In this document: piece after piece, positions 1 through 45,414 of the stretch
How positions within the stretch are numbered: position 1 is the first letter of the stretch
Layout of the letters: each line of letters opens with the position of its first letter
IMG/VR virus record: IMGVR_UViG_3300031351_000002
Span: 1 to 45,414 of that record
Source of the DNA: a virus
Reading direction: 5' to 3' (one strand)
DNA length: 45,414 nucleotides
Notes under the pieces: generated by a model
What the model was told of the DNA's origin: nothing
Databases searched by the model: none
Seen by the model: only the letters and a program-made list of their open reading frames with translations
Position numbers and translations under genes: made by a program

Positions 1-40
1 TTTTAACTGTCCTCCCTGCTAATGGACTTTTATCTCGCAT
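1..40 (-). CDS. 5' end of the 84-aa leftward protein, cut by the window edge
   Basis: The first 13 codons (MRDKSPLAGRTVK) of the gene seen whole at 44959-45213. Its ATG overlaps the stop codon of the preceding leftward gene (TAATG), so the two are translationally coupled across the circular join. Confidence 0.85.
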   Translation of the reverse strand, partial: MRDKSPLAGRTVK

Positions 41-219
41 TATCCCCTCTCCTCTCTATGAGATTTCACTAGGTCCTTGACCAGTCCCCGGTCTTTCCTG
101 TTCTGGCGGACTGGTGGTAGATTTTTACCACAGTGCGATATGACAATGCTCAGTGAGTCAATTTCAGCCTGGGTGTGGTCATTCTTATGCTGCTGATACC
201 AGCCCTCATTTATTAGCAT
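40..219 (-). CDS. Small leftward-operon protein, 59 aa
   Basis: I do not recognise this protein. It begins MLINEGWYQQHKND and is rich in charged residues, with a basic C-terminal half and no membrane segment. Its ATG lies inside the 3' end of the upstream leftward gene (14-bp overlap) and its stop overlaps the ATG of the next one, which is typical of a compact phage operon. The whole gene lies in the terminal repeat, so it appears again at 45213-45392, where codon 31 reads Asp instead of Gly. The overlapping start and stop on both sides are the main evidence that it is real. Confidence 0.65.
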   Translation of the reverse strand: MLINEGWYQQHKNDHTQAEIDSLSIVISHCGKNLPPVRQNRKDRGLVKDLVKSHREERG

Positions 220-478
220 CTTGCGCCTCTTTATTAACTAATTGTTCTAAGAGCTCATACTCTCTATCTACCTGAATGGGAACTTTAATACCTAGTGAGG
301 TTGACTGGATAAATATGGGCTTAGAGTTTATCCAGTCAACCACCTGTTTAACTGCATAATCGGCGGCGGCTTTGGCAATTGCCTTATCTAGCTTTATCAA
401 TGCCTTATTTTGGGGTGGAATAAAACTCGCATCATAATAAACCTTAGTTATCTGCTCATCATCCAGATATATGTTCAT
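206..478 (-). CDS. Hypothetical leftward-operon protein, 90 aa
   Basis: Unknown function. Acidic N-terminus (MNIYLDDEQITKVYYD), an Ala/Lys-rich helical middle (about residues 29-50), no cysteine motif and no membrane segment. The start has a clear GGAGGG site 8-9 bases upstream. It follows the 481-705 gene by 2 bp and overlaps the next gene, so it belongs to the same leftward transcript. Its last 36 bases repeat at the right end of the window. Confidence 0.75.
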   Translation of the reverse strand: MNIYLDDEQITKVYYDASFIPPQNKALIKLDKAIAKAAADYAVKQVVDWINSKPIFIQSTSLGIKVPIQVDREYELLEQLVNKEAQDANK

Positions 479-480
479 CT

Positions 481-705
481 CTATTTACCCTCCGCTTCTG
501 ATAGGGCTTTCTTTGCTTGTGAGATTATCTCGATGTCTCTGGTGTATAACTTATCTACCTTGCAGAATTGGTCTGTTATTGCCTCTAATGCCTCATACAT
601 CTTTGGTGCTGCTTTGTGCTTTGGGCAATAGTCAATTTGCACCACTCCATTGTAATCCACTGCTACAATACAGCCACAATCCATTGTTCTCTTAAATTTT
701 GCCAT
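481..705 (-). CDS. Small CxC/CPKH protein, 74 aa
   Basis: The N-terminal half carries DCGC (residues 9-12) and YCPKH (26-30), a plausible zinc knuckle, followed by the helix KMYEALEAITDQF. I recall this arrangement of a small Cys/His head and a MYEALE helix from phage hypothetical proteins, but no function is known to me. A GGAGG site lies 12 bases upstream of the ATG, within a leader that also holds the start-associated sequence ATGGTAGTAA. Fourth gene from the end of the leftward operon on the circle. Confidence 0.75.
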   Translation of the reverse strand: MAKFKRTMDCGCIVAVDYNGVVQIDYCPKHKAAPKMYEALEAITDQFCKVDKLYTRDIEIISQAKKALSEAEGK

Positions 706-742
706 TCTATTGTGCCTCCTCTTTGGTTACTACCATTAAATA

Positions 743-973
743 CTACTTAGCGTTTGGGTTTATTCCCTTAGCCTTGAGTTCCTCATAGGTGGGGGCACCA
801 TCAGGTTTATAGCAGTTATAATGAGCCAGATAACCTTTACTAGTATTAGAACCACCGACACAAGTTTCGTAGGCTTCCCCTGGCATAATCATCTTATGGC
901 ATATCCCACATTTACCCTTCATAAAGCGGGCTACTCTTATTGGGTTTCCGTCTCTTGTTCCTGATATTGGCAT
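743..973 (-). CDS. LIM/zinc-ribbon-like small protein, 76 aa
   Basis: Contains CGICHK, then a Cys about 15 residues on (ETCVGG), then HYNCYKPDG, giving a C-x2-C...C...H-x2-C pattern like a treble-clef or PARP/LIM-type finger. It may bind DNA or RNA; function unknown. I choose the ATG at 973 because GGGAGGTGAGAGAA directly precedes it. An in-frame GTG at 982 lies inside that ribosome binding site and is not credible. Confidence 0.75.
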   Translation of the reverse strand: MPISGTRDGNPIRVARFMKGKCGICHKMIMPGEAYETCVGGSNTSKGYLAHYNCYKPDGAPTYEELKAKGINPNAK

Positions 974-1004
974 TTCTCTCACCTCCCTATGCTTTGATAC
1001 TACT
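974..1004 (-). repeat. Start-associated leader, type B, copy 1
   Basis: The 29 bases 976-1004 match 1480-1508 at 27 positions. Read leftward, the unit is AGTAGTATCAAAG, a short AT-rich stretch, then GGAGGTGAGAG and the ATG. It holds the stop codon of the upstream gene (TAG) and the ribosome binding site of the downstream one. Confidence 0.7.
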
Positions 1005-1197
1005 GGTTGTCCTTGGCTAATCCCAATATCTCACTAGCTGCTTTATTTGAGCATTTAAACTTGTGGTCGGTATGGTCTTTGAAGGTGATAATTACGCCGC
1101 CGCGTTGTCTCCCAAAGTTTATCCAATGACTCTCAATATAGGGATGCCATTTCTTATCTTTAATAACAGCTTCCACAAAGTGCCTTGACATCGCCAT
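1000..1197 (-). CDS. Hypothetical protein, 65 aa
   Basis: Unknown function. A mixed beta/alpha small protein (AMSRHFVEAVIKDKKWHP at the start, a VIITFKDHTDHKF strand in the middle, an AASEILGLAKD helix at the end), basic overall. It has a strong GGAGGG site 6-7 bases before the ATG within a type-A start-associated leader. It sits between two other small genes of the leftward operon; its stop lies in the type-B leader of the next gene. Confidence 0.75.
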   Translation of the reverse strand: MAMSRHFVEAVIKDKKWHPYIESHWINFGRQRGGVIITFKDHTDHKFKCSNKAASEILGLAKDNQ

Positions 1198-1200
1198 TTC

Positions 1201-1238
1201 TACCCTCCAAACTTTATTCTCTCACTATCACTATAATG
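1201..1238 (-). repeat. Start-associated leader, type A, copy (before the 1000-1197 gene)
   Basis: Read leftward it contains ATAGTGATAGTGAGAGAATA followed by GTTTGGAGGGTAGAA and the ATG. The same sequence, apart from one extra GA, precedes the 1830-2027 gene. Confidence 0.7.
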
Positions 1239-1476
1239 GTTGATTAGCTATTTGTTCTAAACTTTCAAGTCTTGGCCACAATGGTAATATGCCGAGCAAA
1301 TCGCGTGCTAAATCAAAGTTATCCCATTCCACTGTGTAGGGCAATGCACTATATTTCCCTTCACAATGTTCATGGGTGCGTATTGTTCCAGTGAGTTCGG
1401 GATGGTGCTTATGGTGCACTCTGCAACCTACTGGCAATACTTCAAACTCAATATTATCTGATGTCATTCCCCTCAT
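1231..1476 (-). CDS. Hypothetical protein with His/Cys-rich SH3-like strand, 81 aa
   Basis: Contains GCRVHHKHHPELTGTI, which reads like the start of a small SH3-like barrel (VGCRV...GTI) with clustered histidines, then YTVEWDNFD. Such barrels are common in phage accessory proteins that bind nucleic acid, but that is inference. The ATG at 1476 has GGAGGTGAGAGAAG immediately upstream; a second in-frame ATG at 1467 is possible but worse placed. Confidence 0.7.
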   Translation of the reverse strand: MRGMTSDNIEFEVLPVGCRVHHKHHPELTGTIRTHEHCEGKYSALPYTVEWDNFDLARDLLGILPLWPRLESLEQIANQPL

Positions 1477-1479
1477 CTT

Positions 1480-1508
1480 CTCTCACCTCCATATACTTTG
1501 ATACTACT
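1480..1508 (-). repeat. Start-associated leader, type B, copy 2
   Basis: Second copy of the 29-base unit at 976-1004, with 27 identical bases. It precedes the ATG at 1476 and carries that gene's ribosome binding site. Confidence 0.7.
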
Positions 1509-1524
1509 ATGCTTTAGTCGCTTG

Positions 1525-1570
1525 CTACTGGACACTACCGGAGTAATGCCCAGGTGTAAGAGACTAACGA
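1525..1570 (-). repeat. Intergenic hairpin repeat, copy A
   Basis: Matches 2674-2720. The first 30 bases (1525-1554) are identical to 2674-2703, and the rest differs by one indel and a few substitutions. Inside, 1528-1538 and 1543-1553 pair over 9 of 11 positions around a four-base loop. On the leftward transcript the loop reads TCCG closed by a C-G pair, which fits the stable UNCG tetraloop class. It lies at the 3' end of the 1564-1791 gene, whose stop codon it includes. Confidence 0.75.
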
Positions 1571-1791
1571 GCTTTTTCTTGGCTGATTATGTGCCACCAT
1601 CCCCTATTTTCGTTAAGGTCATTTAATTCGCCTTCAACATATCCGTCCTCTAGCATTTCAATAACATGTTCTTGTTCTGATTCTGGCATTTCCTGAGGCT
1701 TATGGTACCAATATGCTATCTCAAAATCAGTAGGTAGCTTCGCCTCAAGCTCGATGGTTTTCTCGCCCTTGTTTATTTGGATCCTTCTCAT
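1564..1791 (-). CDS. Hypothetical acidic protein, 75 aa
   Basis: Unknown function. Begins MRRIQINKGEKTIELEAKLP, then DFEIAYWYHKPQEMP and a strongly acidic stretch (ESEQEHVIEMLEDGYVEGE). No cysteines and no membrane segment. I take the ATG at 1791 because GGGAGGTAATAAAGGAG precedes it; the longer reading from 1830 would translate the repeated leader itself (VVRNKTRE...). Followed 3' by the duplicated UNCG-type hairpin. Confidence 0.7.
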   Translation of the reverse strand: MRRIQINKGEKTIELEAKLPTDFEIAYWYHKPQEMPESEQEHVIEMLEDGYVEGELNDLNENRGWWHIISQEKAR

Positions 1792-1800
1792 CTCCTTTAT

Positions 1801-1836
1801 TACCTCCCTTGTTTTATTTCTTACTACCATTATAAG
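1801..1836 (-). repeat. Start-associated leader, type A, copy (before the 1564-1791 gene)
   Basis: Read leftward: ATGGTAGTAAGAAATAAAAC, then AAGGGAGGTAATAAAGGAG and the ATG at 1791. Nearly the same bases precede the genes starting at 3295 and 3976. Because the unit contains an ATG or GTG in frame, it makes each downstream gene look about 10 codons longer than it is. Confidence 0.7.
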
Positions 1837-2027
1837 CTATTCGTTAGGCTATTCTTCAGAGCTCGCATTAGTTTCTCGGCGTATTTTTCCAAATTGTCAT
1901 CATACATTGCGATTTGCCTTTTCCTGAACGCTTGCCTTTCCGCATCGGTGCGTCCGCTCATTTGATGAGTAATATAACTCTCAACACTTTCGAGATGGTG
2001 CTCAAATCGTTCCTTTTTAGTGCTCAT
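1830..2027 (-). CDS. Helical hypothetical protein, 65 aa
   Basis: Highly charged and predicted almost wholly helical (STKKERFEHHLESVESYI, then DNLEKYAEKLMRALKNS), with no cysteines. It could be a small coiled-coil or a DNA-mimic-like modifier of a host protein, but nothing shows this directly. The ATG at 2027 follows GTTTGGAGGGTAGAA; an upstream in-frame reading from 2096 would run through the repeated leader. Confidence 0.7.
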   Translation of the reverse strand: MSTKKERFEHHLESVESYITHQMSGRTDAERQAFRKRQIAMYDDNLEKYAEKLMRALKNSLTNSL

Positions 2028-2030
2028 TTC

Positions 2031-2064
2031 TACCCTCCAAACTTTATTTCTCACTATCATTATA
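2031..2064 (-). repeat. Start-associated leader, type A, copy (before the 1830-2027 gene)
   Basis: Read leftward: ATGATAGTGAGAAATAAAG, then TTTGGAGGGTAGAA and the ATG at 2027. The stop codon of the upstream ImmA-like gene lies just inside it. Confidence 0.7.
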
Positions 2065-2518
2065 TGTGTGTTGCTTTCCAGTAATCGGCGTGCCATTTTT
2101 GCTCTCTATGGTCATCACCATATATGTAAGTTACCGGCGACAAGTATTTCTTATATATCCTTAACCCTTTGGGAACTTTAGCCATTCGGCGATTAAGTGC
2201 CTTGGCGAGCGCAAAGGCTAAGCTATACTTCATTCGTGTTTTAACCTCTTTAGGTACACTGAAACCAAAGCGCTTGAATTGAGCTATTGAAAACTGCCAG
2301 GCCATAAGTTCCTCTCGCCAGCGTGGGCTTATTCTGCCGTTAACTATATGTCCAACCTCATGGGCAAAGACGGCAAAGCTAAGCGGTCTTCGTGGCACTG
2401 GCGCACTAATCGCTCTATCATCAATATAAGCAATCCCAGACATATTATGCCTGATAGTTTTCACAGACACTACATGCTCTTTTAATAATTGCTGGCCGGC
2501 TAATTCGTATTTATTCAT
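2060..2518 (-). CDS. ImmA/IrrE-like zinc metallopeptidase, 152 aa
   Basis: Residues 49-60 read AVFAHEVGHIVN, an HExxH zinc-peptidase motif (His53, Glu54, His57). Residues 67-77 (WREELMAWQFS) place a Glu about 12 residues later, matching the third zinc ligand and helix of the ImmA/IrrE (M78) family. Known members relieve repression by cutting or antagonising phage and ICE repressors, or act as toxin-antitoxin partners. Here the gene lies in the leftward operon rather than beside the repressor, and that operon's promoter carries a likely repressor operator. I infer a role in induction; a metallopeptidase with another substrate is the alternative. Only a weak ribosome binding site (AGTGATAGTGAG) precedes the ATG. 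Confidence 0.75.
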   Translation of the reverse strand: MNKYELAGQQLLKEHVVSVKTIRHNMSGIAYIDDRAISAPVPRRPLSFAVFAHEVGHIVNGRISPRWREELMAWQFSIAQFKRFGFSVPKEVKTRMKYSLAFALAKALNRRMAKVPKGLRIYKKYLSPVTYIYGDDHREQKWHADYWKATHI

Positions 2519-2548
2519 CTCACTATCACTTTTTACTACTAACTCGCG

Positions 2549-2656
2549 TTAACAACTCAACAGAACCTGTTGGCTCGGTTACAGAGTCCTAGCGGTTTGT
2601 TCTGCGCAAACTGCATCCTCTTGTCTCATAACCAACAAGCTCTATTCAATTGTTAA
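2549..2656 (-). ncRNA. Candidate structured RNA or structured 5' leader in the leftward transcript
   Basis: Arms 2632-2656 and 2549-2573 pair over 24 of 25 positions in the leftward RNA: 20 Watson-Crick, 4 G-U and 1 G-G mismatch. On the opposite strand the four G-U pairs become A-C mismatches, so the fold belongs to the leftward transcript. The 58-base interior can form further stems (bases near 2577-2586 with 2618-2633, and 2595-2599 with 2607-2611). No long reading frame crosses it. It lies in the 195-bp gap before the ImmA-like gene, so it may be a separate RNA or a leader controlling that gene. Confidence 0.65.
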
Positions 2657-2673
2657 GGTGCTTTATCCCCTTA

Positions 2674-2720
2674 CTACTGGACACTACCGGAGTAATGCCC
2701 AGGGTGTAAAGGACTAACGA
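2674..2720 (-). repeat. Intergenic hairpin repeat, copy B
   Basis: Second copy of the element at 1525-1570, with the first 30 bases identical. The hairpin is 2677-2687 with 2692-2702. It follows the LPD29 gene and includes its stop codon, and lies just upstream of the structured-RNA candidate on the leftward transcript. Confidence 0.75.
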
Positions 2721-3295
2721 TTCAACACAATCCTTTCAAATGTCTGCTCTAGCGTTTCGTTAGTATCAAAGTCCCATACCATTTGACGGGCTAGGCTGTC
2801 CACCCACTGATTACCGAACCTATCGGCGGGTGGCTCGCCCTCGCACCTGCAATATTGCCGTATATGAGCTGCTGCCCGTTGTTCTCGCTCTTCAAAGTTA
2901 GTTATATGGCGGTTGCAGAAAACATAATTAGCACCAAAGTGTACCATTTCGGCGTCAGGGTGCGGCGCATCACTAACAAAGCCGGGAATTGAACCGCCAT
3001 AACTTTCGGGCCTATATGCGAGGTCAGCCTCACCGTTCGGCAATAGCCAGCTATCCTGACAAGTCGCAAGGTCATTCATGCCGTCAAAACTTCTACCCTC
3101 GAATCCCTTGACTACTGCCTCCACTACTTTGGCGCGCTCGCCATCCGTCCAAGATATGTCTATTGAGGCGCCGCCACTGTAAGATTTAGACCTAACTGAG
3201 AATTTAGTATCGGGGAAGTGCTTAGCCAATGCTTGTCTAACTAGCTTGGCCGTCTCTGCAACCGTGAGATAGCGTGTCTGTGTCTCTGTAATCAT
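2714..3295 (-). CDS. LPD29-domain protein, 193 aa
   Basis: The N-terminal part (TRYLTVAETAKLVRQAL, FSVRSKSYSGGASIDISW, then TDGERAKVVEAVV) matches my memory of LPD29, a domain named from large polyvalent phage and plasmid proteins and also found alone. Its biochemical role is not established. The C-terminal half holds HFGANYVFCNRHITNFEER and CRCEGEPP, which could bind metal. The ATG at 3295 has GGGAGGGAATAAAGGAA in front; a GTG at 3334 lies in the repeated leader. It is the largest protein of the leftward operon. Confidence 0.75.
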   Translation of the reverse strand: MITETQTRYLTVAETAKLVRQALAKHFPDTKFSVRSKSYSGGASIDISWTDGERAKVVEAVVKGFEGRSFDGMNDLATCQDSWLLPNGEADLAYRPESYGGSIPGFVSDAPHPDAEMVHFGANYVFCNRHITNFEEREQRAAAHIRQYCRCEGEPPADRFGNQWVDSLARQMVWDFDTNETLEQTFERIVLNR

Positions 3296-3300
3296 TTCCT

Positions 3301-3340
3301 TTATTCCCTCCCTTGTTTTATTTCTCACTATCACTATATA
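3301..3340 (-). repeat. Start-associated leader, type A, best copy
   Basis: Read leftward: ATAGTGATAGTGAGAAATAA, then AACAAGGGAGGGAATAAAGG and the ATG at 3295. The first part packs TAG and TGA stops in two frames, and the upstream gene stops in it. Other copies are near 1201, 1801, 2031, 3661 and 3977, with short cores at 2519-2530 and 3483-3494. Confidence 0.8.
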
Positions 3341-3483
3341 CGTTCCGAATAATCGCAGGTTGGCTTATCGCCTAGCACTACATTGAGAGAATACAAGTGA
3401 GCCCAAAACCATCCCCCCGTTTTCCTCGAGTAATAACGGTGTAGGGCCTTGTGACATTTGGGGCAAATCTTCTGTTTCTTCAT
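3334..3483 (-). CDS. Small zinc-knuckle protein, 49 aa
   Basis: Begins MKKQKICPKCHKALHRYYSR, a CPKC knuckle with nearby His residues and a basic surround, then an aromatic stretch (GGWFWAHLYSL) and a late Cys. Function unknown; binding of zinc and nucleic acid is the simplest guess. The stop codon lies inside the next gene's repeated leader, and the start follows the core GATAGTGAG with no strong ribosome binding site. Confidence 0.6.
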   Translation of the reverse strand: MKKQKICPKCHKALHRYYSRKTGGWFWAHLYSLNVVLGDKPTCDYSERI

Positions 3484-3493
3484 CTCACTATCA

Positions 3494-3655
3494 CTACTTA
3501 CCAGCCTCATAGCAATCGGGGCACAATATTCTTAATGTTTTCCTATGTTTTCTACCAACGAGAAAGCCACAGATTAAACGCCCGCAACTATCGCATATAG
3601 CGCCACCTGGTATGCGCTTCCAGTATCTATTGTCCCTATTAATCCGCTTTCTCAT
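3494..3655 (-). CDS. Zinc-ribbon protein, 53 aa
   Basis: Contains CDSCGRLICGF and CPDCYEAGK, two CxxC knuckles about 24 residues apart, the usual spacing of a small zinc ribbon, with a very basic N-terminus (MRKRINRDNRYWKR). Probably binds DNA or RNA or is an adaptor to RNA polymerase; function not known. A GAGGGTGTA site precedes the ATG. The stop codon overlaps the core of the next start-associated leader. Confidence 0.65.
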   Translation of the reverse strand: MRKRINRDNRYWKRIPGGAICDSCGRLICGFLVGRKHRKTLRILCPDCYEAGK

Positions 3656-3660
3656 TACAC

Positions 3661-3690
3661 CCTCTTTTTATTTCTCACTATCACTATAAT
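3661..3690 (-). repeat. Start-associated leader, type A, copy (before the 3494-3655 gene)
   Basis: Read leftward: ATAGTGATAGTGAGAAATAA, then AAAGAGGGTGTA and the ATG at 3655. Confidence 0.7.
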
Positions 3691-3707
3691 GTGTTAGGCT
3701 CTTATTT

Positions 3708-3728
3708 GTGCGCCTTGCTGGGGCGCAC
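3708..3728 (-). terminator. GC-rich hairpin after the first leftward gene
   Basis: GTGCGCC (3708-3714) and GGCGCAC (3722-3728) form a perfect 7-bp stem with a 7-base loop, 12 bases past the stop of the 3740-3976 gene. There is no U tract, so it may weaken rather than end transcription, or protect an mRNA end. The same GTGCGCC/GGCGCAC stem core recurs in the terminator at 4214-4266. Confidence 0.45.
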
Positions 3729-3739
3729 CGTATAAAAGT

Positions 3740-3976
3740 CTAACTGACTATGATAATATTAGCTAAGTCAGCTCTGCTGGCGGGCACATAATCGGCACCA
3801 TATCCGACATACCATCTAGGTCTTGGGTGTCTGTCTGTGCTTGCCCTGATTGCCGTCTCATGCTGTGTACCATCGTAACAATGATTGCCGATGGCTACTA
3901 CCCTTGTGACTGTTTCCTCTGTGCTGTTGTCGGGGTTGCGATACCCATGTACTGCGATGCCGATGTAGTTTTCCAT
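3740..3976 (-). CDS. First gene of the leftward operon, 78 aa, function unknown
   Basis: Starts MENYIGIAVHGYRNPDN; a small, beta-rich protein with GNHCYDGTQHETAIRAS in the middle and YVGYGADYVPASRADLAN near the end. No recognised domain. The ATG at 3976 follows GGGAGGTAAAAGAA; a GTG at 4006 lies in the repeated leader. It is promoter-proximal, about 60 bases from the predicted start of transcription, the usual place for an early takeover gene or an antiterminator, although no such motif is visible. Confidence 0.7.
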   Translation of the reverse strand: MENYIGIAVHGYRNPDNSTEETVTRVVAIGNHCYDGTQHETAIRASTDRHPRPRWYVGYGADYVPASRADLANIIIVS

Positions 3977-4010
3977 TTCTTTTACCTCCCTTGTTTTATT
4001 TCTCACTATA
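3977..4010 (-). repeat. Start-associated leader, type A, copy (before the first leftward gene)
   Basis: Read leftward: ATAGTGAGAAATAAAACAAG then GGAGGTAAAAGAA and the ATG at 3976. Shorter at its 5' end than the copy at 3301-3340. Confidence 0.7.
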
Positions 4011-4039
4011 CTACTATTTACTACTGTTTTACTCTCACA

Positions 4040-4074
4040 TTTACAATTGTAAACTTTTTATTACAACTTGTCAA
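4040..4074 (-). promoter_or_regulatory. Leftward early promoter (PL-like) with overlapping operator
   Basis: Read leftward: TTGACA (4069-4074), a 17-base spacer and TACAAT (4046-4051). The -10 lies inside the perfect 14-bp palindrome TTTACAATTGTAAA (4040-4053). The Cro promoter at 35495-35523 has the same layout and shares TTGACAAGTTG at the -35. I infer that the CI-like repressor and the Cro-like protein bind here. Confidence 0.8.
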
Positions 4075-4171
4075 GTCCCCACTAGCTTCGAAGGTAAATA
4101 TTTATTTTATAGCTGATTTTAGCGAGGTTTAGCTTTGAAGTGCGCCAAGTTAAAATATTTATCAGAGGGTA

Positions 4172-4200
4172 TTGACAAGTAGCAAAGCGAGGTTTATACT
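4172..4200 (+). promoter_or_regulatory. Late promoter (pR'-like)
   Basis: TTGACA (4172-4177), a 17-base spacer and TATACT (4195-4200). Transcription should start near 4207 and meets a terminator at once (4214-4266). The spacer contains AGCGAGGTTTA (4186-4196), which also occurs at 4121-4131. No other good promoter was seen ahead of the terminase and structural genes. Confidence 0.7.
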
Positions 4201-4213
4201 TAGCAATAGGGGC

Positions 4214-4266
4214 AAGGTGCGCCCTCAGCTCAGGATACCGGCAACCTGGGCGCACTTTCTTTTCTC
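4214..4266 (+). terminator. Terminator directly after the late promoter (tR'-like)
   Basis: AAGGTGCGCCC (4214-4224) and GGGCGCACTTT (4248-4258) form an 11-bp stem (one G-U) with a 23-base loop, followed by a T-rich tail (4256-4264). It would end transcripts about 55 bases long from the promoter at 4172-4200. Confidence 0.7.
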
Positions 4267-4294
4267 ATCTCTTATTTTCTCCTCCTTTTTATAA

Positions 4295-4327
4295 GCCCCG
4301 GCTAGACCTTGAGCAAGTCACCGGGGC
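4295..4327. other. Inverted repeat in the late leader
   Basis: GCCCCGG (4295-4301) and CCGGGGC (4321-4327) are perfectly complementary around 19 bases. No T tract follows. It could be a second attenuator hairpin or a protein site. Confidence 0.4.
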
Positions 4328-4423
4328 ACAGTTATTTAAGCGGCCAGCTATCCTGACGAGGGGCAGGCAAACAGGCTTAAAACGGACTTAGGGTTTCACC
4401 TGAGCACTGGCTGGCATTTATCA

Positions 4424-4511
4424 TAGTCTACCGACACTCTCTTTACACTCTCTCGACACGTTGTCGGTACTCTCCCCATACCCTCTTGATACTCTCCCCA
4501 CACCCTGGTAA
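4424..4511. repeat. Eight tandem 11-bp repeats upstream of the small terminase gene
   Basis: Units start at 4424, 4435, 4446, 4457, 4468, 4479, 4490 and 4501, with consensus YACTCTCYYYA. The units at 4468 and 4490 are identical (TACTCTCCCCA); those at 4424 and 4457 are the most degenerate. The 11-bp period keeps every copy on about the same face of the helix, as expected of a site for an oligomeric protein. Position suggests the terminase recognition site (pac or cos) or a late regulator site. Confidence 0.7.
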
Positions 4512-4536
4512 TAGGCTTTTCTACTTCTATACTCTT

Positions 4537-4561
4537 ATTCTCTTTATATATTCTCTTTATA
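4537..4561. repeat. Direct repeat of 12 bp next to the 11-bp array
   Basis: ATTCTCTTTATA occurs at 4537-4548 and again at 4550-4561. It extends the pyrimidine-rich repeat region toward the small terminase gene and may be part of the same site. Confidence 0.6.
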
Positions 4562-4692
4562 GAGGGGGTTGTTAGGGGGAGAACTCTTCCACCGGTTTAT
4601 TAGCGTCTTAATGACCTAGTTACCAAGTACCGATGAGGGAAGGGAAGGGGGGACTATAGGGGGGATAGGATAGGACGAGGTTATATATCAAT

Positions 4693-5280
4693 ATGTCAGA
4701 AATAGGAAATAGGAAATCTTCAGCGAAGGAAAGGGCTTTCGTTATTGAATTTGTCCTTTGTCGGAATGGTACGCAGGCAGCTATTAAGGCCAAATATTCT
4801 AAAAAGAGCGCCACTGCCATAGCTTCTGAACTATTGAGAAAACCTTCTATTCGGGCTGCAATAGAAAAATTAGAGGCTGAAATAGCCTCGCCAAAGATTA
4901 TGAACATCCGGGAGCGCCAGGAGCGTCTATCGGAAATTGGCCGAGGGCGGCTCACTGACTTTGTGAAAAATGGAAAGGTGGAACTCGAAGAGGATACACC
5001 TAATGCCGGTGCAGCCAAAGAATTCTATCGAAGAGACGGCTTTGATAGGGACGGCAATCCTGTGGCCACCAGTTCGATTAAACTGACTGATCCGATAGAA
5101 GCTATCAGGGAATTAAACAAGCTCGGGGGAGATTATCCACCCAGCAGGCATCTGGTAGGTCACCGGGTAGTTTTTGAGGTAATACATATTGACAGAGGAA
5201 AGCGAGAGGAAATTGAAGAGGGGAAAGCTCCCGCGATCGCGGGGAGTTTTAAAGAGCTGGAAGAGGGAGAGGAAAATTGA
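4693..5280 (+). CDS. terS: Terminase small subunit, 195 aa
   Basis: The N-terminal 60 residues (ERAFVIEFVLCRNGTQAAIK, then YSKKSATAIASELLRKPSI) match the helix-turn-helix of the Terminase_2 family, in which Asn-x-Thr-Gln-Ala-Ala, Tyr-Ser and Leu-Leu-x-Lys-Pro are typical. A coiled region follows (about 59-80), then an oligomerisation and C-terminal part ending in an acidic tail. The subunit recognises packaging-start DNA and feeds the large subunit. It heads the late operon, 181 bp past the 11-bp repeats that are its best candidate binding site. Unusually, the large subunit is 4.3 kb downstream. The ribosome binding site is weak (GAGG 12-15 bases upstream). Confidence 0.85.
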   Translation: MSEIGNRKSSAKERAFVIEFVLCRNGTQAAIKAKYSKKSATAIASELLRKPSIRAAIEKLEAEIASPKIMNIRERQERLSEIGRGRLTDFVKNGKVELEEDTPNAGAAKEFYRRDGFDRDGNPVATSSIKLTDPIEAIRELNKLGGDYPPSRHLVGHRVVFEVIHIDRGKREEIEEGKAPAIAGSFKELEEGEEN

Positions 5281-5633
5281 TGAAGCACTATCCCCGCCTC
5301 TAACCTGGCAGTATATACGGGACCAGTATAAACTCTGCTTCCCACGGGCCTAGCCGGCAGGATACCACAGGCTCAATAACCACATAATACTCATAGTGCG
5401 CCCCACCTCTAGTCGTGCAATGTGACAGTTGTCTACCTGGCATAGCCAATTCAGTGGATTTGGACAGCACTTGACCACCGATGTCGCCCCAGTGGGTGGG
5501 TTATTGATTGGTCAGGTCTCCCTCTGGGAGCGGGGGGGGGTGCTCCCGAAATCGGGCTGGCGGACTCTTGTGGGGAATACTCCAGAGTTAAATCTGTGAT
5601 TTTGAAAACTCAAAGTCTCAAAGGGAGGAGAAA
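5281..5633 (+). other. Gap of 353 bp without a gene
   Basis: I find no convincing reading frame. A hairpin GGGAGC/GCTCCC (5526-5531, 5542-5547) encloses a run of nine G (5532-5540), which is prone to length error. A short open stretch near 5303-5352 (LTWQYIRDQYKLCFPRA) ends at a TAG and has no start. The region could be leader RNA or the remains of a gene. Confidence 0.4.
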
Positions 5634-5837
5634 TTGAACAAAGGATTATTAGTTACGCTTGCCGTAATCAGTGAAATGGCGTCTCATGTTGGTGGGTTTT
5701 TCCGTGATGCAATCGGTTATACCGAGGTAGGCAGTAGCACGCCATCAATATCCGGGCGTGGCGGAAGTCATCGGTTTCGCCCCCATGCGCCGAACGATGG
5801 CAGATGGCACATGAAGTATCACAGGAGCAGGCATTAG
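5634..5837 (+). CDS. Hypothetical small protein, 67 aa
   Basis: TTG start placed 7 bases after a strong GGGAGGAG site. Residues 4-17 (GLLVTLAVISEMAS) are weakly hydrophobic. The rest is Gly/Ser/Arg/His-rich and basic, ending KYHRSRH. It may be a small DNA-binding or membrane-edge peptide; function unknown. It stands alone after the 353-bp gap and 10 bp before the next small gene. Confidence 0.55.
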   Translation: MNKGLLVTLAVISEMASHVGGFFRDAIGYTEVGSSTPSISGRGGSHRFRPHAPNDGRWHMKYHRSRH

Positions 5838-5847
5838 GGGGATAGAG

Positions 5848-5982
5848 ATGAACGGTAGGATAGTTAAGAAGATTAGGAAGTACAGCAAGCGGAACTGGAT
5901 TGACTATTATATTTACTTAAGGGGGATGTCGTTTTGGCAGCGGTTAAGGTTTAGTTGGCGATTGATGAGAAAGAAGTTTTGA
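5848..5982 (+). CDS. Small basic protein, 44 aa
   Basis: MNGRIVKKIRKYSKRNWIDY, then YIYLRGMSFWQRL and a basic tail. Amphipathic and highly basic, with aromatic residues at intervals; it may associate with membrane or nucleic acid. The ribosome binding site AGGGGGATAGAG is well placed. Function unknown. Confidence 0.55.
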   Translation: MNGRIVKKIRKYSKRNWIDYYIYLRGMSFWQRLRFSWRLMRKKF

Positions 5983-6073
5983 AAAAGTAAATTCTATTCT
6001 TAACATAAAGTTCTTCACCCCAAGATTAGCTTTTAAATAACCTCAATTTTAATTTTTTAGAAGGAGGCTACAA

Positions 6074-6232
6074 ATGTCAAAAGTACATCCAGTCAAAATC
6101 ATTCACGAGGTTCAGCATCCACCGGGAGCTTGGAAGGGGAAGACAACTATTATTGCTGAAAATGTCGACCCGAAGGAAGCTGCCAAAGAAATCCAGGCCG
6201 TTATTGAGATGATAGTAATTTATGAGAAGTAA
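6074..6232 (+). CDS. Small hypothetical protein, 52 aa
   Basis: MSKVHPVKIIHEVQHPPGAW, then a strand (KTTIIAENVDP) and a helix (KEAAKEIQAVIEMIV). This looks like a compact alpha/beta fold. A strong AAGGAGG site lies 7 bases ahead of the ATG. It is 9 bp before the next gene, so the two are probably co-translated. Function unknown. Confidence 0.7.
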   Translation: MSKVHPVKIIHEVQHPPGAWKGKTTIIAENVDPKEAAKEIQAVIEMIVIYEK

Positions 6233-6241
6233 GGAGAAGAA

Positions 6242-6532
6242 ATGCCTGGCATAGAAGAGAAAAGGAAGCAGATAAGGGAAGGGGTTAATGACATACTCAA
6301 GCGGTATGGTAACTATGCGGATGGCTACGATGCTGATGGAGATGAACTTGATATTGATGGTGCGCTTGGGGCAATCTTCTCCTGTCTCCATTCTGAGGAT
6401 GTAGTGATAAAGGTAGACAAGGAGTTACCCGCGCCACATAAATCATACTCTTTAGGGGAGGGTTACAAGATAGTTCAGCAAGATATGCTCGATGCTGGCT
6501 ATGTAGCAACTGAACCACTAACTGAGGCTTAA
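6242..6532 (+). CDS. Paralogue A of a small acidic family, 96 aa
   Basis: Begins MPGIEEKRKQIREGVNDIL and ends GYVATEPLTEA. The protein from 35849-36136 shares the start (IEEKR..IR.G), the central YLHS/CLHS..VVI segment and the ending GYVAT.PL, so the two are paralogues in different operons. The 5' DNA is nearly identical (ATAGAAGAGAAAAGGAA), which suggests recent duplication or recombination. Function unknown. Confidence 0.75.
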   Translation: MPGIEEKRKQIREGVNDILKRYGNYADGYDADGDELDIDGALGAIFSCLHSEDVVIKVDKELPAPHKSYSLGEGYKIVQQDMLDAGYVATEPLTEA

Positions 6533-6702
6533 CAGAAAGGTGCAATCCATCTGCCCGTTAGGATGCCTGTGAATATATTGAATAAACAGGGGTAAGATTT
6601 GGATGACAGCGAGCGGTGATGATGAGAAGTCCGTATCCTTAACCTTAAGGGGTCAATGCTTAGCTAACTCCTGGCAACTATACCATTGATTAAGGAGGGG
6701 TG

Positions 6703-6831
6703 ATGAACGAAACTGCGCCACTACAAAGGCAGGATATAACACCATTATATTCCAAGCTGGATACCATTATTGAGCTACTGGAGGAAATAAGAGATAAATT
6801 AGCAGTTGAGCCACTGGCAAATAAAGAATGA
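6703..6831 (+). CDS. Small coiled-coil protein, 42 aa
   Basis: MNETAPLQRQDITPLYSKLD followed by the helix TIIELLEEIRDKLAVEP. A GGAGGGG site precedes the ATG. Its stop overlaps the ATG of the next gene (ATGA), and both end with the motif EPL. The preceding 170 bp contain only frames of 10-28 codons. Confidence 0.6.
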   Translation: MNETAPLQRQDITPLYSKLDTIIELLEEIRDKLAVEPLANKE

Positions 6832-7007
6832 TTAAATATATGGCTTTTGAGGAACAGGAGGAGTTTTGGCGCAGGCATCGAGAATCTAAGGAGCAAATAC
6901 AAAGAGACTTTGACAAGTTGCCACGCAAAAAGAAGCTGAAGATTATAAAGGAGATGGAGGCTAACCGTAAAGCAATGCGGAATGCTGAGCCACTGGTAAA
7001 GGATTGA
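6828..7007 (+). CDS. Charged helical protein, 59 aa
   Basis: MIKYMAFEEQEEFWRRHRES, then a long Lys/Glu-rich helix (KLPRKKKLKIIKEMEANRK). Coupled to the gene before it by an ATGA overlap. The last 18 bases (6990-7007) are identical to the end of the 35849-36136 gene, a trace of recombination between the two regions. Function unknown. Confidence 0.65.
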   Translation: MIKYMAFEEQEEFWRRHRESKEQIQRDFDKLPRKKKLKIIKEMEANRKAMRNAEPLVKD

Positions 7008-7058
7008 ATTATGAAAGTCAAGATACTCTGTTGCTTGGAGAAATAAAGGGGGTGAGTT

Positions 7059-7886
7059 TTGGAAGTCGTACAGGTAACCATACCTTATAGACGGCCAGAC
7101 GTTTTCCATTTCTACCCGTTCGGAGACATACATAGCGGTTCAACAGAATGCGTTGAAGACAAGATTAGAGACAAGGTTTTAGAGTGCGCCAACAGGAAGA
7201 ATGCCTATGCTCTGGGCATGGGCGATTACAGCGATTGCATCACCAAGAATGATAGCAGATTCAACATTGACGGGTTAGCTCCATGGGTTGAGAAATCCAA
7301 TATCGTGGAGAGCCAGCGGGATTGGCTGACCAATAAGAAGACTGGCTTGCTTGTCCCACTCGTAGAAGAGGGCAAACTGATTGCTCTCGGCACGGGCAAC
7401 CACGAAGAAGAAATACACATGAGGCACGACAACGATATTGCTCGTAATTTGTGCAAAGACCTCAATGTTCCCTACGGCGGATATGCTTACTTCCTGATTG
7501 TCAACTTCGTCAGGCATACGACTACCCGCCAGTTCATCTTCCACTGCTGGCATGGTGCTGGCTCAGCCCAGACAGAGGGTGCGAGATTGATGAGGCTGAT
7601 GAGGCTGGTCAATGATGTTCAGGCTGATATTTACCTCATGGGTCACCTTCACGCTATCACCATCCACACCCCGGATAGACTGGTCTGCAGCAGGCAAGGC
7701 AGAGTCCGCAGTGATATATTGATTGCCGCGATAACTGGCTCATGGCTCAAGACATACCCGCAACCACACAAGGGAGAGATGCTTAGTCCTACTTACGGCG
7801 AGAAAAAAGGATATAAGCCGAGCAGAATAGGCTGCCCCGTAATTCACATTGAGCCTGATGAGAATAAGGCGACTATTGAGGTCTGA
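7059..7886 (+). CDS. Calcineurin-like metallophosphoesterase, 275 aa
   Basis: The family motifs appear in order: GDIHSG (residues 22-27), GMGDYSD (about 53-59), GTGNHEE (about 110-116), CWHGAG (about 162-167) and MGHLHA (about 193-198). These supply the Asp, His and Asn ligands of a two-metal phosphoesterase. Such phage enzymes may act on nucleotides, RNA ends or DNA; the substrate cannot be read here. A TTG start is used, with GGGGGTGAG before it. The next gene cluster starts immediately (a 14-codon frame at 7886-7930, then the 7927-8163 gene). Confidence 0.85.
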   Translation: MEVVQVTIPYRRPDVFHFYPFGDIHSGSTECVEDKIRDKVLECANRKNAYALGMGDYSDCITKNDSRFNIDGLAPWVEKSNIVESQRDWLTNKKTGLLVPLVEEGKLIALGTGNHEEEIHMRHDNDIARNLCKDLNVPYGGYAYFLIVNFVRHTTTRQFIFHCWHGAGSAQTEGARLMRLMRLVNDVQADIYLMGHLHAITIHTPDRLVCSRQGRVRSDILIAAITGSWLKTYPQPHKGEMLSPTYGEKKGYKPSRIGCPVIHIEPDENKATIEV

Positions 7887-7926
7887 TGAAATTCGGATAC
7901 TGGGTCGGCTGGCTGGGAGGGAGTAA

Positions 7927-8163
7927 ATGATGATTTGGCAGGACATTGTATTAGCAATTGGCTTATACTCTCTAGGCTTTGCTTTATTCCCCTCTATATT
8001 CGGAAAGCATAAGCCTGCACGATGGAGCTGTCTTCTTTCAGCAGTGATTCTCATTGTTTTCACGTTTACTTTTGCTACTCTAGAACTCTGGCAGACTGTT
8101 TACGCTGAGGCGTTTTCCGCTCTCTGCTGGATAATATTGCTATTTCAAAGAAGGGAAGCGTGA
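7927..8163 (+). CDS. Small membrane protein, 78 aa
   Basis: Three hydrophobic stretches: IVLAIGLYSLGFALFPSIF (residues 7-25), LLSAVILIVFTFTFATLEL (36-54) and EAFSALCWIILLF (60-73), with the positive loop GKHKPARW between the first two. It overlaps the gene before by ATGA and the next by 4 bp. Possible holin or inner-membrane modifier; nothing decides which. Confidence 0.7.
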   Translation: MMIWQDIVLAIGLYSLGFALFPSIFGKHKPARWSCLLSAVILIVFTFTFATLELWQTVYAEAFSALCWIILLFQRREA

Positions 8164-8459
8164 AAGTTATTTATGTAGCTGGTAAGTATCGGGCTGATTC
8201 AGAGAGCGGAGTATTTGAAAATATAATCCACTCTAGGGCAGTAGCTCAAAGATTGTGGCACGAGGGATGGGCGGTAATATGCCCGCACATGAACAGTGCT
8301 TTTATGGGACTAAATTTAATCTTCCTTGACGGTGACCTGGAGATACTCAAAAGGTGTGATGCTATTTATATGCTCAAGGACTGGGAGCAGTCTGTTGGCG
8401 CTACCAAAGAACTTGAAATAGCAAAGAAATGCGGGCTGAAAGTCTATTTTGAGGAATAG
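8160..8459 (+). CDS. DUF4406 / nucleoside 2-deoxyribosyltransferase-like protein, 99 aa
   Basis: Starts KVIYVAGKYRADSES, the nucleotide-binding strand and loop of this family, and ends with CDAIYMLKDWEQSVGATKE, where the Asp, Trp-x-x-Ser and Gly-Ala-x-x-Glu match the active-site segment. Relatives cleave or transfer deoxyribose on nucleosides, or hydrolyse nucleotides. A GTG start overlaps the preceding stop. Probably helps remodel the nucleotide pool, with the methyltransferase and phosphoesterase nearby. Confidence 0.75.
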   Translation: MKVIYVAGKYRADSESGVFENIIHSRAVAQRLWHEGWAVICPHMNSAFMGLNLIFLDGDLEILKRCDAIYMLKDWEQSVGATKELEIAKKCGLKVYFEE

Positions 8460-8512
8460 ATTAACCTTATCGCCAACCTAGTTATCTGGGTATTTCTGAT
8501 TCTGGGGTGAAA

Positions 8513-9139
8513 GTGAAACCTTACTATCAAGATGAGTGGGTAACGATATATCACGGGGATTGCAGAGAGATATTACCCCAGTTGGATGTTAAGGTGGACT
8601 TGGTGCTTACCGACCCGCCGTATGGCATTAATAAAGCTGACTGGGATATTGAATTTAATCTTCCGCCTGATATGAATACTGATATATTAGGGTTGATGCC
8701 AGGCGTTTGGAATTTGTTGAAATGTCCGCCTAAATTACAGGCTTATGACCATTGGTTAAATTTCAGGTGGCAAATCATAGCACATCTAGTAAATGGTATG
8801 ACGCATGGAGCGATAGGCTGGGGTAATTATATTCCTTGCCTTGTATATGTAAAAGAGGGTGTTATCTTAAACCACAAAGGCTCTGATTGTAAAGATTTTG
8901 TTGTCGGGGCAGAATATAAGCCAGCGCATCCCTCCCCTAAGCCTGAGCGTGTTATTGCATGGTTTGTTGAAAGGCTATCTAATTCGGGCAATCTAATCTT
9001 AGACCCCTTCCTCGGTTCTGGAACAACCGCTTATTGTGCTAAGAAGTTAAACCGCAAGTGCATAGGCATAGAGATAGAGGAGAAGTATTGCGAAATCGCC
9101 GCTAAAAGATGTAGTCAGGGCGTATTTGATTTGGGGTAA
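8513..9139 (+). CDS. DNA methyltransferase (N6-adenine or N4-cytosine), about 208 aa
   Basis: DPPYG near residue 34 is the catalytic motif IV, and LILDPFLGSGTTAYCAKK near residue 165 is the S-adenosylmethionine site (motif I), giving the IV-then-I order of the beta class. HPSPKP, just before motif I, is also typical. The central recognition part is short. No restriction enzyme adjoins it, so protection from host restriction or regulation is likely. I prefer the GTG at 8513 to the GTG at 8507 because GGGGTGA is better spaced and the protein then begins KPYYQDEWVTIYHGDC as relatives do. Confidence 0.9.
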   Translation: MKPYYQDEWVTIYHGDCREILPQLDVKVDLVLTDPPYGINKADWDIEFNLPPDMNTDILGLMPGVWNLLKCPPKLQAYDHWLNFRWQIIAHLVNGMTHGAIGWGNYIPCLVYVKEGVILNHKGSDCKDFVVGAEYKPAHPSPKPERVIAWFVERLSNSGNLILDPFLGSGTTAYCAKKLNRKCIGIEIEEKYCEIAAKRCSQGVFDLG

Positions 9140-9141
9140 GA

Positions 9142-9336
9142 ATGGGAAAGAAGAAACTGACTGACAAAGAACTTAAAGACCTGCTTGGCAGTGCCATAAA
9201 CGGGCTTGAAGTAGCCCGAATACTCCTCAATTTAGAACCCGAAAAGTTTGAGCAGAAGGGATATATCCATACCGTTCTTGAAGATGCCTATGAGAAAGTC
9301 CAGAAGATAGCCCTAGAGTATTGCGCTTATGATTGA
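9142..9336 (+). CDS. Small helical protein, 64 aa
   Basis: MGKKKLTDKELKDLLGSAIN, then LEVARILLNLEPEKFEQKGY and a final helix. Entirely helical, charged, no cysteine motif. It starts 2 bp after the methyltransferase stop with GGGGTAAG upstream. Function unknown. Confidence 0.65.
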   Translation: MGKKKLTDKELKDLLGSAINGLEVARILLNLEPEKFEQKGYIHTVLEDAYEKVQKIALEYCAYD

Positions 9337-9421
9337 CTACCGATATACCATTGGCGAATTTCTCTGCTGTGCCTTCTTCTGCCATGTTGTTCACAAAATC
9401 CTTGAGATGTTGGGGCTTTGA
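9329..9421 (+). CDS. Short Cys-rich hydrophobic peptide, 30 aa
   Basis: MIDYRYTIGEFLCCAFFCHV, then VHKILEMLGL. One amphipathic or membrane-inserting helix with three cysteines. It overlaps the gene before and ends 3 bp before the next ATG. Coding by context only. Confidence 0.4.
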   Translation: MIDYRYTIGEFLCCAFFCHVVHKILEMLGL

Positions 9422-9424
9422 ACT

Positions 9425-9628
9425 ATGTTAAAGCGAATGACGGACACAATCTATGGAATGCTCTATCGCAATGGTCGCTATGACGAAGGAAACTGGATGG
9501 TGCATTTCTTTGCCACCAAGCGAGAGAGGGAATCAGCCTACAAGCAGGCAGGTCAGCATCCAGGTATGGAACTGAGAAGATTTGAATTTAGGCTGGAGCA
9601 AGTAGTGGGGGAAGAGATTGACCACTGA
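9425..9628 (+). CDS. Hypothetical protein upstream of large terminase, 67 aa
   Basis: MLKRMTDTIYGMLYRNGRYD, EGNWMVHFFATKRERESAYKQ and a basic/acidic C-terminus. It overlaps the large terminase start by 11 bp, implying coupled translation. Function unknown; small genes at this place sometimes encode HNH or packaging accessories, but no such motif is present. Confidence 0.6.
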   Translation: MLKRMTDTIYGMLYRNGRYDEGNWMVHFFATKRERESAYKQAGQHPGMELRRFEFRLEQVVGEEIDH

Positions 9629-11027
9629 TATTGATGGCTCTCCTGTCACCAGAGTGCAGATAGAAGTCCCCAAGCCTCATTCTCTCAAGCAAGAGGAATT
9701 TGTCAGGGCTACCGAACTCAGGCAGGTAATCAAGGCAGGCAGACGGTTTGGCAAGACGGTAGGGGCAGCGATAAAGGCCCTGGAGGCGTTTCTGGGTGTC
9801 TGTCCCGCTTGCGGGGGAGAAGGCTGCTTGCGCTGCGAGATGACAGGTAAGGTAACACCAAAGCGAGTTCTCTACGCTGCGCCGACTTCAGAACAGGTAG
9901 GCAAGTTCTGGTACGAGATAACTTTAGCACTCAACAGTCCCGTTGAAAGTGGGTATCTTAAGAAAGATGAGACGGAGAAATTCATCGAGGTTCCGGGTAC
10001 GGAGCAGAGAATAAAAGCAAAGACAGCGTGGAATGCTAATACTCTCAGGGGCGACTATGCCGACCTGCTGCTACTTGAAGAGTTCCAGCTTATGAACGAG
10101 GATACCTGGGATGAGGTGGGCCAGCCGATGCTGCTTGATAACAACGGCACGGCGGTATTCGTTTATACCCCACCCTCTTTGAAATCAGAGGGAGTCAGCA
10201 AGGCGAGAGACCCCAGGCACGCCTCTAAGATGTACCAGAAGGCGCTGACCGATACGACTGGAAGGTGGAGAACATTCCACTTCACCAGCTTCGATAATCC
10301 GACTCTCAGCGCAGAAGCATTGAAAGAAATCGGGGAAGGAGATATGTCCCTCGATGCCTACCGCCGTGAAATACTGGCGGAGGATGATGAGATTGAAACA
10401 TCGTGGCTCGTCTACGGCAAGTTCGATGAGGCACTCTGCAAGATAAAAAGATTTGCCATACCTGAAACGTGGCCGATACGGTCTGGACACGACTTCGGCT
10501 CGGCCAATCCTGCTGCCCTTTTCGTTGCTGAAGTTAAATTGCCGATACCGGATGGCGCACCCAGGCATCTCAGGTATGGGGACTATGTGGCTTTTAGTGA
10601 GTATTCCCCGGGGGCTGGCTTCTCAACGGCACAGCACGTTGACGAGTTCAAGAGAATTACCAGAGGGCTTGATGTGCAGATGTCCACTGGTGGGAATGTG
10701 ACCACTGAAGATGAGATAAGGCAGGGGTATCAGAGTCAGGGCTGGATGATAACAGCGCCGACAATCACGAGGGTAAACGCCCAGATAGATAGAGTTCTCG
10801 GGATTATGGAGCAGAAAAAGCTCTATATCTTTGAAGATATGTTCAGGATACTGGCGCAGATAGCCAACTGTATGTGGGTTCTTGACGCCGAGAAACAGCC
10901 GACCAACAAGATAAGGGACGAAAGCAAGTATCATTTACTCGCCTGTCTGCGGTATCTGGGAACTATTCTCAGGATGGATACAGCCATAAGCGAGAAGCGG
11001 AAGTCAAAGCATTCAATGACTCTATGA
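9618..11027 (+). CDS. terL: Terminase large subunit, 469 aa
   Basis: The packaging motor and nuclease. The Walker A motif is AGRRFGKT (40-47), and the Walker B motif with its catalytic Glu is DLLLLEEF (149-156). The C-terminal nuclease begins at about residue 290 with SGHDFGSANP (first acidic residue), and further acids follow in TTEDEI and DESKYHLL. Odd feature: CPACGGEGCLRC (62-73), a CxxCxGxGCxxC zinc-knuckle pattern between Walker A and the next strand. A TTG start is used with GGGGGAAGAG ahead. The portal gene follows by 8 bp. Confidence 0.9.
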   Translation: MTTDIDGSPVTRVQIEVPKPHSLKQEEFVRATELRQVIKAGRRFGKTVGAAIKALEAFLGVCPACGGEGCLRCEMTGKVTPKRVLYAAPTSEQVGKFWYEITLALNSPVESGYLKKDETEKFIEVPGTEQRIKAKTAWNANTLRGDYADLLLLEEFQLMNEDTWDEVGQPMLLDNNGTAVFVYTPPSLKSEGVSKARDPRHASKMYQKALTDTTGRWRTFHFTSFDNPTLSAEALKEIGEGDMSLDAYRREILAEDDEIETSWLVYGKFDEALCKIKRFAIPETWPIRSGHDFGSANPAALFVAEVKLPIPDGAPRHLRYGDYVAFSEYSPGAGFSTAQHVDEFKRITRGLDVQMSTGGNVTTEDEIRQGYQSQGWMITAPTITRVNAQIDRVLGIMEQKKLYIFEDMFRILAQIANCMWVLDAEKQPTNKIRDESKYHLLACLRYLGTILRMDTAISEKRKSKHSMTL

Positions 11028-11035
11028 GGTAAGTT

Positions 11036-12751
11036 ATGCCGAATGACGACAGAAATTGGATACAAATTCTAAAAGACAAAGAGACGGAACTCAGTGACCT
11101 CAATAAGCGCCGTGATGGTGATAGGAAGCTGGTCACATCCGATGTTTATGAAATGCTCGATGCGAGCGATAAGAAAATTTCGGATATGATTAACGTCACT
11201 ATGAACCGTCTCAAGGTTTTCAAAGCCTATGTTGAGGCTTCCTTGAACAAAGCGGATGAAAAATTATACGTAACTTCCAACGATATAGCTCTCGATACAA
11301 AGGTGATTGAAGACATAATCTGGGGGATGTTCAGAACTGCGGATTATCGCCTGACAGGTCGTGGTGAATATACGCTGGACCCAGTTTTCGATGAGCAAGC
11401 CTGTATGCGAGGGGAGGGAGCAGCCCGTGTGACGCTTCAAATGGCTTCCGGCACTGGTGAAGATAAGAAAGAGGGACTGGACGTTAATATAACACCCTGG
11501 GATACACGGTTCATACTTTACGAGCAGGGCGTTAAAGGATTAGCTTACGCTGCTTACAAGCTAAAAAGCCCTAAAGCCGTGATTGAAAGCGAGCCGTGGG
11601 CTGTCGAGAAGGATTATAAAGCGCCTGGCAAGGCGGCTGAAAAAATCGACTTGTGGACGCCTAAAGAAAACATAATTTTCGTGGCTGGAAAGGAAGTTTT
11701 CAGGCAGCCACACGACTTTGGCGAGCCTCCAGCTTGCGTTCAGAAAGTTCCAATCGGGAGTATGCTTCAAGATGAAGACACTATACTATACCAGATGGAG
11801 TCTATCTTCTTCCTGGTTCGTGGTTTAATCAATGAATATAACAGGTGTCTGAGTATTTTACAGACCCTTAATTTGAAAGCCGTTAAAGTTGCTTTGCAGC
11901 AAGTTGTGACGGCTGGTGGAGAAGCAGCCGAATATAACGAGGTAGCTGCTATGGGCAGCAATACTCCAGTCGATGTGGCTGGAGCAATTCAAGAAGTTCC
12001 GTATGGCGAAGCCAGGAGGTCAATGATACTGGCCTTGCAGGAACTCAACAAGGCTCTTAATGATGGCACTTTATCCAGAATTATGCTGGGCGAACTTCCC
12101 GGGGAACTGTCCGCAGTGGCTCTGGTGCAGATAGAGCAGGGGCAGGGACAGGTGTTTATGCCGCGTCTGGGTATGCGCGGGCTGTTGAAGCAGCAAATAG
12201 CCCGAATGGGCATTAGCCAGCTTATGGCCATGGGTGGAAAGTTTGAGTTGGGTGCGCCGGGGCATAAAAGGACTTTCCAGTCTAAGGAACTGGAAGGCGA
12301 ATACGACATTGAGTTCAAGTATGCTAATAAGTCCCCTGAAACCGATTATGCCCGTTTGAATATGGGCATTACCTACAAAGAAGCCGATATGCTGGATGAG
12401 CTGACGATACTGCGAGAGGTTTTGAATCGAGATGACCCAGAGGGGGACCTGAATAAACTAAACCGCCAGCGACTGCGCAAACTCAGCCCCAATCTGGTGA
12501 TATACGATGGCTTAATGGCTCTTGCCGAATTGTATGAAGCGGGTGACGAGAGCGTTGCCGATGAAATAGATATTGTTGAAGCCGAACTGGGCGTAAGCCT
12601 TGAGGCGATGATGTCAGGTAATCAACTGCCCCAAATGCCAGAGAGTAAACCCAAACAGATGCCAACTATGCCTGCGATAACCGGTGGCGGTAAGAGTTCA
12701 GCCCAAAAAGCATTTGAATTAAAGGCTACTCCTGCTGAAGAAGGTGAATAA
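11036..12751 (+). CDS. Portal protein, 571 aa
   Basis: Twelve-fold head vertex through which DNA passes. The size and place (after large terminase, before the giant protein, scaffold and coat) are typical. The N-terminal half is helical then beta-rich, followed by a long helical stem/crown region (YNRCLSILQTLNLKAVKVAL, then ARRSMILALQELNKALNDGT) and a Pro/Met-rich disordered tail after about residue 525. Identification rests on order, size and general pattern, not on a short motif. Confidence 0.8.
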   Translation: MPNDDRNWIQILKDKETELSDLNKRRDGDRKLVTSDVYEMLDASDKKISDMINVTMNRLKVFKAYVEASLNKADEKLYVTSNDIALDTKVIEDIIWGMFRTADYRLTGRGEYTLDPVFDEQACMRGEGAARVTLQMASGTGEDKKEGLDVNITPWDTRFILYEQGVKGLAYAAYKLKSPKAVIESEPWAVEKDYKAPGKAAEKIDLWTPKENIIFVAGKEVFRQPHDFGEPPACVQKVPIGSMLQDEDTILYQMESIFFLVRGLINEYNRCLSILQTLNLKAVKVALQQVVTAGGEAAEYNEVAAMGSNTPVDVAGAIQEVPYGEARRSMILALQELNKALNDGTLSRIMLGELPGELSAVALVQIEQGQGQVFMPRLGMRGLLKQQIARMGISQLMAMGGKFELGAPGHKRTFQSKELEGEYDIEFKYANKSPETDYARLNMGITYKEADMLDELTILREVLNRDDPEGDLNKLNRQRLRKLSPNLVIYDGLMALAELYEAGDESVADEIDIVEAELGVSLEAMMSGNQLPQMPESKPKQMPTMPAITGGGKSSAQKAFELKATPAEEGE

Positions 12752-12752
12752 G

Positions 12753-12905
12753 ATGAAAGTCGGCAAGCGCTGTTTGAGAATGTCCGATGGCAGTATTAAA
12801 TGCTTCGCTTCTGAAAAGAAGCGGGATAACTTCGAGAGGGTGGCACAAGCGGTCAAACACTCACCAGAGTTTAAAGAAAAACTTAGTGGGAAGAAACCGA
12901 AATAG
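12753..12905 (+). CDS. Small basic protein after portal, 50 aa
   Basis: MKVGKRCLRMSDGSIKCFAS followed by a charged helix ending LSGKKPK. The two Cys are 10 residues apart. It begins 1 bp after the portal stop. Function unknown; possibly a minor head component. Confidence 0.6.
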   Translation: MKVGKRCLRMSDGSIKCFASEKKRDNFERVAQAVKHSPEFKEKLSGKKPK

Positions 12906-12914
12906 GAGTAAATT

Positions 12915-13064
12915 GTGGCTAACAATAAATATTACTCAAAAGAAGAGATAACCAAGAGACTGCGGCTGAAATTAAAACCCAGGCAAACCGACTTGCTTGA
13001 CAAGCTCAGGCAGGCTAAAAGGGGTAATAATGGTGCGAAAGAGAAGCTACCGCCTTTAAGATAG
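12915..13064 (+). CDS. Small basic helical protein, 49 aa
   Basis: GTG start after TAGGAGTAAATT. NNKYYSKEEITKRLRLKLKP and a following Lys/Arg-rich helix. It fits between portal and the giant gene with 8-9 bp gaps on both sides, which supports translation. Function unknown. Confidence 0.6.
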   Translation: MANNKYYSKEEITKRLRLKLKPRQTDLLDKLRQAKRGNNGAKEKLPPLR

Positions 13065-13072
13065 GAGTTTGT

Positions 13073-16000
13073 ATGCCTAGAGGCACAACGGACACCATAC
13101 AACAGAATATCGAAGATATGAGAAGCAAACTTAAAAAGCTGCGTGAGCCTTTAAGCCCCCGTATTACCAAAATCAAGACCAGACTGGCAGAGGGCAAGAC
13201 CGTGTTCTTGTCTCCCAGCACAGCTTCAGAAATCGGGCTGCCCGCCAAGTTTCCTTCTGACTGGACATTGAAAATAACTCCTGGTCATAACGGCGATGAG
13301 CCAGCATTTTCGTATCATTCACCTGAAGGAACGGAGTTTGCCGAGCAGGATATCAGGACTACGCCCGAAGGCGAATTTCTTTCTGCTTCTGAAATGGAAG
13401 AGATAAGAAGTGGGCGGTTTCAAGCCTATAATCCTGTGACTGATACATTCCAGCCCACTACAAGAGCATTTGTTGAAGCCAGAGAGGAAGCTGGGCTTAC
13501 CCCAGAGGAACTGCGAGAATTAGCAGGTGGTCGGTTTCAACCAACTCCAACCCCTTCAGCCGAAACAGAATTATCAGAGTTATTTCAAAGGGTTTATCCA
13601 GATTTTGATTTTGGCGATGAGACAGGCAGAGTAGTCCTCAGCACAATGATGCAGTGGGCAGATGAGGACCCGAATGCATTCTTGCAGGATATTTTAGCAA
13701 AGGGCAGAAATCCCGATACGGAGGCACTACTCAGGGCATTTGAAGCCCCGGACGAATTGATTGATGAAATATTTACTCCTGTCGTCCCAGAAGAAATCAG
13801 TATTCCCAAGACTGGAGTATTCCCCATTGACGGCATCAGGCAGCTAGTAACTATTGACCAGAATACGGGTATGGCTTATGACCGGACAGGGAATAATGTC
13901 GGCTCGCTTGACCCGATAAAGAGGGAGATTACCACTACACCACCCGAGGGCAAGGCAAAGGATATTTGGGATGCCGCCGTCCTGAGCGCAGCCAGTATGT
14001 GGCACAGGACGAAGCAGTATTTCGTTTCCAGTCTCCCCAATCTACTGTTTCGTGATATGACTGATTTTGAAAGGGAGATACAGGGAGACGAGTGGGCTGA
14101 TATAACCGATGCCCGCAATGAGGCATTGAGGGATAAATTCAGGCAGGCATACGCCAGAAATAATGCCGAGTTTGAAGAATGGGTAGAAAAGCGTCCTGAA
14201 TTACAGCCGAAAAGGGAATATCAGGAAGGGGTGATGGAACACCCCGAACTGCTTAAAGACCCTTATTATTATGCCTACGAGATAGCCAGTGCCGCACCAT
14301 TTATGGCTGGCGTGATGGCGACAGCTATTGTAACTACGGCGGTTACTGGAAATCCATTAGTAGGTTTGACGGCTGGTATGTTGGTGGCTACGCCTTCGCA
14401 GACACAGGATGTTTATGAGGCACTATTAGAGAACGGAGCTACCGAAGAGCAGGCGACAGTCATAGCCAACCCTATCGGTGCTGTTATATCGGCGGTTGAA
14501 GTTCTCGGTGACATACCCTTCTTCAAAGCAGTAGCCCCGCAGCTATTCAAGTTCTTCAGGAAAGAGGCAACTGAAGAGATAGCCAAGCAGACGATGAAAG
14601 GTTTGCTCAAGAGAGGAATTACTACTGCAACACAGGTGGAGATAGCCGAGACGCTGGAAGAGGTAGTTCAAGGCGCATTACAAAACGCTGCGGTTAAGAT
14701 AGTCAATGAGCATCAGGATATATTCGAGGGACTGGCCGATACCGCAATCAGGGCAGCCATAGCCTCTGCACCATTTGCGCTATTTGGCGGTGGTGCTTCC
14801 ATCAGGACAGATGTGATGGAGAAGTTTGAGGAAAGTATGCCCGAAGTGGTAGAGGGGATAAAGAAACTCGCCAAAGGAGAACGTGGTGCATTAGGATTTC
14901 TCGAAGAGAAACCCGGGGTCAAGGGTATCTTATCGCTAGATGAAATATCTCAACTGGAGACTAGAATATCTTTAGACCTCATACGGAAGGATGAAGCAGC
15001 GGAGATTGAGAGATTAACCGAGAAAATCAGGGAAGAGGGTCTAAAAGAGCCGATTACGATAATGGTCAGAGAAGATGGCTCCCGTGTAGTTTGGGACGGT
15101 ATGCATAGATTGATAGCGGCACAAACTCTGGGGATAAAGAATATCCCAGTTAAGTATATAGGTGAAGGGGTTACACCACCTGTTACCCCAGAGGTTACAA
15201 CAATACCCAAAGAAGGTAAGATAATACCCGAAAAGGGTAAGCCAGAAGCACCGCCAACAGAAGTAAAACCTGCACCAGAAATAGAAGCAGCCAAAACTCA
15301 AGCTCCACAGGTAACTAAAGAGATTGAAACAGTAATATCCGACCTCCAAGCGCAGGTAGAGAAAACCAGCGAGGAAGTCAAAGGCAAGCGTGGAGAAGCT
15401 GCCAGAATAAGCAGGGAAGCCCTTAAAGGGCTGGAAAGAGAAGTTGCCTACGCCCAGAAAACCCTTGAGACTTTCAGGGAACAGGTGAATGTTCCCGATG
15501 CTGTCAAGTTGCGACAAACAATCGTAGCGATGGCAAGATTTAAGGGTATCGGCAAAACTCAGTTGAGAGATGCCATTAAAAGTGTCGCTGGACAGAGACA
15601 TCTTCGTAATGTCGCCTCACCACAGCTTCTTGAAATCCTTGAGAAAGTCAGGGAAGCGAGACCATTAAAAATAGGTTACGAGAAAGTAGTAACTCTCAAG
15701 ACCGAAGCTAAAATCCAGTCGTTGAAAGAAAGCCTTATCTCCAGCCGCCAGATGACCGAGGAGATATATAACCACATCAAGGAACGCCTTAATTTAAGAA
15801 CCGACAGATACGAACACGCCCAGAAGTTCATTACCGAATCCGATGCCAAAGAACTAATACGGGCGATGAATGATGAGGTAGTTCTTGCCAGATGGGATAT
15901 CAAGGTTAAGGATGCTCTGGCTAAAAACCCCGCCATCAAAGGAGTAAGAGACGGTCTTAATGACAGGGGAATGGCGGGAACTGGTGTTGAGTTCAATGGC

Positions 16001-19000
16001 GAGCCGATAAAGGTAAGTCGTGGCACTGAACTTTACTCAATGCGCTACTATGTGCTCAACCTCCAGAAGAAGCTGGCTGCTCCAATCTATGATACATGGC
16101 AGAAGATAAATCAGGCTCACCTCGTTGCCAGAGACAGGCACAACCAGCAGTTGCGGAGGTTGCAGGATACCACGCCGAACTTCAAAGAGGTAGCCTCTGA
16201 TGAGAAAGCCTTAAAGAGAATTGAAGACTATATCGCCAGCAAGCACAATCTGGCTAAAATCAAAGCACCTGAGCTATCCGATGATGAAATGGCGATAGCC
16301 ACTGAGCTTGAGAGGGGATACTTTGAAGCACAGAACGATGTCAGGTTTATCAGGTTCGTCAACGCCTACGCCGAGAACGAGGGCGATATTGACCTTATAA
16401 ATAAAGAGATACCAAGCGCGCCGAAAAAGGCACTCAGAAGGGCTATTGATGTCTATGAGGGCAAGGGCGCAGACGAGCTAAGGAAGTTCACCGATACCCA
16501 GAAGTGGGGCGTTATTGAGAAGGGTTATGACCCTCGTTCCTTCATCAAACCGATACTCTACTTCCACGCACCGAGAGAAACTACCTTTGCCAAAGGTCTC
16601 CTGCGGACCAGAAGTGGCGTGGAGTATCAGGCTGATGAAACCAACATCATCCAGAGGTATTCCAGACACCAGAAGCAGTTGATAGCCTTGCAGGAGATGT
16701 CATCGCTGATAAGGGCTTTCGGCAGGCTTTATGCCGAACACGCTCACAAACTTGCTCCTTCAGCGCAGAGAGATGTTTCTAAAGTATTGAGTCGTGGTCT
16801 TAATGAGATGAAAGGCTACCGTGAAGATGCGGGGGCGATTATTCACGCCATAGAGCGTCTTTATGGTCAGGTGGCAGCAGTTGTCTTCTGGAGACCAGAC
16901 CTCGTAGCCAGAAACAAGTTCCAGAACTTTGCCTTCAATCCCGACTACTGGGCGGGAAGGTTCGCTGACCCACGGAATAAACCTATTTCAGAAGCAAGAC
17001 GCAGGTGGTTTGAAGTGTTTGTCAGTCAAGAGAGGGTATTTCAGTTTGAATATCTGCTCTATGGTGAGAAGCCACTACCGGGCTTCGGTCTGCTGACCAG
17101 ACTTGCGAGGAGAACAAGCCTTTATCCCTGGTCGGATAAGACAAACAGGGCTGAGGCTTTTATGGTCAGGATTAACCGAGTTGACAGGGCATTAGACGCT
17201 TATGATAAACACGGCGATGTCCAGAGATTGATTGACGATAGCGGTCTCAACGAGTTTGAACCGAGACAGCAGGCGGAAGCGTTAGAATATCTGTCAATGG
17301 ACTCCGTTGACTACGGCATAGATGGTATGGAGGCGGTATCGGGTAGGGAAGCGTTTGCTCTCTACATTACCCAGCAACTTGTCAACAATGTTCACTTCCT
17401 CTATGACAGGGCACAGAGAGCACCAGCCGAGATGGGAGCTACCGGCAAGACACTCGGCAATATCCTCGTCTTTAACCGCAGTTGGGGTGAGAGGTTTATC
17501 CTTCAGGGAAGGAAGCTAGACCCAAAAACTAAAGCAACTATAAAGGAACGGCTAAAAGCTGTTCAGGTCATAGTCGGCGTAGTAGTTGCTGGTCTTTTAG
17601 CTGGTGAAGTCTACAAGAAGATAACGGGTAAGGAGCATAATCCTTATAATCCGCTTAACATCATAACGTGGACACCTGGCGGTCTGGCTCTGGGTGTTAC
17701 CGAAGATATATCAAACACTATCTACCTGATAACTCAGGCGGTTCAGGGAGATAAAAGTGCTTTCGGCTCATTGCCTGGAGTAATCGCTGGCGTGGCTACA
17801 TTGACACTACCGTTCTACAAGAACGCTGTGCAGGCTCTTGATGCCGTAACCGATATGAAGAATGTTGATGTCTATGCCCTCCGCAAGATACGGGAGATGA
17901 TAGACGATGAATATGAGGTCAGGGGCGGGACTCACGAGGTAGAGAGAACCCTGCTTGAGAAATTGCAGAGGGCGATATTCAGCTTCAAAGACCAGCCCGT
18001 AACACCGCAGGAGAAGATAGACGAAGCGGAGACTCAACTGGGGTGGACGATTGATGTAGGCGATGTGCCCTTCACGCTGGAAGAGCCTGACATCTACAAT
18101 ATGCGGAAGCTCAACAGCGATATGTCAAGGATACTGGGGAATGTCAAGCCAGAGGATATTACCAGAGAGAATAAATATTCTGACCTTGCTATGGCTTGGA
18201 AGGAAAAAGAGGGCTACGAAGCTATCTGGAATACCCTCCCCAATAAGAAACTCTATGAGATAACCGAACTACCAGAAGAACTTGAGAAGTGGGCGAGCAG
18301 GCATAAGAGGGAGTTATCTTTAATCACCAAATATCAGAAACTTGAAGGGGCAGAAGCAAAGGAGTTTCTCGAAGAGCATCCTGAGCTAAAAGTCAATCCC
18401 GCAATCGAGTGGCTCAAGCAGTTCCCTATCGCCAATGCCAGATTAGCCCTCTGGGGTCAGGCCAAGATATACAGCAAGGAAGCCTATGACGAGTTCAACA
18501 GGCTGGTGAAAGAACTTGATGTTCCCGATGATGCCATACCAGAACTGACACTACCGCCGAAAGGCTCGGTGGAAAACTACTTCAAGTATCAGGAGACCGG
18601 CGGAGAACTGGGCTATAACTCGTGGGAAGTCCAGTTACTTATGGCACAGGACGATGATTTAAGGCAGTTCCTTGAGCGACAACCCATTGAAACGCCCGTC
18701 AGAAGCCTTGAGTTGAAGATTAAGGGCAGGGAACTGGAAGAGGATAGCCAGGAGTTCAGGGACAACGAAAGGCGCATAGAGGCCATTGAGAACGGTGCTC
18801 CTGACGAGATTGAGAGTAAATGGGTAGAGCGTGGTCATATAGTTGATGAGTTTACGGCGGGTAGCTCAGAGGCTATGGTCTGGTTGCTAGACCATAAAAA
18901 CGCTTTTGACTGGGCTATTGACAACGGGCTACTCACCGATGACGGTTCTGACTGGAATGAGGAAAGGCTACGCCTGAATGTTGAGAAAAACAAACTGGAA

Positions 19001-19696
19001 GAAGGCACATCTGAATTCGCTGAAGTTGATACCAAGCTCAAAGCCTTTGAAAGAGGACTGCCATCAGAGCAAATTGATAATTTCGCTATTTATAACAGCT
19101 TTCCAGAGGCAGGATATAGGCGGGAACGCTTCTTAATGGAGCATCCCGTGTTCGCTGAAGCTATGGGCTTGCAAGTCCCTGAGAAAGTCCCCTCCGAGAA
19201 ATACGACATACTGCTTGAGAAAGAGGACAGGACACCCGAAGACGAACTCCGAATGGACGCTTACAAAATCTATGTGCCTGATAAATATATTGAGGACTAT
19301 GTAACCTACCATACCAGCAAGAAACCCGATAACTGGGAAGAGAAAAACGGCACCGACCTCTACTATGCAGACGATTGGTGGATGATGGAGCACCAGGGCT
19401 TCTACAAGGAAGTCTATCTCGGCATACTGGGCAATCAGCGCAAAGACTATCGCACCGTGCCGACCAGAGAGGTATTCAACAAGTACCTCCGCTACCTTGA
19501 GCTGGAAGGGAAGAGGCGCAGTCAATTCAGGCTAGATAACCTCGACCTTGATAAATGGCTGGTCTTAAAATTCGGCTACACGCCGATTGAAGAGCAAGAA
19601 ATTAAGCCTGAGAAAAAAGAGCCAGAGAAGCCTGAAGGCACTATTGAAGAGTCACTGGAAGATATGAGAGAGAAACTATCCAGTCTAATGCGATAA
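13073..19696 (+). CDS. Giant virion/polyvalent protein, 2207 aa
   Basis: The largest gene, about 15 percent of the genome, in the MuF-like slot between portal and scaffold. Visible parts, in order: an N-terminal helix and Pro-rich segment; hydrophobic stretches at about 405-440 and 556-576; a ParB/sulfiredoxin-like domain at about 628-697 (KEPITIMVREDGSRVVWDGM, then HRLIAAQTLG); a Pro-rich linker and coiled coil to about 840; a long alpha-helical middle; hydrophobic segments near 1497-1516 and 1563-1580; and a C-terminal helical array repeating a motif like FLEEHPELK (also FLERQPIE, FLMEHPVFA). Phage polyvalent proteins with ParB-like domains are known to be injected with DNA. I infer an ejected internal protein that may also cross membrane. 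No MuF or lysozyme motif is visible. Confidence 0.75.
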   Translation: MPRGTTDTIQQNIEDMRSKLKKLREPLSPRITKIKTRLAEGKTVFLSPSTASEIGLPAKFPSDWTLKITPGHNGDEPAFSYHSPEGTEFAEQDIRTTPEGEFLSASEMEEIRSGRFQAYNPVTDTFQPTTRAFVEAREEAGLTPEELRELAGGRFQPTPTPSAETELSELFQRVYPDFDFGDETGRVVLSTMMQWADEDPNAFLQDILAKGRNPDTEALLRAFEAPDELIDEIFTPVVPEEISIPKTGVFPIDGIRQLVTIDQNTGMAYDRTGNNVGSLDPIKREITTTPPEGKAKDIWDAAVLSAASMWHRTKQYFVSSLPNLLFRDMTDFEREIQGDEWADITDARNEALRDKFRQAYARNNAEFEEWVEKRPELQPKREYQEGVMEHPELLKDPYYYAYEIASAAPFMAGVMATAIVTTAVTGNPLVGLTAGMLVATPSQTQDVYEALLENGATEEQATVIANPIGAVISAVEVLGDIPFFKAVAPQLFKFFRKEATEEIAKQTMKGLLKRGITTATQVEIAETLEEVVQGALQNAAVKIVNEHQDIFEGLADTAIRAAIASAPFALFGGGASIRTDVMEKFEESMPEVVEGIKKLAKGERGALGFLEEKPGVKGILSLDEISQLETRISLDLIRKDEAAEIERLTEKIREEGLKEPITIMVREDGSRVVWDGMHRLIAAQTLGIKNIPVKYIGEGVTPPVTPEVTTIPKEGKIIPEKGKPEAPPTEVKPAPEIEAAKTQAPQVTKEIETVISDLQAQVEKTSEEVKGKRGEAARISREALKGLEREVAYAQKTLETFREQVNVPDAVKLRQTIVAMARFKGIGKTQLRDAIKSVAGQRHLRNVASPQLLEILEKVREARPLKIGYEKVVTLKTEAKIQSLKESLISSRQMTEEIYNHIKERLNLRTDRYEHAQKFITESDAKELIRAMNDEVVLARWDIKVKDALAKNPAIKGVRDGLNDRGMAGTGVEFNGEPIKVSRGTELYSMRYYVLNLQKKLAAPIYDTWQKINQAHLVARDRHNQQLRRLQDTTPNFKEVASDEKALKRIEDYIASKHNLAKIKAPELSDDEMAIATELERGYFEAQNDVRFIRFVNAYAENEGDIDLINKEIPSAPKKALRRAIDVYEGKGADELRKFTDTQKWGVIEKGYDPRSFIKPILYFHAPRETTFAKGLLRTRSGVEYQADETNIIQRYSRHQKQLIALQEMSSLIRAFGRLYAEHAHKLAPSAQRDVSKVLSRGLNEMKGYREDAGAIIHAIERLYGQVAAVVFWRPDLVARNKFQNFAFNPDYWAGRFADPRNKPISEARRRWFEVFVSQERVFQFEYLLYGEKPLPGFGLLTRLARRTSLYPWSDKTNRAEAFMVRINRVDRALDAYDKHGDVQRLIDDSGLNEFEPRQQAEALEYLSMDSVDYGIDGMEAVSGREAFALYITQQLVNNVHFLYDRAQRAPAEMGATGKTLGNILVFNRSWGERFILQGRKLDPKTKATIKERLKAVQVIVGVVVAGLLAGEVYKKITGKEHNPYNPLNIITWTPGGLALGVTEDISNTIYLITQAVQGDKSAFGSLPGVIAGVATLTLPFYKNAVQALDAVTDMKNVDVYALRKIREMIDDEYEVRGGTHEVERTLLEKLQRAIFSFKDQPVTPQEKIDEAETQLGWTIDVGDVPFTLEEPDIYNMRKLNSDMSRILGNVKPEDITRENKYSDLAMAWKEKEGYEAIWNTLPNKKLYEITELPEELEKWASRHKRELSLITKYQKLEGAEAKEFLEEHPELKVNPAIEWLKQFPIANARLALWGQAKIYSKEAYDEFNRLVKELDVPDDAIPELTLPPKGSVENYFKYQETGGELGYNSWEVQLLMAQDDDLRQFLERQPIETPVRSLELKIKGRELEEDSQEFRDNERRIEAIENGAPDEIESKWVERGHIVDEFTAGSSEAMVWLLDHKNAFDWAIDNGLLTDDGSDWNEERLRLNVEKNKLEEGTSEFAEVDTKLKAFERGLPSEQIDNFAIYNSFPEAGYRRERFLMEHPVFAEAMGLQVPEKVPSEKYDILLEKEDRTPEDELRMDAYKIYVPDKYIEDYVTYHTSKKPDNWEEKNGTDLYYADDWWMMEHQGFYKEVYLGILGNQRKDYRTVPTREVFNKYLRYLELEGKRRSQFRLDNLDLDKWLVLKFGYTPIEEQEIKPEKKEPEKPEGTIEESLEDMREKLSSLMR

Positions 19697-19882
19697 AACA
19701 TCGCAAACAGTTAGTATTATCGCCAGAGTACCCGTAGCCGATAATATCAGAAACAGAAAAACCAGACCACTACATATATCATCCCACGACTCTTTACGGT
19801 TGAGATTGGTCAGATACTTCGTCTCCCAATCAGTCTTAAATGACCATCTGAAGTAGTTTATTTGTTCCCTAAACCAGTTCAT
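19685..19882 (-). CDS. Leftward membrane-protein moron, 65 aa
   Basis: An N-terminal cytoplasmic-type amphipathic part (MNWFREQINYFRWSFKTDWE) and one long hydrophobic helix (SGLVFLFLILSATGTLAIIL, about 38-57). It is opposite in direction to the late genes around it, overlaps the giant gene's 3' end by 12 bp, and has its own strong promoter at 19889-19916. That combination is the signature of a moron expressed in the lysogen; superinfection exclusion or another membrane effect is likely but unproven. No Shine-Dalgarno site precedes the ATG, and the predicted mRNA begins at it. Confidence 0.7.
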   Translation of the reverse strand: MNWFREQINYFRWSFKTDWETKYLTNLNRKESWDDICSGLVFLFLILSATGTLAIILTVCDVLSH

Positions 19883-19888
19883 AGGTGA

Positions 19889-19916
19889 ATTATAACCATT
19901 TTTACCAAATTGTCAA
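19889..19916 (-). promoter_or_regulatory. Strong sigma70-type promoter for the moron
   Basis: Read leftward: TTGACA (19911-19916), a 16-base spacer, TATAAT (19889-19894). Both hexamers are perfect consensus. The start of transcription falls at about 19882, the A of the ATG, so the mRNA should be leaderless. No repressor-like palindrome overlaps it. Confidence 0.85.
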
Positions 19917-19931
19917 GTAGAGAGGTGATAT

Positions 19932-20039
19932 ATGCCACACAAGGGAGTACCGAAAAGAAATGGAAGCGGGCGTGGAGTCAGGGCAAATAGAGGCAGAGGT
20001 GGATGCTCGCCAACCAGAAGCAAGGGTAAGGGGAGGTAA
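19932..20039 (+). CDS. Gly/Arg-rich peptide, 35 aa
   Basis: MPHKGVPKRNGSGRGVRANR, then GRGGCSPTRSKGKGR. Very basic, disordered, with a single Cys. AGAGGTGATAT precedes the ATG. I have seen similar small Gly/Arg-rich peptides near phage head genes; it may condense or bind DNA. Function unknown. Confidence 0.6.
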   Translation: MPHKGVPKRNGSGRGVRANRGRGGCSPTRSKGKGR

Positions 20040-20107
20040 TTTATGCATAAAACGAGTTTCTTAGTTCGCTAGATGGTTCAAAAATAAATTAACAAAAGGA
20101 GAATACA

Positions 20108-20788
20108 ATGCCAGAACCTAAAGTCAAAGATACCCAGTCTGAAGAAGAAAAGGCAGCGCAGGTTGCCGCAGAACAGGCTAAGGCTCTTGCTGATGAAGCT
20201 GGTTCCGAGGAAGAAAAACCTACAGTCACCGAAGCCGAAGTCAAGGCTCGGGTTGAAAAGGCAGTTCAGGCCGCTCGAATAAAAGCTGGTAGGGACGATA
20301 AAGCATTTGAAGCAAAGGCTGAAGCACTCAAAAAAAGGGAAGAGTCCATCAGCCAGGCGGAAAGACGCAGGCTGGAAGAGGAAAGGGAAGCGGTGCGTGA
20401 TGATGCGGAGGCTTTAAAGACCCTGGATGCTAGAGAGGCCGTAAAAGCTCGGGAAAGGGAAGCCGAGAAAAAGGAAACTGAGCTGACGGCTCGTGAACTT
20501 GAGTTGAAAGCTGACGAAGATTCCAGAGCAGAGGAAAACCTGGTTAATGCCATAGCTGATGTTGCCACGGAATTTGAGTTGGATGCTACCAAGTTTGCGA
20601 AATCCTGCACAGACCTCAAGCTGACTTCCAGAGAGCAAGTCGAAAGCCTTGCTCGTACCATAACAGGTAAAGAGCCTGACCTTAAAAAGAAGCCTTTGAA
20701 ACTCGATTCCAGTAGAGGCGGAGGAGCAAGCCCGAGCGAACAAAAGAAACTAGAAAACCGATATCCAAGTATGTTTCCGAAAAAATAA
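20108..20788 (+). CDS. Capsid scaffolding protein, 226 aa
   Basis: Acidic, Ala/Glu/Lys-rich and almost wholly helical, with a long coiled coil (about 55-150) and a basic C-terminal tail (DLKKKPLKLD, then RYPSMFPKK). This composition, and the place 18 bp upstream of the coat gene, are diagnostic of scaffolds that guide procapsid assembly, the C-terminal tail being the usual coat-binding part. AAAAGGAG precedes the ATG. Confidence 0.85.
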   Translation: MPEPKVKDTQSEEEKAAQVAAEQAKALADEAGSEEEKPTVTEAEVKARVEKAVQAARIKAGRDDKAFEAKAEALKKREESISQAERRRLEEEREAVRDDAEALKTLDAREAVKAREREAEKKETELTARELELKADEDSRAEENLVNAIADVATEFELDATKFAKSCTDLKLTSREQVESLARTITGKEPDLKKKPLKLDSSRGGGASPSEQKKLENRYPSMFPKK

Positions 20789-20806
20789 CTTTGAGGAGGT
20801 AAAAAA

Positions 20807-21832
20807 ATGGCTACAGCCATTGGAAACACCTATCTAACTTTACTCGACTATGTTCAGCGTGAAAGCCCGGCTGGTGGGATTGACGAAATAATCGAAGTTC
20901 TCACCGCATCTAATCCTATCTTGGCGGATGCTAATATAATGGAGGGCAATTTACCGACTGGACATCGCAGCACGCAGCGGACGACCGACCCGACTGGTGC
21001 ATGGCGTCTGCTGAACTACGGCGTTGCGGCTGAGAAAAGCACCACGAAACAGATAACCGATACCTGTGGAATTCTGGAAGGTTATAGCAAACTGGACGTG
21101 GACGTCGCTTCTTTGAATGCCAATGAGGCCGCTTTGCGTGCTTCGGAAGACAACGCCTTTGTCACCGGGTTTAACGACACCGTAGCAACAGCGCTCTTTT
21201 ATTCCAACCAGGGAGTAAACCCAGAGCAAATTCACGGTCTGGCACCGCGATACCGCGATACTGACGGTGACTACGCCAGCCAAATAATCTCTGGTGGAGG
21301 CTCTGGCAGTGACAACACTTCCGTGTGGCTCGTTACCTGGGGACCGCAGACCTGCACGCTGATTTACCCGAAGGGTAGTCAGGCTGGTTTGCAAAGTGAA
21401 GATTTAGGGCGGCAGCTCATTGAAGATGCGGCTGGTGGCAACTACCTGGCCTGGGTTACCAGGTTTCAGTGGAAACTTGGTCTTACCCTGCGGGATTACC
21501 GGTATGTTATCCGCCTCTGCAACATTGATGTTTCAGACCTGACTTCAGATGCTGCCTCCGGCGCCGACCTGATGGACAAGATGATTGACGCTTACTATGC
21601 CCGCCCAAGTGTTGACCTGGGCAATATGGCGAAGACGTTCTTCTACTGCAACAAGACCGTTGCCAAGTTCCTGCACAAGCAGGCTCAGAACAAGAGCAAT
21701 GTCAATCTGACCATCGACTCACCCGCCGGCAAACCGGTAGTCAGCTTCCTGGATGCCCCGGTTCATGTGTGCGACAACATCTCATCTGCGGAAGCAACAG
21801 TCAGCACTACTCCTGGGTCTGTACTGGCCTAG
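20807..21832 (+). CDS. Major capsid protein, HK97-like fold, epsilon15 gp7-type, 341 aa
   Basis: The segment STTKQITDTCGILEGYSKLD, followed by LNANEAALRASEDNAFVTGF, resembles the coat proteins of epsilon15-like podoviruses (GP7 family) as I remember them. The N-terminus has no obvious delta domain, consistent with the separate scaffold upstream. The gene has the best ribosome binding site of the region (GAGGAGG) as expected for the most abundant protein, and follows the scaffold by 18 bp. Confidence in coat function is high, in the exact family moderate. Confidence 0.88.
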   Translation: MATAIGNTYLTLLDYVQRESPAGGIDEIIEVLTASNPILADANIMEGNLPTGHRSTQRTTDPTGAWRLLNYGVAAEKSTTKQITDTCGILEGYSKLDVDVASLNANEAALRASEDNAFVTGFNDTVATALFYSNQGVNPEQIHGLAPRYRDTDGDYASQIISGGGSGSDNTSVWLVTWGPQTCTLIYPKGSQAGLQSEDLGRQLIEDAAGGNYLAWVTRFQWKLGLTLRDYRYVIRLCNIDVSDLTSDAASGADLMDKMIDAYYARPSVDLGNMAKTFFYCNKTVAKFLHKQAQNKSNVNLTIDSPAGKPVVSFLDAPVHVCDNISSAEATVSTTPGSVLA

Positions 21833-21867
21833 AGTAACAATCAAATAAACTAAAAGGAGAATTGACA

Positions 21868-22290
21868 ATGTACGTAGATAAGCAATGTTTGTTAGCTGAT
21901 GGTCTTGACATAGGTATAGCGGCTGGTTCTGTTTATGGTAGTTATGCCTATAATCTTGGTTCTACTAAAGACCCGGGTGGGGGCAAGCCTCTATATGTAG
22001 TTTGCTGTATAGATGAGGCTGTGACGTCTAGTGGGAGCGCTACTGTCCAAATCGAAATTGTTGACGAAGAGGATGAAACAATAGATTCCAGTTCTGTAGT
22101 AATTTGTGGGACTGAGGACGTAGCTTACACCCGGTTTACACTGGGCAAGGTAATCGTTATTCCAGTGCCGTTCGGCCTTATCACTCAGCAATACCTTGGA
22201 ATTAAGGTTACTGTTGCTGCTGCAACGACTACAGCTGGCACTCTCACTGCTTTCATAGCTGTAGACCCGTTCACTAATCCCGGTGCGTAA
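21868..22290 (+). CDS. Putative capsid decoration or head protein, 140 aa
   Basis: Beta-rich throughout (KPLYVVCCIDEAVTSS, then SATVQIEIVDEEDETI and VIVIPVPFGLITQQYLGIKV). Short beta-sandwich proteins directly after the coat gene often decorate the capsid. The ATG at 21868 follows AAAGGAGAATTGACA; a TTG at 21862 is inside the spacer. A stable hairpin follows the gene at 22307-22333. Confidence 0.65.
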   Translation: MYVDKQCLLADGLDIGIAAGSVYGSYAYNLGSTKDPGGGKPLYVVCCIDEAVTSSGSATVQIEIVDEEDETIDSSSVVICGTEDVAYTRFTLGKVIVIPVPFGLITQQYLGIKVTVAAATTTAGTLTAFIAVDPFTNPGA

Positions 22291-22306
22291 GTAAAATAAA
22301 CGTAAT

Positions 22307-22333
22307 AGGGGTGGAGACAAAATCTTCACCCCT
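22307..22333 (+). terminator. Hairpin after the coat/decoration genes
   Basis: AGGGGTGGAGA (22307-22317) pairs with TCTTCACCCCT (22323-22333) over 11 bp (one G-U) with loop CAAAA. There is no T tract, so it may block 3' decay of the coat mRNA or end only part of the transcripts. Confidence 0.5.
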
Positions 22334-22355
22334 AATGAACTAAAGGAGGTTCAAT

Positions 22356-23297
22356 ATGTTTTGGAGAGGACTAAACAAATTTAAGCACTTACAGATGGTG
22401 CCCTACGGAAATGTAGTTACCCCAGGCACAAATGCTATCCAGAATGTAATAGACAAGATTGCTGCTTCTGGGCTTAATAGCGACACTGTTGGGGCAACTA
22501 TTCTAGTGGCTCCTGGAACTTACACTGACAATATAGTACTTGAGGATGACGCACTCTACAATCTTTCTTTCATAGCAATTGGGGGTCCAAACAGCGTAAT
22601 TCTCGACCCTGCCGATGGTGATGCTATAGAGTCAGGGGAGGATAATACTAATCTACACTACCTCTACTTCAAGGGGTTTCGCATCAAGGGCAACATTGAC
22701 TTTGACGGTGAGTTGAACGATACCAAATTCCTCTATAACGATTGCGTCTTTGAGGACTGCACCTTTGACGAGAGCAACGAAACAAAAAGCATAAATGTCC
22801 AGAATGCGAATCGCTTTTATTGGAAGAATGGAGCTATCCACGTTATGAGTGCTATTGTAGCTACTAATGTTGCTGCTATGGGCATTCTGGGAGAATCTTA
22901 TAGAGACCTATTCCCCGTCACAGGTGCTCCAGGGACCATGCTCCTATCAGCAATTAGCACTAATAGCTTGGTGCCTTATATGATGGCAGATGCCCACGGA
23001 GGTGGAGACCAGGCTAGTTTTAAGATTGATGGTGCTCATGTGCAAAGGAGATTCCCTACCCTGGCTAATACTGGAACAGGGAAACAATTCCTAACTGTTA
23101 GACATGGGTATCTGGGTATGGGTGTCCAGACTCTTACTATCCCAAGTGGTTCCTCACTGTATCTCTTCGGTGCTGTGTTGAACCACACAGTAGATTGTGA
23201 AAGTGGTAGCACTCTTTGGTGCTATAACTCGGTGGTTATAACTAGCCTAACCGAAAGTGGCACTTCTCATAAGTATGCTAGTGAAACTGCTTCCTAA
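22356..23297 (+). CDS. Right-handed beta-helix virion protein, 313 aa
   Basis: The segment TNAIQNVIDKIAASGLNSDT, then TILVAPGTYTDNIVLEDDAL and NSVILDPADGDAI, is the classic opening of a pectate-lyase-like parallel beta-helix (a counter of NVID, VAPGTY and VILDP turns). Irregular coils follow, and the C-terminal third is beta. No catalytic residues stand out. Being beside head genes rather than tail fibres, it may be a head fibre or spike that binds surfaces or glycans. GGAGG precedes the ATG at good spacing. Confidence 0.75.
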   Translation: MFWRGLNKFKHLQMVPYGNVVTPGTNAIQNVIDKIAASGLNSDTVGATILVAPGTYTDNIVLEDDALYNLSFIAIGGPNSVILDPADGDAIESGEDNTNLHYLYFKGFRIKGNIDFDGELNDTKFLYNDCVFEDCTFDESNETKSINVQNANRFYWKNGAIHVMSAIVATNVAAMGILGESYRDLFPVTGAPGTMLLSAISTNSLVPYMMADAHGGGDQASFKIDGAHVQRRFPTLANTGTGKQFLTVRHGYLGMGVQTLTIPSGSSLYLFGAVLNHTVDCESGSTLWCYNSVVITSLTESGTSHKYASETAS

Positions 23298-23382
23298 AGA
23301 CCAAAACGAAGCGTAGCGAAAGGTAGAATAAAATAAGGCGGGGGCAAGGGTGAACTTTGTTCCCGCCAAAGAGGAGGACAGA

Positions 23383-23697
23383 TTGAAGTATTTAGTTTTA
23401 AGAAACTGCTTTACCGAGGAGTGCCGATACTTCAGAAAAGGTGACATTGTCGACCTTCCCGATGCTATGTTCAAGGACGAAAAGAACTTCAGGCCGATGG
23501 AAAAACCAGCACCTGTTCCAGTATCCAAACCAGAACTGAAAGCAGATGAGGGGATTGCACTGGAAATATCACCTAGCGCACTAGAATCGGTAGCAAGCTC
23601 TCTGGATGGGCTGGTGTGTCCTGTATGCGGGAAGCTATGCAAGTCCAAGTTCGGATTGCAGTCCCACGTGAGGGTTCATCGGAAACAGGAGGTATAA
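23383..23697 (+). CDS. Virion-region protein with C-terminal C2H2 zinc finger, about 104 aa
   Basis: The N-terminal half (KYLVLRNCFTE, then YFRKGDIVDLP) is a small beta barrel of a type common in phage. The C-terminus is CPVCGKLCKSKFGLQSHVRV followed by H, a full C-x2-C, hydrophobic core, H-x3-H finger. A Pro-rich linker joins them. Such fingers are rare in phage structural operons. I prefer the TTG at 23383, directly after GAGGAGGACAGA; a GTG at 23350 gives 115 aa. Confidence 0.7.
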   Translation: MKYLVLRNCFTEECRYFRKGDIVDLPDAMFKDEKNFRPMEKPAPVPVSKPELKADEGIALEISPSALESVASSLDGLVCPVCGKLCKSKFGLQSHVRVHRKQEV

Positions 23698-23698
23698 T

Positions 23699-23893
23699 TT
23701 GCCTTACACTAGCGACCAGTTAAAACTCTTTGGGATTGCACTCTCAATGCTACGAGGTGTGACTCCGTATAGTTACAGCAAGCAGGCTGCGGAAATAGCC
23801 AGAACAACCTCGGAGGCTGAACTCGAGAAGATGATTGGTGAGGGGGAAAAGGAAGAAGGGTTAAGGAAACGATACCCGACAATGAAGGGGTAA
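23699..23893 (+). CDS. Small helical protein, 64 aa
   Basis: PYTSDQLKLFGIALSMLRGV, then TPYSYSKQAAEIARTT and an acidic helix, ending LRKRYPTMKG. A TTG start 6 bases after GGAGG. I recall similar small proteins in many uncultured phages; function unknown. Its last residues RYPTM resemble RYPSM at the scaffold C-terminus. A terminator overlaps its stop codon. Confidence 0.65.
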   Translation: MPYTSDQLKLFGIALSMLRGVTPYSYSKQAAEIARTTSEAELEKMIGEGEKEEGLRKRYPTMKG

Positions 23894-23908
23894 TTCTCTA
23901 CCCCTTTT
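23885..23908 (+). terminator. Rho-independent terminator inside the late operon
   Basis: AAGGGGTA (23885-23892) and TACCCCTT (23899-23906) form a perfect 8-bp stem with a 6-base loop, followed by TT. It overlaps the stop codon of the 23699-23893 gene. It likely reduces transcription of the tail genes relative to the head genes. Confidence 0.65.
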
Positions 23909-23972
23909 CATGTGGAGAGGTAAGACCTCTTCGGGGCTTCTGAGCCATGAATAAATTAAAAGGAGAACTAAA

Positions 23973-24515
23973 ATGAGTTTACCATCTAGGGTACTAAAGG
24001 ATTCTAGCGGAAATGAAATACTGGGGAAAGTTACAGGTTCTCCAGCAGCTAGTACTATCGGGGCTAGGCTAAAGGCGATAGAGACTGCTTTGGCAGCCCT
24101 GGGTTATGAGTTCACCATAAATGGTGTCAACTTCAACGGCTATGCCAAGATAAAATCACTGTTCCTTGAAGCTAATGCCAAAGATGATGTTCCTAAAACA
24201 CTCCACCACTACAATGACGAAGGTGCATTGGAAGATTATAAGGTGCCAGAGGACAAGGTATTTATATCCTTCCAAGCTATGATTTATCTTGAGCAAACTA
24301 CTGTGATAGGCAGGATAGGTGAGTCTGATACTGCCGATGGAGCTATCAGTAAAGAGATTCTTAAGTTTTCCAATGGCACAAACCTACCATTTATAACAAA
24401 CTGCTATGGTGTCTTTGCTGCTGAAAAGTATATTACTGCCGAGACCGACAGTTCCAATGCCAGCTACGAGATGGTATCTGGTAGTGTTCTGTATGGAGTT
24501 GAAGTAGATGCTTAA
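23973..24515 (+). CDS. Tail/appendage protein, short paralogue, 180 aa
   Basis: An N-terminal linker (SLPSRVLKDSSGNEILGKVT) and a beta domain: VPEDKVFISFQAMIYLEQTT, KEILKFSNGTNLPF and SVLYGVEVDA. The next protein has the same frame (PNDKVFIAF, KQVLKVSKGTDKPF, TLLGIEVDV) but with a large insertion, so the two are tandem paralogues. Probably a virion surface protein. AAAAGGAG precedes the ATG; the gene overlaps its neighbour by 8 bp. Confidence 0.65.
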   Translation: MSLPSRVLKDSSGNEILGKVTGSPAASTIGARLKAIETALAALGYEFTINGVNFNGYAKIKSLFLEANAKDDVPKTLHHYNDEGALEDYKVPEDKVFISFQAMIYLEQTTVIGRIGESDTADGAISKEILKFSNGTNLPFITNCYGVFAAEKYITAETDSSNASYEMVSGSVLYGVEVDA

Positions 24516-25362
24516 ATGGAAAGATTTTGGCATAGGCGGATATAACTTTGACAACTGGAGTTTAGTAAAGGAACTCTATGTCCCTGAGGATATAAGTAGT
24601 AGCACTGACAAGTCGCTTCATTTGAGAGGACGAGAGGCTTTACCGCATCATCTTCAGCACTATGTGATTCCAAACGATAAAGTGTTCATAGCCTTTGCTG
24701 TAACTAATGTCTTACTTTCTACTACATCTGGTATAGGCTTGTTCGGAACAGGAAAAAGCTTTGGCAGGTATCCTGAAAGCCATCAGCAACCTGGAGACAC
24801 GAATCCTGGCGCTCCTTTCGCTTGGTCTCCAACCTATTTCTACTTAGGAAATTACTATTGTGGAGGAACTTGGGGAAGTCTCGTAATACACAACGGTAGG
24901 ATTTATGAGTGCTGTCAAACCCATGCTCCTAGTGCAGATAAAGAACCTTCGCCAGCAGGCGATACTGAGTGGTGGTTAAAAGGGAGTGTGTGGGATGTAG
25001 ATTGGAAAGCTGGCAAGTTCTACTTCTTTAATGAGCTGGAGATGGTTACTGTAGAAGGTGTAGCGGGGGCTTATATGTGTATGGTAGACCATACCTCAGA
25101 ACTCAGCAACAAGCCTTGTGATGAAGACTGGGATGACATCTGGAATCCTGGGGACGAGTTCACAGCTGATTTGACTTCTCAGTATGGATTTTCAAAGCAG
25201 GTTCTCAAGGTTTCCAAAGGTACGGACAAGCCCTTTGGTTTGGAAATATTAGGTGTATTTGACGGCACTACTGGCACTTATGGACGGCGGATTGACGCTA
25301 TGACCAGTGGTGGCACTATGAAAGCAGGGGCTACTCTGCTGGGTATTGAGGTAGACGTATAA
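24508..25362 (+). CDS. Appendage protein with two CBM5/12-like carbohydrate-binding inserts, 284 aa
   Basis: Paralogue of the preceding protein, interrupted between about residues 91 and 230 by two chitin-binding-like modules. The first is SLVIHNGRIYECCQTHAPSA then EWWLKGSVW (about 128-157). The second is GAYMCMVDHTSELSNKP then WDDIWNPG (about 187-212). In CBM5/12 modules the pattern is Tyr, then His-x-Ser, then Trp near the end, as seen here. I infer binding to surface polysaccharide of the host. The outer frame keeps the C-terminal strand LLGIEVDV. Confidence 0.7.
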   Translation: MLKWKDFGIGGYNFDNWSLVKELYVPEDISSSTDKSLHLRGREALPHHLQHYVIPNDKVFIAFAVTNVLLSTTSGIGLFGTGKSFGRYPESHQQPGDTNPGAPFAWSPTYFYLGNYYCGGTWGSLVIHNGRIYECCQTHAPSADKEPSPAGDTEWWLKGSVWDVDWKAGKFYFFNELEMVTVEGVAGAYMCMVDHTSELSNKPCDEDWDDIWNPGDEFTADLTSQYGFSKQVLKVSKGTDKPFGLEILGVFDGTTGTYGRRIDAMTSGGTMKAGATLLGIEVDV

Positions 25363-25375
25363 AAGGAGGCGCTTT

Positions 25376-25732
25376 ATGGCAAATGAATTAACTCTAACGG
25401 TTGGTATGACCTTCAGCAAGGGTGGCGCCGAAGGGCAGAGGTCGGATAGTATTCAGGTTACCGTTACCGGTGATGCTTTTAACCACAATGTCCAGGAAGT
25501 TGGGACTACTGAGGAGGAACTAGCCCAGAATACCATATTGGGCACTCCCGGATATCTGTTTGTTAAGAACCTTGATGCCACAAACTATGTGGAAATCGGC
25601 ACAACGACTACCAAATACGCTGTCAAACTGAAAGCCAAGGAAATTGCACTGTTTAGGGTTGATGGCACGACCATATACGCAAAAGCAAACTCGGCAGCTT
25701 GTAATGTTGAATACTGGTTAATTGAAGACTGA
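25376..25732 (+). CDS. Beta-sandwich virion protein, 118 aa
   Basis: ANELTLTVGMTFSKGGAEGQ, then VTGDAFNHNVQEVGTT, LFVKNLDATNYVEIG and EIALFRVDGTTIYAKA. An all-beta protein of the type often found among phage tail and appendage genes. It begins 13 bp after the previous stop with AAAGGAGG upstream. It shares the first residues MANEL with the next protein. Function unknown. Confidence 0.6.
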   Translation: MANELTLTVGMTFSKGGAEGQRSDSIQVTVTGDAFNHNVQEVGTTEEELAQNTILGTPGYLFVKNLDATNYVEIGTTTTKYAVKLKAKEIALFRVDGTTIYAKANSAACNVEYWLIED

Positions 25733-25743
25733 GAGGTGAAAAA

Positions 25744-25953
25744 ATGGCGAATGAACTAGGACTTAAAATCAAGTGGGAAAACGGCGTCAATTTTAAAATG
25801 ACATCTAAGCTGGATGCTGAAGAAGTGAAGACTGTCGTAGAGGCTGACGAGAACGGTCATATCGCTGAGACTTGGCCTCACTTAGAAAACGTTTGTACGG
25901 CATTTTTCTTTTCAAAAATGGCTGAAATTGGTGCCGCAATGAAAGCGGAATAA
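25744..25953 (+). CDS. Small virion-region protein, 69 aa
   Basis: MANELGLKIKWENGVNFKMT, then a mixed segment ending AFFFSKMAEIGAAMKAE. Probably alpha/beta. GAGAGGTGAAAAA precedes the ATG. No family recognised; it stands between tail proteins and the adaptor. Confidence 0.6.
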   Translation: MANELGLKIKWENGVNFKMTSKLDAEEVKTVVEADENGHIAETWPHLENVCTAFFFSKMAEIGAAMKAE

Positions 25954-25965
25954 CGGAGGTGTTCT

Positions 25966-27216
25966 ATGGCAGCTAAAACGCTTGCCGAGATGAAAACCTG
26001 GACTTCAACAGTTCTGCAGGATACGGGTGAAACCAGATGGGGGGACGCTGAATTGACCCTGCATTTAGCCAGTGCTTTAAGAGTAGCTGCTGAGTATTGG
26101 CCTAACGTGATTCGTGAAATCGTCTATACCGTTTATAAAACTGGCTCGGCAACATCTACATCTACCGACCATCTGGTAGATGCTACCAAAGCCCAATTTG
26201 TAGACGCGGATATTGGCCGTACCGTTATCAATATAACCGATGGGACTATAGCCACGATAACCGCCTGCAACAGCACCTCTGATGTTACGATAGACACCAA
26301 TATTTTAGTCAGTGGTGAAAGTTATGAGATATTCTGCACCGGCGGTTCTGATTCAAGGGATGTCTACATCGGCGGTATATCCGATTTAATTGATGTGGAA
26401 TATTTAGAATATAAAATCGGGAAAGACCCCAGAGAGCTCAGGAATTTCAGCCGCTTGGCTTCTACGCTGCGAATGACTCTGGATGACCAGCTTGCGACAT
26501 CTGAAAATGCCTTACCTGTCTTTGTTTTCTGCAATAAACCGCATACCGTAACAGCTTCAGCTTCGACCTTGACGCCACAGCTTGAAAGATTAGTCGTGGA
26601 GCTCACTGCTGCCTACGCTTCAATTGCTAAAGGTCAGGAATCTGTCGCGCAAGTTAAGACAGCGATTTCAGCTTATAATAAGATAGGTGCTGCTATCCTT
26701 GAGATGAATGCTGGTCTCCTCAGAGCAAAAACCGATTTAGATTCTGGCCGGACGGAAGCTGGTAAAGTCCCTGCGATTGTTACGTTGGCTGAAACGGCGA
26801 TTGGTAAAATACAAGGGCAATTAACTCAAGCCATCAACGATACCAATGCCGGTCGTCCGAGAGTAAATAACATTCCTAAAGGTGGCCCGATAGCCTCCAC
26901 TTATATCCCCCTTGCGGCTGCTTCCTTGAGTACAGCCAGCGCTTTTATTGAAAAGGCTTCTATAGATTTACGGCAAGCGGCGGCTGATGAATCGATTGCC
27001 AACACTTATGCTAGTTTGGCTTCCGGGGAACTTTCTCAAGCCGCAGCACTTTTGAATCAGGCTTACGGTTATATCCGTGAGGTAGATGGGCGGCTGCAGA
27101 TGGCAAACACGGTTCGCCTTTATCAGGATTGGGGTGAGAGTAAATTAGCTCTGGTAATGGCGGATTTACGCAGGATAAAGAAACCAAAGACAAAGCATAC
27201 TTATGCGAGGGATTAG
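25966..27216 (+). CDS. Head-tail adaptor/connector-like protein, 416 aa
   Basis: The N-terminus (LAEMKTWTSTVLQDTGETRW, then GDAELTLHLASALRVAAEYW) looks like head-tail adaptor proteins, which have Arg-Trp-x-Asp-x-Glu-Leu followed by a helix. A beta segment follows (about 55-125), then a long helical region (about 200-400) with repeated Ala-rich helices. In podoviruses the adaptor ring joins portal and tail hub, and the next late gene here is the hub-like protein. The helical extension is unusually long. Confidence 0.65.
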   Translation: MAAKTLAEMKTWTSTVLQDTGETRWGDAELTLHLASALRVAAEYWPNVIREIVYTVYKTGSATSTSTDHLVDATKAQFVDADIGRTVINITDGTIATITACNSTSDVTIDTNILVSGESYEIFCTGGSDSRDVYIGGISDLIDVEYLEYKIGKDPRELRNFSRLASTLRMTLDDQLATSENALPVFVFCNKPHTVTASASTLTPQLERLVVELTAAYASIAKGQESVAQVKTAISAYNKIGAAILEMNAGLLRAKTDLDSGRTEAGKVPAIVTLAETAIGKIQGQLTQAINDTNAGRPRVNNIPKGGPIASTYIPLAAASLSTASAFIEKASIDLRQAAADESIANTYASLASGELSQAAALLNQAYGYIREVDGRLQMANTVRLYQDWGESKLALVMADLRRIKKPKTKHTYARD

Positions 27217-27229
27217 GAGTTTAGATGAG

Positions 27230-27237
27230 GGTATTAT
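27230..27237. repeat. Direct repeat GGTATTAT, left of the HNH gene
   Basis: GGTATTAT at 27230-27237 and again at 27802-27809 flank the HNH gene and its promoter. Joining the two would restore an ordinary intergenic stretch with a ribosome binding site before the 27812 ATG, as expected for an inserted cassette. Confidence 0.5.
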
Positions 27238-27764
27238 CGGATGTCTTGGAGTTTTTCTCGCAGGGATTGATTTTCTGACTCCAAGTGCTTTATATGGTTT
27301 TCTAAAATGCTTATTTGCTTGTGTCTATCATCGGTAACAAGTTGAAGGTTCTCTATCCTATTATCATCTTTGATATGGTTCTTATGGTGTACGATTTCCC
27401 AGCAATGGAGGCATCGTCCTAGATGTTTCGCCATTATGAGGCGGTGTTCTGGAACATAGCCTCGGTTCGAGGCCATTGGATAAAAGAAGTCCTCTGGCCA
27501 AAATTTTATACGGATATAACCTTTACAATAAACTCTTCCGCCCTTCCACAAGATACTCTTGGCACCTCTTTGCCTTAAACTAATTTTGGCTCTTTGTTCT
27601 GGAGTATTACCTTTAAGTTTGTTGGCACAAGAGCAACACCTCAAATGGGTGGGTAAGCCTTTGCGATATTGAACCCATCGCTCCTTACCACAATCAATAC
27701 AAGCGTGCCAAATGCTTGTGCAAGAATGAACACCGTGTGTTCTTATTTCGCCTAATTTCGGCAT
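27234..27764 (-). CDS. HNH homing endonuclease, 176 aa
   Basis: [37 protein letters not shown] is the HNH active site (His-His, Asn, His/Asn). The N-terminal part has Cys pairs ([17 protein letters not shown]), a likely zinc DNA-binding module, and the C-terminus is a coiled coil. It is antisense to the late genes, sits exactly between two of them, and has its own promoter. This is typical of a free-standing selfish endonuclease. No intron is evident. Confidence 0.9.
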
Positions 27765-27770
27765 ACATAT

Positions 27771-27799
27771 ATTATACAGTAATAACGCAGAATATTCAA
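27771..27799 (-). promoter_or_regulatory. Promoter of the HNH gene
   Basis: Read leftward: TTGAAT (27794-27799), a 17-base spacer, TATAAT (27771-27776). The start of transcription falls at about 27764, the first base of the ATG, so the mRNA is probably leaderless. Confidence 0.75.
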
Positions 27800-27801
27800 G
27801 A

Positions 27802-27809
27802 GGTATTAT
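27802..27809. repeat. Direct repeat GGTATTAT, right of the HNH gene
   Basis: Partner of 27230-27237. It lies in the ribosome-binding region of the 27812 gene. Confidence 0.5.
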
Positions 27810-27811
27810 AA

Positions 27812-29224
27812 ATGCAGAGTCTTACAGCTACCTTGCTCGCTGCCCAAAAAGCAATGGGCGATGTTTTATGCAAGCTGGTGCTTTCCAAGAGCGGTGAATC
27901 TGATAAGACATACGGCGTAGATACCACTAACCGTATATTGGACTTGAGGCATCCCGAAGGCGAATGGAGCCAAACAGCCCAAGTGGTTATTGATAACCGA
28001 GATGGCAACCTGACTGCACTGGCACTAGAAGGTTGGATGGGCATCGTATCCTATGGCTATCATACGAGTGCTGGAGACGAGTATAAAGCTAAAAGTCCTC
28101 TTACCGTCATCGCTCAAAAGACAGACTCAATGCAGGGTGAGCTGGTAACTACTCTATCACTGGCTGGACTATTCAATATGTGGGCAGAGCAGAAAGCCAC
28201 CGAAGCCTATGCTCCTGATGAAATCAACACCGATACCGTCAAGACGATTATGGATGCCATAGCCAGCCATTCTATGACCTGCTTCGGTTCTTATCCCGTG
28301 CATACGATAACCTACGATAGCGGATATGATGACAGTATTATAAATGCCTTCAAGCCAGCCGATGCTTTCTCGGTAGCCAAAGGCGAGAGCAGACTATCAG
28401 CTTTCAAGAAGGCTCTAGCTTATACCAAGTGCAAATGCAGAATAGAGAATGACTCCAGCGTGGCGACTATCCATATCTTCCAACCAGTAACAACTGGGGC
28501 TACTTATGATTACGAATACAATGATGCCGAAGGGCTAACCAACCACAACTTCTTTGATAAAAGCGTTCGGAAACGACTGGTGCTGCCCAACAAGGTAACC
28601 GTTATGAATCATCCCGACCACTCCGACAGCTATACTGGAAGTGCTACCGATGCTGCTTCCTACGCTGCTCTGGGTGACCAGTATTATACCGAGACAAACT
28701 ACTGCCGACCTTCCAGTAACGCCCAGGCTGCCCTTATCGCCACTGGAATATTACTAAAATACCAGATGGCCGCCGAAAAGGGGCACGGCTTTGCCCCGAT
28801 GAACTGCGGCCAGGAAGTCTGGGACTACGTGAAGATTACCGACTCCAGAGCCAGCGATACTAGAGTGGGTAATATCGGCTATATCAGCAGGCACTACACC
28901 CCGGGCAAGTTTGAAATGGAGTTCAGGTTCGGGACTCTGGAGCTATTCGGACTGGCGGGGACAGTTCCACCGGCGCAGACGGCTATAACAATAAGAGAGC
29001 CGTCTATGCAGCAATCACTGATTGACCAGGTTTCCGATTTAATAGACTCCTATAACTCAATGATTGGTAATTACAACGCTTTAAGGGAATCCCTGCTGGA
29101 GACGATAGCCACCGCTAACTCGATTATAGACTACCTGATAAACAGGCAGTGGGAAGGGGAGTTCGCCAAGCTCTCGGTAACATTAAGATTTCAAGGGCCG
29201 ACAGGCACGGATATGTATTCATAA
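27812..29224 (+). CDS. Tail hub/baseplate-like protein, 470 aa
   Basis: Beta-rich: [40 protein letters not shown], and later [20 protein letters not shown] and [15 protein letters not shown] helical C-terminus follows (about 400-460). The pattern resembles hub or gp27-like tail proteins that form the central ring and contact the fibres. Size and place (after the adaptor, before the fibres) agree. The name is by architecture, not by a catalytic motif. Its ribosome binding site (AGAGGT) lies in the right-hand repeat of the HNH cassette. Confidence 0.6.
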
Positions 29225-29225
29225 A

Positions 29226-29324
29226 ATGAAATTAGCAATGAAAGGTATTTTGGCTGGAATAGTTCTATGGTTGGCTTTTAACATAGTTATTCAACTCAGG
29301 TTATGGATTTTACTCGGCAGGTGA
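29226..29324 (+). CDS. Single-span membrane peptide, 32 aa
   Basis: MKLAMKGILAGIVLWLAFNI, then VIQLRLWILLGR. One hydrophobic helix with positive ends. It starts 1 bp after the hub stop and ends 3 bp before the next ATG, so the packing supports it. It may be a small holin or pinholin-like peptide. Confidence 0.55.
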   Translation: MKLAMKGILAGIVLWLAFNIVIQLRLWILLGR

Positions 29325-29327
29325 TAA

Positions 29328-30269
29328 ATGGCATATACCAAGCAGGAATACCATGAAATTGGAACAAATACCTCCACAGGTGGTTTTGGAGAAACTTGTT
29401 TTGGTGGGCAGACATTTCGCCCTGTTACCGCTCATACTATAACCAGAGTTGGATTTTATGGGGGTAAGGATGGCTCTCCTTCTGGTTTAGGGTATATTGA
29501 CTTATATAATTGCAACCAAACCACCCACTTACCAATAGGCAACAGGTTGGCACGGGCAAGTTATGAAACCTCTGACTGTAATCCTGAAGATGAAGGAGGA
29601 ATAGACCCAGCGTGGGTTGAATCTAATCTGGACTCTGCCATTGCTCTAGACCAAGATACTGAATATGCCCTTATCTTGTATCAGCCTAATTCTGAATCCT
29701 CAGGGGATAGTGTTAAGTTTAAGAGTGAGTCAAAGACACCTACCTATACCAGGGGTGTGCTGCTTTTCTCCAACACTGGCTTTGCAAATCTAGCTGTATA
29801 TTCTACCTATGACTACCAATTCAGGGAATATAGTGGTTCGGTAGGAGTTTCAATAGTAACTACCCAAGCCTGCACGGGCACAACTGCTCAGAAATCAATC
29901 GGTCATGGAACTTATCAGGGTGCGGGTAGTTCTGCTGTTTCTCAACACGGACACGTCTGGGATACTTCCACTGACCCAACTACTTCTTTAGATACCAAAA
30001 CGGAAAATGGGGCAGCTCCCAATCTCGGTCAATTTCAATCGGATATGCCTAACCTCATCCCAGGAACTACCTATTACGTCAGGGCTTATGTCGTCAATAC
30101 TTCAGGCACTTCCTATGGTGGTAATGTCAATATCACCACAGGCACGACTATCGGGAGAAGGCACTGGTGGACTGATGGTGGTGAATTTCACTGGTGGGCA
30201 GGTGGAGTTCATTATAAGGTAGTGGGGATAGAGGATACTTCGGGATTACCCTGGTGGTGGTACATGTAA
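29328..30269 (+). CDS. Tail fibre/receptor protein with FN3-like domain, 313 aa
   Basis: Residues 1-165 form a jelly-roll-like beta domain (TFRPVTAHTITRVGFYGGK, then LDQDTEYALILYQP). Residues 170-270 form an FN3-like unit (SQHGHVWDTSTDPTTSLDTK, then LIPGTTYYVRAYVVNTSGTS). The end is extremely Trp-rich (RRHWWTDGGEFHWWAGG, LPWWWYM). Such tips often bind sugars. Placed with the fibres downstream of the hub. Confidence 0.65.
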   Translation: MAYTKQEYHEIGTNTSTGGFGETCFGGQTFRPVTAHTITRVGFYGGKDGSPSGLGYIDLYNCNQTTHLPIGNRLARASYETSDCNPEDEGGIDPAWVESNLDSAIALDQDTEYALILYQPNSESSGDSVKFKSESKTPTYTRGVLLFSNTGFANLAVYSTYDYQFREYSGSVGVSIVTTQACTGTTAQKSIGHGTYQGAGSSAVSQHGHVWDTSTDPTTSLDTKTENGAAPNLGQFQSDMPNLIPGTTYYVRAYVVNTSGTSYGGNVNITTGTTIGRRHWWTDGGEFHWWAGGVHYKVVGIEDTSGLPWWWYM

Positions 30270-30279
30270 GGAGAATTAA

Positions 30280-30609
30280 ATGGCTTTAGCAGCGATTAAA
30301 TCATTAGCAGATGGACAGTTAGCAGATTCAAAGGGGACTATCTATACTTCACCCGCCTCAACACAAACGATAGTTAAGAGCATTATATTGGTCAATACCA
30401 ACAGTTCTGCCGAAGCGGTGAATATATACTTCAAGGCAAGCGGTGGAACATCAAGGCAGATTACCCCAGTTGATAAGTCTCTAGCTGCTAGTGCAAAGAC
30501 GGAGGTTCTTGAAAAGGACTTGACTCTTGAGGCAGCAGATATTCTGGAGGGGGATACCACTACTGCAAGTAAGGTTGACTTTGTAATAAGTGGGATACAG
30601 AACTCATAA
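30280..30609 (+). CDS. Beta-rich appendage protein, 109 aa
   Basis: ALAAIKSLADGQLADSKGTI, IVKSIILVNTNSSAEAVNIY, TEVLEKDLTLEAADILEGD. A compact beta fold seen in small phage appendage proteins that cap or join fibres. It shares its last base with the start of the next gene. Function inferred from place. Confidence 0.6.
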   Translation: MALAAIKSLADGQLADSKGTIYTSPASTQTIVKSIILVNTNSSAEAVNIYFKASGGTSRQITPVDKSLAASAKTEVLEKDLTLEAADILEGDTTTASKVDFVISGIQNS

Positions 30610-32243
30610 TGAAGATTTGGAACACTATTGGCGAACTAATTGAGTGGCTAGACCATCACCACAATCCAATGCACGAAAACGGTGGCGTTGATGAGATAGA
30701 TGTAACTGGCCTCTCTGGACTTTTAGCTGATGAGCAACATGCTCTCGCTACTGAAATTGATTATGGCCTATCCTTTCAGGGTGTAGTTACTACCGCTACG
30801 GATACTACTCACTTCAAGGTATCAACCCTTGCTGATAAGGGAACTGGTTTCTTTAAGCCTACGGCAGGGTCTCCCTATGAGATTTATGTTGTTGAAGCAG
30901 ATGGGGCAGCACCGGAGGGAGAACAAACACCCGTAGTAGCCTATACTACCGCCGATGGCACTTTCCAACACGCAGAGTTTACCGCTCAGTTGGCTGTAGG
31001 CGATATAGTTCTAATTCAGCATCCTGTGATTGCTATGCTGGGGACAAAGGCTACGGCAGCAGCCGAAGGTGCAGTTACCACCACTGATTACCTAATAGCA
31101 TATATCAAGCAATTAGTTACCTTACTCATAGCCCAAGATGTAGTGGTAGATAACTTACACGATACCGATATACCAGCAATAAAAACAGTGGTAGATGCCA
31201 TTACAGCTGCTGGCCCGACTAATACTCAAATGGAAACTGCTAGGGATGCTGTCATAGCAGCCATTCCCGCTATGGTTGGAACAAACTCAGCCATGTTAGC
31301 TGTCAATGGAGCATTGGAAGCTACTCTTACAGCCATCAAGGGTGGTGGCTGGACAGATGAGACATTAAAAGCAATTAAGGATGCAGTTGATGCCATAGCT
31401 CCAGGTGATGCCACTGAAGCTAAACAGGATGCTATCATTGCCGACACTGAGGATATACAAACCACACTTGGCACTCCTGCTAACTTCATGGCTAACGTGG
31501 CTTCTCTTGCTCTGGAAGCTACTCTAGGCACTCACGACACCGATATAAAGACACTTCTTAGCACTATTGCAGGGTATATTGACACAGAAATTGCTGCCAT
31601 CACTGCTGCAGGTCCAACCCTAACTCAAATGAACACAGCCCATGCCCTACTAGCGACACCAGCACAAGTGGCAACAGCCTTGGACACCTATGATGCTATC
31701 AAGCGGTCAGAGGCTACCTCTGATAAGGAAGCTGTTATTGCTGCTATACCTGCTATGGTAGGGACTGACAACGCAGCGACAGAAGCCAAGCAGGATATTA
31801 TAGATACCAATGTTGATGATATTGAAGTTCTTGTTGACAGCAAGGTAATGGGTAGGCTACAGGTAGCGACAACCACCTGGGACTTAAAACGAGGTGATGC
31901 TGGTGCTGGAACGGATGTCCTATTTACTGGGACTACACAGGCGGTAATTCTTGAGTCCCTTATAGTCAGGATGCCGACTACCTCAGATGTTACCGATGAC
32001 GGCACAATCACCAGTATGGCTATAGCAACCGATGACGCAGAGCCAGGGATAATCATAGCTGCTGCGGATGCCCCCGTAGCCAGTATGACACCCGAATCAC
32101 AATTCGGTTGGACTGGAACTTTATACATACCCGTAGATACCGAGATAGAGGGAACTCTTGCTGGTGGTGATGCTGATGCAGAGTGCTTGGTTATTGTTAC
32201 GGCAACCTATAGAGCAGTGGTAAGCGGAGGTTATCTGGCATGA
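30609..32243 (+). CDS. Long tail fibre/stalk protein, 544 aa
   Basis: The N-terminal anchor (WNTIGELIEWLDHHHNPMHE) is followed by a beta part, then a helical stalk (about 160-410) with internal repeats: AITAAGPTNTQMETA and AITAAGPTLTQMNTA, AVIAAIPAMVGTN and AVIAAIPAMVGTD, and several ATEAKQD units. Such repeats form trimeric coiled coils. The C-terminus (about 420-544) is a beta domain. Probably a trimeric fibre carrying the receptor tip encoded next. It overlaps the following gene by 4 bp. Confidence 0.7.
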   Translation: MKIWNTIGELIEWLDHHHNPMHENGGVDEIDVTGLSGLLADEQHALATEIDYGLSFQGVVTTATDTTHFKVSTLADKGTGFFKPTAGSPYEIYVVEADGAAPEGEQTPVVAYTTADGTFQHAEFTAQLAVGDIVLIQHPVIAMLGTKATAAAEGAVTTTDYLIAYIKQLVTLLIAQDVVVDNLHDTDIPAIKTVVDAITAAGPTNTQMETARDAVIAAIPAMVGTNSAMLAVNGALEATLTAIKGGGWTDETLKAIKDAVDAIAPGDATEAKQDAIIADTEDIQTTLGTPANFMANVASLALEATLGTHDTDIKTLLSTIAGYIDTEIAAITAAGPTLTQMNTAHALLATPAQVATALDTYDAIKRSEATSDKEAVIAAIPAMVGTDNAATEAKQDIIDTNVDDIEVLVDSKVMGRLQVATTTWDLKRGDAGAGTDVLFTGTTQAVILESLIVRMPTTSDVTDDGTITSMAIATDDAEPGIIIAAADAPVASMTPESQFGWTGTLYIPVDTEIEGTLAGGDADAECLVIVTATYRAVVSGGYLA

Positions 32244-32920
32244 GATACAAGAATGGAGTTTACATACCACCCTTAGATGATGTACCCGTAGATGGACAGA
32301 CAGAGGAAGGTATTACTTCCAACAGAGTGTTTGACCATGAAGGCAATACTACCACAGCTCATGGAGCAGTTTCAGCCGCCACAGCCAATAAGCACGTAGT
32401 CAGGGATGCCTCAGCACGAGCCAAGTTTGCTGCAGCAGCAGCTGCTGGTGATGCCTTAACAAAGGGAACAAGGGTAACTACGGCAGAACTCCCAGCTATG
32501 ACTGATGAGAAGATATGGAAAGGCACTGGTGGGAATGTTGAAGAAGTGGACATGCCCAGTGGTGGCGCTACCTTAACTGTAGCTGATACTGAGGTATTTA
32601 ACGATACTCCTCCCACGTCTTGGACAGACCTTGACTTAAGCGGCACAGTTGGCGCTCAAGCTACTCTGGTTATGCTTAAATTTATTGCCAAATCATCAGG
32701 ATACGGTTTTAATAGAGTTGCTGTTCGCCGTAATGGTGATACTGATGAGTTTTTTCATACTGTTGATGTGCCCCTCGGCGTTGCAACCGCAGAGGGTGAT
32801 TATGATTATCATATCGTCCTTTTGGTCACTACTGATACTGATGGGCGAATAGAGTGGCGTGTTGAACATGTTTCTCTGTATGTTTTGGCAATAATAGATG
32901 TTATGGCTTATATTAAGTGA
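32240..32920 (+). CDS. Fibre tip or fibre-associated protein, 226 aa
   Basis: An N-terminal short domain (YKNGVYIPPLDDVPVDGQT), an Ala-rich helical centre (VSAATANKHVVRDASARAKF) and a C-terminal beta sandwich (LVMLKFIAKSSGYGFNRVAV, then DYHIVLLVTTDTDGRIEW). Coupled by overlap to the fibre gene, so probably part of the same appendage. Confidence 0.6.
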   Translation: MRYKNGVYIPPLDDVPVDGQTEEGITSNRVFDHEGNTTTAHGAVSAATANKHVVRDASARAKFAAAAAAGDALTKGTRVTTAELPAMTDEKIWKGTGGNVEEVDMPSGGATLTVADTEVFNDTPPTSWTDLDLSGTVGAQATLVMLKFIAKSSGYGFNRVAVRRNGDTDEFFHTVDVPLGVATAEGDYDYHIVLLVTTDTDGRIEWRVEHVSLYVLAIIDVMAYIK

Positions 32921-32929
32921 GGCAAGAAG

Positions 32930-33196
32930 ATGTCAACTGAGAAAGAAATTAAGGTTAGACATAAAGAGATACACGACAACTTAGGGGAAGATTATTACAA
33001 GAAACACCTGATGTCCAAAGAGGACTTTAACTACTATCATGGACAAAACTGGACTGATATGGAAGCGGAACTTTTTGCTAATGGTTATCTTAAGCCACCT
33101 GAGCCAGTAAGGGATTTAACTGCTGAGATAGATGGGTTGAAGGCTGACGTAGAAAAACTCAAGTTGATAGGGATAGGGATTATAAGGAAAAGCTAA
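32930..33196 (+). CDS. Small acidic coiled-coil protein, 88 aa
   Basis: STEKEIKVRHKEIHDNLGED, then KEDFNYYHGQNWTDMEAELF and a final heptad helix (TAEIDGLKADVEKLKLIG). Perhaps a fibre chaperone or linker. A weak GGCAAGAAG site precedes the ATG. Function unknown. A 12-codon frame at 33209-33247 follows. Confidence 0.6.
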   Translation: MSTEKEIKVRHKEIHDNLGEDYYKKHLMSKEDFNYYHGQNWTDMEAELFANGYLKPPEPVRDLTAEIDGLKADVEKLKLIGIGIIRKS

Positions 33197-33279
33197 AGAG
33201 GCAAGATAATGCCCAAAGAGAAGCCAAAAAGTGAGAAGGATACTTAGCTTTATGAAGTCTACTGTCAGGATGTAAAGGT

Positions 33280-33477
33280 ATGATTAGCAGGATAAAATTC
33301 AAAAGGTTACCCAAGGGAATCGGGGTTTACATCTTCTCCAAGAGATACTACAAGGGCAGAAGGAATTGGCTCAATGTTTCTTTCACCTACTCCCTGTTTG
33401 ATTGGATATTTGCAATAAGTCATAACGGCTACCATAAGTTTGAAATCATTTATCACAGGAGACCGAAAGATGAATGA
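33280..33477 (+). CDS. Basic aromatic protein, 65 aa
   Basis: ISRIKFKRLPKGIGVYIFSK, then NWLNVSFTYSLFDWIFAISH. Highly basic N-terminus and a moderately hydrophobic middle (about 34-50). The 3' end overlaps the next gene by 8 bp. It may be membrane associated and part of lysis; function unknown. Confidence 0.55.
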   Translation: MISRIKFKRLPKGIGVYIFSKRYYKGRRNWLNVSFTYSLFDWIFAISHNGYHKFEIIYHRRPKDE

Positions 33478-33685
33478 ACAGGAAATATTAGCTTATCTTA
33501 AATCACATGATGAAAGACTGGGGCATATAGAAAGCAGCCTGAAGGTTATAAACCACGAACTGGGAGTGCTAACTGGTAAGGTGAAGAACACGAGCATAGC
33601 ACCTTTACTCATCAAATACGTGGTCTTCCCCCTGATTGTCCTAATCGCTGCCCTTGCTGGCTTCAAGATGTTTTTGCCCTTCTGA
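33470..33685 (+). CDS. Holin-like / XhlA-like membrane protein, 71 aa
   Basis: An N-terminal coiled coil (EQEILAYLKSHDERLGHIES, through NHELGVLTGKV) and one C-terminal membrane helix (YVVFPLIVLIAALAGFKMFL, about 50-69). The size and layout match hemolysin XhlA-type small proteins that take part in lysis. It is the last gene before the late terminator. I use the ATG at 33470, which has AGGAG about 7 bases before it. Confidence 0.65.
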   Translation: MNEQEILAYLKSHDERLGHIESSLKVINHELGVLTGKVKNTSIAPLLIKYVVFPLIVLIAALAGFKMFLPF

Positions 33686-33747
33686 GGCTTCCCACAATCA
33701 AAATCTACTGGCATAAAACCAATTACGAATAGCACACTATTAATTAC

Positions 33748-33780
33748 CCCCTCTCCTTCAAAGGAGAGGGGCTTTCTTTT
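33748..33780 (+). terminator. Late operon terminator
   Basis: CCCCTCTCCT (33748-33757) and AGGAGAGGGG (33762-33771) pair perfectly with loop TCAA, followed by CTTTCTTTT. A textbook rho-independent terminator for the rightward late transcript. Its T tract runs into the stop codon of the convergent integrase gene. Confidence 0.9.
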
Positions 33781-34720
33781 ATTTCAGGCGAAGGTTATCA
33801 ACAGGACTCGCCATCTTGTGAGCTTGAACCATCTCATACAGACCGAGGATACCCACATACCTTCTGGTCATTCCCAAATCAGAATGCCCCAGGATATATT
33901 GCAGGGTAAAGGTGTCCCCGCCGTTCCTCAAGTAATTGATGGCGAAGGTATGCCTGAAAGTGTGAGGTCCCTGCTTAACATTGGTTATTCCAGCCCTTTG
34001 GCACAGCCTTTTTACCATTATCTGGATAGCTGAAGTTGCCATAGGTCTCCTCTCCTCAGTAACCCATAGACAGGAGTGGCTATCCTTCCGCGAGAGAAGA
34101 TACTTCAGCAATGCCCTCTGAGCTGTCTTACCGATTCTGACGACTCTCTCTTTAGCCCCTTTACCCATTACCTTGATTAGCTCACCCTCAAAATTGACAT
34201 CCTGGAGCTGGATGTTTGTCAACTCTGCCAGTCTTAGTCCAGTGTCAAGGAATACTAAAATGATGGCTCTGTTGCGTAAGTCCAGGAAGCGATTGCCGGA
34301 GCATAGTAGCAGCAGGTTATCAATATCTCCCCTTGAGAAAGGCTTAATGATTAGGCGGGGCACTTTTGGAGGCTTGATATTATGCATCGGGTTTTCAGGT
34401 ATAGCACCTTCATTGACCAGCCAGTTGAAAAATGCCCTCAAGCACTTGTAGTGGTTATGGACTGAAGATGGCCTTAGCCCTCTCTCCTGTAAGGATAAAA
34501 GAAACATTCTTACTTGAGCGGTTGAAAGCTCATCACCGAGTCCTAGGAAGCCACGCAAAACCAGTGAATAAAGAGCGATAGTCTTTTCTGACTTCCCCTC
34601 AACCTTGCAGGAAATTAAGTAATTTCTAGCCAGTTGGCCAAGGCCGTTTTGAGGAGTAAAGTGGTCAAGGCCAGCTATGCCTCCAATGTGAAGGCTGCTG
34701 ATAGTAAAGTGGTCTAGCAT
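33779..34720 (-). CDS. int: Tyrosine integrase, 313 aa
   Basis: The catalytic set is visible: Arg in TGLRLAELTNIQLQDV, Lys in GKGAKERVVRIG, HTFRHTFAINYLRNGG (His-x-x-Arg), LGHSD and the nucleophile Tyr in TRRYVG. The N-terminal SAM-like core-binding domain spans about residues 25-110. The length is somewhat shorter than lambda Int. Leftward, 38 bp downstream of the repressor gene, so the two are probably co-transcribed. No attachment site could be assigned; the tRNA-Gln at 41868 is one candidate. Confidence 0.93.
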   Translation of the reverse strand: MLDHFTISSLHIGGIAGLDHFTPQNGLGQLARNYLISCKVEGKSEKTIALYSLVLRGFLGLGDELSTAQVRMFLLSLQERGLRPSSVHNHYKCLRAFFNWLVNEGAIPENPMHNIKPPKVPRLIIKPFSRGDIDNLLLLCSGNRFLDLRNRAIILVFLDTGLRLAELTNIQLQDVNFEGELIKVMGKGAKERVVRIGKTAQRALLKYLLSRKDSHSCLWVTEERRPMATSAIQIMVKRLCQRAGITNVKQGPHTFRHTFAINYLRNGGDTFTLQYILGHSDLGMTRRYVGILGLYEMVQAHKMASPVDNLRLK

Positions 34721-34758
34721 TATTCATTTTGGCTACCCAACGGCGATTTTAGCTTCAG

Positions 34759-35400
34759 TTATACAATTTCTAATTGAATCACCGGAGCTGCCACCTGATA
34801 CCCTTCAAATTTTACGCTACCCTCATTAGTCTCCAGCCACAATTCCTCGGCAACTCTGCGTAGTCGGCCTATTCTCAGACCATCAGGCATTAAACAGGCA
34901 ATGATGTCTCCAGCCTCTATATCACGGTCTCGGTCAATAATTATAATATCTCCGTCATGTATAGCTGGCTCTAAGCACTGCCCCCTCACAGGATAAGCCT
35001 CAATGTTCTTACCCGCCCCTTTGTTTCTTTCTAAGTACACATAATCTATTACTTCCATTGCTCCTCCTGCACGGAAGGGAAAGTCTGCATAGACAGGTAC
35101 AGAAATTGGTTGGGCTAACCTGAGACGCTCCAGAATCTCCTCTGAGGTCTCTTTCGGCAAGGACTGATGCTTCCCCTGCATCTCCTGGGTTAATCCATCA
35201 GGTAGCATCCCTAGCGCTCTGGCTATCCTTGCAAAGTTATGTTGTCGGACACCCTTAAAGCCGCCACTGCAAACACGGGAGATATAGGAATCTGATAAAC
35301 CAGACCTCTTAGCCAGTTCAGCCTGTCTGATACCCCGCTCATCTAAAATCTTTTTTAACCTGATACCCCAGTTCATAGTTTTATCCATAGTTTCATTCAT
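34759..35400 (-). CDS. CI-like phage repressor with degenerate S24 domain, 213 aa
   Basis: The N-terminal helix-turn-helix spans about residues 12-65 (RQAELAKRSGLSDSYISRVC). The C-terminal LexA/S24 fold starts near residue 98, with an Ala-Gly at 111-112 where relatives are cut, then PVRGQCLEPAIHDGDIIIID. The usual catalytic Ser is Cys142, and the usual Lys (Val-Lys-Arg-Leu in LexA) is Gly178 (RIGRL). Dimerisation should persist, but RecA-stimulated self-cleavage is probably lost or altered. The predicted start of transcription is at the ATG, as in lambda cI. It represses PL and PR and may activate itself. Confidence 0.88.
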   Translation of the reverse strand: MNETMDKTMNWGIRLKKILDERGIRQAELAKRSGLSDSYISRVCSGGFKGVRQHNFARIARALGMLPDGLTQEMQGKHQSLPKETSEEILERLRLAQPISVPVYADFPFRAGGAMEVIDYVYLERNKGAGKNIEAYPVRGQCLEPAIHDGDIIIIDRDRDIEAGDIIACLMPDGLRIGRLRRVAEELWLETNEGSVKFEGYQVAAPVIQLEIV

Positions 35401-35406
35401 ACTTCT

Positions 35407-35434
35407 ATTGTAACATTTATATTACAAAAGTCAA
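35407..35434 (-). promoter_or_regulatory. Repressor promoter (PRM-like)
   Basis: Read leftward: TTGACT (35429-35434), a 16-base spacer, TACAAT (35407-35412). The spacer and -10 lie in the inverted repeat TTGTAACATTTATATTACAA (35408-35427), a likely operator. The start of transcription falls near 35400, the first base of the ATG, so the mRNA should be leaderless. Confidence 0.75.
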
Positions 35435-35494
35435 GTAATTTAGTTCTACCTGTAATTATTTTTGAAACTTTCCCTAAAATAGTTCCAAAAGGTA

Positions 35495-35528
35495 TTGACA
35501 AGTTGCAAGTATTTGTTTACACTTGTAA
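35495..35528 (+). promoter_or_regulatory. Rightward early promoter (PR-like) with operator
   Basis: TTGACA (35495-35500), a 17-base spacer, TACACT (35518-35523). The palindrome-like TTACACTTGTAA (35517-35528) covers the -10, as TTACAATTGTAA does at the leftward promoter. The start of transcription falls near 35530, 2 bases from the ATG of the Cro-like gene. Confidence 0.8.
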
Positions 35529-35531
35529 TAT

Positions 35532-35852
35532 ATGGCTACAGAGCTTGAACTCCTGATAAAGAAACAAAGAGACGAGGGCTTAACCGACAGCGAGATGGGT
35601 GAACGGCTAGGTGTTTCCAGGGTTCATTACAACTACATCAAGAATAAGAGGTCAGCCGTAAATGACAAGTTCATAATGAAAGCGTATCGGGCATTCCCCG
35701 ATATTTTTTTACCCAACAGTTTTACCAGCGTAAAAAGGGACATTACGGGTGACAAACAGGACTACCCTGAGACCTCACCAAATGAAAATCTAGGGTCGCT
35801 TTGGGGTCGGGTAAAGGGATTGTTCAAGGGGATAGGGAATAAGGGGGAATGA
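35532..35852 (+). CDS. Cro-like HTH regulator, 106 aa
   Basis: TDSEMGERLGVSRVHYNYIK is a helix-turn-helix (about residues 17-36) in an N-terminal domain, with a flexible C-terminal tail. It is divergent from the repressor and first in the early rightward operon, which is the Cro position. It should compete for the TTACAnnTGTAA sites. Almost no 5' leader is predicted and no Shine-Dalgarno site is present. It overlaps the next gene by 4 bp. Confidence 0.8.
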   Translation: MATELELLIKKQRDEGLTDSEMGERLGVSRVHYNYIKNKRSAVNDKFIMKAYRAFPDIFLPNSFTSVKRDITGDKQDYPETSPNENLGSLWGRVKGLFKGIGNKGE

Positions 35853-36136
35853 TGCTAGACATAGAAGAGAAAAGGAACGAGATAAGGGGAGGGATAGAGC
35901 AAATCCTTGATTTATACATTGATGAAGGTTTGGAAGAAGAACGACTCATTAAGCGTGCTGATAAAATTCTGCGGTATCTCCATTCTCAGGGTGTAGTGAT
36001 AGCGGATAGGGACAGGGGGTTACCTGAAGTTAAAGTTGACTTTGGTGATGGTTCCTACGAAATACTCACTAACATTATAGGACACAAATATAATCAAGCT
36101 GGCTATGTAGCAACTATACCACTGGTAAAGGATTGA
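35849..36136 (+). CDS. Paralogue B of a small acidic family, 95 aa
   Basis: LDIEEKRNEIRGGIEQILDL, ending GYVATIPLVKD. A relative of the 6242-6532 protein (see there). Two adjacent ATG codons precede it after GGGGGA. The last 18 bases equal those of the 6828-7007 gene. Function unknown. Confidence 0.75.
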   Translation: MMLDIEEKRNEIRGGIEQILDLYIDEGLEEERLIKRADKILRYLHSQGVVIADRDRGLPEVKVDFGDGSYEILTNIIGHKYNQAGYVATIPLVKD

Positions 36137-36160
36137 TTAACTTACATTAGGGAGGTAGCT

Positions 36161-36568
36161 ATGATATCCACATTGTTTGAGGGAACAGTTATTGATAAGG
36201 TAACTTACCCGGAAACTCTTTATTATGCCGAGAGAGTATCCCAGAGCGGTCACCAACCTGTCTTTAAGAGGCTATTGCCTGATGGCTACTCCACTGAATT
36301 ATCACCTGTCCCCAGCCAGAGACTAATCAATCACTCACCATCTGGTTTCCAATGGGGATATGGTGGCTCCGGCCCGGCGCAATTAGCTCTAGCCCTGCTC
36401 TTTGATGCCACCACTGACCCCGAGATGGCACTGGCTAATTACCAGGAATTCAAGTTGGCGTTTGTTGCTGAGTGGGGTGATAAGTGGTCAATTACCAGGA
36501 GTGAGATACTGCTCTGGGTAGAGGAGCAAAAGAAGCAGCAGCTTGAGGCTATGCTGAGCAGGAATTGA
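36161..36568 (+). CDS. DUF6166-like protein, 135 aa
   Basis: The stretch HSPSGFQWGYGGSGPAQLAL, followed by ALLFDATTDPEMAL, is the hallmark I associate with DUF6166, a small family of phage and bacterial proteins of unknown role. A C-terminal helical region follows. GGGAGGTAGCT precedes the ATG. It is in the early operon with DNA-metabolism genes, but no mechanism can be inferred. Confidence 0.75.
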   Translation: MISTLFEGTVIDKVTYPETLYYAERVSQSGHQPVFKRLLPDGYSTELSPVPSQRLINHSPSGFQWGYGGSGPAQLALALLFDATTDPEMALANYQEFKLAFVAEWGDKWSITRSEILLWVEEQKKQQLEAMLSRN

Positions 36569-36569
36569 A

Positions 36570-36743
36570 ATGATGAACAGAGGCGGGCGACCCAAACTCA
36601 AGACCTTATTAGAACTGAGGCAGCAAACATCTCTGGAGGTTCAAAATAAGAATAATGGAGGTAAGCTACCCAACGGCTTACGGGAACTTAAAGAGATGTT
36701 GAAGCTGAGAAATATAAAGGAGAGGGAGGGCTGTCTTGTCTGA
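36570..36743 (+). CDS. Small basic protein with GRPK motif, 57 aa
   Basis: MMNRGGRPKLKTLLELRQQT and a following Lys/Glu helix (LRELKEMLKLRNIKEREG). GGRPKL resembles an AT-hook minor-groove binding motif. It starts 1 bp after the preceding stop and overlaps the next gene by 8 bp. Function unknown; DNA binding is possible. Confidence 0.6.
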   Translation: MMNRGGRPKLKTLLELRQQTSLEVQNKNNGGKLPNGLRELKEMLKLRNIKEREGCLV

Positions 36744-36942
36744 GATGGCTCTCCCAGGGAGGATTGAACTCGGCTTCACTAGCCTGATGGTCTGCAAAAG
36801 ATGTGGTGGGCAGGTACTTGCTAGTAAATGTATCCATTGTGGGGCAGAGCATGATAGGTGGGGCAACTGGCTCAGGCCAGTAGTTGGCACAAAACTAAGT
36901 GGGGAAGGACAGCATCAGTCAAGTCATGGGGGATTTAAATAA
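36736..36942 (+). CDS. Zinc-ribbon protein, 68 aa
   Basis: CKRCGGQVLASKCIHCGAEH gives two CxxC pairs 12 residues apart, a small zinc ribbon, then DRWGNWL. Likely DNA- or RNA-binding. GGAGGGCTG precedes the start. The tail (QHQSSHGGFK) is disordered. Confidence 0.7.
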   Translation: MSEMALPGRIELGFTSLMVCKRCGGQVLASKCIHCGAEHDRWGNWLRPVVGTKLSGEGQHQSSHGGFK

Positions 36943-36951
36943 AAGGAGGAG

Positions 36952-37428
36952 ATGATGGCCGAAGTTAAAGAGAAGAAAGTAGCCGATTATAGCAAGAGCG
37001 CGGAGAACTTGGTGAATCCATCAGAAGTCAAGGAACTTCTTAACCAACTGCATCAGAAAGAGAAGGATAAAGAAGAGTTTGAAGTAGAGTTGAAGGAACA
37101 ATGCGCCGACCTGGTTCTCTCTATCGCCGATACTGGTCAAGCCATAACCGAACTCCAGAAGCAAATCAAGGAAGCGGTTGAGCAGTTCGGGTCTTATCAG
37201 GACTTGGAAGCTGGCGACTACGCAGTCAAATACCGGCGGGTTTCAAAGAGCTACGATGCCGAGGAGTTCGCTCAGTTCTTTGACAAGTTTGCTCCAGCCG
37301 TAATCATCCAGACCGTGAATGAAAAGGCTCTGGAAGGTCTAATCAAGGGCGGACTGATTACAGAGCAAGAACTCAAGAATACGGGAGTCCTGAAAGAAGA
37401 TACCAAGTATGCCTATGTCATAAGGTGA
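36952..37428 (+). CDS. Early coiled-coil protein, 158 aa
   Basis: A long N-terminal coiled coil (about 20-70: VKELLNQLHQKEKDKEEFEV, through TGQAITELQKQIKEAV), then a beta core (DLEAGDYAVKYRRVSKSYDA) and a helix ending in KEDTKYAYVIR. I do not recognise the family. The layout of coil plus short beta domain is like phage nuclease-inhibitor or recombination-accessory proteins, and the next genes fit a recombination module. GGAGGAG precedes the ATG. Confidence 0.65.
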   Translation: MMAEVKEKKVADYSKSAENLVNPSEVKELLNQLHQKEKDKEEFEVELKEQCADLVLSIADTGQAITELQKQIKEAVEQFGSYQDLEAGDYAVKYRRVSKSYDAEEFAQFFDKFAPAVIIQTVNEKALEGLIKGGLITEQELKNTGVLKEDTKYAYVIR

Positions 37429-37434
37429 GAAGGA

Positions 37435-37629
37435 ATGAAAGGTTTAACACTAAAAATCAGACGCATAAGGGTAGGGCTAACACAAACTGAGTTAGCTAAG
37501 ATGGTAAACCTCACTCAGCCTATAGTCTCTCAGCTTGAGCGGGGATTTTATTTACCAGGTCCTGAACTAATAAAGCGAATTAAAGAAGCAACTAGAAATA
37601 AGCAATGCCAATCTATGAAAGTGAAGTAA
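37435..37629 (+). CDS. XRE-type HTH protein, 64 aa
   Basis: KIRRIRVGLTQTELAKMVNL, TQPIVSQLERGFYLPGPELI is a complete XRE helix-turn-helix (Thr-Gln-x-Glu-Leu-Ala, then Pro-x-Val-Ser-Gln-x-Glu-Arg-Gly). It has no effector domain, so is a minimal DNA-binding regulator. Probably modulates the early operon; it is 6 bp after the previous gene. Confidence 0.85.
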   Translation: MKGLTLKIRRIRVGLTQTELAKMVNLTQPIVSQLERGFYLPGPELIKRIKEATRNKQCQSMKVK

Positions 37630-37646
37630 CAGGAGGGAGAAATAAG

Positions 37647-38585
37647 ATGGAAAAGGGATTAACTACCACAGAGAAAACAGAACTTACCCTGAATCCAAAT
37701 GATGTAGTAGAAAATGCTACTACCCAAGCAAAGTTGCTTATGGACATCGTGGAGAAAACACATTGCTTTCAGGAAATATCAGGCAAGAAGTATCTTCAGG
37801 TGGAAGCATGGGAGACAATCGGGGCTTTCAACCGCACACACGCTGAAACAGAGAGCATTACGCCAATTCTTAAAGAGGATAAAACCATCGGCTATCAAGC
37901 CCATGTGCAACTCTGGAAAGATGGGGCGGTTGTCGGTGGTGCGGTAATGCCGTGCTACTTCACCGAGAATTGCTGTAAGGGCAAAGAAGGGGATGCCAAA
38001 CATAAAGCCAGTATGAGCGGAGCCCAGACTTTTGCTACCAGCAAGGCTTACCGTATGAATTATAGCTATGTGGCTATCCTCGCTGGCTATCAACCACTGC
38101 CGGCAGAGGAAATCACAGAGGATATGAAGCAAACAGTTGATAAGAGCCAGCACTGGTGCAAGGAGCATGCCACCGCTTTCTTTATGAGGGGCAAGATGAA
38201 GAGCTATGCCCACCCAATTAAAGATGCCAATGGAAATGATACTGGTGAGTGGTGCCACGAACGCAAGGAACAGTCAGCAAAGCCAGCACTAGCTAAAGAG
38301 CCTGAACCAGAGCCAGCACCAGTTAAAGAACTAGAGCCTGAAGTAGAAACTACTCCGCCACCAGCCATAGAAACTGGAAACCCATCGGATGTTCTTGATG
38401 AGAGTCCAGTGACTAAAGAGGATATTGCCCGGCTTGAGAAGATGATGGCTGAAACCAGTGTCAGTGCCTCACAGCTTGGGGCATATATGAACAAGGATAA
38501 GGGCTGGGGTATACAGGCATTATCTAGCCTTAAAAAGGCTCAGTATAATGAACTGATGGCAGCCTTTGAAAAGGGTAAACAATAA
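37647..38585 (+). CDS. Putative recombination/annealing-type protein, 312 aa
   Basis: SGAQTFATSKAYRMNYSYVA, ILAGYQPLPAEEITEDM resembles a conserved core in phage proteins near replication genes, and the C-terminus (SPVTKEDIARLEKMMAETSV onward) is a helical tail like those on annealing proteins. A Cys cluster (CYFTENCCKG) and a Pro/Glu linker (about 225-260) lie between. I suspect binding to single-stranded DNA; this is not proven. The ATG at 37647 follows AGGAGGGAGAAATAAG; a longer reading from 37605 overlaps the HTH gene. Confidence 0.55.
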   Translation: MEKGLTTTEKTELTLNPNDVVENATTQAKLLMDIVEKTHCFQEISGKKYLQVEAWETIGAFNRTHAETESITPILKEDKTIGYQAHVQLWKDGAVVGGAVMPCYFTENCCKGKEGDAKHKASMSGAQTFATSKAYRMNYSYVAILAGYQPLPAEEITEDMKQTVDKSQHWCKEHATAFFMRGKMKSYAHPIKDANGNDTGEWCHERKEQSAKPALAKEPEPEPAPVKELEPEVETTPPPAIETGNPSDVLDESPVTKEDIARLEKMMAETSVSASQLGAYMNKDKGWGIQALSSLKKAQYNELMAAFEKGKQ

Positions 38586-38600
38586 GCACATTAAAATAGG

Positions 38601-45392: not shown

Positions 45393-45414
45393 CTTGCGCC
45401 TCTTTATTAACTAA
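45379..45414 (-). CDS. 3' end of the 90-aa protein, cut by the window edge
   Basis: The last codons of the gene seen whole at 206-478, within the right terminal repeat. Confidence 0.75.
   Translation of the reverse strand, partial: LVNKEAQDANK

Follow-up and report, generated by a model that had tools for sequence, protein, structure and literature searches.

What does a predicted 26-pair stem contribute in the longest gap of a compact phage operon, and does it act as RNA, as DNA or not at all? The question arises in the window, that is, the whole stretch of DNA analysed (45,414 bases), whose first and last 241 bases (1-241 and 45174-45414) are identical except for one mismatch at position 128; given this 241-nt terminal direct repeat, the sequence probably represents an entire genome, circular or terminally redundant. 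The leftward operon in which the stem lies continues across the repeat junction. The phage is temperate and tailed, since it encodes a GP7-type major capsid protein, a large terminase, a tyrosine integrase and a CI-like S24 repressor. The terminase (9618-11027, plus strand) resembles that of Methanosarcina virus MetMV (53% over 210 residues), in contrast to the capsid protein, which is of the BPP-1/phiV10 kind. Elsewhere in the window, two diverged duplicate segments (6230-6519 and 35840-36123) are found in two small-gene regions, an identical 18-nt gene end occurs at 6990-7007 and 36119-36136, and ORF 206-478 contains a perfect 15-bp inverted repeat with a 13-nt spacer (299-313 and 327-341).

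The features on which the argument turns are given below in the order of leftward transcription.

4046 to 4074, minus strand: promoter-like site, TTGACA-17-TACAAT, a consensus match only
2714 to 3295, minus strand: gene with an LPD29 domain (PF18847), followed by elements A and B
2659 to 2720, minus strand: element A copy 2, starting at the TAG stop of ORF 2714-3295 and lying directly 5' of hairpin B
2549 to 2656, minus strand: hairpin B, 26 pairs over 27 positions with a partly structured apex of about 54 nt
2060 to 2518, minus strand: IrrE/ImmA-like metallopeptidase gene of 152 aa with an HEVGH motif, following hairpin B
1510 to 1570, minus strand: element A copy 1, starting at the TAG stop of ORF 1564-1791 and 89% identical to copy 2

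The promoter-like site at 4046-4074 is, from its match to the consensus, the probable start of the leftward transcript. It is one of two divergent strong consensus promoters, the other being at 4172-4200 on the plus strand, and the pair likely marks the region of early control that separates the leftward operon from the rightward one. With gene starts placed under the guidance of Shine-Dalgarno (SD) sequences, the gaps in the leftward operon measure at most 38 nt except for those of 84 nt, 87 nt (holding element A copy 1) and 195 nt (holding elements A and B). The last is the longest in the operon and contains no ORF of 40 aa; the first-pass annotation had likewise placed the stem in the operon's only long gap.

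On the minus strand, the arms of hairpin B (2549-2575 with 2630-2656) form 21 Watson-Crick and five G-U pairs around a single G.G mismatch at 2558/2647. The stem had originally been described over its outer 25 positions (2549-2573 with 2632-2656), and a recount reproduces that description exactly: 24 positions are paired, 20 by Watson-Crick and four by G-U pairs, and 58 nt separate the arms. Extension inwards adds the fifth G-U pair (2574/2631) and a further Watson-Crick pair (2575/2630). This is the top-ranked ungapped 25-position stem of the whole 45-kb window; the stem maxima in 12 whole-window dinucleotide shuffles, with wobble allowed and either strand considered, were 21-23, and the next-best natural stems of 25 positions hold only 14-16 Watson-Crick pairs compared with 20 in hairpin B. 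Local RNA folding of 2545-2660 gave -45.5 kcal/mol on the minus strand (z -6.2, with none of 1000 shuffles as low) and -33.4 kcal/mol on the plus strand (z -3.7). Within a 601-nt section of the leftward transcript, pair probabilities of the stem were 0.89-1.0, the outermost pair excepted. The full 26-pair helix is predicted to form only on the leftward strand. An Rfam covariance-model search returned no family match at E values up to 10. Another region of low folding energy, at 5430-5600, was discarded as it folds no better than its shuffles.

Whether such a helix reflects selection on RNA may be judged from the polarity of its wobbles, because an inverted repeat decaying by transitions is expected to acquire them equally on either strand. 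In the stem the polarity is 5:0 in favour of the minus strand (p 0.03), and the plus-strand version of the helix is weakened by five A.C mismatches. The apical hairpin contributes one pair of opposite polarity, which brings the ratio to 5:1 (p 0.11), and the wobbles of the stem, apical hairpin and element A taken together stand at 9:2 (p 0.03, with counts partly read from the sequence). A strand difference of 12 kcal/mol in the fold, as seen here, is found in 6.8% of 116-nt segments of this genome. The strand argument for RNA over DNA is fair, not strong, owing to the opposite apical pair and to the lack of any stem homologue in the searches described below. The first-pass annotation had read the leftward-only pairing as a sign of selection on an RNA; the 5:0 wobbles and the better z score of the minus strand bear this out in part, but the p value of only 0.03 and the drop to 5:1 with the apical hairpin temper it. 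That a leftward RNA has been under selection is plausible, given the stem wobbles and given that both copies of element A favour the minus strand in the same way as the stem.

Element A is a 61-nt sequence present twice, with an 11-bp hairpin that contains two G-U pairs, is capped by a UNCG-type tetraloop (cUCCGg) and is invariant between the copies. The tetraloop exists on the minus strand only, and the folds of the two copies have z scores of -5.6 and -4.4 on that strand versus -3.1 and -1.5 on the plus strand. Six differences between the copies fall in the outer stem of 12 positions, of which 10 are paired in one copy and 11 in the other; no pair is changed on both sides between the two sequences compared, and the retention of outer-stem pairing despite these differences is suggestive only, as just two sequences are available. 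The main difference between the two gaps that hold element A is hairpin B, which resembles a module added between 'AAAGCA' and 'TAGTAGTA'.

Searches in viral contigs, genomes, phage records and plasmid records revealed no homologue of hairpin B or element A. In viral contigs, neither the core of element A nor the arm patterns, exact or degenerate, had a match, and the single match of the degenerate arm pattern in genomes, in Zobellia, is not the hairpin B stem. BLASTN against phages left the stem unmatched, returning only 27-34 nt at the peptidase start and leader region (E 0.02 at best), a weak match that lies outside the stem and adjoins nrdB in T4-like phages. The plasmid search yielded nothing, and a covariance model of hairpin B, run on the window and on five peptidase loci, detected no further copy. 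Relatives sought through TerL, the LPD29 gene and the peptidase comprised two close and three distant peptidase homologues, all in different contexts.

The operon also shares a start-associated motif, TAGTGATAGTGAG, which occurs with at most one mismatch at six sites just before gene starts, every one of them in the leftward operon; by chance, the entire window should contain about two matches at a tolerance of up to two mismatches. The motif is usually followed by AAATAAA...GGAGG, and within this leader there is often a TATAAT-like start, together with the preceding gene's tandem stop codons.

3674 to 3686, minus strand: start-associated motif upstream of start 3655
3484 to 3496, minus strand: start-associated motif abutting start 3483 and overlapping the preceding gene's stop
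3324 to 3336, minus strand: start-associated motif upstream of start 3295
2519 to 2531, minus strand: start-associated motif, here AAGTGATAGTGAG, abutting the peptidase ATG with no SD module between
2050 to 2062, minus strand: start-associated motif upstream of start 2027 and containing the stop of the peptidase gene
1221 to 1233, minus strand: start-associated motif upstream of start 1197

A related leader is present in phage contig L004 at 4962 and 5793 (plus strand), before a peptidase homologue and another gene. In the leftward operon the two weakest anti-SD energies (both -5.3) are those of the peptidase start at 2518 and of start 3483, compared with -8.6 to -17.8 at nine other starts. 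The peptidase gene does have a poor ribosome binding site, as had been remarked at the outset, but the feature is not unique to it, start 3483 being no better. Start 3483 lies 10 nt past a stop, and its gene may be translationally coupled to the preceding one; the peptidase start lies 195 nt past a stop.

The best explanation of hairpin B, to which we assign a probability of roughly 0.42, is that it is a structural RNA element between cistrons of the leftward polycistronic mRNA, serving in processing or insulation. The helix would be cut by RNase III or a similar enzyme, or would form a barrier to exonucleases and to folding across it. The upstream part of the mRNA, on the side of the LPD29 gene, would be closed by hairpin A, the downstream part would begin before the peptidase gene, and the two parts would thereby differ in lifetime and translation. 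An output governed by processing, and not by coupling to the preceding gene, would be consistent with the weak ribosome site at the peptidase start. In favour of this reading stand the stable minus-strand fold, the 5:0 stem wobbles, the place of hairpin B in the 195-nt gap downstream of a consensus leftward promoter, the minus-strand preference of hairpin A and the missing U-tract; the modest strand preference and the lack of homologues in the searches above tell against it. RNase III processing sites are characterized by in-stem cleavage that leaves a 2-nt 3' overhang. The 26 pairs of the hairpin B helix exceed the 22 bp taken as the minimum RNase III target (PMC5371410). RNase III sites are known in the messages of phages T7, T3 and lambda (PMC5371410). 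A point against the reading is that, of 19 candidates with long double-stranded regions put to the test, 8 were left uncut (PMC5371410). Hairpin B resembles the RNase III hairpins of T7/T3 and of the lambda N leader and cIII in combining a predicted helix of more than 22 bp with a place ahead of a gene, in a presumably untranslated gap of a putative polycistronic message; it differs from them in being only a candidate for cleavage and in showing no sequence relation to them.

Alternatively, hairpin B could be a 5' regulator of the peptidase gene, controlling ribosome access or message stability in response to a signal or protein. The identity of the gene product is reasonably well grounded: its HEVGH motif, an HExxH zinc site, is invariant in six homologues, and its AlphaFold model (mean pLDDT 87) has as its best viral match in Foldseek an IrrE N-terminal-like phage protein (TM 0.70, E 6.5e-6). 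Owing to this structural match, the 'ImmA-like' label given in the first-pass annotation is a fair one and is retained here. Profiles from Pfam, NCBIfam and PHROG gave no match to the peptidase, and a structure search of the PDB returned nothing significant, its weak matches including PprI/IrrE and ArdC. A regulatory role would suit a stem that ends about 30 nt before the ATG of a gene that lacks a good SD and whose distance from the preceding stop, 195 nt, is too great for simple coupling. However, the helix leaves out the start region, which the predicted fold keeps largely open, and the gene at start 3483 has an equally weak leader and no stem. Furthermore, the two close peptidase homologues, with 72% and 66% identity in contigs L004 (the closest) and L005, respectively, have good SDs and no stem upstream, so that, on the comparison of these loci, hairpin B is not a conserved switch or companion of the peptidase. 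The original proposal that the stem may control the peptidase gene is therefore not supported, and we consider this explanation somewhat unlikely.

A further reading takes hairpin B as a MITE-like palindromic mobile element, or an insertion with terminal inverted repeats, whose RNA fold would be incidental. Hairpin B is missing from the gap that holds element A copy 1, which gives it the appearance of an extra module, and TTAA is present at both ends, which is weak evidence because TTAA is self-complementary. Set against this, the window contains no second copy, a degenerate terminal-repeat pattern matched no viral contig and produced one chance match in genomes, no target-site duplication is visible by eye in the flanks, and the wobble polarity of 5:0 would not be expected of such an element. 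A mobile origin thus appears improbable.

Hairpin B could also act at the DNA level, as an operator, a recombination site or a single-strand origin that functions as an extruded or single-stranded hairpin. The closest parallel in layout is provided by the cluster K mycobacteriophages, in which, as here, a 13-nt motif (there SAS/ESAS) precedes the starts of several non-structural genes, in some cases with an inverted repeat upstream (PMC3203893). The inverted repeats near SAS were judged likelier to be protein-binding sites in DNA than RNA hairpins, because they did not support RNA pairing (PMC3203893). The cluster K SAS sequence is GGGATAGGAGCCC (PMC3203893), from which the motif described here differs, and the cluster K repeats are 17 bp long, occur in many copies and have spacers of mostly 4-13 bp (PMC3203893), whereas hairpin B is single-copy, spans 27 positions and shows pairing favoured on one strand. 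The five A.C mismatches that weaken the plus-strand helix, together with the same strand preference in element A, argue against a DNA site. Integron attC sites are likewise long imperfect palindromes with strand asymmetry that adjoin a gene end, but the RYYYAAC...GTTRRRY ends are not in the required order in either A or B, and this identification was rejected. Overall, a DNA-level function carries a low probability.

Intrinsic terminators, which are also stable intergenic hairpins, consist of a G+C-rich hairpin followed by a U-tract; neither A nor B is followed by a U-tract and both are therefore ruled out as such. Between the convergent operons, a very stable hairpin at 44860-44915 folds on both strands (z -7.3 and -5.4) and is probably a bidirectional transcription end, though it has no clear U-tract. 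That hairpin B is a chance structure or a functionless relic, as the lack of homologues and a polarity p value of only 0.03 might suggest, is improbable for the top stem in 45 kb, whose fold none of 1000 shuffles equalled and which sits beside a duplicated structured element in the single long gap that the compact operon has.

The processing role favoured here for hairpin B would most likely represent ordinary phage control in a new guise; what the analysis adds to the first-pass annotation is the duplicated element A and the shared start-associated leader. A broader proposal, which we regard as unlikely, is that A, B and the start-associated leader form a set of phage-specific cis-acting RNA modules that would join interchangeable small genes into one messenger and set the output of each, perhaps with the help of a hairpin-recognizing phage protein. 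Should hairpin B prove to be a site of processing, it would illustrate the way in which an uncultured temperate phage splits its long early mRNA, and the repeated stop-codon hairpins and common start leader suggest a modular wiring of its accessory genes.

Follow-up and report, generated by a model that had tools for sequence, protein, structure and literature searches.

A probable pR'-tR'-type late switch with a 21Q-like candidate antiterminator in a temperate tailed phage

The IMG/VR record IMGVR_UViG_3300031351_000002 was analysed over its entire length of 45,414 bp, and this whole stretch is called the window here. Since an integrase, a CI-like repressor, a DnaC-like helicase loader, TerS and TerL are encoded in it, the virus is regarded as a temperate tailed phage (Table 1). 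As the record carries no end repeats, its circularity is presumed. Promoter-like sites are found at the switches where they would be expected, namely at 35495 (+) and 35434 (-) around the repressor, and at 4172 (+) and 4074 (-) in the divergent region ahead of the late genes. A terminator scan allowing long loops gave only three good terminator-like sites in the intergenic parts of the window: 4217-4255 (+), one that closes the late operon, and one at the convergence of the early and leftward operons. The rightward early operon, which starts from the 35495 promoter, carries the gene for a candidate antiterminator near its end. An earlier reading of the same DNA, made from the sequence only, had placed this gene at the end of the operon. 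It does lie near the end, but it is the second-last gene, with 44515-44886 coming after it, and a leftward gene block of ~4.9 kb that the earlier reading left unmentioned separates it from the late promoter on a circular map.

The late promoter is composed of TTGACA (4172-4177), a spacer of 17 bp (4178-4194) and TATACT (4195-4200), and it is the sole plus-strand site in the 45 kb with at least 11 of 12 consensus matches. The late transcript probably starts at A4205 or A4206. In the hairpin located downstream, GTGCGCCC (4217-4224) pairs with GGGCGCAC (4248-4255) to form a GC-rich core of 8 bp, an AAG/TTT extension including one G.U pair brings the stem to 11 pairs (4214-4224/4248-4258), and TTTCTTTTCTC comes directly after it. 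With 23 nt, the loop is longer than is usual in terminators. Because it exceeds 8 nt, the standard terminator scan missed this hairpin, and it was detected by the long-loop scan. The fold energy of 4207-4275 is -23.2 kcal/mol (z = -2.1 against shuffles). The T-tract lies ~55 nt past the -10 element, and an RNA starting at A4205 or A4206 and terminated there would be about 52-60 nt long. From 4266 to the start of TerS at 4693 there are 427 bp. The promoter, the 11-bp GC-rich hairpin with its T-rich tail and the distance of some 430 bases to the first late gene had all been pointed out in the sequence-only reading, and all were confirmed. A leader peptide of 24 codons, starting with GTG at 4217, was also weighed but not retained, since it would overlap the terminator and had no support of any kind. 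Within the late leader, the stretch 4408-4520 has a C content of 0.35 and a G content of 0.14 and contains short repeats, TACTCTCCCC. It is possibly a Rho-loading region, which would also demand antitermination, or a packaging site near terS. Another feature of this area is the 7-mer GTGCGCC/GGCGCAC, of which five copies lie within ~550 bp and ten in the whole window. Apart from 4217-4255, it occurs at 3708-3728, in a second hairpin that is downstream of a leftward gene, and at 4140-4146, in a half-site ~26 bp upstream of the -35 element; no T-run comes after either of these two. The repeats may be a protein site or a means of RNA-RNA pairing.

Table 1. Features of the window discussed in the text.
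Feature	Position	Strand	Remarks
Late promoter (pR'-like), TTGACA-17-TATACT	4172-4200	+	11/12 sigma-70 consensus
Promoter spacer, candidate Q-binding element AGTAGCAAAGCGAGGTT	4178-4194	+	Direct repeat; AGCGAGGTTTA also at 4121-4131
Initial transcribed region (ITR) motif AGCAATAGGGGCAAGG, putative pause/loading element	4202-4217	+	Common to L015 (AGCAATAGGGCAAGG) right past the -10
ITR hairpin AGGGGC-AAGGTGC-GCCCT	4208-4225	+	-7.8 kcal/mol, leader alone
Intrinsic terminator (tR'-like)	4214-4264	+	Stem 4214-4224/4248-4258, U-rich tail to 4264; folding and scan
Untranslated late leader	4265-4692	+	No coding gene found
TerS, first late gene	4693-5280	+	PF03592 E 1.6e-23; phrog_51 E 1.3e-24
TerL, late operon	9618-11027	+	phrog_2 E 1.3e-28
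Terminator, late operon end	33748-33771	+	Scan allowing long loops
Integrase	33779-34720	-	
CI-like repressor	34759-35400	-	
Early-operon promoter, TTGACA-17-TACACT	35495-35523	+	Between CI-like repressor and early genes
DnaC-like helicase loader	40144-41040		
Candidate antiterminator, 144 aa, C-terminal half modelled as sigma-region-4-like	44169-44603	+	Family alignments, hhalign, structure models
Terminator	44907-44868	-	Where early and leftward operons converge

When the region 3700-5000, TerS, TerL, the portal and the candidate antiterminator were used as direct queries, nothing close was found in phage records or viral contigs. Relatives were reached only by scanning viral contigs with a TerL profile made from the TerL of the window and that of a Methanosarcina virus, the intein-like insert being omitted. 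On the TerL-related contigs, a profile of the candidate antiterminator made from the window and L009 only detected members in L010, L006, L015 and, weakly, L067. Two more profile scans added L093-L096, L099-L102 and L109, and the family thus counts 15 members including the window. Because of the kinship between L009 and L010 and among L094, L099, L100 and L101, these correspond to ~10 independent lineages, not fifteen. A script was used to find promoters with a perfect TTGACA that lie past the family gene on the same strand and have an intrinsic terminator no more than 200 nt behind them. Such a pair was found in 11 of the 15 loci (window, L006, L009, L010, L015, L067, L093, L095, L096, L101 and L102), and the other four (L094, L099, L100 and L109) have the same layout by eye, with a non-canonical -10 element or a shorter hairpin. 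Twelve pairs were observed in total, the twelfth being a weak hairpin past the early promoter of the window at 35495, against 0.2 per set in dinucleotide shuffles of all 15 loci. The combination is therefore more than chance. On the opposite strand of the 15 loci, the script found no pair. All 15 loci have a perfect TTGACA as the -35 element, and the -10 element is close to consensus in most of them. In L006, L009, L010, L015, L067, L095 and L096 the promoter begins within ~100 bp past the family gene, while cargo genes separate the two in others, the window included. What comes after the pair is the packaging region or genes commonly found next to it (TerS, TerL, phrog_7339 exonuclease, DNA methyltransferase, HNH). 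No family gene was found in L005 and L021, which are among the closest TerL relatives with long contigs. Two observations on individual contigs can be added. In L006, a leftward gene block (5878-9290) lies between the pair and terS, so that its late transcript would traverse ~3 kb antisense. The TerL of the Methanosarcina virus MetMV (L002, 7994-10291) has an intein-like insertion of ~345 aa in the Walker A region, and past the insertion it is 53% identical to the TerL of the window, though the hosts should be far apart.

These loci also bear on a different reading, namely that the ~55-nt RNA is a regulatory sRNA ending at its own terminator and that the late genes are transcribed from another promoter. 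A strong promoter with a terminator is typical of an sRNA gene, and the first late gene begins only 427 bp further on. However, there is no further promoter with at least 10 of 12 matches between 4264 and 4693, the body of the RNA is unconserved in the relatives beyond its first 20-25 nt, and the placement past the Q-like gene and ahead of the late operon is conserved. An sRNA gene is thus very unlikely.

The 144-aa protein had been described in the sequence-only reading as small and helical, in agreement with its AlphaFold model (pLDDT 84). No match to it was found in Pfam, PHROG or NCBIfam (Pfam and PHROGs at E 0.1). phrog_79 ('anti-termination protein Q-like') matches 2 of 11 family members, with a best E of 0.011, and one member gave a weak match to sigma-70 region 4. 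The one member that was searched against 50,697 phage records had no match, nor had the family profile in a sequence search of the PDB, and no member was found in 149 genomes from the order of a Syntrophaceae MAG. The members share the motif I-x-F-x3-Q-x2-W-L-L-x-N-L-x2-L-x2-G-x-W-P ... A-E-I-x2-R-L-x3-G-x-D-G ... R-x2-R-A-L-x-Y-V-S-G. By hhalign, the family was aligned with six 21Q-type proteins over 99 collinear columns, among them the N-terminal Q..WL...L..G.W stretch. The score was 31.4 (P 2.2e-4), whereas 200 column shuffles reached 24.0 at most and the reversed profile 11.6. No similarity was seen to 80alpha RinA as a single sequence (P 0.57), or to lambda-type Q, represented by the single sequence of HK97 gp69 (P 0.68), in a test in which a single 21Q-type sequence gave P 0.003.

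Structure models of two members (pLDDT 84 and 79) have sigma region 4 domains as their best PDB matches, at Z scores of 5-7, where values below 8 are middling, and many of these domains are in sigma/anti-sigma complexes. For the second model, 6p18, the Q21 loading complex, has the top query TM-score among the matches listed by Foldseek (0.42 over 131 columns). 21Q is absent from the Foldseek list for the window model and from both VIA lists. The Foldseek E-values of the models are above 0.1, and the structural scores, being middling, are insufficient by themselves. The sigma-region-4-like C-terminal half predicted by the models would agree with the description of 21Q as a look-alike of sigma region 4/anti-sigma with a disordered loop (PMC6606751). 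AlpA, which governs a host lysis programme in Pseudomonas aeruginosa, has a 21Q-like fold without detectable 21Q sequence homology (PMC9371919). At the profile level, the 144-aa family appears to be a remote relative of 21Q, and it is not assignable to phrog_79 or a Pfam family by their thresholds. The suggestion of the sequence-only reading that this protein is the counterpart of Q gained support from the 21Q similarity and from the 14 relatives that are encoded upstream of TTGACA promoter-terminator pairs, with late or packaging genes following.

As an alternative, the 144-aa protein might bring polymerase to the late promoter as an activator, in the manner of RinA, ArpU or DUF1492 proteins, in which case the hairpin would be incidental or would end stray transcription from upstream. 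RinA occupies the same genomic place, directly upstream of terS in 80alpha, a sigma-region-4-like fold is common to such activators, and weak structural matches to DUF1492 proteins were obtained. Nevertheless, the similarity of the family is significant with 21Q and lacking with RinA, and a terminator comes after the promoter in every locus. Moreover, with perfect -35 elements throughout and mostly near-consensus -10 elements, an activator should be unnecessary. We therefore consider an activator unlikely and an antiterminator of 21Q type the preferred reading, in which the 144-aa family is likely to be the key to the switch.

For such an antiterminator, the elements around the transcription start are of interest. 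Directly past the -10 element, AGCAATAGGG(G)CAAGG and then GCCCT are found in both the window and L015, the TerL proteins of which are 52% identical. The DNA pattern TTGACA...CAATAGGG(N)CAAGG matched only the L015 contig, apart from five matches attributable to chance, which had neither a promoter nor a Q gene, and is therefore lineage-specific. Among the 11 promoters of the first subgroup, seven have a hairpin of the form GGG-N5..13-CCC within 34 nt past the -10, where shuffling gave a mean of 0.19 and a maximum of 2 (2000 shuffles). In the subgroup of L094, L099, L100 and L101, a second TATAAT/TATACT occurs 7 bp past the -10, a spacing shorter than in lambda, and TAGC...GCTA comes after this second -10-like element (with one mismatch in L094). 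The -10-like pause candidate of the window, AGCAAT, is weak and lacks the key A at position 2. In lambda, TTGACA overlapping the end of the -10 serves as a -35-like element. The same overlap is seen in L093, L096, L102 and L109, as it is in HK97 (TTTGACATCAACGATGG). The pause elements of lambda and 21 are located in the corresponding early-transcribed places (PMC6606751), and by this analogy the conserved ITR elements may be read as loading elements.

In the window, the ITR hairpin and the terminator have part of their stems in common, the 3' arm of the former overlapping the 5' arm of the latter. The two structures therefore exclude each other, and the ITR hairpin is a possible competitor of the terminator stem. 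From this overlap, and from the ITR hairpin in 7 of the 11 promoters, an RNA switch can be imagined in which the 5' hairpin (AGGGGC...GCCCT) acts as an antiterminator, in the window by competing with the terminator, or as a put-like polymerase-binding RNA, the protein being dispensable or RNA-binding. This is quite unlikely, as the relatives have both hairpins as separate rather than alternative structures, the leader hairpin, at -7.8 kcal/mol, is far less stable than the terminator (-23.2 kcal/mol), and the protein family tracks the element. In addition, the Rfam search of the window gave no match at the switch; its only match was tRNA-Gln (CTG) at 41868-41943, inside the early operon. A role of the hairpin alongside a 21Q-like antiterminator is also conceivable, although we are doubtful about it. 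The loading signal might be a short conserved 5' RNA hairpin (GGG-N-CCC or TAGC-N-GCTA) besides a sigma-dependent -10-like pause. The hairpin itself would pause polymerase, or it would be held by the protein, and in the window its competition with the terminator would couple loading to antitermination.

The place where such a protein may bind was sought in the promoters. For 21Q, lambda Q and AlpA, the binding site lies in the spacer between -35 and -10 (PMC6606751, PMC9371919). In the window, a direct repeat (4121-4131/4186-4196) touches the promoter spacer. A motif search across the loci gave no convincing Q-binding element common to all of them, and the subgroup motifs TAGCTT and CGANG are weakly enriched in the spacers. 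TTTAGCTT or TAGCTT(T) occurs in or near the late promoters at L093:7356, L096:5470, L015:5665, upstream of 5478 in L095 and at 4127-4136 of the window. One 7-mer of this kind is present in 5 of 10 lineages, against a maximum of 2-4 in shuffles, and it is a candidate binding site of the Q-like protein. It is also present upstream of terS in L021, on a contig without a Q-family gene.

Known systems can be compared with this arrangement. In phages under 21Q control (pR'21-tR'21; ST64T, SE1 and HK639), the order is the same as in the window, that is, early end, Q, promoter, terminator and late genes, and the terminator likewise lies ~45-60 nt past the -10. The same script measured from the -10 to the T-tract 60 nt in HK97 and ~45 nt in SE1 and ST64T, and HK639 has an annotated terminator in the equivalent place, 66 bp past Q. 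The protein is of similar size, with collinear weak similarity, and the models suggest a sigma-region-4-like C-terminal half and a flexible mid loop for it. The window differs from the 21Q system in that the similarity exists at the profile level only, TGAGCA repeats are absent, a GGG...CCC ITR hairpin is present, the Q gene is 5 kb off the promoter, and terminase rather than lysis genes come next. With the pR'-tR' of lambda and HK97 it shares the promoter-terminator layout, and AACAGT(TA)GGG of L109 and L096 resembles AACGATGG of HK97; unlike in these phages, there is no -35-like element in the window, and the family protein has no similarity to lambda-type Q. The description as lambda pR'-tR'-like in the sequence-only reading is thus right for the layout, which is kept in the relatives, but the geometry is of the HK97/21 type rather than that of lambda, and the protein resembles 21Q and not lambda Q. 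The AlpA promoter is also described as having a downstream intrinsic terminator, and the AlpA ABE is GGGACG (PMC9371919). In the Caulobacter gene transfer agent, the antiterminator GafZ has a helix-turn-helix of sigma-like type, and its putative binding element is located between the -35 and the -10 of a capsid-cluster promoter (PMC11150451). By description it differs in that it works with GafY and IHF, and its terminator lies past the first gene (PMC11150451).

From the computed promoter and terminator, their order and spacing, their conserved association with the family and the remote 21Q similarity, the locus is most likely a late switch of pR'-tR' type in which a new 21Q-like antiterminator operates. 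Points against this are the long terminator loop, the weak pause candidate, the want of a shared Q-binding element, the two close TerL relatives that lack the family gene, the ~5 kb between gene and promoter, the high Foldseek E-values and the missing family match of the window protein by itself. We infer the start site, protein binding, pausing, antitermination and their timing as follows. Host RNA polymerase with the housekeeping sigma factor would start constitutively at ~4205 and, unaided, would stop at 4256-4264 to give an RNA of ~55 nt. Once the early operon is expressed, its penultimate gene would make the 144-aa protein, which would bind in or next to the promoter spacer and load on polymerase held at the first transcript bases. 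Polymerase loaded in this way would pass the terminator and go on to transcribe the whole late operon, terminase genes included. The promoter-terminator architecture is a known one, but no description of the protein family or of the ITR hairpin was found in the libraries or literature searched. Most known cases of Q-type late control come from enterobacterial and pseudomonad phages. The family adjoins the same promoter-terminator pair in ~10 divergent lineages of uncultivated phages, and from this association a function that can be tested may be proposed for proteins that were unknown. It suggests that processive antitermination of the 21Q/AlpA type is wider than the model phages.

Some other features of the window are recorded here. 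TerS and TerL are separated by ~4.3 kb (5280-9618), which is an insertion region. From 5280 to 7059 there is no long ORF; past 7059 come a calcineurin-like exonuclease, which is 61% identical in L009, and a DNA methyltransferase-like ORF. A late ORF of 2207 aa (13073-19696) has a ParB-like segment near residues 625-700, which is an unusual late-gene fusion, and a perfect consensus promoter, TTGACA-16-TATAAT (19916-19889, minus strand), lies within the late operon and is directed antisense into this gene. LPD29 is a domain known from large polyvalent proteins, and it is found (E 3.4e-19) in the 206-aa protein of the leftward gene 2714-3334 (-).

Follow-up and report, generated by a model that had tools for sequence, protein, structure and literature searches.

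Results

Gene neighbourhood of the giant ORF

The window, by which we mean the whole 45,414-nucleotide stretch of DNA analysed here, from a phage whose bacterial hosts are uncultured, contains genes for a terminase large subunit, a 571-aa protein, a giant protein, a 226-aa protein and a major capsid protein, in that order (Table 1). The giant ORF is intact and occupies 6624 of the 45,414 bases (14.6%), as expected from the original prediction of a 2207-residue protein taking up about 15 percent of the genome. It is the largest ORF in the window, with no other exceeding 571 aa, and the giant was also the largest ORF in each of six relatives read nearly whole (other ORFs, at most 867 aa). Its predicted location between the probable portal and scaffold genes was confirmed, with these two neighbours named by position, size and composition: the portal candidate showed no named match in library searches and has 34 relatives among viral contigs, and the scaffold candidate showed no library match. 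The GP7-type capsid protein is represented in 91 phage records. Among isolate phages, homologues were found neither for the giant (at E 1e-5) nor for the portal candidate (at E 1e-3).

The giant had been assigned to a "MuF slot." The position corresponds to such a slot, but the protein itself is no homologue of MuF, with no MuF domain detected in Pfam at E up to 1 or in PHROGs. Pfam searches with this limit likewise returned no MPTase, ArdC, DdrB-ParB or LPD model for the window giant, the last of these domains having been suggested as a target. Among 33 giant ORFs, L037, L042 and L043 are the only ones to contain the HExxH peptidase motif, which the window giant lacks.

Table 1 Features of the giant ORF and the surrounding genes in the window
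Feature	Position	Strand	Basis
Terminase large subunit	9618..11027	+	PHROGs E 1e-28
Probable portal protein, 571 aa, adjoins giant upstream	11036..12751	+	Position, size
Giant ORF (probable ejection-type polyvalent protein), 2207 aa	13073..19696	+	Stop-free frame; relatives' giants occupy same slot
N1, conserved N-terminal region, aa 17-236	13121..13780	+	Profile matches 26/28 giant ORFs
N2, helical hydrophobic, candidate membrane segment I, aa 291-579	13943..14809	+	Profile matches 7/28 giant ORFs; modelled helices
ParB/sulfiredoxin-fold domain, aa 615-701, DG-M-HR motif, putative exchangeable cargo	14915..15175	+	Fold, profile, recurrence in relatives
Core type A, aa 740-1631	15290..17965	+	52-58% identity in L002, L004, L005
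Candidate membrane segment II, aa 1496-1514, KD 1.97	17558..17614	+	Conserved spacing to C1
C1/C2, conserved C-terminal helical repeat region, aa 1632-2178	17966..19606	+	Profiles, repeats, solenoid model
Probable scaffold protein, 226 aa, charged, helical	20108..20788	+	Position and composition only
Major capsid protein, GP7 family (BPP-1/phiV10 group)	20807..21832	+	Pfam GP7 E 3e-121

Conserved ends and exchanged middles in related giants

A portal-based survey of the slot comprised 36 loci (the window, L005 and 34 portal relatives in viral contigs). At 26 of these loci, one giant ORF (1412-2951 aa) is the first or second ORF of at least 90 aa past the portal; given that nine of the 36 contigs stop too early to be judged, this corresponds to 26 of 27 assessable loci. 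The giant of L028 is split into two abutting ORFs. In a MAG, G123, two genes strongly related to the portal are not followed by a giant. The NH2- and COOH-terminal parts of the giants are common to the group and the middles vary, forming about six core types (A-F), among which BLAST detected little if any similarity. Core A of the window matched almost nothing in the cores of other giants by BLAST, except that its beginning, over approximately 150-250 aa, was matched in L038, and a prophage search for core A in genome contigs yielded 18 stretches that fitted the pattern and no relatives. A second type of N2 was found in other giants, and the model of the window N2 weakly resembled membrane proteins in VIA (Z of about 5).

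In Pfam searches of the slot regions for 20 giants, the only domains of interest were ParB (L027, E 0.03) and ART. An ART-PolyVal domain occupies the place of ParB in L041 (E 1e-6) and L044 (E 9e-6), in both instances just under the curated cut-off. ParB and ART modules swap at one place, and effector domains recombine between homologous giants.

The ParB/sulfiredoxin-fold domain

The ParB/sulfiredoxin-like fold that had been predicted for the giant was located at aa 615-701 by a six-sequence profile and by fold matches in Foldseek and VIA. The signal for the single sequence was weak (Pfam E 0.08, below the cut-off; PHROGs E 1e-5; NCBIfam SbnI E 2e-4), and that for the profile was firm (SbnI E 2e-6; ParB E 9e-5; sulfiredoxin E 0.001). 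The model of the domain (pLDDT 85-92) gave a Foldseek probability of 1.00 and VIA Z values of 10.6 to sulfiredoxin and 9.9 to ParB. Thirty-three of 81 positions are invariant among the six sequences, whose identity extends down to 53%, including D, G, H and R of a DG-x-HR motif that aligned with DG-x-HR of SbnI, the R being the conserved Arg of the superfamily pocket. The DdrB-ParB family model did not match, with Pfam at E up to 1 giving only ParB_N. In sulfiredoxin, a catalytic Cys precedes the HR pair; the corresponding place is occupied by Met or Ile in the ParB domain, and the entire giant lacks Cys.

The domain, at 53-73% identity, is present at the same place in five further distinct giants with different middles, the carriers having core D (L027, L052, L053 and L054/L055), core C (L056) or, in the window, core A. 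A scan of viral contigs yielded 41 stretches that fitted the pattern, and all six confirmed matches fell in such giants at this place. Two of the 28 giant ORFs gathered independently of ParB, those of the window and L027, contain the domain.

Hydrophobic segments and the COOH-terminal repeat region

Several hydrophobic segments had been noted in the giant. The position of the strongest is conserved, but their number is not above chance, given that five hydrophobic peaks were detected compared with 3.3 in shuffled sequences (maximum, 8). The strongest hydrophobic window lies 134-161 aa ahead of C1 in 16 of 16 giants with core types A, B, E and F; this test omitted nine C1-bearing giants of core types C and D, for which the fixed spacing is absent from the peak lists. 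As judged by hydropathy, a candidate layout with two membrane regions would keep the position of segment II in types A, B, E and F, not in C and D.

The predicted FL-x-EHP-like helical repeats at the COOH-terminus were also recovered. The motif, with its pattern taken from the original prediction itself, matched five times in aa 1691-2190 and nowhere else, compared with 0.12 matches in shuffled sequences, and none of 2000 shuffles reached five. The model of the array is a solenoid composed entirely of helices, with pLDDT values of mostly 80-95. Of 28 giant ORFs, 25 matched the C1 profile and 24 the C2 profile. The core was modelled poorly, with a pLDDT of about 25-60 across much of aa 1130-1360 and 1440-1680. 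Comparison of the model for aa 1010-2207 with PDB and BFVD gave nothing with an E value below 0.001, a result that does not imply a new fold. Modelling in segments with structural search, which had been recommended as a check, supported the ParB/sulfiredoxin fold and provided no significant match for the core and COOH-terminus. Coiled coil was visible only as long modelled helices at aa 5-39 and 735-759.

Depletion of cysteine

The window giant contains no cysteine in its 2207 residues, and 32 giant ORFs contain 40 cysteines in 66,501 residues (0.06%). The corresponding values for the same kind of loci were 0.44% for 23 portals and 0.74% for 18 capsid proteins, and that for the 15 other late ORFs of the window was 0.95%. 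Every other residue was present in the giants at no less than 0.77 of its frequency in portals. Among ejected proteins examined as controls, cysteine is absent from T7 gp15 and gp16 (0 of 2065 residues), from P22 gp7, gp20 and gp16 (0 of 1309) and from N4 gp50, gp51 and gp52 (0 of 3802, including 3008 of about 3500 aa for gp50), and T7 gp13 and gp14 contain three and one cysteines, respectively. In the mostly open-access literature covered, we found no paper on cysteine in ejection proteins.

Comparison of cores with the BPP-1 giant

Eight core profiles were compared by HHalign in 28 pairings. Five pairings exceeded 50% (B-G, B-Bbp10, G-Bbp10, E-C and, at 64.6%, D-Bbp10), and the other 23 reached at most 1.7%; reversed controls reached at most 0.7%. 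On the basis of these profiles, core B is homologous to the COOH-terminal part of the giant family of the podovirus BPP-1 (99.9%, E 3e-31, 501 columns). For core A of the window, the value against the BPP-1 core was 0.1%, with no relation detectable, and a whole-profile comparison of core A plus the COOH-terminus with the BPP-1 giant yielded nothing. The tie to known polyvalent proteins therefore rests on the sister giants. At aa 612-777, a depth matching that of ParB in the window giant, LPD22 is accompanied by PBECR1 in the BPP-1 giant and by ART in its Caulobacter relative; the BPP-1 domain at this depth is of the nuclease type. The mostly open-access literature covered, including the available parts of PMC3974807 and PMC8951688, contained no virion evidence for Bbp10 or its relatives and no paper on a giant portal-slot protein, and the available parts of PMC10386132 and PMC12373910 added nothing decisive.

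Discussion

Proposed role of the giant

We propose that the giant is probably an ejection (internal virion) protein of a short-tailed phage that belongs to the polyvalent class and combines a T7 gp16-like layout with an exchangeable ParB-like effector. The short tail is suggested by the capsid family and by the lack of an evident tape-measure ORF. The original prediction of a packaged and injected conduit that carries an effector was supported in part and has more support than the other readings, on evidence beyond that available when it was made, namely the conserved ends and swapped middles, the exchange of ParB and ART, the homology of core B to the BPP-1 giant, the candidate membrane layout resembling that of T7 gp16 and the depletion of cysteine; packaging, ejection, a conduit function and ParB activity are what we infer from these features.

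As a product of the portal-scaffold operon, the giant would be packaged at a site surrounding or overlying the portal and, during infection, threaded unfolded through portal and tail ahead of the DNA. Unfolded threading is suggested by the lack of cysteines, as in the ejection proteins of T7, P22 and N4. The candidate membrane segments I (aa about 291-579, before the cargo) and II (near aa 1496) may then span the host membrane, in the manner suggested for T7 gp16. The conserved NH2- and COOH-terminal parts would stay on the external side to act as a conduit or anchor, and the polymorphic middle would serve as a cytoplasmic hub. The ParB/sulfiredoxin-fold domain, situated directly after segment I, is most likely an injected nucleotide-dependent effector, and would act in the first minutes of infection.

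Alternative explanations

The same ejection protein might carry a ParB domain that is vestigial or purely structural and inactive. The small number of carriers among giants gathered regardless of ParB is consistent with this notion, which we nevertheless consider rather unlikely, given the invariance of 33 of 81 positions, the four residues of the DG-x-HR motif among them, and the movement of the module among different cores.

Somewhat less likely is a MuF-type minor head protein that is retained in the capsid and whose ParB domain serves as a structural or DNA-binding clip during packaging. The placement of the giant after the portal and the binding of nucleotides and DNA by ParB folds are in keeping with such a role, but the failure to detect a MuF domain, the substitution of ParB by an effector-type ART at the same place in relatives and a near-absence of cysteine resembling that of ejected proteins all argue against it.

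We regard as improbable the possibility that the giant is a tape-measure protein that serves as the ruler for a long tail and is expelled into the host. It is mostly helical with hydrophobic segments, its low cysteine content could fit a tape measure or another helical virion protein as well, and a few weak BFVD matches are tape measures (E 0.29 and above). However, its gene lies between portal and scaffold, outside the tail module; the closest grouping of the capsid protein is with those of the short-tailed phages BPP-1 and phiV10; giant length ranges from 1400 to 2950 aa with swapped middles; and core B shares homology with the giant of a podovirus.

That the ParB domain serves in the partition of a prophage-plasmid is highly improbable despite its fold, given that it is embedded in a giant of the late virion module and comprises just 80-90 aa, stopping ahead of the DNA-binding part of partition ParB proteins, and that the window contains an integrase (33779-34720) and no ParA in the subset of its ORFs searched.

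Implications

A further, more tentative possibility is that one protein constitutes both ejectosome and delivery platform. Constant ends and two membrane segments would frame a swappable set of ParB, ART and entire core modules, with everything between the two segments delivered to the host cytoplasm, in a manner reminiscent of the payloads of polymorphic toxins; ParB would be a dedicated, injected, nucleotide-using effector found so far only in such giants; and scarcity of cysteine might mark ejected proteins in any phage genome. Envelope crossing by the DNA and first-strike proteins of short-tailed phages is understood in a few model phages. If a large uncultivated group combines conduit and cargo within a single modular protein, cargo positions and host targets could be read from sequence, and the cysteine signature provides a straightforward and testable means of predicting which proteins are ejected. 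If a host link to Dehalococcoidales-type bacteria holds, these giants would also provide access to phages of organisms difficult to culture.

Relation to known systems

The window giant, a large multidomain protein encoded among virion genes, resembles the polyvalent proteins of phages, for which injection was predicted (Iyer et al. 2017, PMC5512222). According to the available part of that study, these are also very large multidomain proteins of the virion module with exchangeable ParB-like or ART effector domains. The window giant differs in that its ParB domain is nearer to SbnI, ParB and sulfiredoxin, with no match at E up to 1 to MPTase, ArdC, DdrB-ParB, MuF or LPD models, and in its fixed ends around a swapped middle and its portal-scaffold slot.

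Bbp10 of Bordetella phage BPP-1 (2052 aa) and gp039 of Caulobacter phage RapA (2039 aa) are similar to the giant in size, in the near-absence of cysteine (one and zero, respectively) and in the depth of the effector (PBECR1 and ART, respectively). The capsid proteins of these phages are homologous to that of the window, as is core B of sister giants to Bbp10. Their genes, however, end the tail module, whereas the window giant follows the portal, they possess LPD22, and core A of the window shows no detectable relation to these giants.

T7 gp16, an inner-membrane protein of the ejectosome and peptidoglycan hydrolase that acts with gp14 and gp15, is likewise a large, helical, cysteine-free protein. 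Its two membrane regions flanking a big soluble part, according to the available text of PMC8954989, resemble the candidate layout of the giant. It differs from the giant in that no sequence link was found and its gene is grouped with those for other internal proteins. The N4 virion RNA polymerase differs in its enzymatic activity and in having separate channel proteins, gp51 and gp52, but, as described in the accessible portion of PMC12633501, it resembles the role proposed here in being a single ejected giant with an enzymatic domain that is anchored in the membrane once ejected, and it is cysteine-free over the 3008 residues read.

A giant ORF in the portal slot

The window, an entire record of an uncultivated virus (45,414 bases) in which no direct terminal repeat of at least 16 bases was found, encodes a giant protein among virion genes. 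Relatives of its capsid protein were present in 91 phage records, including BPP-1 and phiV10, which are short-tailed phages. Given that an integrase and a CI/UmuD-like repressor are encoded, the phage looks temperate.

Features of the window and of related giants
Feature	Location	Description
Giant ORF	13073-19696 (+)	2207 aa, open frame without stop
Terminase large subunit	upstream of giant	library match
Probable portal	upstream of giant	571 aa
Probable scaffold	downstream of giant	226 aa, charged, helical
Major capsid protein, GP7 family	downstream of giant	Pfam match
Integrase and CI/UmuD-like repressor	33779-35400 (-)	
Lone tRNA-Gln (CTG) gene	41868-41943	
Recurring small module	L002 aa 709-810; L005 aa 642-771; L028 first ORF aa 814-917; L003 aa 1075-1156	unnamed, near cargo position
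HExxH motif	L042 aa 733; L043 aa 917; L037 aa 1200	

Relatives of the giant itself were detected at loci L002, L004, and L005, with L003 being distant. The portals of the window, L002, L003, and L004 were aligned, and a scan with this alignment yielded 34 loci, which were examined together with the window and L005. At 26 of these 36 loci, a single ORF of 1412-2951 aa was the first or second ORF of at least 90 aa after the portal; two ORFs (1000 and 1163 aa) occupied the slot at L028, and nine contigs end too early to show it. Five of the 26 were known via the giant or copies (the window, L005, L004, L039, which equals L003, and L050, which equals L002), and 21 were therefore found independently of it. 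In MAG G123, two strong relatives of the portal are not followed by a giant, which speaks against universality.

Constant ends and variable middles

Profiles seeded on the window were searched in 28 giant ORFs, the E-values relating to that small set. The N-terminal module N1 was matched in 26 ORFs and the C-terminal repeat segments C1 and C2 in 25 and 24, respectively; N2 of the window type was found in seven. On the basis of all-against-all BLAST, we sorted the middles (cores) into types A (window, L002, L004, L005), B (L019, L023, L024, L029, L041, L045, L047), C (L003, L020, L026, L028, L030, L037), D (L027, L031, L032, with L052-L054 added later), E (L035, L042-L044), and F (L022), with L038 and L049 unplaced and some short stretches common to different types. 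The other core-A giants share 52-58% identity with that of the window, whereas portal identity is 24-39%.

Sister cores are homologous to the BPP-1 giant family. In HHalign, core B aligned with its C-terminal part over 501 columns (99.9%, E 3e-31), a weaker alignment was obtained for core D (64.6%, E 6e-5), and core A gave no match. Bbp10 of BPP-1 (2052 aa) carries LPD22 and PBECR1 (aa 643-729), and RapA gp039 (2039 aa) carries LPD22 and ART (aa 612-777). Phage polyvalent proteins with ParB-like and ART domains have been described, with injection predicted (PMC5512222).

An exchangeable ParB-fold domain

The original prediction of a ParB/sulfiredoxin-like fold, for which it proposed modelling with structural search, was borne out at aa 615-701. 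The signal was weak from the single window sequence; a six-sequence profile matched SbnI (E 2e-6), ParB (E 9e-5), and sulfiredoxin (E 0.001). An AlphaFold model of aa 1-760 had a mean pLDDT of 66.8, with values mostly of 85-92 in the domain. In Foldseek, sulfiredoxin, SbnI, free serine kinase, ParB, Noc, and KorB were matched with a probability of 1.00, all at E-values of at least 0.001, and VIA scored sulfiredoxin at Z 10.6 (3.3 A over 81 residues) and ParB at 9.9. In the motif DG-x-HR, the D, G, H, and R are invariant in the six sequences; the sulfiredoxin cysteine is missing. By Pfam, the domain is not of the DdrB-ParB type.

A profile search did not find this domain in L002, L003, L004, or L005. 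Scanning viral contigs with the window and L027 domains gave 41 pattern matches and six confirmed loci (L027, L052-L056; the L055 protein is identical to that of L054), each a giant in which ParB follows the N-terminal part and precedes a core of type D or C. ParB is carried by seven of 33 giant ORFs, L055 counted, the profile finding none in the others, and by two of the 28 gathered without use of ParB. ART-PolyVal was found in L041 and L044, with 77% identity over 159 aa although the cores were classed as B and E. Pfam returned no match for the recurring small module. The HExxH motifs may mark metallopeptidase cargo.

Possible host

Scanning genome contigs for the C-terminal repeat gave 15 pattern stretches, of which a single one, on a 7.3-kb contig of a Dehalococcoidales MAG, was a relative. 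The portal profile, in a scan confined to the class containing this MAG, matched 26 of 393 genomes: four strong matches (E < 1e-100) lay in three genomes and one further match was at 5e-28, the remainder being weak and mostly short. The repeat was matched in all four genomes queried, in one at just 7e-4. This class is a possible host group, with the caveat that short contigs in MAGs can be assigned to the wrong bin. Genome matches L075, L088, and L090 sit in MAGs of this class.

Cysteine depletion and comparison with ejected proteins

The window giant contains no cysteine (chance 7e-10 at the cysteine frequency of the window's other late ORFs, 0.95%, and 6e-5 at that of portals, 0.44%). The 32 giant ORFs together contain 40 cysteines in 66,501 residues, and 17 have none. 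The giants resemble proven ejected proteins in this respect: T7 gp15 and gp16, P22 gp7, gp20, and gp16, and N4 gp50 (3008 residues counted), gp51, and gp52 have none, and T7 gp14 has one. N4 gp51 and gp52 are ejection proteins (PMC12633501). The remaining proteins of the same regions contain 0.60% (T7), 0.85% (P22), and 0.59% (N4) cysteine, with N4 gp51 and gp52 counted among them and T7 gp13 (three cysteines) counted as ejected. Near-absence of cysteine may be a general mark of ejected proteins; it is a statistical sign, because some other virion proteins (T7 gp9, P22 gp5, N4 gp56) also have none or one.

Several hydrophobic segments had been predicted. The number of peaks was like that of shuffled sequences. 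Between aa 700 and C1, the most hydrophobic window lay 134-161 aa before C1 in 16 of 16 giants. These were the giants, among 25 bearing C1, in which the match to C1 begins no later than model position 25 (at position 1 in the incomplete L005); the C1 start was extrapolated by 10-22 aa in five. Shuffles reach this spacing in 5-9% per protein, and, since cores of one type are homologous, the 16 represent four independent types at best. The spacing was not seen in the nine C1-bearing giants outside the test (types C and D).

We propose that the giant is packaged in the virion and would be ejected unfolded, crossing the host membrane twice so as to display its exchangeable middle in the host cytoplasm; the window middle would deliver a putative ParB-fold effector. 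The order of N-terminus, candidate membrane region, soluble middle, candidate membrane segment, and C-terminus resembles that of T7 gp16, whose membrane regions span residues 243-410 and 1119-1290, with the intervening part placed in the cytoplasm (PMC8954989).
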